DNA of 34,160 nucleotides. Origin: an uncultured SAR116 cluster alpha proteobacterium (GTDB lineage: Bacteria; Pseudomonadota; Alphaproteobacteria; Puniceispirillales; Marisalimonadaceae). The stretch lies in NCBI GenBank assembly GCA_902619615.1, contig CACNFD010000019.1, positions 1 through 34,160 of the forward strand, read 5' to 3'. Both the position numbers and the translations under genes were made by a program. Positions 1 through 34,160 of the stretch are shown here, one piece after another. The notes under the pieces were generated by a model. That model was not told the origin of the DNA. It did no database searches and saw only the letters and a list, made by a program, of their open reading frames with translations. How positions within the stretch are numbered: the first letter of the stretch is position 1; each line of letters begins with the position of its first letter.

Positions 1-65
1 GGCTACCAGTTCTCATCAAAGCGACGCTTCAAAAATATTTTATTAATCAAATAAGGAGCTTTGCT

Positions 66-266
66 ATGAGCAATTTAAATATAATTCCACGTAAAGAAAT
101 ATGTAAGCAAATAGGTGTAAGTCGAGACACACTAAAGAATTGGATAAGAAAAAGAAACTTTCCTAAACCTTTAAATTCTTCTGGTAGGGAACCCCTTTAT
201 GATGAGCTTTGTGTAAAGGAATGGCTTTTAAATAATAATAAAGATAGCAACAAGGGAGACTTATAA
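66..266 (+). CDS. AlpA-like helix-turn-helix regulator/excisionase
   Basis: A 66-residue protein that is essentially one winged HTH of the AlpA/HTH_17 type. The helix-turn-helix covers roughly residues 8-30 (IPRKEICKQIGVSRDTLKNW), followed by a basic RKRNFP turn and the short wing typical of these proteins. Family members switch on excision or integrase genes of cryptic prophages and satellites. A good AGGAG Shine-Dalgarno lies 8 bases before the ATG. The stop codon overlaps the start of the next gene as TAATG, so the two are translationally coupled. The fold is fairly sure; whether it acts as activator or excisionase cannot be told from sequence. Confidence 0.75.
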   Translation: MSNLNIIPRKEICKQIGVSRDTLKNWIRKRNFPKPLNSSGREPLYDELCVKEWLLNNNKDSNKGDL

Positions 267-2443
267 TGGAAAATCTCTCTGATATGACTATTGAAAAATT
301 TCAAAAACTATTCACTGGCTTCACAAAAGCTTATGGAACTTTTGAGATAAACAAATCAAACAATGATAAAAAAAAGAAGGGTAGAGCACTTACAGTAAGG
401 AAGAAAATTAATTTTGAACACTATAAAAAACATCTTTATGGTGAACAAGGAATAGGTGTAGTTCCTATCAAAGATGATAATCATAATATCGTATTTTGTG
501 CTTTAGATATAGATGATTATAATTTACCTCAAGAAGATCTATTAAGAAGAATAAATGAAAGTAAAATACCTTTTCTTACTTGCTTGAGCAAGTCAGGTGG
601 ATATCACTTATATCTATTCTTTGTGGAAGACACTTCAGCACAATTAATTCAAAAACCACTTCGTAAAATAGCTAAATATTTAGGTTATCCAAATTGTGAG
701 ATATTTCCTAAACAAGAAAAAAGGTTGAAACCTAAAAATGGAGAGACAGAACAAATTGGTAATTGGATCAATTTACCCTACTTTTCTGGTAATAATTCTA
801 CCAGAACATGCGTGCAGTTGGAAAAGCACTTAGAGCTGGAAGATTTTTTACACCACGCAGAAAAAAGTAAAGTTTCGTTAAGTCAATTAATTAAATTATC
901 CAATGAAATTCAGCTAGATGAAAATTTGGTTGAGAACACATCATTTAATAAACTCTTAAAAAGTGAAGGACGTAATAGTTATCTTTTTAAATATGGATGC
1001 TCTTTACGTAAAAGAGGGATAGAAGATATTGAAATAAGTAAAAAAATAAAAATTAAGAACATTGAAGCAAATGCAAACGATCATCCAAACTTTGCTCAGG
1101 GCCCTTTGGAAAATAGAGAGATAAGTCTCATTATAAAGCAAGTTTTGAAATATCAGCCTGGAGATCTAGACGATGATACTTTAGAAGAGATGAATAAAAA
1201 ACATGCAGTAGTTATGCTTCAGGGCAAGACCTTTGTTCTAAATAAAGACTTTGATCCCAGCATTAATAGAAAATTAGTAACTTTTTCTACATTCACGGAC
1301 TTCAAAAATAGATATTGTAACAAATATTCTTTCCTAGATGGGTCTAATAAATCGTTAGCACAATGTTGGCTTTCGTCATCCAAAAGAAAGACATATGATG
1401 GACTTATCTTTGATCCAGAAAAAAATCATAAGAATTTTTATAACCTTTACCAGGGGCTAGCTGTTGTCCCTAAAAAGGGGAAATGGAACAAGTTTAGAGA
1501 CCATATTAACAATGTACTTGCTGCATCAGACGAAGAGTTAGGAAGTTATATAATCCATTGGATGGCAGATGCAATTCAAAACCCAACTGACAGGCCTGGT
1601 GTTGCGCTTGTTTTAAAAGGTAAACAAAGGACAGGTAAAGGAATTTTTGCTAGAGGTTTTGGATATTTGTTTGGCAATCATTTTCTTCACCTATTTCATG
1701 GTAGTCACTTAACTGGTCATTTTAATTCACATTTAAAAGATAAACTAATGATTTTTGCTGACGAAGCTGTTTGGGGTGGCGACAAAAAAGCTGAAGGTAT
1801 GCTTAAAGAATTAATTACAGAACCATCAATACCTATTGAAATGAAAGGAAAAGATGTTTTTACTGTATCGAATTTTAGTAGAATAATTATTTCATCTAAT
1901 AACGATTGGGTAGTTCCTGCAGGAGCAGAAGAACGACGTTTTTGTGTTATCGAACCAGGGGATTCTATGATGCAGAATTCTAACTATTTTAAGTCTATAA
2001 ACGAAGAATTAAATAATGGAGGATATGAAGCAATGTTATATGATCTTCAAAATATAGATCTTGAAGGAATAGATTTAAGAAGATTCCCTAAAACAAATGC
2101 TCTTTCTATACAAAAATCAATTTCGTCTTCTGACGTAGAAAAATTTTGGGAAGATCGATTATATGATGGATCTACAATTAGTGATCAGGATGAATGGAAA
2201 AACTCAATCTTGTGCTATGATTTATATCAAGATTATATTTTATTCTCCAAAAAAATAGGAAATTCCAGACCTAAAACTATGTCATCGTTTGGAAAGAATT
2301 TAAAAAATGTTATTCCTGAAATAGAAAGACAAAGAGGAACTACTAAAAAAAGAAATTATAAATATATACTTCCTGATTTAGAACAATGTCGACTAGCATT
2401 TGATAAAGCTCGAAATACAAAAACAAATTGGGAGGGTGTATAG
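266..2443 (+). CDS. Mobile-element primase-helicase (AEP-type primase plus DUF5906/SF3-like helicase)
   Basis: A 725-residue replication protein that would prime and unwind element DNA. The N-terminal 200 residues carry archaeo-eukaryotic primase-like motifs: a DIDD metal-binding motif at 81-84, KSGGYHLYLFF at 109-119 and GNWINLPYF at 165-173, as in the TOTE-type primase family. The C-terminal half is a phage/plasmid D5-like helicase: Walker A GKQRTGKG near 452-459, Walker B LMIFADEA near 493-500, and motif C RIIISSNN near 540-547, followed by an arginine-rich EERR stretch. The length is normal for primase-helicase fusions of satellites and integrative elements. It starts inside the stop codon of the AlpA-like gene. 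No host chromosomal role is expected. Confidence 0.85.
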   Translation: MENLSDMTIEKFQKLFTGFTKAYGTFEINKSNNDKKKKGRALTVRKKINFEHYKKHLYGEQGIGVVPIKDDNHNIVFCALDIDDYNLPQEDLLRRINESKIPFLTCLSKSGGYHLYLFFVEDTSAQLIQKPLRKIAKYLGYPNCEIFPKQEKRLKPKNGETEQIGNWINLPYFSGNNSTRTCVQLEKHLELEDFLHHAEKSKVSLSQLIKLSNEIQLDENLVENTSFNKLLKSEGRNSYLFKYGCSLRKRGIEDIEISKKIKIKNIEANANDHPNFAQGPLENREISLIIKQVLKYQPGDLDDDTLEEMNKKHAVVMLQGKTFVLNKDFDPSINRKLVTFSTFTDFKNRYCNKYSFLDGSNKSLAQCWLSSSKRKTYDGLIFDPEKNHKNFYNLYQGLAVVPKKGKWNKFRDHINNVLAASDEELGSYIIHWMADAIQNPTDRPGVALVLKGKQRTGKGIFARGFGYLFGNHFLHLFHGSHLTGHFNSHLKDKLMIFADEAVWGGDKKAEGMLKELITEPSIPIEMKGKDVFTVSNFSRIIISSNNDWVVPAGAEERRFCVIEPGDSMMQNSNYFKSINEELNNGGYEAMLYDLQNIDLEGIDLRRFPKTNALSIQKSISSSDVEKFWEDRLYDGSTISDQDEWKNSILCYDLYQDYILFSKKIGNSRPKTMSSFGKNLKNVIPEIERQRGTTKKRNYKYILPDLEQCRLAFDKARNTKTNWEGV

Positions 2444-2565
2444 GTTCGGCCTGGTGTCCTAGATGTCTTATCAAAAAAAAAGTATTTTTTCTTTTCTCCT
2501 GGTTATCGTTTTAAAAATATAAAAAATAAATATCAACAGGACGTGTAAATCATTATTAACTTTTA

Positions 2566-2940
2566 TTAATGCCAATCCTTTCGCCAATTCTTTTTTAAAT
2601 GTCCATGGTCAATGAACCAAGCTTCGAGTTCTTTTAGTTCACTTCTAATTATTCGCCCTTGCTCTGCTCTAGCTTTAGCTTTTTCTCTTTCAATCTTTGT
2701 AAAGCGTCCATGAATAGTTTTTGAATCTGCTAATCTTTTTAGGCCTTCCTTGGTCCTTGGACCTGTGCTGACACCTCCATGAAGCCTGCATCTACCGACA
2801 GGTAGTTTGGCGGGGCGTTGACAAGGTGAACCTTTTTTTGTTTTTGATTCACATCTTTTGCCTGGCCAGTTAGGACCAAAACGCCAGGGTATGCCTTTTA
2901 AAAGGTTTCTTTTTGTTGTCTTTTTAATATCACCTAACAT
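2566..2940 (-). CDS. HGGxSTGPRT-motif small basic protein, function unknown
   Basis: A 124-residue lysine/arginine-rich protein. Cys30, Cys40, Cys51 and His54 are spaced like a small metal-binding knuckle and run into the motif HGGVSTGPRTKEG (54-66). Proteins with this C...C...CxxHGGxSTGP(R/K)TxEG signature recur in proteobacteria, often near phage or integrated-element genes; no function is established that I know of. The C-terminal third is a charged, probably helical segment. It is transcribed towards the primase-helicase gene (convergent) and away from plcP, so it may belong to the left element or mark its edge. The start sits 7 bases after a TATAAT-like box, with no Shine-Dalgarno. Confidence 0.65.
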   Translation of the reverse strand: MLGDIKKTTKRNLLKGIPWRFGPNWPGKRCESKTKKGSPCQRPAKLPVGRCRLHGGVSTGPRTKEGLKRLADSKTIHGRFTKIEREKAKARAEQGRIIRSELKELEAWFIDHGHLKKNWRKDWH

Positions 2941-2947
2941 GGGTTTT

Positions 2948-2953
2948 ATTATA
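2948..2953 (-). promoter_or_regulatory. TATAAT-like -10 box of the HGG-motif gene
   Basis: On the minus strand a perfect TATAAT ends 7 bases before the ATG at 2940. If it is used, transcription begins at or next to the start codon and the mRNA is leaderless, which matches the lack of a Shine-Dalgarno. No convincing -35 box is present at the usual spacing. Confidence 0.4.
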
Positions 2954-2997
2954 ACAAAAATAATGCAAGCTTAAAAGAGATGGTAAACTTAACTTAA

Positions 2998-3033
2998 TTT
3001 GTAAAAATTTTTCAGAAATAAATTTGTAATAAA
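2998..3033 (+). promoter_or_regulatory. Possible Pho-box-like region upstream of plcP
   Basis: Two TTTGTAA heptamers (2998-3004 and 3023-3029) lie in the plcP leader. The second continues as TTTGTAATAAAT, and a TATATAAG element follows before the start codon. A weaker heptamer (TTTTCAG, 3009-3015) is 11 bases after the first. The PhoB consensus is 7-bp direct repeats at 11-bp spacing (CTGTCAT-like; CTGTAAT also occurs). The match is partial. It is listed because the same heptamer recurs before the Ugp-like operon. Confidence 0.25.
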
Positions 3034-3077
3034 TCCAATATATAAGGAGATCTTAATTAAACTAACTCTATTTATAT

Positions 3078-3878
3078 ATGGATAAATATAAAAGTAAAAA
3101 TTATAGAGCTATTTGGATCTCTGATATTCATTTAGGTTCATCTGGTGCACAGGCCGAACATCTTCTTGAATTTCTAAGATATAACGATAGTAATTATTTA
3201 TATTTAGTTGGCGATATTATAGATGGATGGAGTTTAACTAAGAGATGGTATTGGCCTCAATCACATAACGACGTAATTCAAAAAATTCTAAGAAAAGCTA
3301 GAAAAGGTACAAAAATTACATTTATTCCTGGTAATCATGATGAAGGTGCGAGGACTTTCCTAGGTATTACTTTTGGTGATATTGAGATAAAAAATGAGAC
3401 TTTTCATAAAACGGCTAGGAATGAAAAGTTGTGGGTAATACATGGCGATCTTTTCGATGAAGTAATGCAACATGCCAGATGGTTGGCTTACATAGGAGAC
3501 ACAGCATATACCTTTCTTCTATGGTTAAACAAATGGTTTAATAGAATAAGACGTCTAATGAACTTACCATATTGGTCGTTATCGCAGTTTTTAAAATTAA
3601 AAGTTAAAAAGGCAGTTTCAATCATTAGCGCTTTTGAGACTCTTATGGTTAGAGAAGCTTCCAGACGTGGATGTGATGGGGTTGTATGCGGGCATATACA
3701 TAAATCTGAATTGAAAATGATCGATAATAAAATTTATGCAAATGATGGTGATTGGGTCGAATCACTTACTGCTCTTGTAGAACACCAGAATGGAGAGTTA
3801 GAAATTATTAATTGGGCTGAATTGGGTCACGATCATCTATATCAAAACGATCTAACTAAAGTTAAAACAATAGCATGA
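3078..3878 (+). CDS. plcP: PlcP-like phospholipase C / LpxH-family metallophosphoesterase
   Basis: A 266-residue calcineurin-type metallophosphoesterase. Metal ligands are visible as SDIH (Asp16, His18), GDIIDGW (Asp46), GNHD (Asn86-His87) and HGD (His122), with a final CGHIH. By sequence type it belongs to the LpxH/UDP-2,3-diacylglucosamine hydrolase-like group. In Sinorhizobium and marine alphaproteobacteria this subgroup includes PlcP, which cleaves membrane phospholipids to diacylglycerol during phosphate starvation. The PlcP assignment rests on the next gene: its ATG overlaps this stop (ATGA) and it encodes a glycosyltransferase joined to a diacylglycerol kinase, both of which use diacylglycerol. 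A lipid A role (LpxH/LpxI-like) is the alternative. Confidence 0.75.
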   Translation: MDKYKSKNYRAIWISDIHLGSSGAQAEHLLEFLRYNDSNYLYLVGDIIDGWSLTKRWYWPQSHNDVIQKILRKARKGTKITFIPGNHDEGARTFLGITFGDIEIKNETFHKTARNEKLWVIHGDLFDEVMQHARWLAYIGDTAYTFLLWLNKWFNRIRRLMNLPYWSLSQFLKLKVKKAVSIISAFETLMVREASRRGCDGVVCGHIHKSELKMIDNKIYANDGDWVESLTALVEHQNGELEIINWAELGHDHLYQNDLTKVKTIA

Positions 3879-5269
3879 AAATTTTAGTTGTAACAGACGC
3901 TTGGTATCCTCAAGTCAATGGGGTAGTAAGAACTTTAGATGAGACATCTAAGCAATTAAAAAAATTTGGCCATGAGGTAAAGTTAATTACACCAGAGGGT
4001 TTTTTAACAATGCCATGTCCGACTTATCCTGAAATAAAATTATCTCTTTTCCCAGGTGCTAGAGTTTCATCTATGATCAGAGAATTTAATCCAGATTGTT
4101 TACATATTGCTACTGAAGGTCCTTTAGGTCTTTCCGCGCGTGGATATGCTATTAGAAATGGTTTAGCTTTCACCTCAGCCTATCACACAAGGTTTCCTGA
4201 ATATGTTCATGCAAGAATAAAACTTCCCCTTAAAATAACTTATGCATTCTTAAGGTGGTTTCATGGTAGATCTGAGTTGGTAATGGTGCCAACTGAAGAA
4301 GTAAAAAAGGATTTATTAAAATACAAAATTGGTAACCCTCAAATTTGGGCGAGAGGCGTAGACTTAGAAATTTTTAAACCAAAAAAAGGAAGAAGAAAAA
4401 ATAAAAAACCTATTTTATTGAATGTTGGCAGAGTAGCTATAGAAAAAAATTTAGAAGAATTTTTAAAAATAGATCTTCCATATGAAAAATGGGTTGTAGG
4501 TGACGGACCTGCATTGAAAGAATTAAAGAAAAAATACCCTAAGGTTATTTTCCAGGGTTCTAAGAGTAAAGGTGAATTAGAATATTACTATAACAAGGCG
4601 GATGTATTTGTTTTCCCAAGCAAAACTGACACATTTGGTTTAGTTTTATTAGAAGCTATGGCGTGTGGTTTGCCAGTTGCAGCTTTCCCAATAAGTGGAC
4701 CTTTAGATGTTATTGGTAACTCAGATGCAGGTATTCTGAATTCTAATTTAAAAGAAGCATGTAAGAAGGCTTTGTTGATACCAAGAAAAGTGCCAAGAGA
4801 ATACGCTAAAACATTTTCATGGGAATTAACAAGTAAAACATTTGAGTCTTATTTAGTAAGCATAAGAGACAAAGACACTACATATAATATTGAAGACAAC
4901 CCTCATAAGGGTAATACTGGGATTACAAGAGCAATTCATGCAGCTAAAAATTCTTGGTCAGGTCTAACTTTTGCTCTGAGAGAAGAAAGTGCTTTTAGAC
5001 AAGAAATATTATTAGTGATAATTTCATTATCTATAATTTTAGTCAGCGAAGTCAGTACTATTGAAATATTGCTTATGATTTTTACAACTTCCTTTGTCTT
5101 AATTATAGAGCTATTAAATTCTAGTGTTGAAGCAGCTATTGATAGGATATCATTTGATTATCACGGTTTATCTAAAAGAGCTAAAGATTACGGATCCGCT
5201 GCTGTAATGTTGACATTAATTTTATGGGTCTTAATTCACGGGTTAATTTTATTTAATGATGTTCTTTAA
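3875..5269 (+). CDS. GT4 glycosyltransferase fused to DgkA-type diacylglycerol kinase
   Basis: A 464-residue, two-domain protein. Residues 1-330 are a GT4 glycosyltransferase: an N-terminal Rossmann domain starting MKILVVTDAWYPQVNGVVRT, and a C-terminal donor-site segment DTFGLVLLEAMACGLP at 242-257. It resembles the Agt diacylglycerol glycosyltransferase that pairs with PlcP in phosphate-starved marine bacteria. Residues about 350-464 are a complete small DgkA-type diacylglycerol kinase with three membrane helices and the motifs EESAFRQE (370-377), ELLNSSVEAAIDR (412-424) and KDYGSAAV (437-444). One polypeptide would thus either glycosylate diacylglycerol or phosphorylate it to phosphatidate. 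The start overlaps plcP by four bases. The domains are certain; the sugar donor is not known. Confidence 0.8.
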   Translation: MKILVVTDAWYPQVNGVVRTLDETSKQLKKFGHEVKLITPEGFLTMPCPTYPEIKLSLFPGARVSSMIREFNPDCLHIATEGPLGLSARGYAIRNGLAFTSAYHTRFPEYVHARIKLPLKITYAFLRWFHGRSELVMVPTEEVKKDLLKYKIGNPQIWARGVDLEIFKPKKGRRKNKKPILLNVGRVAIEKNLEEFLKIDLPYEKWVVGDGPALKELKKKYPKVIFQGSKSKGELEYYYNKADVFVFPSKTDTFGLVLLEAMACGLPVAAFPISGPLDVIGNSDAGILNSNLKEACKKALLIPRKVPREYAKTFSWELTSKTFESYLVSIRDKDTTYNIEDNPHKGNTGITRAIHAAKNSWSGLTFALREESAFRQEILLVIISLSIILVSEVSTIEILLMIFTTSFVLIIELLNSSVEAAIDRISFDYHGLSKRAKDYGSAAVMLTLILWVLIHGLILFNDVL

Positions 5270-5444
5270 ATACCAATTAGCTCTCCGTTTCCAATGCCAA
5301 GATACCATTTTAAGTTAGAAATACTCTTTATGCCTATATTTAAAAATTTTTAATGTAATAAAATTGAAATAAACATTATTTACAAAGACATAGTTTTGAG
5401 AATTCATTTGATTTGAATTGATGAGGTTAAGTTAGATTTGCCAA

Positions 5445-7577
5445 ATGAAACTCAAAACCTCAAATTCTGAGGTTAGATTGTCTTTAAATAAAATCACAAA
5501 AAAATTAATTAATAATCAAAATGACAGGTATTTTGACAGAGAAATTAGCTGGTTATCTTTTAATGAAAGAGTTTTACTACAAGCATATGATAAGACAATT
5601 CCTTATGGTGAAAGACTTAGATTTGTAACAATTTCTTCAGAAAATTTAGATGAATTTTATATGGTTCGAATAGCTGGGCTACATCAGCTTATAAGTCAAG
5701 GTTTCAATACATTACCTGAAACTGGAATGAGAGCAGATGAATTATTAAAAACAGTACTTAATGCTTCCAAAGATTTAAAAAATAAACAGCAAAGATGTTT
5801 GAATTATTTATTGAATGAAAAGGAAGATTGTGATGTTTCAATTTTGTTTGATAATAAATGGACTAAAAATGAATTAGAATGGCTTAAAGAATATTATGAA
5901 CAAAATATTCTACCTCTTTTAACTCCAACCACGTTAGACCCTGCACACCCTTTTCCATTTATCCAAAATAAAGGCAAATGTGTATTAATGGAGATGAAAG
6001 ATATAAAAAACAACAATATAAATTGTGTAGTTTTACTTCCTGATAATATAGCTAGATTTATAAGATTACCTGGTGAAAATCAGAGATATGCTATGCTGGA
6101 GACCTTAGTTACAAAGTTTGTTCATTTAATTTATCCTGAATATAAATTATTAAAATCAGGCATGTTTAGAGTTATCAGAGATGCCGAAATTGAAATAGAT
6201 GATGAAGCAGATGACTTAATAGGGCAATTTGAAACTGCAATTAAAGCCAGAAAAAGAGGTGGTATTGTATCTTTAACCTTTTCTCATGATTTATCTAAAT
6301 CTGCTCAAAAACTTTTAACCAGGGAATTAAATATCCCTGACGATCATATATATGTTGCGCAAGGATTTGTTGGGATCAATGACTTTACTGAAATAATAAA
6401 TAATTTACCCAAACAAAATATATTCAAACCGTACAAACCCAGAATGCCACAAAGAATATTAGACTTTAAAGGAGATTGCTTTTCGGCGATAAAAAATAAA
6501 GAAATAATTGTTCATCATCCTTACGAAAGTTTTGATGTAGTTTTAAGTTTGCTTCAACAGGCAGCAACAGATAAAAATGTTTTAACAATAAGGCAAACTT
6601 TATATAGAACAACACCTGATTCACCAATAGTAGAAGCTTTGGTGTCCGCTGCTGAGTCAGGAAAATCTGTTATTGCAGTAATTGAGCTGAAAGCTCGATT
6701 TGATGAAGAAAATAATGTCCAACTAGCTAGAGTATTAGAACAAGCTGGTGCACAAGTTGCTTACGGCCTAGTTGATTTAAAAGTACATGCAAAATTATCT
6801 TTAATAACAAGAAAAGAGGGTAAAAAATTAGTTTCTTATGCTCATTGTGGAACTGGTAATTATCATCCACATACTGCTAAAATTTATACTGACTTTTCGT
6901 TATTCACTATCGATAAAAATATTTGTGATGATGCTAGATCAGTCTTTAATTTTCTTACCAGTCACGTTCAGCCAAAACGATTAAATAAGATGATCATTTC
7001 ACCCAACTCTTCTTATGATTGGTTAATTGAGAAAATTGATAATGAAATACAAAATGCTAAAGATGGTTTTGAAAGTGGAATTTGGATTAAATGTAATGCG
7101 ATTGTAGATCAAAAAATAATTGAAAAATTCTATGAAGCATCCAATGCAGGGGTTAGAATTCACTTGATGGTTAGGGGTATTTGCTGCTTACGCCCTAATG
7201 TTAAAGGAATGTCTGAAAACATTACAGTAAATGCAATTATAGGAAGATTTCTTGAACATGGAAGAATATATGTTTTTGCAAATAAAGGAAAATTTCAGTC
7301 TGAAAGTAATTTAGTATATATAGCATCTGCTGATATAATGCCTCGTAATTTATACCATAGAGTTGAGGCTTTTATACCTCTAGAAAACAAAACAGTTCGA
7401 GGTCAAGTCCTAGACCAAGTATTACCGGCTCTAATAAACGACACAAAAAATACTTGGCAATTAAATAAAAATGGAGAATACTCCAAAAAACAAAATAAGG
7501 ACAAAACATTTTGTGCGCACACTTATTTTATGAAAAACCCAAGTTTATCAGGTCAGGGAAGCTTAGCTAAAATATAA
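5445..7577 (+). CDS. ppk: Polyphosphate kinase (PPK1)
   Basis: A 710-residue PPK1, close to the usual 690-720. It reversibly polymerises ATP gamma-phosphate into polyphosphate. The N-terminal domain opens with DREISWLSFNERVL. The catalytic domains hold the autophosphorylated histidine in SYAHCGTGNYHPHTAKIYTD (His467) and the second conserved histidine in RFLEHGRIYVF (His605). The VEALVSAAESGKSV and IELKARFDEENN blocks of the family are also present. The stop is followed two bases later by ppx, so the pair is one operon. The first 25 residues are weakly conserved. No clear promoter is seen in the 175 bases between agt and ppk. Confidence 0.95.
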   Translation: MKLKTSNSEVRLSLNKITKKLINNQNDRYFDREISWLSFNERVLLQAYDKTIPYGERLRFVTISSENLDEFYMVRIAGLHQLISQGFNTLPETGMRADELLKTVLNASKDLKNKQQRCLNYLLNEKEDCDVSILFDNKWTKNELEWLKEYYEQNILPLLTPTTLDPAHPFPFIQNKGKCVLMEMKDIKNNNINCVVLLPDNIARFIRLPGENQRYAMLETLVTKFVHLIYPEYKLLKSGMFRVIRDAEIEIDDEADDLIGQFETAIKARKRGGIVSLTFSHDLSKSAQKLLTRELNIPDDHIYVAQGFVGINDFTEIINNLPKQNIFKPYKPRMPQRILDFKGDCFSAIKNKEIIVHHPYESFDVVLSLLQQAATDKNVLTIRQTLYRTTPDSPIVEALVSAAESGKSVIAVIELKARFDEENNVQLARVLEQAGAQVAYGLVDLKVHAKLSLITRKEGKKLVSYAHCGTGNYHPHTAKIYTDFSLFTIDKNICDDARSVFNFLTSHVQPKRLNKMIISPNSSYDWLIEKIDNEIQNAKDGFESGIWIKCNAIVDQKIIEKFYEASNAGVRIHLMVRGICCLRPNVKGMSENITVNAIIGRFLEHGRIYVFANKGKFQSESNLVYIASADIMPRNLYHRVEAFIPLENKTVRGQVLDQVLPALINDTKNTWQLNKNGEYSKKQNKDKTFCAHTYFMKNPSLSGQGSLAKI

Positions 7578-7579
7578 AT

Positions 7580-9040
7580 ATGAATGAAGTAGCTTTAAGT
7601 TTTTATAGGAAGATAAATAAAGGTAAATTAGCAATAATCGATATTGGTTCTAATTCTATTAGACTTGTTATATATCCTCAAAATGGTAAATACCCTTTTC
7701 CGTTATTTAATGAAAGAATAAATTGTAAACTCGGTGAGGGTTTATCATTGAGTAAAAATATTTCAAGTCAATCAATTTCAAAAGCTTTGTCAGCTATAAA
7801 GCGTTTTGCATATATAATAAAAACTATGTCTGTGAAACATCAATTAATTATAGCAACTGCAGCTGTTAGAAAAGCCAAAAATGCAAAAGAATTTTTACGT
7901 CCTGCAGAAAAACTTCTTAATCATAATATTAAAATTCTGTCTGCTAAAGAGGAGGCTGATTACGCCTCTTTAGGAGTTCTTAGCAACATAAAAGTTGATA
8001 AAGGGCTTATAGCAGATTTAGGAGGAGGAAGTTTAGAACTTATTCTTATTCAAGATGGAAAAAAGATAAAATCAACGAGTATCGATATTGGACACTTATC
8101 TCAGATTAGTAGTGAAGAAATCAGAAAAGAAATTAATAAAGTTGAATGGCTGAATAAATCTAAAGGTCTTACATTGTATGGAACAGGTGGAAGTTTTAGA
8201 GCTCTAGGATCTGCCTATATAAAGAATTATAATTATCCACTCTCATTATTGCATGGATTAAAATTCGATATCGAAAGAGGGATAATCCTTTTGGATCAAA
8301 TGTCAGACGAAAACAAAGAAGTATTAGGTATACCTCCTGGTAGAACAGATACTATTTCAACTGCAGCAAAGATAATAACTCACCTGATTTTATCATCAAA
8401 TGTAAAAAATATTATGATTAGTGGAACAAGTATAAGAGATGGATTGATAGCAGAATTAAATAAAGAAAATAGGATCAATCCAGATAAAGTTGCTTACTAT
8501 AATGTACTTGCAAAAAACCAAAGATTTAATGGCATGCAAACTAAAATAAAAAAAATATTCGGTCCTATATTTGAAAAAATTGCAGATAAAGATCTTGAAA
8601 GGGTATTTAAAATTAGTACTAATCTTTCAGATATTTCTTGGGACGAACAGCCAGATATGAGAGGTAATATTGCCGCAAACAAAATCTTATCACTACCAGT
8701 AAGAGATTTAACTCATATTGAGAGGGTATGGATGGCCAAAGTTGTTTATCACAGATATATTGGTACTAAAGATAAACAACAAATTGATAAAAGAATAACC
8801 AATTTACTTTCAGAAAAGCAAAAAATTTCATCGTATGCTATAGGTCTAGGATTAAGATTTATATATAATTTTAGCGCAGGATTACCAAAAAATTTGGATA
8901 ATATTAAATTTAAGATTAAGAAAAATAAATTAACTTGTAAAATAAAATCTGAAGCCAAAGTTCTCATGGATAAAGAAAATGAACGAAGATTTAAAAATTT
9001 TGCTAATGCCTGTAATTTAAATTATGAGATTATTTTCTAA
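7580..9040 (+). CDS. ppx: Exopolyphosphatase / pppGpp phosphohydrolase (Ppx/GppA)
   Basis: A 486-residue Ppx/GppA-family enzyme with the sugar-kinase/actin-like fold. Nucleotide and phosphate-binding motifs are AIIDIGSNSIRLVIY (18-32), ATAAVRKAKN and GLIADLGGGSLELILI. The C-terminal domain (about 310-486) is the helical HD-like region of the long Ppx form, with a degenerate HD motif. It releases phosphate from polyphosphate ends; some homologues also hydrolyse pppGpp. It starts two bases after ppk and is surely co-transcribed with it, giving paired synthesis and breakdown. Confidence 0.93.
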   Translation: MNEVALSFYRKINKGKLAIIDIGSNSIRLVIYPQNGKYPFPLFNERINCKLGEGLSLSKNISSQSISKALSAIKRFAYIIKTMSVKHQLIIATAAVRKAKNAKEFLRPAEKLLNHNIKILSAKEEADYASLGVLSNIKVDKGLIADLGGGSLELILIQDGKKIKSTSIDIGHLSQISSEEIRKEINKVEWLNKSKGLTLYGTGGSFRALGSAYIKNYNYPLSLLHGLKFDIERGIILLDQMSDENKEVLGIPPGRTDTISTAAKIITHLILSSNVKNIMISGTSIRDGLIAELNKENRINPDKVAYYNVLAKNQRFNGMQTKIKKIFGPIFEKIADKDLERVFKISTNLSDISWDEQPDMRGNIAANKILSLPVRDLTHIERVWMAKVVYHRYIGTKDKQQIDKRITNLLSEKQKISSYAIGLGLRFIYNFSAGLPKNLDNIKFKIKKNKLTCKIKSEAKVLMDKENERRFKNFANACNLNYEIIF

Positions 9041-9085
9041 TAATTCTTAATGTGATTTTTAATTTTATAAAAAGGTAGAGAAAAG

Positions 9086-9904
9086 ATGAGTTTTATATCA
9101 GCACAATTACCTGATAATGAAGAAAGAAGAGCAGAAGCAGTTGAGAGAACTGGTCTAATAGATTCCAATCAAGCAAGCCTATTTAATATTTACTGTGAAT
9201 TGGCTAAAGAAATAACTGGTTATGAAGCTGTTTTATTTCAATTGTTTGATAGTAAAGAAAGATGTTATTTAGCAGAAATTCAGCCTGAACAAGAAAAAAC
9301 ACAAAATTTAAGTAGACGCAGACCTAAAGATGGAAGTGTTTGTGCTCATGTTTTACTAGATACTAAACCATTAGTTGCCTTTGATGTTACAAAACATGAA
9401 ATAACCAAAACTCACAGTAATGAAAAGGGTGTAAAAAGTTACATAGGTTTTCCTATTATAGACCAAAACAATTACGCACTTGGTATGGTTTGCATGATGA
9501 CTTTTTCCAAAATAATAGAGTTGTCTCAAGATAAAATTGATTTAGTAGAAAAACTAATAAAAAAAGCTGCTCACCAGATAGATGTAATGACTGATCAAAA
9601 ACTATTAACTTCTGATAGATTGATAAATGCTATAGAAATTTTTTATCAAGAAACAGGTTTAAGCGATATAATAATATTTAAAAATTTTATTCATGCTTGC
9701 AATATAATGGAAATATCAAAAGATTTTGAAGAAATACTCTCTGATAATGGATTATTGAAAATTAATGAAAATTTAAAGTTAGAAATTACAGAAAAAGGAA
9801 AAATAATCCAAGATAAAATGGGGTTACACACAAAGATAATGAAAAACGTTAAACTTGAAGGCAAACAAGCTAATGATCTTTTAGAAATGTTAGATGAATT
9901 GTAA
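9086..9904 (+). CDS. GAF-domain protein with winged-helix-like C-terminus
   Basis: A 272-residue soluble protein. Residues 10-35 (NEERRAEAVERTGLID) are the linker that typically precedes a GAF domain, which occupies about 28-168 (KDGSVCAHVLLDTKPLVAFDV and YIGFPIIDQNNYALGMV are recognisable). The last 100 residues form helices and a segment reading LSDNGLLKINENLKLEITEKG, which looks like the recognition-wing part of a winged helix; this is a guess from pattern. No kinase, cyclase or GGDEF/EAL domain is attached. It lies 45 bases after ppx with its own Shine-Dalgarno (GGTAGAGAAAAG) and may report on phosphate or energy state. The ligand is unknown. Confidence 0.65.
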   Translation: MSFISAQLPDNEERRAEAVERTGLIDSNQASLFNIYCELAKEITGYEAVLFQLFDSKERCYLAEIQPEQEKTQNLSRRRPKDGSVCAHVLLDTKPLVAFDVTKHEITKTHSNEKGVKSYIGFPIIDQNNYALGMVCMMTFSKIIELSQDKIDLVEKLIKKAAHQIDVMTDQKLLTSDRLINAIEIFYQETGLSDIIIFKNFIHACNIMEISKDFEEILSDNGLLKINENLKLEITEKGKIIQDKMGLHTKIMKNVKLEGKQANDLLEMLDEL

Positions 9905-9918
9905 TTAGTAGGTAGATC

Positions 9919-10248
9919 ATGTACGCAAAAGTCTTTCAATATAAATTTCCATCAGTTACTGAAGCTAAAGTTGCGGCTTCTTTTTGTTCGGATAATCTTG
10001 GAAAAAAAATTACTAAATATCATTTTCAATCTTTGAATATAATGATCGGTAAAGAAGGTTATTTATCAATTTTTATAAAATTTAATACTATTGATAAATT
10101 AAAAAAATTTGAACAAGAGTCTAGTGAGTTTATTCAAGAACTTAAACAAACTTTTGTGTTTAAAGAAAATCAATATGCAGGTGTTTTTGTTTATAATTAT
10201 GAGTCTGAAGCAACATCAGCTCTAATAAAAATGACTACTCCTGTTTAA
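9919..10248 (+). CDS. Small conserved-looking protein, function unknown
   Basis: A 109-residue protein with no signal peptide or membrane segment. The alternating pattern (MYAKVFQYKFPSVTEAK...LNIMIGKEGYLSIFIKF...AGVFVYNYES) suggests a small alpha/beta, ferredoxin-like fold, but I do not recognise the family. It begins 14 bases after the GAF-protein stop with a Shine-Dalgarno-like AGGTAGATC, so it is probably the last gene of the ppk-ppx-GAF unit. It ends just before the tRNA-fMet scar, making it the last chromosomal gene on that side. Confidence 0.55.
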   Translation: MYAKVFQYKFPSVTEAKVAASFCSDNLGKKITKYHFQSLNIMIGKEGYLSIFIKFNTIDKLKKFEQESSEFIQELKQTFVFKENQYAGVFVYNYESEATSALIKMTTPV

Positions 10249-10364
10249 TATAATTTAATAATCTTAGTGATGGTTTTATTAATTATTGAGAAAAAGAGAA
10301 CTTTGCCTGACGAACATTTATTACTTTATTTATCACTCTGTAATCGTTATCAGGCTTCAAACAC

Positions 10365-10392
10365 AAAAAACCCAAAAACCGAAGTCTTTGAG
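10365..10392 (-). terminator. Rho-independent terminator of the former tRNA-fMet gene
   Basis: Read on the minus strand: a 9-bp stem (CTCAAAGAC / GTTTTTGGG, two G-T wobbles) closed by a TTCG tetraloop, followed by six T. It stands 33 bases past the CCA end of the tRNA fragment, where the native tRNA terminator belongs. It therefore places original chromosome on the left of the scar. Confidence 0.75.
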
Positions 10393-10425
10393 GGTGATCC
10401 AAGCCATTGACTTTATTGATATAGT

Positions 10426-10476
10426 TGGTTGCGGGAGTAGGATTTGAACCTACGACCTTCAGGTTATGAGCCTGAC
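10426..10476 (-). pseudogene. 3' fragment of initiator tRNA-fMet (anticodon CAU): integration scar (att site)
   Basis: On the minus strand positions 10476 to 10426 match the initiator tRNA from about base 26 to the end. There is an anticodon stem-loop TCAGG-CTCATAA-CCTGA, variable region AGGTC, T-arm AGGTTCAAATCCT, acceptor strand TCCCGCA, discriminator A and an encoded CCA. The 5' acceptor strand and D-arm are missing; the match stops sharply at G26 and the sequence beyond (10477 up) is unrelated. This is the product expected when an element using the 3' part of the tRNA gene as attB has integrated: an intact tRNA should lie at the other end of the insert. No other copy is in this window. 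Confidence 0.85.
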
Positions 10477-10516
10477 ATTTTTGCCCCATTTTGCCTGTAT
10501 ATATAGGTTTTTGTTT

Positions 10517-10540
10517 GCAGTTAGCCACATAGTTAGACAC
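10517..10540. repeat. Tandem 12-bp imperfect repeat beside the tRNA scar
   Basis: Two abutting 12-mers, GCAGTTAGCCAC and ATAGTTAGACAC, identical at 9 of 12 positions, start 41 bases from the tRNA break on the non-chromosomal side. Short direct repeats at this distance from a crossover site are typical arm-type binding sites of tyrosine recombinases. That role is inferred from position. Confidence 0.4.
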
Positions 10541-10679
10541 TTATAATCAATTTTGATCACAGTATTTAACCTGTCATTTTTAATCAAATTTCACTAATAA
10601 GATGTAAAGTTAATTTAATATAAATGTAAAATTTATTTAATGATTAATTATTAATATAATATTTTTATGAGGCGAAAAC

Positions 10680-11006
10680 ATGAATTTTGAAACTATAAAA
10701 GCGGCTTTCATAAAACATTATGAAGGTGACTTGCAACCATTTATTGAACTTTTTTCAAAAGATTTACACTGTGAGTCCATACATAAATCAAGTATGGGCA
10801 ATAAAGTTAAAAGCTACGATGAATTTGTAAATATGGTTAAAGACGTGAAATGGGTAAGTGAACCTATAATTCAATGCGTATTAGAAACACCCAACACTGT
10901 TGTTAAGACAGTAGATGGATTTGATCCTAATTTTACATATCTTGAAATTGATCACATTCAAGATGGTAAAATAGTCAAACATATTTATGGGAAAGTTCCA
11001 AAATAA
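10680..11006 (+). CDS. SnoaL/NTF2-like small protein
   Basis: A 108-residue protein with the pattern of the SnoaL-like/NTF2 alpha+beta cone: N-terminal helices (FETIKAAFIKHYEGDLQPFIELFSKD) and strands that end in a VKTVDGFD...YLEIDHIQDGKIVKHIYGKV hairpin. This family covers isomerases, hydrolases and non-catalytic ligand binders, so no reaction can be assigned. A GAGG Shine-Dalgarno sits 8 bases before the ATG. It is the first gene on the inner side of the tRNA scar. A lone CTGTCAT heptamer (10571-10577) lies about 100 bases upstream; on its own it is not good evidence for PhoB control. Confidence 0.5.
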   Translation: MNFETIKAAFIKHYEGDLQPFIELFSKDLHCESIHKSSMGNKVKSYDEFVNMVKDVKWVSEPIIQCVLETPNTVVKTVDGFDPNFTYLEIDHIQDGKIVKHIYGKVPK

Positions 11007-11097
11007 ATCATTGAATTTTAAAATAATTAAAAATCCTTTTATAAAATTTAAAAATGAGATTATTGAACTTCCAATTTTGATTAGAAAGATTAAAACT

Positions 11098-11391
11098 ATG
11101 AAAACAAAAATATCCATAATTAGATTCAGACCTAAACCTGAATGTTTTGACGAATTTTTAACAAATGTAAAAGAACGTTCGAAAGAAAGGGCATTGTCAA
11201 AACCGCCTACTCATTATTTAATGACTACGTCGGATGAAGTGATAGCTATAGTTTTAAGAACAGAAACTGAGTTATCTGAAAGCTCAACCAGAGGTGTTAA
11301 TTGGTTAGATACTCAAAGACATCTTCTTTTAGAGTATAACGAAGAAGATAGACACTCAATTCCCTTGACTGGAAATCTAGTCGAATACTAG
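11098..11391 (+). CDS. Small protein, possibly ABM/dimeric alpha-beta-barrel-like
   Basis: A 97-residue protein. A longer reading frame begins at 10987, inside the preceding gene, but its extra 37 residues are low-complexity. The ATG at 11098 has an AGAAAG Shine-Dalgarno and begins a strand-like MKTKISIIRFRPKPECFDEFLTN, the usual opening of small ferredoxin-like ABM domains; I therefore prefer this start. No catalytic motif is evident. It lies 91 bases after the SnoaL-like gene, probably in the same transcript. Confidence 0.5.
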   Translation: MKTKISIIRFRPKPECFDEFLTNVKERSKERALSKPPTHYLMTTSDEVIAIVLRTETELSESSTRGVNWLDTQRHLLLEYNEEDRHSIPLTGNLVEY

Positions 11392-11630
11392 TTTTTGAGG
11401 ATAGTTGCAGTTGCGTATGCAGCAAATAAGATTGAAAAGCCTAAATAAGGCATAATATTTAAAAAATTAGCCGAAATAAATTCCAAGTTTTGGATGCAAG
11501 GTGTTTTGATACCCAAATACATACAATCAAGATTAAAAAATTTAAAATCCAAATTTTTGTTTCTTAACTCTAAAATTAAATTACTTCAAATAATATAATT
11601 AATTACGGCCATTAAAATTCTTCTTTAAAA
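11392..11630. other. Intergenic AT-rich stretch without a recognisable gene
   Basis: About 240 bases between the small plus-strand gene and the bidirectional hairpin at 11631. I see no sustained reading frame with family resemblance, no tRNA, and no strong promoter. Confidence 0.5.
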
Positions 11631-11670
11631 TTATTTGGTCAGAAATTTAAAATTATTCCTGACCAAATAA
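11631..11670 (-). terminator. Strong hairpin terminator, probably bidirectional
   Basis: A perfect 12-bp inverted repeat (TTATTTGGTCAG / CTGACCAAATAA) with a 16-base loop, 22 bases past the stop of the minus-strand choice-of-anchor-I gene. On the minus strand the right arm ends in AATAA and runs into TTTT, fitting rho-independent termination. The plus-strand side is A-rich and could also serve the small gene ending at 11391. Confidence 0.75.
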
Positions 11671-11691
11671 AATAGGATAAAATTTAATAAT

Positions 11692-13185
11692 CTAATTATT
11701 AATTTCATAGAGACCAATTGTACCTGTCATTTCATATGCAACAGCAAGTAGAGGTTTTCCGGTAGGACTAACACTTGACGGGATAAATTCTAATCCCTCG
11801 GGAGAATTGTGATTTTCATTAGGCATTATATAACTCACCATATGTGGGTCAGATGGCAGCGTAATGTCATATGCAAAGATAGCGTTATTTCTCTCCATTC
11901 CTATAAATGCGTATGTTCTTCCATTAATCTTTCCTATTGCAAGAGCCTCAGGCTCTGGACCTTTGTCATCTGAACGATCATCAATTTTGGTAGGACCATT
12001 AGCATTAAACATTTCTGGAGAACGCTTCGAAATTATGTTTTCGAATGCGTTTCCACTGTCAAAAACTAGAGTCCCATCATCTTTCCAAATGGAAAATGAT
12101 CTTCCGCCATAGGCATATATTATATCATGATCTCCATCGCCGTCAGTGTCACCAAGTGTTTTTGTGGTTTTTAAGCGTCCAAGGTTTTCTTTCTTTTGTA
12201 ACTCATTAGCATTTGGAAACATAGTTTTATCAAGTTTTAATTTGCCAACGCGAGTTTCCTCAGAAAAACCATCGTAGTCTTTAGCGTCACCTTCATTTGC
12301 TGTAACTAAATATGTGCTTCCTTTTGTCTCATAGGATACGATTGCATCTGGCTGATACATCATCAAAACTGGCCATCGTTTCATATTTATTCCACCATCC
12401 TTATTTGATACATCATGAGAAGTTCTAGATACGTTTTTGAACCCAAGTCCACTCACATTAATAACCTTTGCAGAAGCTATATCAATTGTAGCTATGGCAT
12501 TGTTTTCTTGAAGAGTTGCATAAGCCTCTTTACCGTCTGGAGCAAATGTTATATATTCTGGTTCAGCATCTTCTGCAAAACTTGAACCTGGTTTAATAAT
12601 CCTTGCACCTGCTGGCATTTTAATATTATTAAGCGTTATCTGCTTAACATTTGCATTTTGTACACCGCTAGACAAATCTATAAGTGTAAAACTACCTTCT
12701 GGATCAATTTTGTAATCATCAGAGGGTTCACCTTCATTAGCAGTTAATAAATATCTACCATCAGGTGAGAATGCAATATTATCAGGCAAAGCTCCAGTTT
12801 TATACTCGGCCAATTTTTCCCCATTATTATTGAATATTTGAACATTACCTGGGGCATCTGCTTTTTTTTCTTTTATCGACGCTGCAATTAAATCTTTATG
12901 AACCGCTACTGCTGTAACATTACCACCTGACAAATCAAAAGGTGCTATTTTTTTTAAATTGAAAGGATCACTTATTGAAATTCTTTCTATAGTGCCAGTT
13001 TCAGAAGCTGTAACTAAAAGACTTTTAGATTGGGAGTGATAACGTATCATTTCTGCGTAACCTTCACCTTTTCCAATTTGAAAGGATGATATTTGATTAA
13101 TTTCCATGGCCTTTGTAGAAATTGAACTTGTAAGTATAATAACTGAAGAAGTTACTAAAATTTTTAACATATTTTTATTAAACAT
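11692..13185 (-). CDS. Secreted choice-of-anchor I family beta-propeller protein
   Basis: A 497-residue exported protein. Residues 1-26 form a signal peptide (KILVTSSVIILTSSISTKAM). The rest is a seven-bladed-propeller-like repeat set of the choice-of-anchor I family, with VTAVAVHKDLIAASI, NIAFSPDGRYLLTANEGEPSDDY, EPEYITFAPDGKEAYATLQENNAIATID and YLVTANEGDAKDYDGF. The acidic GDTDGDGDHD stretch resembles a calcium-binding loop. Homologues are periplasmic or surface proteins, sometimes annotated as alkaline-phosphatase-like or phytase-like, but I see no catalytic metal centre to support that here. It lies downstream of the phnK-ACR3 chimera with a 125-base gap and ends at a strong terminator. 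A role in organic-P scavenging is context only. Confidence 0.75.
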   Translation of the reverse strand: MFNKNMLKILVTSSVIILTSSISTKAMEINQISSFQIGKGEGYAEMIRYHSQSKSLLVTASETGTIERISISDPFNLKKIAPFDLSGGNVTAVAVHKDLIAASIKEKKADAPGNVQIFNNNGEKLAEYKTGALPDNIAFSPDGRYLLTANEGEPSDDYKIDPEGSFTLIDLSSGVQNANVKQITLNNIKMPAGARIIKPGSSFAEDAEPEYITFAPDGKEAYATLQENNAIATIDIASAKVINVSGLGFKNVSRTSHDVSNKDGGINMKRWPVLMMYQPDAIVSYETKGSTYLVTANEGDAKDYDGFSEETRVGKLKLDKTMFPNANELQKKENLGRLKTTKTLGDTDGDGDHDIIYAYGGRSFSIWKDDGTLVFDSGNAFENIISKRSPEMFNANGPTKIDDRSDDKGPEPEALAIGKINGRTYAFIGMERNNAIFAYDITLPSDPHMVSYIMPNENHNSPEGLEFIPSSVSPTGKPLLAVAYEMTGTIGLYEINN

Positions 13186-13310
13186 AAATTACTCCATTTT
13201 TAATATGAATATGCCTAACTTTTTTTACTGAATTGTTATTTTAATATTACAATTTAATGAAGTTTAAATTGAGCTAAGATTACGCTGTAGTATAGTTAGT
13301 AATTTTAAGT

Positions 13311-14936
13311 CTATTTGAAATATTTTTCTTTAAATTTTAAAGCAACGGAAACTAGTAATATTAGTATAGGCACTTCAACAAGAGGACCAATAACAGTTGC
13401 GAAAGCCTCTTTTGATGCAAGGCCAAAAGTGGCAATTGAAACTGCAATAGCTAATTCAAAATTATTTGAAGCTGCTGTGAATGATAAAGAAGTAGCCGTT
13501 GGATAATTAATATTTGCAAACCTGCTGATACCAAAACTAATAAAAAACATAATTAGAAAATATATGACTAGAGGAATTGATATTGTTAAAACATCCAAAG
13601 GCAGTTTCAAAATTTCATTTCCTTTTAGAGTAAACATAATAATTATTGTAAATAACAGCGCAATTAAAGTAATAGGACTTATTCTAGGAAGAAAATTGTT
13701 CACGTACCATTCTTCACCATATCTTTTAACTAATAATGATCTTGTCACAAAACCTGCTAAAAATGGAATACCAAGATAAATTAGAACAATTTTGGCAATA
13801 TACAATATTGAGATATCAATAATTTGTCCACCATATCCAAAAAATTCCGGCAAAATTTTTAAAAAAAACCACGCATAAGGCGCGAAGAATATAATTTGAA
13901 AAATTGAATTAAAGGCAACTAATCCTGCTACATATTCTGAACTTCCTCTAGCCAACTCATTCCAAACAAGAACCATTGCTATACATCTAGCTAGACCAAT
14001 TAGTATGACACCAGTCATATATTCAGGCTTATCAGAAAGAAAAGTAAGAGCTAAAAAAAACATTAATGCAGGGCCTATTATCCAATTTTGAAATAAAGAC
14101 AAAGCTAAGACTTTCTTATCTTTAAAAACTTCAATTATTTTTTCATATTTTACTTTTGCTAAAGGTGGATACATCATTAAAATAAGCCCTATTGCAATAG
14201 GAATATTTGTATTACTGTAAGTTATTGAATCAAGAAATTTAGGCATATTTAGAAAAACATTACCAATAACTATACGATCAGCTAAAAGTCTAACTACTGC
14301 AAGATCGTGTGTAACTATTACTGCAGCAATGCCAAGTTCTCTTACAAGGTTTCTTAATAAATCCAAGATTTTAGCTTGTACAGATACATCCAAACCTCCA
14401 GTAGGTTCATCCATAAAAATCAATCTTGGTCTAGTTACAAGATTTCTTGCAATTTGAAGTCTTTGTTGCATTCCTCCAGAAAAAGTACTTGGCTTATCAT
14501 CAATTCTGCTAACATCAATTTCAACTTTTTCTAGCCAATTTGCAGCAATTTCTCTAATTTCACCATAATTTCTATGACCAATTGCCATTAATCTTTCACC
14601 AATATTTCCTCCTGCACTTATATTCATTCTGAGACCATCACGAGGATTTTGATGCACAAATGCTAGATCAGATCTTTGAATTAAACGAAGTTTTGGTTCC
14701 GAAATTTTTGTAAAATTGAGGATTGTTTTTGATTTGTCGTTTAAGAAAATATCTCCTTCATCAACTTCTAAATTTCCATAAATACAGTTTAATAATGTAG
14801 ACTTCCCAGAACCTGACTCGCCAACAATTCCAAGGACCTCTCCAGGATTAATATCTAAAGATACATTTTTGCAACCTATATTTTGGCCATAGTATTTAGA
14901 AATATTAGAGGCTTGAAATAAGAAATTTTGCTTCAT
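13311..14936 (-). CDS. phnK: Chimeric ORF: C-P lyase ATPase PhnK joined in frame to an N-truncated ACR3 arsenite efflux pump
   Basis: 541 residues from the ATG at 14936, two bases after the phnJ stop; an upstream start at 14999 would lie inside phnJ. Residues 1-221 are PhnK: Walker [10 protein letters not shown] (39-47), the PhnK block [19 protein letters not shown], signature SGGMQQR (153-159), Walker [10 protein letters not shown] and H-loop His210. At LADR (218-221), where PhnK should continue for about 30 more residues, the sequence becomes an ACR3 permease from the middle of its first helix. Recognisable there are [23 protein letters not shown], the conserved Cys region [22 protein letters not shown], and [13 protein letters not shown]. 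About 25 residues of ACR3 are missing. The likely cause is an in-frame deletion across phnK 3'-phnL-...-acr3 5'; an assembly join is possible. Confidence 0.85.
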
Positions 14937-14938
14937 AA

Positions 14939-15817
14939 TTAATCTTCTTTTTTTGAATTTAATTTGGTTTGTTCTTTGCAATAGTCTGTGTCTGAACATA
15001 TGTATGATCGTTTACCATCATCTGAAACAATAATTTCATCTAAATAACTATCACTGGATCCACATATTGAACATTTGAAATTAGCTTTCATAGCTTCAAA
15101 AGGATAGTCTTCAAAATCAAGACTTTTAACATTTGTATAAGGTGGAATAGCATAAATTCGTTGTTCTCTTCCAGCGCCAAAAAGTTGAATAGCTGGACTA
15201 TTATTCATTTTGGGATTATCAAATTTTGGAATAGGAGAAGGGTCAGTAACATAATTTCCATTTGTTTTTACTGGATATGCATATGCTGTCTCAATATGAC
15301 CATGTTTTGCAATATCTTCATAAAGTTTTACATACATTAATCCATATTCAGAAAGAGCATGCATTTTTCTAGTTTCTACCTCCCTTGGTTCTAAGAATCT
15401 AAGAGGTTCTGGAATTGGTACTTGATATACTAATATTTGTTTTTCTTTTAATTTTGTTTCAGGAATTCTGTGTCTGGTCTGTATAATAGATGCATCTGAA
15501 GTTTTTTCAGTCACAGCTACATTTGCAGTTTTTTGAAAAAATTTTCTTATTGATACAGCATTTGTAGTATCGTCGGCGCCTTGATCAATTACCTTTAAAA
15601 CATCTTTGGGTATTAAACACGCAGATGTTACCTGAATTCCACCAGTACCCCAACCATAAGGCATTGGCATTTCTCTTGAGGAAAAAGGTACTTGATAGCC
15701 AGGTATACATAATGCTTTCAGAAGAGCTCGTCTTATCATCCTTTTTGTATTTTCATCTAAATAAGCAAAATTATAAATTTGAATATCTAAATTTTCATTT
15801 TTACTCATTTCATTCAT
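14939..15817 (-). CDS. phnJ: C-P lyase catalytic subunit, alpha-D-ribose 1-methylphosphonate 5-phosphate C-P-lyase
   Basis: A 292-residue radical-SAM enzyme that cleaves the C-P bond of ribose-methylphosphonate phosphate to give methane (or another alkane) and ribose cyclic phosphate. The [4Fe-4S] and thiyl cysteines are Cys249, Cys252, Cys274 and Cys280, with exactly the 3-22-6 spacing of E. coli PhnJ Cys241/244/266/272. The glycyl-radical residue is Gly40 in IPGYQVPF, matching E. coli Gly32. The family blocks [13 protein letters not shown] and [17 protein letters not shown] are intact, so the active site looks functional. A GGTAA Shine-Dalgarno precedes the ATG at 15817; Met4 is an alternative start. 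It lies four bases after phnI. Confidence 0.97.
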
Positions 15818-15821
15818 TTTA

Positions 15822-16898
15822 TTACCTTTTCATATTAACTTTGGCGTCAGCTCTAATTTTTCTAATGAGCTCTAGTTCAGATTGAAAATCAACATAATGT
15901 GGTAGTTTTATGTGTTCTAAAAAACCAGTCGCTTGAATGTTGTCGCAATGTGAAATAACAAATTCTTCGTCTTGTGCTGGTGCGCCAGAATAATCTTCAC
16001 CTAATTCTTTCCATCTTAAAGCTCTATCGATCAAAGCCATTGCTAAAGCTTTTCTTTCAGTCTGTCCGAATACTAAACCATAACCTCTTGTAAATTGTGG
16101 AGGTTCAATTTTGGATCCTTGAAATTGATTTACCGTTTCACATTCAGTTAAAATGATCTCAGCAACATTAATCTCAAAACCTAATTCTGGAATATAAAGC
16201 TCAATGTCAACTATGCCAATTCTTAGTTCCCCTACAAATGCATGATTTCTTGCATATCCTCTTTGAGTAGAATATGCGAGACCAAGTAAAAAACCCTCAT
16301 CTCCTCTTGATAATGCTTGTAACCTTGCCGAACGAGATGTTGGATAGCTAATAGGTTCTCGTGTTATATCGATAGGATCAAGATTGTTATCTTTTTCGTT
16401 TTGCATTAAATCTTCTTGATTTAAAAAACTTAAAACGTGAGGCATTTTGTTGTCATTATATTTTTTTGTTGGACTAATAGGTGATTCATTTTCAGCTAGT
16501 AATTTAAAGTCCAAAAGCCTATGCGTGTAATCAAAAGTAGGGCCTAATTTTTGTCCACCCGGTATATCTTTAAAAGTTGCTGAAATCCTTCTAAGGCATG
16601 TCATATTTGCTGTATTAACTGGTTTGCTGTAACTAAATCTTGTAAGAGTTGTTCTGTAAGCTCTTAACAAAAATATAGCTTCTATCAAATCACCTCTAGA
16701 CTGTTTTATAGCTAATGCAGCAAGGTCTTTATCATATAAAGAACCTTCAGACATTACTCTATCAACGCCAAGTGTGAGTTGTTCTGATATTTGATCAAGG
16801 GTAATATTTGGAATGGATGTATCACCTCTTCTTATTTCTGACATCCAAGAATGAGCGTTATCAATTGCTACTTCCCCACCTTTAACAGCTACATACAT
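15822..16898 (-). CDS. phnI: C-P lyase core subunit PhnI (purine ribonucleoside triphosphate phosphonate transferase component)
   Basis: A 358-residue PhnI, normal length. It begins MYVAVKGGEVAIDNAH and contains LTLGVDRVMSEGSLYDKDLAALAIKQSRGD-type sequence (about 42-70), then ILLRAYRTTL- and MTCLRRISATFKDIPGGQKLGPTFDYTHRLLDF-type blocks shared with the family. With PhnG, PhnH and PhnL it transfers the ribose triphosphate of ATP to the phosphonate; alone, PhnI has nucleosidase activity. Its ATG follows the phnH stop with no gap (TAGATG), so translation is coupled. Confidence 0.96.
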   Translation of the reverse strand: MYVAVKGGEVAIDNAHSWMSEIRRGDTSIPNITLDQISEQLTLGVDRVMSEGSLYDKDLAALAIKQSRGDLIEAIFLLRAYRTTLTRFSYSKPVNTANMTCLRRISATFKDIPGGQKLGPTFDYTHRLLDFKLLAENESPISPTKKYNDNKMPHVLSFLNQEDLMQNEKDNNLDPIDITREPISYPTSRSARLQALSRGDEGFLLGLAYSTQRGYARNHAFVGELRIGIVDIELYIPELGFEINVAEIILTECETVNQFQGSKIEPPQFTRGYGLVFGQTERKALAMALIDRALRWKELGEDYSGAPAQDEEFVISHCDNIQATGFLEHIKLPHYVDFQSELELIRKIRADAKVNMKR

Positions 16899-17468
16899 CT
16901 AATGCTCCGATTTTATGATATTAATTTTTGTTGAACGAGGAATAGATAAAATTTCTAAGTCATTTGTGAAATAGAAATCTAAACCTAAAGGATAAAGATT
17001 ATTATTTTCGATAAATAATTCAGGATTAGGTAAATCAATATTTAATTTATTTTTTATGCCTGGACCATCAATGTTGCATTTTACTTTTTTATATTTTGTT
17101 TCTTCAATTATTAAAGTTGCAGATCTTTCTGGATACTCAGGAACTCCTATTTTGAATTCATTTAATGGCAATAAAGATTTCCATGTACCAATTACAAAAT
17201 CAGCATTCTTTTTGTTACTAATAATGGCACCAGTGTTAAAAATTAACCAATTCCTTACTTCCTCTGTATTATATTCTTTTGAGAGGTAAACATTACTTTC
17301 ATTATCACATAACGTAATTAATATTGTCGCTGCTGCATTTGACAATACACTTGGTTTGTTAAGTTTATTTATCTGAAAAGTTCTACCTGGATATGATGTT
17401 GCATTTACTAATGATCTAAAAGCAATAGAACTATTTATAGAATTTTCAGAAAAAGGATAATTTTCCAT
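16899..17468 (-). CDS. phnH: C-P lyase core subunit PhnH
   Basis: A 189-residue PhnH, the usual size. It begins with the family-typical AFRSLVNATSYPGRTFQINKL-like stretch (about residues 16-36), where family members read FRxLLxAMSRPG. LDFYFTNDLEILSIPRSTKI near the C-terminus matches the end of PhnH (LGxDxxxxxxxxLxxLPRTT). PhnH has a PLP-transferase-like fold without PLP and joins the PhnGHIJ core. It overlaps phnG by one base (TAATG) and abuts phnI. Confidence 0.92.
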   Translation of the reverse strand: MENYPFSENSINSSIAFRSLVNATSYPGRTFQINKLNKPSVLSNAAATILITLCDNESNVYLSKEYNTEEVRNWLIFNTGAIISNKKNADFVIGTWKSLLPLNEFKIGVPEYPERSATLIIEETKYKKVKCNIDGPGIKNKLNIDLPNPELFIENNNLYPLGLDFYFTNDLEILSIPRSTKINIIKSEH

Positions 17469-17908
17469 TAATCACTTTCTCCTCTTACAAGAGTAAAAAA
17501 ATCAACTTTCGTAGCTTCAGCTTTTGAAAGAATTTTGTGTTTATTATCTTTTTTAATTTTTTCTAAAGGAATAATAATATTTTTATTTATTTCTTTAGAC
17601 ATTTTAGTTTGCATAAGAGCATCACATAATGCGCTTATTTCAGCTTTTTTCTTACTTCTTCCTTGAACATAACTATGACCTATTGTTCCACAATTCAATT
17701 TTAAGGAACATCTAGTTATAGTAACTTCACCAATATTAAATTTATCTCCAGTTACACCCATTCTTCCTTGAGCCATTATGCTTCCAATTTCAGGTGTTCT
17801 TAACCATATATAATTTACTCTTATTTTTTTTTGTTCCCAGAGATTTAACAAATCACTTTGGTTAGATGTTGCTAACAAACTCATCCAAGATTTTCTTTTT
17901 TCAATCAT
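17468..17908 (-). CDS. phnG: C-P lyase core subunit PhnG
   Basis: A 146-residue PhnG, the first gene of the C-P lyase operon. It carries the family features RKSWMSLLATSN near the N-terminus, YIWLRTPEIGSIMAQGRMGVTGDKFNIGEVT-type sequence in the middle and the SYVQGRSKKKAEISALCDA helix. It starts 87 bases from phnF, which is transcribed in the other direction; the gap holds two copies of TATACAAYTATA, candidate PhnF operators. The end overlaps phnH by one base. Confidence 0.93.
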   Translation of the reverse strand: MIEKRKSWMSLLATSNQSDLLNLWEQKKIRVNYIWLRTPEIGSIMAQGRMGVTGDKFNIGEVTITRCSLKLNCGTIGHSYVQGRSKKKAEISALCDALMQTKMSKEINKNIIIPLEKIKKDNKHKILSKAEATKVDFFTLVRGESD

Positions 17909-17925
17909 TTAAATTACTTCTTTAC

Positions 17926-17937
17926 TATACAACTATA
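17926..17937. promoter_or_regulatory. Candidate PhnF operator, copy 1
   Basis: TATACAACTATA, symmetrical TATA half-sites around a 4-base centre, 18 bases before the phnG start. GntR/HutC-type repressors such as PhnF bind short AT-rich inverted repeats with a TAT core. The site recurs 37 bases away with one change. The repeat is seen; binding is inferred. Confidence 0.5.
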
Positions 17938-17962
17938 CAACTTATAATTATAAAACATTAAT

Positions 17963-17974
17963 TATACAATTATA
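17963..17974. promoter_or_regulatory. Candidate PhnF operator, copy 2
   Basis: TATACAATTATA, differing from copy 1 at one base, 22 bases before the phnF start. Placed between divergent phnG and phnF, the pair could let one repressor control both the C-P lyase operon and its own phnF-phnM operon. Confidence 0.5.
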
Positions 17975-17995
17975 TTTTTATTAAGTTTTTATTAC

Positions 17996-18703
17996 ATGAA
18001 TTCTAAACTCATTTATTATCAAATTTATGAAGCCTTAAAAAAAGATGTGGCGGATAACATATACAATTCAGGTGATAAACTACCTTCTGAAAATCATCTT
18101 TCAAAAAGATTTGGAGTAAATAGACACACGGTTAGAAGAGCTTTGCAAATATTAAAAAATGAAGGAATTTTATTTTCTAAAAGAGGATCTGGTGTAATAG
18201 TTCAAGCTTCTAAGTTAAAATATAAAATTGGAAAAAGGGTAAGATTTTCACAGAATATTGCTAATGAAAACAATATTCCTAAAACAACAATTATTAGATC
18301 AGAGTATAGAAAAGCATCAAAGATAGAAGCTGATAATTTAAAAATAAATTCAAAAGATGAGATTCTTTTAATAGAAACAACTGGTAAAATTAATAATATT
18401 CCAACTATTATAACTAAAAGAATAATTCCAAATAAAAGGTTTCCTAGTTTTTTAGAGATATTTCAAAAAGAATTATCTATAACACACACACTAAAGTTAT
18501 TGGGTGTAAATGATTTTGTTAGGTCAAACACTAATATAATCGCAGAGCTAGCTGATAGTATTCAAGCAAATTTACTTAATTGTAAAATTAATAGTCCACT
18601 TCTTAAAACAACATATGTGAATCAAGATTTAAATTGTATCCCAATAGAGTTCAGTCAGACATGGTTTGTTGGCGAAAGAATTCAATTAACATTAGAAGAT
18701 TAA
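17996..18703 (+). CDS. phnF: GntR/HutC-family transcriptional regulator PhnF
   Basis: A 235-residue repressor. The N-terminal winged helix (about 5-70) shows the GntR pattern NIYNSGDKLPSENHLSKRFG...NRHTVRRALQILKNEGILFSKRGSGVIV. The rest is a UTRA ligand-binding domain (about 85-232; RASKIEADNLKINSKDEILLIETTG; IPIEFSQTWFVGERIQ). PhnF-type regulators sense phosphate-related ligands and repress phosphonate genes. It is divergent from phnG and 51 bases before phnM. No strong Shine-Dalgarno precedes its ATG, so it may be weakly translated. Confidence 0.9.
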   Translation: MNSKLIYYQIYEALKKDVADNIYNSGDKLPSENHLSKRFGVNRHTVRRALQILKNEGILFSKRGSGVIVQASKLKYKIGKRVRFSQNIANENNIPKTTIIRSEYRKASKIEADNLKINSKDEILLIETTGKINNIPTIITKRIIPNKRFPSFLEIFQKELSITHTLKLLGVNDFVRSNTNIIAELADSIQANLLNCKINSPLLKTTYVNQDLNCIPIEFSQTWFVGERIQLTLED

Positions 18704-18754
18704 ACTTTTGATATTTGTAATATAAAATTAATAAAATTAAGATAAGTAAAATAT

Positions 18755-19969
18755 ATGAATCAAATACAATCAAATCAATTTTCAGGATATATTTTACAGG
18801 GATCTAAATTTTTGCATGGTAATAAAATGCAATCAGGAATTATAACAATTGAAGACAAATTTATTTCTTCAATTGAAGTTAATAAAGCTAATCAATATAT
18901 CAAAAAAAATTATCCAGTCATAGATTTGACGGGTTTTTGGGTATTACCTGGAATAATAGACTTACATGGAGATGGATTTGAAAGACAGTTATTTCCAAGA
19001 CCAGGCGTAAATTTTGATATGAATGACACTCTTAAAATTGTTGACAAAGAACTTTCCATTAATGGCATTACCACGGCTTACCTAGCATGTAGTTATAGCT
19101 GGGAAGGTAGAATAAGAAGTCCTAAGTACGCTAAAATATTTTTAGAAAATCTCAATAAATACAGACCTTCTATGATAACGAATATAAATGTTCAGGTAAG
19201 ATACGAAACTCATCTTGTAGAAAAAGTTCAAGAACTTATTGACTTAATTACGGAATACGAACTCAATTATGTGGTATTCAACAACCATATACCTGATGCC
19301 TTAGAAAAAATTCAAAACAAACCATCAGCATTTGCAACATGGGCTAATAAAATGTCTATGGAAAAAAGCGAACTTGCAAATATTGTGAATTATCGATTAA
19401 CAAAAGAAAATGAAGTAAGTGATAGCTTAAAAACATTAAGCAATTTTATGAAATCTAATAATATTAAATTTGGTTCGCATGATGATGAAAGCATTGAAGA
19501 TAGAAAATGGTTTAGAAGTTTTGGTGCTAAAATTTGTGAATTTCCAACAACTATTTTAGCTGCTAAAGAAGCACACTCTAAAAATGAAAATGTAATAATG
19601 GGTGCGCCTAATTTAGTAAGAGGTGGTTCACATAATGGAAATATATCTACCTTAGAATTATTAAAACTAGGATACTGTAGTATTTTAGTATCAGATTATT
19701 ATTATCCATCACTACTTCAGTCAATTTGGTATTTATTAGATCATAAGATTTGTTCTATTGAAAATGCATGGGCATTAATATCAGAAAATCCTGCGAAGGC
19801 ACTAAATATTGACAAAAGAGGAGCTATAAAAGTAAATAATTACGCAGATTTAGTAATTATAAACCCAAAAACAAGAGAGATAGAAGCAACAATATGTAAT
19901 GGAGAGATTGCAAATATATGTAAAAGTGTTGCTGACAGGTTTATTAGGTCATCTAATTCTGTATTCTAA
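18755..19969 (+). CDS. phnM: Alpha-D-ribose 1-methylphosphonate 5-triphosphate diphosphatase
   Basis: A 404-residue amidohydrolase-superfamily enzyme that removes pyrophosphate from ribose-methylphosphonate triphosphate to give the PhnJ substrate. Signature blocks: DLTGFWVLPGIIDLHGDGFERQLFPRPGVNF (metal-binding HGD in the PhnM context), then FGSHDDES, and a late MGAPNLVRGGSHNGN and VSDYYYPSLLQ segment. The C-terminal amidohydrolase beta part is intact (NNYADLVIINPKTREIEATICNGEI). It is co-oriented with phnF. Its stop lies one base from the stop of the convergent hexapeptide gene, so the two transcripts must overlap or meet there. Confidence 0.95.
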   Translation: MNQIQSNQFSGYILQGSKFLHGNKMQSGIITIEDKFISSIEVNKANQYIKKNYPVIDLTGFWVLPGIIDLHGDGFERQLFPRPGVNFDMNDTLKIVDKELSINGITTAYLACSYSWEGRIRSPKYAKIFLENLNKYRPSMITNINVQVRYETHLVEKVQELIDLITEYELNYVVFNNHIPDALEKIQNKPSAFATWANKMSMEKSELANIVNYRLTKENEVSDSLKTLSNFMKSNNIKFGSHDDESIEDRKWFRSFGAKICEFPTTILAAKEAHSKNENVIMGAPNLVRGGSHNGNISTLELLKLGYCSILVSDYYYPSLLQSIWYLLDHKICSIENAWALISENPAKALNIDKRGAIKVNNYADLVIINPKTREIEATICNGEIANICKSVADRFIRSSNSVF

Positions 19970-19970
19970 T

Positions 19971-20585
19971 CTATTTATATTTTGATATAAAATCTTCAAC
20001 ACTTAAAGTTCTAAAGTCGTCTAAGGAAGATCCTATTTTCTCATGAGACCAATTCCACCATTGAATTTCAGACAATTGAATTGCAATTTTTTCTGAAAAC
20101 CTTCTTCTAATAATTTTAGCGGGATTTCCTGCTACAATAGTATAACTTTCCACATCTTTGGTAACAACAGAACCAGCTCCAATTATAGCACCATCCCCAA
20201 CTGTAATGTCAGGTTTAACAATAGCAGCATGTCCTATCCATGTGTCATTGCCAATTATAGTTTTTCTGGAATATCGGTTTTTAAAAAAATCTTTGTCATG
20301 TTCTTTGTCTTCCCAATAGTCAGTTGATCTATATAAAAAATGATGAAGACTTGCTTTTTCCATTGGATGGTCCGTTGGACCTATTCTAACAGAGCTTGCA
20401 ATATTAGAAAATTTTTTTATGTCTGTATTGGCTATATCACAAAATCTTGTACAATAAGAATAATCACCGAAATTAGAATTTGAAATAATAGAATATTCAC
20501 CTATTTCAACAAATGAACCAAAATTACTGTCTACAATTTGACAATCTGAATGAATTAAAGGCTTGTTTTTATTTAGTTTTTTCAT
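19971..20585 (-). CDS. Phosphonate-cluster hexapeptide-repeat transferase (TIGR03308-like)
   Basis: A 204-residue left-handed beta-helix protein with many [LIV]GxxxX hexapeptides. A typical acetyltransferase block lies near 110-160 (IIGNDTWIGHAAIVKPDITVGDGAIIGAGSVV, followed by AGNPAKIIRRRF). The N-terminal half and the SVRIGPTDHPMEKASLHHFLYRS stretch match the DapH-like family that is found almost only in C-P lyase clusters. It may acetylate or otherwise modify a phosphonate (for example aminoalkylphosphonate), but its reaction is not established. It is the last gene on the long minus-strand series and is separated from the Ugp-like operon by a terminator hairpin that ends close to its start codon. 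Confidence 0.85.
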   Translation of the reverse strand: MKKLNKNKPLIHSDCQIVDSNFGSFVEIGEYSIISNSNFGDYSYCTRFCDIANTDIKKFSNIASSVRIGPTDHPMEKASLHHFLYRSTDYWEDKEHDKDFFKNRYSRKTIIGNDTWIGHAAIVKPDITVGDGAIIGAGSVVTKDVESYTIVAGNPAKIIRRRFSEKIAIQLSEIQWWNWSHEKIGSSLDDFRTLSVEDFISKYK

Positions 20586-20591
20586 GATTTT

Positions 20592-20630
20592 AAAAAAGAA
20601 GTTAAAATGGTACTAATACCATTTTAACTT
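20592..20630 (-). terminator. Terminator between the binding-protein gene and the hexapeptide gene
   Basis: On the minus strand a perfect 14-bp stem (AAGTTAAAATGGTA / TACCATTTTAACTT) with a four-base loop is followed by C and six T. It begins just past the stop of the solute-binding-protein gene, and its T-run lies 6 bases before the ATG of the hexapeptide gene. It should end or strongly reduce transcription from the Ugp-like operon into that gene. Confidence 0.8.
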
Positions 20631-20636
20631 TTAAAG

Positions 20637-21896
20637 TTATCTTGGAAGTAAATCTTTAACTTCCTCATCCATTTGTTGTTGAAGTTCTTTCATATCATTA
20701 TACTCGTCAGTAACAATCCCTTCAATACTGTCGAAAATAACTTGAGTGATAGCAAGACCTTTATCACCAGGATATGCTTGCCAATCGCTCAGCAAGGGAA
20801 GTTGTCGAACTGCAGTCGCTTTATTAGGATTTTCTGAATAAAAGTCTTTCAAAACAATTTCGTTTGCTGCTTGGTTAGGTGGCATATAACCAGTTGTTCT
20901 AGCTACATCTGCAGCTCCCTCGCCTGAAGTAATAAATTTGAGCCACTTCCAAGAAGCATCAATTACTTTAGGATCTTTTGATTGTGATACTAACATTGCA
21001 GCATTACCACCAGCAGGCAAACCTTTTGGGCCTGATTTCATTAATCCAGGATACTCATTGGTTTTGAAGGTAAAATCAGTTTTATTTCTTTCTACAGCCG
21101 CCACTGAAGAAGTTGACCAAAAAAACATTCCTGAGTTTCCTGAATTAAAAAATGCTTGAGCTTCGCCGGTACCTAAATTAGGCATATTACAGCCTTCAAA
21201 AAGCATTTTCATCGTCTCAAGGGCTTTTAGTCCTTCGGGAGTATTAATCATAAATTTTCCATTTTCCATAAGCGCTTGACCCTGACTCCACATCAATGCT
21301 TGCAAAAACCAATTTCCAGTTATGTTCCATCCCCAAAACATCGGTTGCTTAACACCTGCGGCAATTAATTTTTTGCAAGCACCCACTACGTCTTCCCAAG
21401 TTTTAGGTAGATCATTTACTGATTTTACGCCTGCTTTGGCCATAACATCCATATTATAATAACCAATTGGCAATGAGATTGAGAACGGTAATCCATACAC
21501 TTTATCATTAAATTTTGATAAATTTAACATGGACGCATGGTAACCATCTTTTTTAAAGTTAGCTTCTTTAGCTATAAATGGCTCTAACGATTTTGCTATT
21601 CCTTTTTCTACTAGAATAGCCTGTCTGTTCAAACCTTGCATTGTTACATCTGGAAGTTTGTTAGCAACAGCTTCTCTAAGAATTGAATTTGTACCGTCTT
21701 CATAATTTTCATATGGAGCTCTTATTTTAATCTCAATATCTGGATGAGCTTTGTAAAATTTGGGAAGTATCTTTTCATACGTAATTTCAAAAAGACCAGC
21801 ATAAGGATAAGCAAATTCTACTACAACCTTAGCTTGTGCTACACCTAGAAATATTGTAATCAAATATATTAGAGTAGCTGAGTAAAAGTTTTTCAT
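20637..21896 (-). CDS. ABC importer solute-binding protein, UgpB-like (CUT1 family)
   Basis: A 419-residue periplasmic binding protein. A signal peptide covers about residues 1-22 (LIYLITIFLGVAQA). The mature part has the CUT1 layout: KVVVEFAYPYAG at the start, LPDVTMQGLNRQAILVEKGIA, KTWEDVVGACKKL, and a C-terminal QVIFDSIEGIVTDEYNDMKELQQQMDEEVKDLL helix. The nearest recognisable type is UgpB (glycerol-3-phosphate and glycerophosphodiesters), but sugar binders share the fold. The phosphodiesterases upstream in the same operon favour a phosphodiester ligand. It is the last gene of the transporter set, with hairpins both before and after it. Confidence 0.8.
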   Translation of the reverse strand: MKNFYSATLIYLITIFLGVAQAKVVVEFAYPYAGLFEITYEKILPKFYKAHPDIEIKIRAPYENYEDGTNSILREAVANKLPDVTMQGLNRQAILVEKGIAKSLEPFIAKEANFKKDGYHASMLNLSKFNDKVYGLPFSISLPIGYYNMDVMAKAGVKSVNDLPKTWEDVVGACKKLIAAGVKQPMFWGWNITGNWFLQALMWSQGQALMENGKFMINTPEGLKALETMKMLFEGCNMPNLGTGEAQAFFNSGNSGMFFWSTSSVAAVERNKTDFTFKTNEYPGLMKSGPKGLPAGGNAAMLVSQSKDPKVIDASWKWLKFITSGEGAADVARTTGYMPPNQAANEIVLKDFYSENPNKATAVRQLPLLSDWQAYPGDKGLAITQVIFDSIEGIVTDEYNDMKELQQQMDEEVKDLLPR

Positions 21897-21915
21897 TATT
21901 TTTTCTCCTATTCGA

Positions 21916-21946
21916 GGGGTTCTATGACCTTAAAACTTAGAACCCC
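21916..21946 (-). promoter_or_regulatory. GC-rich hairpin in the leader of the binding-protein gene
   Basis: A 9-bp perfect stem (GGGGTTCTA / TAGAACCCC) with a 13-base loop lies just before the AGGAG Shine-Dalgarno of the solute-binding-protein gene. It is unusually GC-rich for this region and has no T-run, so it is not a plain terminator. It may be an mRNA processing or stability element. Confidence 0.5.
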
Positions 21947-21952
21947 GTTTTA

Positions 21953-21976
21953 TCATTTAGCTTGATTGCTAAATGA
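21953..21976 (-). promoter_or_regulatory. Second intergenic hairpin between permease and binding-protein genes
   Basis: A 9-bp perfect stem (TCATTTAGC / GCTAAATGA) with a 6-base loop, 10 bases after the UgpE-like stop codon. Together with the hairpin at 21916 it fills the 90-base gap between the two genes, a usual place for structures that set higher mRNA levels for binding proteins. Confidence 0.5.
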
Positions 21977-21986
21977 ATTCTTTTAA

Positions 21987-22976
21987 TTATTTCATTCCTG
22001 AAAAAGTAATTCCTTCAATAAATCTTTTTTGAGCGATAAGAAACGCAACTATAAGTGGTGTGACAATAGTAACAGCTACTGCCATCATAGGTCCGTGCAA
22101 ATCACCTTCGGTATCTTGTTTAAAAACTCTCATTCCAAGAGGAGGAGTAAATAAGTCAGGATCACCAGTTATAACTACTCTTGGCCAAAAATAATCATTC
22201 CAATGAGCGACCACAGAAAAAATTGCAAAAGCTAACAATGCTGGTACAGCAGTAGGAAGCATAACCCTCCATATTATGGAAAACTCACTCATCCCATCCA
22301 TTCTTCCGGCATCAATATAATCATCAGGTACAGTCATAAAAAATTGTCTCATAAGAAAAATTCCAAAAACAGATATAGTCCAGGGGATAATTAGTGCAGC
22401 ATAAGAATTTGTTAAACCTAATTTTGCAAGCATAATGTATAAAGGCAAGGCAACAGCATGAATAGGAATTAGTAGACATAGTAAAACTAATGTGAAAATA
22501 AATTCTCTTCCTACGAATCTTAATTTTGCGAGGGCATAAGCTGCTGGTAAAGCAACAACAACTTGTAATAAAAATATTGAAGCTGTTACTATTACACCAT
22601 TTAATAAATATCTCAGCAATGGTGCTTTTGTAAAAGCTTGAGTGTAATTCATAAATGCAGGTTTTTTTAGACAATTTTCAGTTACATTTTTTAAAAGAAT
22701 ATTGTAGACCTCTCTTTCGGTTTTACCTGGCATTTTAAGCATTAAAGAATTAACTTCTTCTTTCTCAGGTGTATTAGATTTAAAGCAAAATTGATCAACA
22801 ATTTTTTCCTGTGTTCCTAAAAAACCTGCTTTTTCTCCTTTGGAATTTTTCCCAGTTTCTATCTCTCCTTGTGACTGAAAGGAATAGCTAATCATGCTAT
22901 AAAAGGGGAGGATTACAATAATTGCTCCCAATATTAGTAAAAAATGTTTTATAGGTTGACCAATGTCATAATTCAT
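21987..22976 (-). CDS. ABC importer permease, UgpE-like, with a Cys-bearing periplasmic insertion
   Basis: A 329-residue CUT1 inner-membrane permease (MalG/UgpE side). Six hydrophobic helices and the cytoplasmic EAA loop AGRMDGMSEFSIIWRVMLPTAVPAL are present. Family members are usually about 270-290 residues; the surplus is between helix 1 and helix 2 (about residues 35-105). There a hydrophilic stretch carries two cysteines, Cys64 and Cys102, that could pair in the periplasm. The C-terminus RFIEGITFSGMK is normal. It overlaps the UgpA-like gene by four bases. The position matches the periplasmic P2 loop region that faces the binding protein. Substrate by context: a phosphate ester. Confidence 0.88.
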   Translation of the reverse strand: MNYDIGQPIKHFLLILGAIIVILPFYSMISYSFQSQGEIETGKNSKGEKAGFLGTQEKIVDQFCFKSNTPEKEEVNSLMLKMPGKTEREVYNILLKNVTENCLKKPAFMNYTQAFTKAPLLRYLLNGVIVTASIFLLQVVVALPAAYALAKLRFVGREFIFTLVLLCLLIPIHAVALPLYIMLAKLGLTNSYAALIIPWTISVFGIFLMRQFFMTVPDDYIDAGRMDGMSEFSIIWRVMLPTAVPALLAFAIFSVVAHWNDYFWPRVVITGDPDLFTPPLGMRVFKQDTEGDLHGPMMAVAVTIVTPLIVAFLIAQKRFIEGITFSGMK

Positions 22977-23935
22977 GAGTAGTGAACCTTTCTTTCAACT
23001 AGAAAACGTTGAATTAAGGTAATAGACAAAACTAAAATTAAAAATATAACAGAAATAGCTGCTCCAACTCCAATAAGGTTTTGTTTAATCCCTTTTTCAA
23101 AAATTGCAAACATCATTACATATGCTGTTTTGGATGGTCCTGCGCTTCCAAATCCATAAAAAGCTTCAACTATATCAAACACCTGAAAGGCTTTTATGAA
23201 TGATATAGTTACAACAAAAACTGTTGTAGGTCCTAAAGCAGGCCATGTTACCAACTTAAATCTTTCCCATCCAGATTTTGCTCCATCCATTTCAGCTGCC
23301 ATGTAAAGTTCTCTTGAAACACTTGTTAAACCAGCCAAATAAAGAACCATATTAAAACCAAACCCCTGCCAAACGCCAACAAAGCAAACTACCCAAATCG
23401 CATATTTTTTATCTCCTAACCAGTTAGGCATATTGCCGTTACATATAGAGCCATACCAACTTTCTGAGGCTTCTTGTCCAACAAAGGATAGGGTAAATAA
23501 ATTGTATATATAATCAATTTCACATCCGGAAGAGAGCAATCTATTTATTGAGCCTGCAGTAGGATGAAGCATAACTTGCCAAACTATTGCCATTGCCATC
23601 AAAGTTGCCATAACAGGTAAAAAATAGATTGTTTTATATATTTCACTAAATCTTGTAATTGAATTTATTAAAAGAGCAGCACCTAAGCCTAGTCCAACAG
23701 TAAGTGGCACAACAACAATTACATATCTAAGCGTTGCTCCCCACATTTTTTCATATGATGATCTAGTGAAAATTTTGAAATAATTTTCAAAACCTACAAA
23801 TTCAAAAGTTTTGTTGCCTAGTGAATAATCTGTGAAGCTTAAGAAAATTGCGATAGCAATTGGGATTCCAAATATTAGTAACATTAAAATTAATGCAGGA
23901 GATACAAACCAATAATGTGCTCTTTGTGAATTCAT
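22973..23935 (-). CDS. ABC importer permease, UgpA-like, with a second Cys-bearing loop
   Basis: A 320-residue CUT1 permease (MalF/UgpA side) with six or more hydrophobic helices and the EAA loop AAEMDGAKSGWERFKLVTWPALGPTTVF. Between the helix around 105-125 and that around 178-200 is an enlarged periplasmic loop (about residues 135-178) with Cys138 and Cys165. Typical homologues have a short NxxL loop here. It overlaps both neighbours: one base with the ATPase gene (TAATG) and four with the UgpE-like gene, so the three are tightly coupled. Confidence 0.88.
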   Translation of the reverse strand: MNSQRAHYWFVSPALILMLLIFGIPIAIAIFLSFTDYSLGNKTFEFVGFENYFKIFTRSSYEKMWGATLRYVIVVVPLTVGLGLGAALLINSITRFSEIYKTIYFLPVMATLMAMAIVWQVMLHPTAGSINRLLSSGCEIDYIYNLFTLSFVGQEASESWYGSICNGNMPNWLGDKKYAIWVVCFVGVWQGFGFNMVLYLAGLTSVSRELYMAAEMDGAKSGWERFKLVTWPALGPTTVFVVTISFIKAFQVFDIVEAFYGFGSAGPSKTAYVMMFAIFEKGIKQNLIGVGAAISVIFLILVLSITLIQRFLVERKVHYS

Positions 23936-25077
23936 TAAGCTATTTTTTTCTGGAAAGTATGATAAGAGGCATTAAATCTGACCCCATCTACATCAAAAAA
24001 TAGAATCTTTTCTAGATTTATAGAAAAATTAATGGAACTATCAACTTTAATATTAGTAAAATCACTATGGGGTATTCTTATGATAATTTTATCGCTGAAT
24101 GATTTAACTTTTAAATGTAAAAAATAGTCTGAACCTAGATTCTCAATGTGCTTTACACTACCATTAAATTGATTAGTTTTTTTATTTAAAATAATATTTT
24201 CAGACCTAAAACCAACAAAAATTTTAGTATTTTTGATTTTAGTTTTAAAATTTGATTTGAAGTTACCTATTGATAAATAACCTAACTTGTCAGTAGTAGC
24301 AGGTAAAATATTGATTTTTGGAGAACCAATAAACTCTGCGACTTTAATACAATTTGGTTCAGAATAAATTTTGTTTGGTTCATCAAGCTGCAAAATTCTA
24401 CCATCCATCATTACTGCCATTCTGTTAGACATCGTGAGCGCCTCAGCTTGATCATGAGTTACATAGATAAATGTAATCCCTAATTTCTTATGAAGTTCAG
24501 ACAACTCTGATCGCATATGCACCCTTAAGGCTGCATCTAAATTTGATAATGGCTCGTCCATTAGAAAAGCAATTGGTTTTCTAACCATTGCTCTTCCAAG
24601 AGCTGCTCTTTGCCTTTGTCCTCCAGACAATTGACCAGGTTTTCTATTTAAAAGTTTTTTTAATCTTAAAATTTCGGCTGTTTCTGAAACAAGAATATCC
24701 AATTTTTCAAGTTCTTTTTTGGCAAAATACTTACCAATTAAAGGGAATCTTTGAAATGACGACAAATCTCTCAATTTTAATGGAGTTAACATATTTTCTT
24801 TTACTGTTAAATGAGGGTAAAGTGCGTACGATTGAAAAACCATTGCAAGATTCCTATCGGACGGTCTGACAAAAGTAACATCTTTTTGGTCAATATAAAT
24901 CCTACCAGAATTGATTTGTTCTAAACCAGCTATAATTCTTAATAAAGTTGATTTTCCGCAGCCAGACGGACCAACTAGTGTTATGAACTCTTTACTCTTT
25001 ATTTCTATAGAAATATCTTCGATTACACTTGTATTTCCGTATGATTTATATATTTCTTTTACTTGAATATTAGACAT
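23935..25077 (-). CDS. ABC importer ATPase, UgpC/MalK-like
   Basis: A 380-residue ATPase. Walker A GPSGCGKST (about 35-43), signature LSGGQRQRAALGRA, Walker B FLMDEPLSNLDAALR and H-loop THDQAEAL are complete. Residues about 240-380 form the OB/TOBE regulatory domain of the MalK/UgpC group (EFIGSPKINILP; GFRSENI; FDVDGVRFN). It powers the UgpA/UgpE-like permeases encoded directly downstream. A Pho-box-like repeat lies 35 bases before its ATG, so this gene probably begins its own transcript. Confidence 0.9.
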   Translation of the reverse strand: MSNIQVKEIYKSYGNTSVIEDISIEIKSKEFITLVGPSGCGKSTLLRIIAGLEQINSGRIYIDQKDVTFVRPSDRNLAMVFQSYALYPHLTVKENMLTPLKLRDLSSFQRFPLIGKYFAKKELEKLDILVSETAEILRLKKLLNRKPGQLSGGQRQRAALGRAMVRKPIAFLMDEPLSNLDAALRVHMRSELSELHKKLGITFIYVTHDQAEALTMSNRMAVMMDGRILQLDEPNKIYSEPNCIKVAEFIGSPKINILPATTDKLGYLSIGNFKSNFKTKIKNTKIFVGFRSENIILNKKTNQFNGSVKHIENLGSDYFLHLKVKSFSDKIIIRIPHSDFTNIKVDSSINFSINLEKILFFDVDGVRFNASYHTFQKKIA

Positions 25078-25111
25078 GACTTTCTCGTAACCACATTAAC
25101 CTATATAATTA

Positions 25112-25129
25112 TTACAAATTTTTTACAAA
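25112..25129 (-). promoter_or_regulatory. Pho-box-like direct repeat before the Ugp-like operon
   Basis: On the minus strand: TTTGTAA-aaaa-TTTGTAA, two identical heptamers separated by four A, giving the 11-bp period of PhoB half-sites. A TATATAGG sequence follows four bases later as a possible -10 element. PhoB heptamers of the CTGTAAT kind are close to TTTGTAA. PhoB binding is an inference. Confidence 0.4.
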
Positions 25130-25211
25130 ATTACATAACTAGTATATTTATTTTTATAAATTATAAATTATTTCAAATAAAAATTTATTAATAAAAACAA
25201 TAACTTAATCC

Positions 25212-26036
25212 TTACCTTTTCATTGTTCCCTTGTCCCAAGAAGCGTAGTCAGGTGAACCTTCAACAATAATGTCTCCTTTGTATCCAAATTCAACCATAT
25301 GTACTGTAACACTGGGTTCATTATATATAATTACTGAATATGATTCGGGTAAATATGAAGCAGATAAAAGGTATTTTTCAGAAAAGTTTGGATATCCAGC
25401 ATGATTAGTTCCTCTCGGAGCACTAACTGGGATCCCACAAAATGAACCAGATAATGGCATATGACAATGACCAAAAAATATGTGTTTAACTTTTTCTTTA
25501 TATTTTCTTAAAACTTGTTCTAAATATGTTGTGTCTAATAACATTATTTTGTCTGTCGGAATAATATAGGTAGGTATTGGGTTATGATGCATAAAAATGA
25601 AACATTGATTTTCTAAATCATTTAAAGTTTTATCAAGCCAATCAGCTCTTTTTTTACAAAAAAAACCTGCATGAGTTTCTGGACCCCAAGTATCTAGAAA
25701 AATTCCATTGCCCTCAGAAAAACTTTTATGGTATTGAACAAAGCCTTCATCGTTGACAAAATTTGGGAAAATTTTTGAAAAAATTTCTCTATCATCGTGA
25801 TTACCAATACAGAGGTAAGTTGGAACTGTTAACTTAGATATTTTTTCTTTCAAAAACTCATAATCCGCTTTTTCTCCCCAGTCAGATAAATCTCCTGAGA
25901 TTATTAATGCTTCAATATCGTTATGATTTTTGAATGCATCATTCAATGCAAGTTCAAAATTTAAAATTGGATCTCGACCTAAAATAGTTTTACCTGGACT
26001 AGTCAAATGGATATCTGTTAATTGTAATATTTTCAA
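25212..26036 (-). CDS. GpdQ-type glycerophosphodiesterase (class III phosphodiesterase)
   Basis: A 274-residue binuclear metallophosphoesterase. The ligand set is complete and placed almost exactly as in GpdQ: Asp8 and His10 (TDIH), Asp49 (SGDLSD), Asn79-His80 (IGNHDD), a histidine in MHHNP (150/151), and His190/His192 (GHCH). GpdQ hydrolyses glycerophosphodiesters, and homologues also accept phosphonate monoesters and cyclic nucleotides. There is no signal peptide, so it would act on imported substrate in the cytoplasm. It lies 15 bases after the PHP-domain gene and 134 before the ATPase gene of the importer. This supports uptake followed by cleavage of phosphodiesters. A 3',5'-cAMP phosphodiesterase is the alternative. 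Confidence 0.8.
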   Translation of the reverse strand: MKILQLTDIHLTSPGKTILGRDPILNFELALNDAFKNHNDIEALIISGDLSDWGEKADYEFLKEKISKLTVPTYLCIGNHDDREIFSKIFPNFVNDEGFVQYHKSFSEGNGIFLDTWGPETHAGFFCKKRADWLDKTLNDLENQCFIFMHHNPIPTYIIPTDKIMLLDTTYLEQVLRKYKEKVKHIFFGHCHMPLSGSFCGIPVSAPRGTNHAGYPNFSEKYLLSASYLPESYSVIIYNEPSVTVHMVEFGYKGDIIVEGSPDYASWDKGTMKR

Positions 26037-26051
26037 TTTCTTCTCCCGTAA

Positions 26052-26972
26052 TTAATAAATTTCATCTAACCAATAAGGATTAGACCAAGCATATTTTCCA
26101 TACTCGTTTAATACTGTTACTCTAAAAAAACTTGTATCAAGCTTATTTAAATCAAATTTGGCACTTGTAATGTTGTAACCATTTTTGGAAAGGCAGGTAT
26201 TAGAGGAGCCTGAAATCATTATGTGTGAAGCTGGACTACATTGTATTAAGAGTTCATTATCATCAAGTTCTATATTATGTATTGCTATCCCTGTAGAAGA
26301 GTAATAGTTGCCATTTTTAAGAGAATATAAAATATTTTGTATAGACAGGTTTTTGCATTTTACGAATACCCAACCTCCTAAAGCATCTTCTTTATGAAAA
26401 TGCGAATCGTCAGATGCAGTTAGTAAAATTTTTTTATTATTATTTAGTAGGAAGTCAGCTGTAGCTATTCCACTACCTCTATTTGAGCTAATTGTTGCGG
26501 CGTGATTATAGATTTCAACTGCGTGAGCATTACTTACTTTAATGGCCTCATCAGACGATAATGAATACCACTCTGGATGAGCTATTGTTACAAATGCTCC
26601 AGTCTCTATGATTCTATTAAGTAGTTCATCTACTGTTTCATTATCAGATGCAATTTTGAAATCTAAAGGCAAACCGTTAGCAACAAGATGCCACAAGCCA
26701 GCTCTTTCGTACTTTTTTCCTTTTACATGAATTTCAGCACTTGGAATTGTAATAAAATCTTTAAAATTAAAATCAGAAACATCATTTACACTTTCTGCAG
26801 CAAATCTCTTTTCATGCCATAAATGATCAGAAAGACATGTAAAATCATAGCCATATGATTTGTAAAACTCAATCACAGTTTTTGGTTTAAGCAGTCCGTC
26901 AGAGTAATCGCTATGTCCATGCAAATTGCCTTTGTAAAATTTTCCAGATTTGTCAAATGGTTTTAATTTCAT
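26052..26972 (-). CDS. PHP-domain phosphoesterase (CehA/McbA-like)
   Basis: A 306-residue cytoplasmic protein. The PHP motifs are in order: HGHSDYSDG (19-27), LSDH, SAEIH (about 78-82), IAHPEWYS and ASDDSHFHKED, supplying a polynuclear metal site. The C-terminal 80 residues are beta-rich, as in the CehA/McbA group. PHP enzymes hydrolyse phosphomonoesters and diesters; one, from Eggerthella lenta, opens the ribose 1,2-cyclic phosphate 5-phosphate made by C-P lyase. As no phnP is in the window, this gene could do that step, or could act after GpdQ on phosphodiesters. It lies 81 bases after the small periplasmic-protein gene. Confidence 0.75.
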   Translation of the reverse strand: MKLKPFDKSGKFYKGNLHGHSDYSDGLLKPKTVIEFYKSYGYDFTCLSDHLWHEKRFAAESVNDVSDFNFKDFITIPSAEIHVKGKKYERAGLWHLVANGLPLDFKIASDNETVDELLNRIIETGAFVTIAHPEWYSLSSDEAIKVSNAHAVEIYNHAATISSNRGSGIATADFLLNNNKKILLTASDDSHFHKEDALGGWVFVKCKNLSIQNILYSLKNGNYYSSTGIAIHNIELDDNELLIQCSPASHIMISGSSNTCLSKNGYNITSAKFDLNKLDTSFFRVTVLNEYGKYAWSNPYWLDEIY

Positions 26973-27053
26973 ACTATCCCCTTTTTTAGAGGATCATTAC
27001 GAAATAATTTTTCATTTTTTTAACAAATATTTTAATAAAAAATTAAATTTCAA

Positions 27054-27518
27054 TTACCAGAATTTCCACCATGGCTTATCATTTATACCATTAGAAGAGT
27101 TTGTATCTTTTAGAGGTTCGATATCTTTTTTAACAGTTTCTAATCCACCTGTACCAGTTTGGCCAAATTTTTCCGAGGCAGCTTTTTTTGCGATTTCGTA
27201 TGCTTCTGTTAATTTTACTTTAGCTTCCTCAGGTTTTTTTTGTGCACACATTTCAAAACCTTCAAACAGCATTTTTTCGACTGTATCAGCGTCAGATTTA
27301 TCTATTCTAGGTAACTCTAATCTTATTCTGGCTCTTAACATAAGAAGGTTAACATCATCACACTTATCTATAAGTTTTTGAAAAATTTCTTCTGTATTAA
27401 TTAATGTTCCAGCTTCCTGAGAAGACACCGCATTGCTTATATTTTTTGTATCTTTGCTTTGAGCTTGAACAAGTAACGGGTAAATTAAAAAAACTATTAT
27501 TAAAATATATCTATTCAT
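27054..27518 (-). CDS. Small exported protein in the phosphonate-importer operon, function unknown
   Basis: A 154-residue protein with a clear signal peptide (residues 1-19, ILIIVFLIYPLLVQA, cut near AQA/SQ). The mature part is mostly helical and acidic, with two cysteines (Cys53 in DKCDD and Cys91 in EMCAQ). A KWAW-like tail ends the protein (PWWKFW). I do not recognise the family. It starts 10 bases after the phnE1 stop, so it is almost certainly made together with the PhnCDE importer. Possible roles are assisting PhnD or the large periplasmic domain of PhnE1. Confidence 0.65.
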   Translation of the reverse strand: MNRYILIIVFLIYPLLVQAQSKDTKNISNAVSSQEAGTLINTEEIFQKLIDKCDDVNLLMLRARIRLELPRIDKSDADTVEKMLFEGFEMCAQKKPEEAKVKLTEAYEIAKKAASEKFGQTGTGGLETVKKDIEPLKDTNSSNGINDKPWWKFW

Positions 27519-27528
27519 AGTAACTCCT

Positions 27529-28887
27529 TTATTTCTTATCCTCTATACCAATTAATAATCTTCTTAGTTTGGCTGACATAGTATCAATGCACATTACAGC
27601 AATTAAAACTAGAATTGCCATGTAAGCAACGTTTTCAAAATCATTTCCAGTCATTAATGCCCCAAGGAAATGTAAGCCTATACCTCCAGCACCCATTGCC
27701 CCAATAATTACGGCAGCTCTTGTGTTAGACTCTAGGTAATATAAACTTTGTGAAATGAAAATTGGTAGTATTTGTGGAATGATACCAAATCTATGTTGAA
27801 GAACTTTATTTGCACCAGTTGACTGGATACCTTCTTTATCTTTTTTATCAGTATTTTCTATAGCTTCAGACATTAATTTACCAAGAGTACCTGTGTCTGT
27901 AAATGCGATTGCAAAAATTCCAGTAAAAAGTCCAGGACCGAAAGCTCTAAGGAATATTAAACTCCAAATTAACATATCTATTCCGCGAAGCATGTCGAAG
28001 AGTCTTCTCAGAAAAAACCTTATTGAGGAAAGTGGAGTAACATTGTAAGCAGCAAGAAAAGCTAGTGGAAGACCAACCATTGAGGCAATTAATGTTCCAA
28101 GAATGGCCATTAATAATGTTTCAACCATAGCAAACAAAACGGTGTTGTGGTGCCAAATTTCATTTTCTAAAAATTCATTTACAACAAGATTAAAATTTGA
28201 AATTTTTGGATCTACTCTGTCTTCATTAAACATAAGTGATATAGCGTCAAGAAATCCCTTTCCAACAAGAGGGCTATCGAAATCAAACCAAAAATATTTC
28301 CATCCTAACTCGTATCTATGAACTTCGACTTTTGATCCATATACCTGAAGCCTTTCATATAAAGAAGGTCTCACTTCAACTTTATTTTCTGTTGCACGCA
28401 TCCAACTTGGCAACATACTTTCCTTTCCAACATACCCATCAACATAAGGTTTACCATTTTTATTAAGCTTAAAAATGAATGGTTCATTGATATTAGGAAA
28501 ATTTCTCATTTCCACTCTATTAGGAAAGAAAACAAACTGACCACCATTATCAAAGTTAACAATTGTAGATTGATTATTTTTATTTCTAATAAGCCAAGTG
28601 GGATCATCTTTATAAACGTGCCTGTGACCACCCTCAAATCTTACGTCAATTTTCTGAGTATCTTTCCAATTCATTTTTATATGGTCTTTGTGAGCGTAAA
28701 TATCTAACATAAACATAGACGCTCGATCTTTATTCCACTTTTTAGCTAAGTTAGGTAGATCAAAGTGTAATATTGACCCAATTAAATAAACCAGAAACAC
28801 AAATCCAGTTATAATAAGAATTCTAATATGTTTTTTATGTTTTAGATCAACTGCATCAATAACATTTTGATTTAATACTTGCTCCAT
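27529..28887 (-). CDS. phnE: Phosphonate ABC importer permease PhnE1 with large periplasmic domain
   Basis: A 452-residue permease. The first helix is at about 21-43, then a hydrophilic domain of roughly 180 residues (45-225), then the usual PhnE membrane part. The EAA loop is EAIENTDKKDKEGIQSTGANKVLQHRFGIIPQ, followed by GAMGAGGIGLHFLG. The long form occurs as the second PhnE of alphaproteobacterial phosphonate importers. The start overlaps the phnE2 stop by one base (TAATG). Confidence 0.9.
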   Translation of the reverse strand: MEQVLNQNVIDAVDLKHKKHIRILIITGFVFLVYLIGSILHFDLPNLAKKWNKDRASMFMLDIYAHKDHIKMNWKDTQKIDVRFEGGHRHVYKDDPTWLIRNKNNQSTIVNFDNGGQFVFFPNRVEMRNFPNINEPFIFKLNKNGKPYVDGYVGKESMLPSWMRATENKVEVRPSLYERLQVYGSKVEVHRYELGWKYFWFDFDSPLVGKGFLDAISLMFNEDRVDPKISNFNLVVNEFLENEIWHHNTVLFAMVETLLMAILGTLIASMVGLPLAFLAAYNVTPLSSIRFFLRRLFDMLRGIDMLIWSLIFLRAFGPGLFTGIFAIAFTDTGTLGKLMSEAIENTDKKDKEGIQSTGANKVLQHRFGIIPQILPIFISQSLYYLESNTRAAVIIGAMGAGGIGLHFLGALMTGNDFENVAYMAILVLIAVMCIDTMSAKLRRLLIGIEDKK

Positions 28888-29741
28888 TACTTATTGTCTC
28901 CAATTAATCTACCCCTAAGAAATCTGGAGAAATAATCTAAGGAAATTATAGTTATAACTAATAAAAACATAATAGCTATAATTTCGTCTCCATATCTAAA
29001 CTGAATTACAGCAGACAATGCTTCTCCAATACCTCCAGCACCTACAAAACCAAGGATGGTTGACGCTCTTACATTAATTTCTAACCTCAGAAGGGTGTAT
29101 GAGATAAATAAAGGTACTACTTGCGGAATAACTGCAAATCTAACTCGTTGCCACCAACTTGCTCCACAAGATTGTAATCCTTCAATTGGTTTGTTATCAG
29201 CATTTTCAATAGCTTCAGAGAATAATTTTCCTAGAGCTCCAGCAGTATGAATTACTATTGCAATAACTGCAGGTAATTCTGATTTTCCCATCAGATACAA
29301 AAATATCATAGCAATAACCAACTCAGGGAATGATCTCAGAATATCCATGGTTCTTCTAGATAAAGTAACTATATATTGGTTTTTAATTAAATTTTTACTT
29401 GCAAACAGGCTCAAGAGAAGAGCAAAAATTGCCCCGAATAGTGTTGAAAAAAAAGCCATATTTATTGTTGATATTAAATCTGGAAGATATTTGAATACAT
29501 ATGCATACCATCTCCAACCAGACTCAAATGCTTCTTTGAAGAGATCAACAGGGTAGTCAAAAAATTTACTCAATCCCCTTTGAAAGCTTCCAGCATTATT
29601 TTCTTCTGCTATTGTAAGTCCACTGGAAAGAAGAAATAAAATAGCCAAAATGCTTATGAAAGAATAAATTAGTCTTTTAAAAGCCATGGCTTTTAGGTTT
29701 TTCTCAATTGTCTCAAAACCTAAAATATTGTCTGAATACAT
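28887..29741 (-). CDS. phnE: Phosphonate ABC importer permease PhnE2
   Basis: A 284-residue permease of the usual PhnE length, with an N-terminal helix (about 23-45), five further helices, the EAA loop EAIENADNKPIEGLQSCGASWWQRVRFAVIPQ and the family end FVGAGGIGEALSAVIQFRYGDEI. It pairs with PhnE1 to form a heterodimeric channel energised by PhnC. It lies 86 bases after phnD, across an intergenic stem-loop. Confidence 0.93.
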   Translation of the reverse strand: MYSDNILGFETIEKNLKAMAFKRLIYSFISILAILFLLSSGLTIAEENNAGSFQRGLSKFFDYPVDLFKEAFESGWRWYAYVFKYLPDLISTINMAFFSTLFGAIFALLLSLFASKNLIKNQYIVTLSRRTMDILRSFPELVIAMIFLYLMGKSELPAVIAIVIHTAGALGKLFSEAIENADNKPIEGLQSCGASWWQRVRFAVIPQVVPLFISYTLLRLEINVRASTILGFVGAGGIGEALSAVIQFRYGDEIIAIMFLLVITIISLDYFSRFLRGRLIGDNK

Positions 29742-29785
29742 TATATTTCCAACTATAATATTATTATTGATTGAGTTAATAAAGT

Positions 29786-29818
29786 ATGCAAAAGACAGCT
29801 AAACACTGTCTTTTGCAT
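29786..29818 (-). promoter_or_regulatory. Stem-loop between phnD and the phnE genes
   Basis: A perfect 13-bp stem (ATGCAAAAGACAG / CTGTCTTTTGCAT) with a 7-base loop, 9 bases after the phnD stop. No T-run follows, so readthrough is likely. Such stem-loops after binding-protein genes protect the upstream mRNA or reduce transcription into permease genes. Confidence 0.65.
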
Positions 29819-29827
29819 GAAAGTTAA

Positions 29828-30787
29828 TTAGCCTTTTTTCTTCTTGGCTTCTAATTTTGCTTTTCTAGCTTTTACGATCACTTCGTAGAAACTATGATCA
29901 ACTGGAACCCAAGCTTTTACAATACCATTTGCAACATCTTCACTGCATTTTGGATCATTTTTGTGTATCCATTGCTTCATTCCAACCATAACGTCTCTAG
30001 CTTCTTGTGGTAATTTCTTTGGCATTACAATTGGGCCATTAGGAATTAACTTTGATGACCAAACCTGAACAAGGTCATCCATATTTAAGATACCTTTATC
30101 AACCATTTTTCTTAAATTACCAGATGAGTATCCTTCTTCCCATTTACCAACACCAGATACCCATGTAACACCTGCATCAACGTCACCATTTAAAACAGCT
30201 AATACGTTGTTTTCATGACCACCAGAAAATTGTGTCTTTGAGAAGTAAGTATCAATATTAACGTTATATAATTCTGGTAATTCAATAGATGGAATTAAAT
30301 ATCCAGAAGTAGAATTAGGATCAGCAAAACCTAATTTTTTTCCTTTAAGGTCATCTAGGGATTTTATACCAGAATCTTTTCTCGCTACCATTACAGAATA
30401 ATAACCAGTGTCACCAGTAGGTTGCATTCTAGTTAAAATTGGCACAACGGCATTTGGATCTTGTAGATAAACTCCAGCATAACCAGAAGAACCAAACCAA
30501 GTGTAATCAAGGTTACCACCAAGCATTGATTCCATGGTTCCAGCATAGTCCTTAAAGGTAAACATTTTAGCTGGGACATTATATGCTTTTTCAACATAAT
30601 CTTTTAGGCATCCATTTCGTGCAATGATATCCTGGGATGCTTCATCTCCAAGAAATCCAATTCTGAATTCAGGCTGAAACTTACTAAGATCCATTTTGGG
30701 TCCATCATATTTTTTGTCTGCATTAGCTGCAGAAACCATTAAAAAAGCGGTCACTACAGCTAAAAAACTATATAATTTTTTTAACAT
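29828..30787 (-). CDS. phnD: Phosphonate ABC importer binding protein PhnD
   Basis: A 319-residue periplasmic binding protein with signal peptide 1-23 (LAVVTAFLMVSAANA). Family blocks: FRIGFLGDEASQDIIARNGCLKDYVEKAYNVPA, then YAGTMESMLGGNLDYTWFGSSGY, KGKKLGFADPNSTSGYLIPS and GDVDAGVTWVSGVG. It binds alkyl- or aminoalkylphosphonates for PhnE1/E2. GGAG 8 bases before the ATG supports the start. It is 47 bases after phnC. Confidence 0.95.
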   Translation of the reverse strand: MLKKLYSFLAVVTAFLMVSAANADKKYDGPKMDLSKFQPEFRIGFLGDEASQDIIARNGCLKDYVEKAYNVPAKMFTFKDYAGTMESMLGGNLDYTWFGSSGYAGVYLQDPNAVVPILTRMQPTGDTGYYSVMVARKDSGIKSLDDLKGKKLGFADPNSTSGYLIPSIELPELYNVNIDTYFSKTQFSGGHENNVLAVLNGDVDAGVTWVSGVGKWEEGYSSGNLRKMVDKGILNMDDLVQVWSSKLIPNGPIVMPKKLPQEARDVMVGMKQWIHKNDPKCSEDVANGIVKAWVPVDHSFYEVIVKARKAKLEAKKKKG

Positions 30788-30834
30788 TTATATTTCTCCA
30801 TTGATTTAAGTTTGGTCTTCTAATTTTCATAAGT

Positions 30835-31638
30835 TCATGCAGTCTTCTTAATATCTGCGCTCTCTAATGAAACTGATGTCATAGTGCCTTCAAAAGCTTC
30901 GTTAGCTTCAGCACCATAAATTTCTCTAGCTTTTTGATTTGTAAGTTTTGATGGTAAATCATCAAACACTATTTCTCCGTTCTGCATACCAATAATACGA
31001 TCACAATACTGCTTTGCAGTATCTAGAGTATGTAGGTTACAAATCACTGTGATATTTTGTTCATCATGAATTTTTCTAAGAGATTCCATAACAAGTCTAG
31101 CATTTAAAGGATCTAATGAAGCTATAGGTTCATCTGCAAGGATTAGTTTAGGGACTTGCATCATAGCTCTACATATTGCAACTCTCTGTTGCTGACCACC
31201 GGAGAGTGTTTCAGCTCTTTGTAGAGCAGTCTGTATCATGCCAAATTTGTCTAGTAAGTTTAATGCGGCATGTCTTTCTTCAGATGTAAAAAGTTTTAGA
31301 CTAGCACGCACAGTAGACATCTCATTTAACTTGCCTAACATAACATTTGTAAGAACGTCCAATCTTGGAACAAGATTAAACTGTTGAAATATCATGGCAC
31401 AATTTTTTTGCCATGCGAGTTTATCCTTTTTCTTCAAATCTAATATACTTTGATCTTGGAAAAGAATTTCACCTGAGGTGGCATCAGTTAGTCTGTTTAT
31501 TGTTCTTAATAATGTAGATTTACCTGCACCTGATCTTCCAATAATTCCAATCATTGAGGAATTTTCAACATTTATTGAAACATTATTAACGGCTTTAACT
31601 TGATCAAAATATTTTGAAACATTAATTATTTTAAGCAT
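30835..31638 (-). CDS. phnC: Phosphonate ABC importer ATPase PhnC
   Basis: 267 residues from the ATG at 31638, chosen over an upstream TTG at 31644 because GGAGA is six bases before the ATG. Walker A GRSGAGKST, PhnC block WQKNCAMIFQQFNLVPRLDVLTNVMLGKL, signature LSGGQQQR, Walker B LILADEP and NLHTLDTAKQYCDRIIG are all present. It energises PhnE1/E2. It heads the minus-strand operon phnC-phnD-phnE2-phnE1-small exported protein, probably continuing into the PHP and GpdQ genes. No clear Pho box is seen upstream. Confidence 0.95.
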   Translation of the reverse strand: MLKIINVSKYFDQVKAVNNVSINVENSSMIGIIGRSGAGKSTLLRTINRLTDATSGEILFQDQSILDLKKKDKLAWQKNCAMIFQQFNLVPRLDVLTNVMLGKLNEMSTVRASLKLFTSEERHAALNLLDKFGMIQTALQRAETLSGGQQQRVAICRAMMQVPKLILADEPIASLDPLNARLVMESLRKIHDEQNITVICNLHTLDTAKQYCDRIIGMQNGEIVFDDLPSKLTNQKAREIYGAEANEAFEGTMTSVSLESADIKKTA

Positions 31639-31834
31639 AAACAATCTCCATGATTCATTTCGTTTTGATCTTCAAATATTTCAGTTTTGTTTAATTTTTA
31701 TTTCTAAATTATTAAACAAAATTTTATTTATTAATTTCAATAGGTTAATGGAAATTAAAAAAATTATTTCAAATTCTAATTTTAAATAAATAATTAAAAA
31801 AAATTTTTTTTTTGAAAATTAGAGAATCATCTTG

Positions 31835-32407
31835 TTAATTTTTCCAATTTAAAACAAAGTTTTTTTGTTCATCTGTATCAATTGATCCTGGTCGATATTT
31901 TCTTATATATTGAACAGCATCTTTTGGGGATATTCCTAATTTAGCCAATAATAATGATGCGATTGTACCGGTTCTACCTAATCCTGCCTTGCAATGTATT
32001 ATAATATTTTTTTCTTTTTTTAAAAATCTTTCTAAATCTGAGAGAAGTAAATTTAACTTCAATAGTGAATTTTTGGTAGGTATATTAAAATCAATGATTG
32101 GAAAATGAAACCAAACGAAATTATTTAATTTAATTTCCTTTATTAAATTATCACATCCAAGTGATTTTAATTCTGATATTTCTAAAAGTGATACAATAAT
32201 ATCAATGTGATGATTTTTTAAAATTTTTAGTGTGTTCTCAATTCTAATCTTTTGGTTATTAGAGTCTAATAGGGTACCAGGACAACCACATAACCCTAAT
32301 TTTCCAAAATTTTGAGAATAATGAAATTTGCTAAAATAAATATCTTTTAATGGTATCCATGTAATTAGATCATCTTTTTGTAATTCATATGTTAAATTAA
32401 CTACCAT
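31835..32407 (-). CDS. CDKN3-like dual-specificity/tyrosine phosphatase
   Basis: A 190-residue cysteine-dependent phosphatase. The P-loop is HCKAGLGRTG, with catalytic Cys129 and Arg135 and a candidate general acid Asp106 in PIIDFNIP. The N-terminal KLGLCGCPGTL stretch is typical of the CDKN3/KAP-like branch. Bacterial members can act on phosphoproteins or small phosphorylated molecules such as inositol or sugar phosphates. It points into the phnC operon, about 195 bases upstream of phnC across a very AT-rich gap, so a shared transcript is possible. A role in phosphonate breakdown is inferred from position only. Confidence 0.75.
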   Translation of the reverse strand: MVVNLTYELQKDDLITWIPLKDIYFSKFHYSQNFGKLGLCGCPGTLLDSNNQKIRIENTLKILKNHHIDIIVSLLEISELKSLGCDNLIKEIKLNNFVWFHFPIIDFNIPTKNSLLKLNLLLSDLERFLKKEKNIIIHCKAGLGRTGTIASLLLAKLGISPKDAVQYIRKYRPGSIDTDEQKNFVLNWKN

Positions 32408-32531
32408 AAAATTAAGTATACAGTTATTGATTACAAAAATATTAAGCTCAATATTACTGAACGGACTCTATTTGCAATCTTATATTGTTTTCTTTTCTTA
32501 AAGGAAAAGCTTAATTTTACTAAGTGTCTCC

Positions 32532-32560
32532 TAATACTCAGATTGTTTGTAGGAGTATTA
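32532..32560. repeat. Short inverted repeat in the gap upstream of the phosphatase gene
   Basis: TAATACTC and GAGTATTA pair around a 13-base spacer; the flanking CCTAATACTCA and TGAGATTAGG are also roughly complementary. AT-rich and without a T-run, so its role is unclear. It lies beside the TauE/SafE pseudogene. Confidence 0.3.
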
Positions 32561-32636
32561 ATATTGAGATTAGGTTAATCATTTCAAACATGGTATCAAT
32601 AATTCTTGCTGAAATCAGAAAGTGCTAGTATTGGGT

Positions 32637-32830
32637 ATCACATATAACCCAAATGAAATTGCCATTGTAGTTGCTTTTACCTTTTTAATTGCTGGCATTA
32701 TAAGATGAATTAAGGTATTGGTCTTTCAACTACGGTTATAACCATCATGACATTTTTTGTTTCACCGTTGCTAGCTTTAGGATTAAATTTAGTGCCAACG
32801 ACTGTGGCAAATATTTGGCAATTTAGTTAG
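32637..32830 (+). pseudogene. Decayed TauE/SafE (TSUP) family permease, N-terminal remnant
   Basis: Two adjoining fragments in different frames read like the start of a TSUP permease: NPNEIAIVVAFTFLIAGIIR (32649-32705, ending at TGA 32706), and GIGLSTTVITIMTFF continuing to LVPTTVANIWQFS (32714-32827, ending at TAG 32828). The family begins with a hydrophobic helix, then GxxGIGxP and LVPxxxxNxWQ, in this order. An in-frame stop and a frameshift separate the two pieces, and nothing of the remaining helices follows. Confidence 0.6.
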
Positions 32831-32913
32831 TCTGATAACCCTAAGAAAATAATAATTAAATATTTTTATTTAATTCTTACAAATTATTTAGAATTTTTTT
32901 TCAAAATTATGAA

Positions 32914-33387
32914 TTAAGGGTTTTTAAAGAAACTAAGTGCTTCAGAAAGTACTCTAAAGTTATTTTTTGATAATAAAATAGCGTTTTTAAAGTAGGAGGC
33001 TGCAATTTCATTATTCCCTAGCTTCACCTCTAATTTTCCTAAATTTAAATTTACAGCTGCTCTTTGACATAGCTCAATGTTCAAGCATTTTAAATAATCA
33101 GCCTTTGCATTCTTATAATCACTAATAAAGAAATATGTATTAGCCCTATTAATTAAACTCTCTACAAGGTAACTGTTAGGTATATCTTTACTTTTAATAT
33201 TAATAGAAAGTAGATTTATAACACCTTGGTAATCTTTTAATAGAAACATTTCTTTAGCTGCTTCTACATTTTGAACAAAATTAATTTTGTTTAATTTACT
33301 AAAATTGTCGTTAGTGGGTAATGCTGCTAAGACTACATAATTAAGACTAATAAATAAACAGATTGAGAAAATAAATTTAAGAATCAT
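32914..33387 (-). CDS. Small exported TPR-like protein
   Basis: A 157-residue protein with a signal peptide (about 1-22) and two to three tetratricopeptide-like helix pairs: NFVQNVEAAKEMFLLKDYQGVINLL, SLINRANTYFFISDYKNAKADYLKCL and NLGKLEVKLGNNEIAASYFKNAILL. It probably acts as a periplasmic adaptor or has a structural role. The C-terminus stops soon after the third repeat, so it is short for the family. The ATG at 33387 is 56 bases past the SixA-like gene, in the same direction. Confidence 0.65.
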   Translation of the reverse strand: MILKFIFSICLFISLNYVVLAALPTNDNFSKLNKINFVQNVEAAKEMFLLKDYQGVINLLSINIKSKDIPNSYLVESLINRANTYFFISDYKNAKADYLKCLNIELCQRAAVNLNLGKLEVKLGNNEIAASYFKNAILLSKNNFRVLSEALSFFKNP

Positions 33388-33443
33388 AAAGTTATCAAAT
33401 TTGTTGCAAATATATTACAATAATATTAAATTTTTATGACAAA

Positions 33444-33962
33444 TCAAGTTTTTAATTTTGATGTAAACATTCTGGGAAAAAAATAATCGACAACTTCCCC
33501 GTTTTTAAAAACTGGTGATTTAAAATTATTTTCGGAATATTCTATAATAACAACACCACAAGTCACTAAGTTAACAGGTAACTTATTATAACCTTTAGTT
33601 GATAATTGATACATTAATGAATTTAAAATAGGATTATGACCTATTACAACCACGGTGCTAAATCCAAGCATTTTGGAGGTTAATTTTTTTTTAATCTGAT
33701 CTATTGATGCATGATATAAATCTTCTTCAATCGATAAAAAATTGTCTTTATTGTCCCAATTTAAAAATATATTTTCGTAAGTTAGCTGTGCCCTTAACGC
33801 TGGAGAGATTAAAAACAAATCTGGTTTATCTATTCTTTTTTTAAGTTCCTCAGAAATAACTTTACAAGAATTATAACCTCTTTTGTTTAAACCCCTTTGA
33901 AGATCGTTTACGTTACCACTCCAATCGGATTTAGCATGACGTATTAATATTAATTTAGACAT
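33444..33962 (-). CDS. SixA-like histidine phosphatase (phosphoglycerate mutase superfamily)
   Basis: A 172-residue protein. RHAKSDW (8-14) carries the phospho-accepting His9; LISPALRAQLTYENI is the SixA version of SPxxRAxxT; and VIGHNPIL supplies the second catalytic histidine. SixA dephosphorylates phosphohistidine proteins; close relatives act on small phosphoesters. No signal peptide. It may be co-transcribed with the TPR-like gene downstream. Its position at the end of a P-rich region may be chance. Confidence 0.8.
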   Translation of the reverse strand: MSKLILIRHAKSDWSGNVNDLQRGLNKRGYNSCKVISEELKKRIDKPDLFLISPALRAQLTYENIFLNWDNKDNFLSIEEDLYHASIDQIKKKLTSKMLGFSTVVVIGHNPILNSLMYQLSTKGYNKLPVNLVTCGVVIIEYSENNFKSPVFKNGEVVDYFFPRMFTSKLKT

Positions 33963-34160
33963 TTAACATTAAAATTTTATCATTATTTGAAATGATTAAT
34001 TATGTAATTTGATTTTTTTATTTTAAGTATTTTTAAATATCAAAAGCACATATCAAGCATTCAAATAAATATATATACCTAATAAATAGTACCATAAATA
34101 TTTTTCTATGAAATTACAATAAATATCAAGCTGGTTTCCATAAAGTCAATTGTCATTTCA
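33963..34160. other. AT-rich intergenic end of the window
   Basis: About 200 bases with no reading frame or RNA gene that I recognise. A TTGTCAT heptamer close to the end could be half of a Pho-box, but the window stops before the next half-site. Confidence 0.5.

Follow-up and report, generated by a model that had tools for sequence, protein, structure and literature searches.

A predicted two-fate diacylglycerol enzyme in SAR116 bacteria: a GT4 glycosyltransferase fused to a DgkA-type kinase directly behind a plcP-like gene

Introduction

Membrane remodelling is a known phosphorus-saving route of ocean bacteria, and it is drawn as a path from phospholipid through diacylglycerol (DAG) to glycolipid. 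The closest described system is the PlcP-Agt (PlcP-GTcp) module of SAR11, Agrobacterium, Pseudomonas aeruginosa and Methylosinus, for which the available parts of the reports describe a GT4 glycosyltransferase gene directly behind plcP (PMC4796936, PMC8231724, PMC8528852, PMC9239053). GTcp is the SAR11 enzyme with demonstrated DAG glycosylation. Its functional residues have been studied, and in the available part of that work the exchange of Asp256 for Glu costs more than 90% of the activity (PMC8231724). The occurrence of PlcP in SAR116 single-cell genomes has already been reported, according to the available text of PMC4796936. By term counts, "diacylglycerol kinase" and "dgk" are absent from the main texts of all four papers.

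For Escherichia coli DgkA (3ze4), the available text of the mechanistic work lists 18 residues that affect catalysis (PMC4703834). Among the genes listed for the phosphate islands of HIMB59 are a diacylglycerol kinase, "LpxH" and "RfaG" (PMC10734472), much like two of the loci collected here (L090 and L091); these are separate genes, whereas in the window analysed here the kinase is part of a fusion. In Pseudomonas putida BIRD-1, the accessible part of the report describes PlcP and DagK as raised under Pi depletion and calls them lipid-remodelling proteins (PMC5082522). Because of that report, a link between a kinase and remodelling is not new as such, but its available text describes no fusion, and we compare DagK by name and not by kinase family or proximity to plcP. 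Neither the fusion nor a plcP-gt-dgkA operon (gt, the glycosyltransferase gene) is the subject of any paper found in a literature search with little reach into subscription papers; one paper from that search has dgkA in a gene table.

Here we analyse a stretch of 34,160 nucleotides from an uncultured SAR116 cluster alphaproteobacterium (the window), in which a plcP-like gene is followed by a gene that joins a GT4 glycosyltransferase (GT) to a DgkA kinase. From the genomics, we predict that the product is probably a two-fate DAG enzyme of the PlcP-Agt membrane-remodelling pathway.

Results

The fusion protein is encoded at 3875-5269 on the plus strand by a single open reading frame of 464 amino acids with zero internal stops. 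Its start codon overlaps the stop codon of the plcP-like gene by four bases (ATGA). It consists of a GT4 domain of the Agt/GTcp type (aa 1-330; 3875-4864, +), a linker (about aa 331-345; 4865-4909, +) directly before an NPHKxN motif, and a DgkA domain (aa 346-464; 4910-5266, +). Pfam places Glyco_transf_4 at aa 14-165 (80 bits) and Glycos_transf_1 at aa 168-288 (83 bits), both over the curated cut-offs, and DAGK_prokar (PF01219) at aa 359-459 with 98 bits against a cut-off of 22.3. The last match covers profile positions 2-102 of 102 and is thus a full-length domain. In a phmmer search of PDB sequences, aa 346-460 match E. coli DgkA (3ze4; E 3e-23). The first-pass annotation had claimed a GT joined to a full DgkA and a four-base overlap with plcP, and these claims hold at the coordinates above. 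No extra regulatory domain appears in the Pfam search, and the fusion is the sole PF01219 match in the source genome (2.16 Mb, 59 contigs, 99% complete).

An AlphaFold2 monomer model built on a 16-row alignment (mean pLDDT 81.9, pTM 0.65) runs from a GT-B fold through a poorly defined segment (aa 337-349, pLDDT below 50) to a surface helix and three long helices. All predicted membrane helices lie in the DgkA part. The best 50 PDB fold matches listed are GT-B glycosyltransferases, a result that speaks to the fold and not to the acceptor.

The fused GT keeps 14 of the 15 residues examined in GTcp, including His104, Asp252 (Asp256 of GTcp) and Trp316. The sole exception is Thr162, replaced by Ala159. 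Motifs and their spacing, and not an alignment to the GTcp sequence itself, served to match the positions. The key residues for family membership (GTcp Asp256, His104, Arg163 and Trp320) are all kept, and 208 of the 210 collected GTs have Asp at the GTcp-256 position. These residues and the plcP partner support the assignment of the fused GT as an Agt/GTcp-type, predicted DAG-using glycosyltransferase, and the first-pass view of a DAG-type GT4 is borne out to the extent that sequence can tell.

In the kinase half, 16 of the 18 functional positions are invariant in all 27 distinct fused domains. The position of Thr8 varies, and that of Gly83 is Ser in 27 of 27, as it is in 50 of the 52 domains of the operon set. 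Glu28, Glu34, Glu69, Asn72, Glu76, Asp80, Lys94 and Asp95 are all kept, as are Arg9, Ser17 and Ser73 of the E. coli enzyme. The fused domain resembles E. coli DgkA in its completeness, its active-site residues and, in the model, its surface helix and three long helices; it differs in lying behind a glycosyltransferase, in being tied to plcP, in the Ser at the Gly83 position and in grouping apart in the tree. Against five relatives, the Nei-Gojobori dN/dS of the GT part is 0.05-0.12 and that of the DgkA part 0.11-0.28, with two of the five pairs close to saturation (dS near or above 1 to 2). Both halves, as judged from their sequences, retain the known functional residues, and a dead kinase domain is ruled out as far as residues and dN/dS tell.

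Between the window and a related locus (L006), dS is 0.04 in the DgkA part (4925-5257) and 0.27 in the GT part. This inequality suggests recombination inside the gene.

The plcP-like gene (3078-3878, +) encodes a metallophosphoesterase of 266 amino acids that scores 44 bits with PF00149, over the cut-off. We assign it to PlcP on family, gene pairing and context, and its putative activity, the cleavage of phosphatidylethanolamine (PE) or phosphatidylglycerol (PG) to DAG, is presumed. An LpxH identity was considered and is ruled out, since the LpxH models give 27 bits against a cut-off of 190 and 38 against 134, and LpxI is present in the source genome (109 bits), so that the plcP-like protein is not needed for lipid A. 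On the same contig lie ppk1 (5445-7577, +), ppx (7580-9040, +), the C-P lyase genes phnG, phnH, phnI and phnJ with an ABC-ATPase/SBF fusion (13311-17908, -) and a phosphonate-type ABC transporter with two permeases, a phosphonate-binding protein and an ATPase (27529-31644, -). Thus, a role in phosphorus shortage fits the location.

Upstream of the window plcP, the search gave no Pho box: the best site matches 9 of 14 positions and is equalled in 74 of 100 shuffles, and the whole window holds one Pho-box match where two are expected by chance. Of 18 plcP upstream regions tested, five (L020, L039, L152, L161 and L209) hold good Pho sites, with three or fewer of 100 shuffles as good, and three of these five regions are betaproteobacterial.

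Several other features of the window were observed. Upstream of plcP, the gene at 266-2443 (+) has primase-polymerase and P4-type primase matches (AEP-TOTE, PriCT_1 and DUF5906), and an HGGxSTG-domain protein is encoded just upstream of plcP at 2566-2940 (-). The protein encoded at 13311-14999 (-) has 562 amino acids, of which 44-200 match an ABC ATPase and 269-465 an SBF sodium/bile-acid-symporter-like domain; its gene overlaps phnJ, and the joining is an odd fusion within the C-P lyase cluster. A stretch of about 6 kb with ppk and ppx (5260-11213) is missing from SAR116 AG-390-L20 (L148), whose alignment to the window jumps from 5259 to 11214 at identities of 97.7-99.9%. The surroundings of the plcP-fusion cassette differ among close relatives.

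Among 136 genomes of the order, the fusion is found in 46, and in all 46 the gene immediately before it, with strand and contig shared, is plcP (coordinates compared by eye). The expectation that proteins of this architecture always neighbour plcP is therefore correct within the order. Because the same frame recurs in 46 of 136 genomes, the fusion is neither chance nor an assembly artefact; one frame runs through both domains in all 46, down to 58% identity, which rules out a frameshift or an assembly chimera. Recurrence in the order and in named loci likewise rules out an oddity of the window. The closest named records come from single-cell genomes of the SAR116 cluster, among which AG-426-B08 has a protein listed as 100% identical over 464 residues.

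With GT matches taken at E<=1e-40 and matches reaching residue 451 or beyond counted as fused, GT occurs in 58 of the 136 genomes: 46 fused and 12 with GT only (ten g16 genomes, inside the marine clade, together with G128 and G032). G128 is set aside as evidence for GT without kinase, since its contig has a run of 10 N at the GT end. PlcP is found in 57 genomes (all 46 with the fusion, G128, G029, G032 and eight of the ten g16 genomes). DgkA is found in 47, as the fusion in 46 and as a separate gene in one (G061); one fusion (G124) has an in-frame stop inside the DgkA match. Of the 43 high-quality genomes in the order, 28 give no DgkA match, and absences in the order are soft because many genomes are incomplete. 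At the ten g16 GT loci, neither plcP nor dgkA lies within a stretch of up to 9 kb, and in the four inspected gt adjoins ppk-like and ppx-like genes. The lone DgkA of G061 (L092, 4005-4499, -) belongs to the operon group and lies beside porin-like and GAPDH-like genes, with no plcP-gt within 8.5 kb; 5% contamination is listed for this genome.

In a sample of 289 genomes of the class, GT is found in 114, three of them with the fusion (G000, G030 and G374), and DgkA in 41; both are present in 12. A DgkA match is absent from 102 of the 114 GT genomes, and DgkA was seen fused, adjacent or near in only 6 of 114, so the kinase is dispensable. In G276, dgkA stands in a separate frame directly behind plcP-gt, and in G165 and G392 (family f34) it is on the opposite strand at a distance of 0.6-1.0 kb from plcP, and one or two genes intervene. 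For 35 of the 41 class-sample DgkAs, neither plcP nor this GT occurs in the flanking DNA, which reached up to 5 kb and less where a contig ended. In family f12 (L083 and L084) one cassette occurs fused in G374 and split in G276. The longest dgkA frame of the split version shares 26 bases with gt, but a later ATG stands just behind the gt stop.

In a phylum sample, 92 of 299 genomes have the GT. Among the best 30 of these 92 loci, plcP lies within 1.5 kb in 22 and DgkA in eight, namely the window fusion, five loci of family f202 and two of f174. The order is plcP-gt-dgkA in all five GT-bearing f202 genomes, two of which have a second, weaker-scoring DgkA elsewhere, and dgkA-plcP-gt in both f174 genomes.

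Among the 80 named loci listed, plcP was found in 79. Of these 80, 55 carry plcP-gt-dgkA in separate frames (mostly Burkholderiales, a few visibly decayed), nine are fused (six SAR116, two uncultured Alphaproteobacteria and Verticiella sp. GG226), and 16 have no DgkA within a flank of up to 3 kb. These shares are not prevalences, because one of the two DNA patterns behind the search is a DgkA peptide, which favours DgkA, and the loci are the matches listed. The fusion described in the first-pass annotation is real and recurrent, but the plcP-gt-dgkA cassette is more widespread, and the fusion is one of its forms. None of the 36 records from a separate plasmid search covers 80% of the query. 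P. aeruginosa plasmids NZ_CP137508, NZ_CP042268 and CP075839 carry a related GT (45.6% identity) that adjoins a gene annotated as UDP-2,3-diacylglucosamine diphosphatase.

In a DgkA tree that has few columns and many long branches, and that leaves out Gram-positive sequences, the fusions, the plcP-gt-dgkA operons and G061 share one side of a branch (support 98/93; 47 rows). This group is free of all 34 standalone alphaproteobacterial rows, E. coli, f34 and f174. The f34 DgkA groups with standalone rows (99/93), whereas E. coli and a single standalone row are the company of the f174 one (96/90). As f34 and f174 stand apart from the main group, DgkA may have been recruited beside plcP-gt more than once. 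This suggestion is weakened by AU tests, which do not reject joining f174 (p 0.257) or f34 (p 0.234) to the main group, or f34 with f174 (p 0.09). From its island genes, compared with those of PMC10734472, f34 appears to be the HIMB59 clade.

In the GT tree, made by a quick method with SH-aLRT as the only support, the fused proteins of the order, f12, g16, f22, G128 and AG-911 form one marine group (99). Within this tree f12, which has the protein both fused and split, joins f1, the family of the window (96), a placement that suggests lateral transfer. The betaproteobacterial fusion of Verticiella is encoded in one frame, and 15 of its 18 DgkA positions agree with E. coli. Its GT does not fall in the marine group, and its DgkA stands among betaproteobacterial rows, in trees from which the window's own row was left out through de-duplication, and these positions suggest that it arose separately.

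NPHKGN or NPYKGN stands near the start of the five separate operon DgkAs inspected, as it does in the fused domain. The fusion therefore looks like the loss of a gt stop before a nearly whole dgkA, and would be a welded form of the plcP-gt-dgkA cassette. In AG-911-I18, the GT ends in KKPYKTNY, which resembles a remnant of the linker, and no DgkA lies beside it, as if the kinase had been lost later.

Discussion

We propose that under phosphorus shortage PlcP would strip the phosphate headgroup from PE or PG to leave DAG. The fused GT4 domain would then transfer a sugar from a UDP-sugar onto DAG, giving a phosphorus-free glycolipid. The DgkA domain would anchor the protein in the membrane where DAG appears, and DAG that escapes glycosylation would be phosphorylated back to phosphatidate. 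Because of this re-phosphorylation, DAG would be kept from piling up and its acyl chains would return to phospholipid synthesis. In this scheme both activities, DAG as acceptor, the sugar and induction by low phosphate are predictions, and we infer the physiological role of the kinase from its linkage and residues.

The distribution supports this two-fate reading in several ways. Among the 47 genomes of the order with DgkA, 46 have it as the fusion, each time behind plcP. The trio recurs as separate genes in the named loci and in f202, and DgkA lies beside or near plcP-gt in f174 and f34. The kept functional residues of both halves, the low dN/dS, the shared branch of operon and fused DgkAs, the phosphorus genes of the window and the rise of DagK together with PlcP in P. 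putida BIRD-1 also speak for it. Against it stand the 102 of 114 class-sample GT genomes with no DgkA match, the ten g16 genomes that have GT without DgkA, the AG-911-I18 GT with no DgkA beside it, the best 30 phylum GT loci, of which only 22 have plcP within 1.5 kb, and the window plcP, upstream of which no Pho box was found. Re-phosphorylation of DAG also spends ATP phosphate amid shortage, for which a reason is needed.

A different balance among the three genes would follow if PlcP and DgkA were the main pair, turning PE or PG into phosphatidate for headgroup exchange or acyl recycling, with GT as a parallel outlet. The f174 arrangement, with dgkA on the plcP side and not the gt side, agrees with this, as does f34, where dgkA, on the opposite strand, is one or two genes away from plcP. 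However, dgkA is behind or joined to gt in the fusion and in the commonest cassette among those listed, and none of the fetched loci, all of which were reached through gt or dgkA, pairs plcP with dgkA in the absence of gt. We therefore consider such a pairing rather improbable.

That the only predicted membrane helices of the fusion come from its DgkA part would also be explained if this part served mainly to anchor and trimerise the GT, with kinase activity incidental. Such a role is hard to reconcile with 16 invariant functional positions in all distinct fused domains and with the low DgkA dN/dS. In addition, members of the same DgkA group are separate in operons, where they anchor nothing. 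We regard this as unlikely.

The first-pass annotation went further and proposed a built-in branch-point switch. Its branch point, predicted here from genomics, is the most likely reading, whereas nothing points to regulation between the domains, and the switch remains a guess. The fixed 1:1 stoichiometry and the presumed shared substrate would suit an enzyme in which one of the two domains, sensing the state of the substrate or of phosphate, governs its partner. Yet no additional regulatory domain is seen by Pfam, the modelled linker has low confidence within a model of moderate overall confidence, and the operon forms manage without fusion, all of which make such control very unlikely.

Least likely is an action of the DgkA domain on another lipid such as undecaprenol: the PF01219 family does include the undecaprenol kinases of Gram-positive bacteria, but the E. 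coli DgkA residues are kept (Arg9, Ser17, Glu34 and Ser73 among them), the domain is coupled to a presumed DAG producer and a presumed DAG user, and the many high-quality genomes of the order with no DgkA match would be unexpected for undecaprenol salvage. In the sequence data, which contain no undecaprenol-kinase sequences, we met no sign of another GT acceptor or of a DgkA that is inactive or acts on undecaprenol.

Returning to the two-fate reading, we extend it tentatively, at somewhat less than an even chance, to the DgkA subfamily as a whole. In Beta- and Alphaproteobacteria, PlcP-Agt remodelling could have an overlooked third component in this dedicated subfamily, which may have been recruited beside plcP-gt more than once. 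It would close a PlcP-DgkA cycle, which would make remodelling reversible and keep DAG low. Its fusion to GT in SAR116, and separately in Verticiella, would bring both fates of DAG into one membrane complex.

A kinase in the same protein or operon says that the way back from DAG is also needed, and at the same place. The two-way reading gives a simple prediction for DAG control and for recovery once phosphate is restored. On this view, the kinase of the HIMB59 phosphate islands, which is listed without a direct phosphorus role, would have an explanation as well. In the three-gene cassette, the kinase may be an overlooked partner of membrane remodelling.
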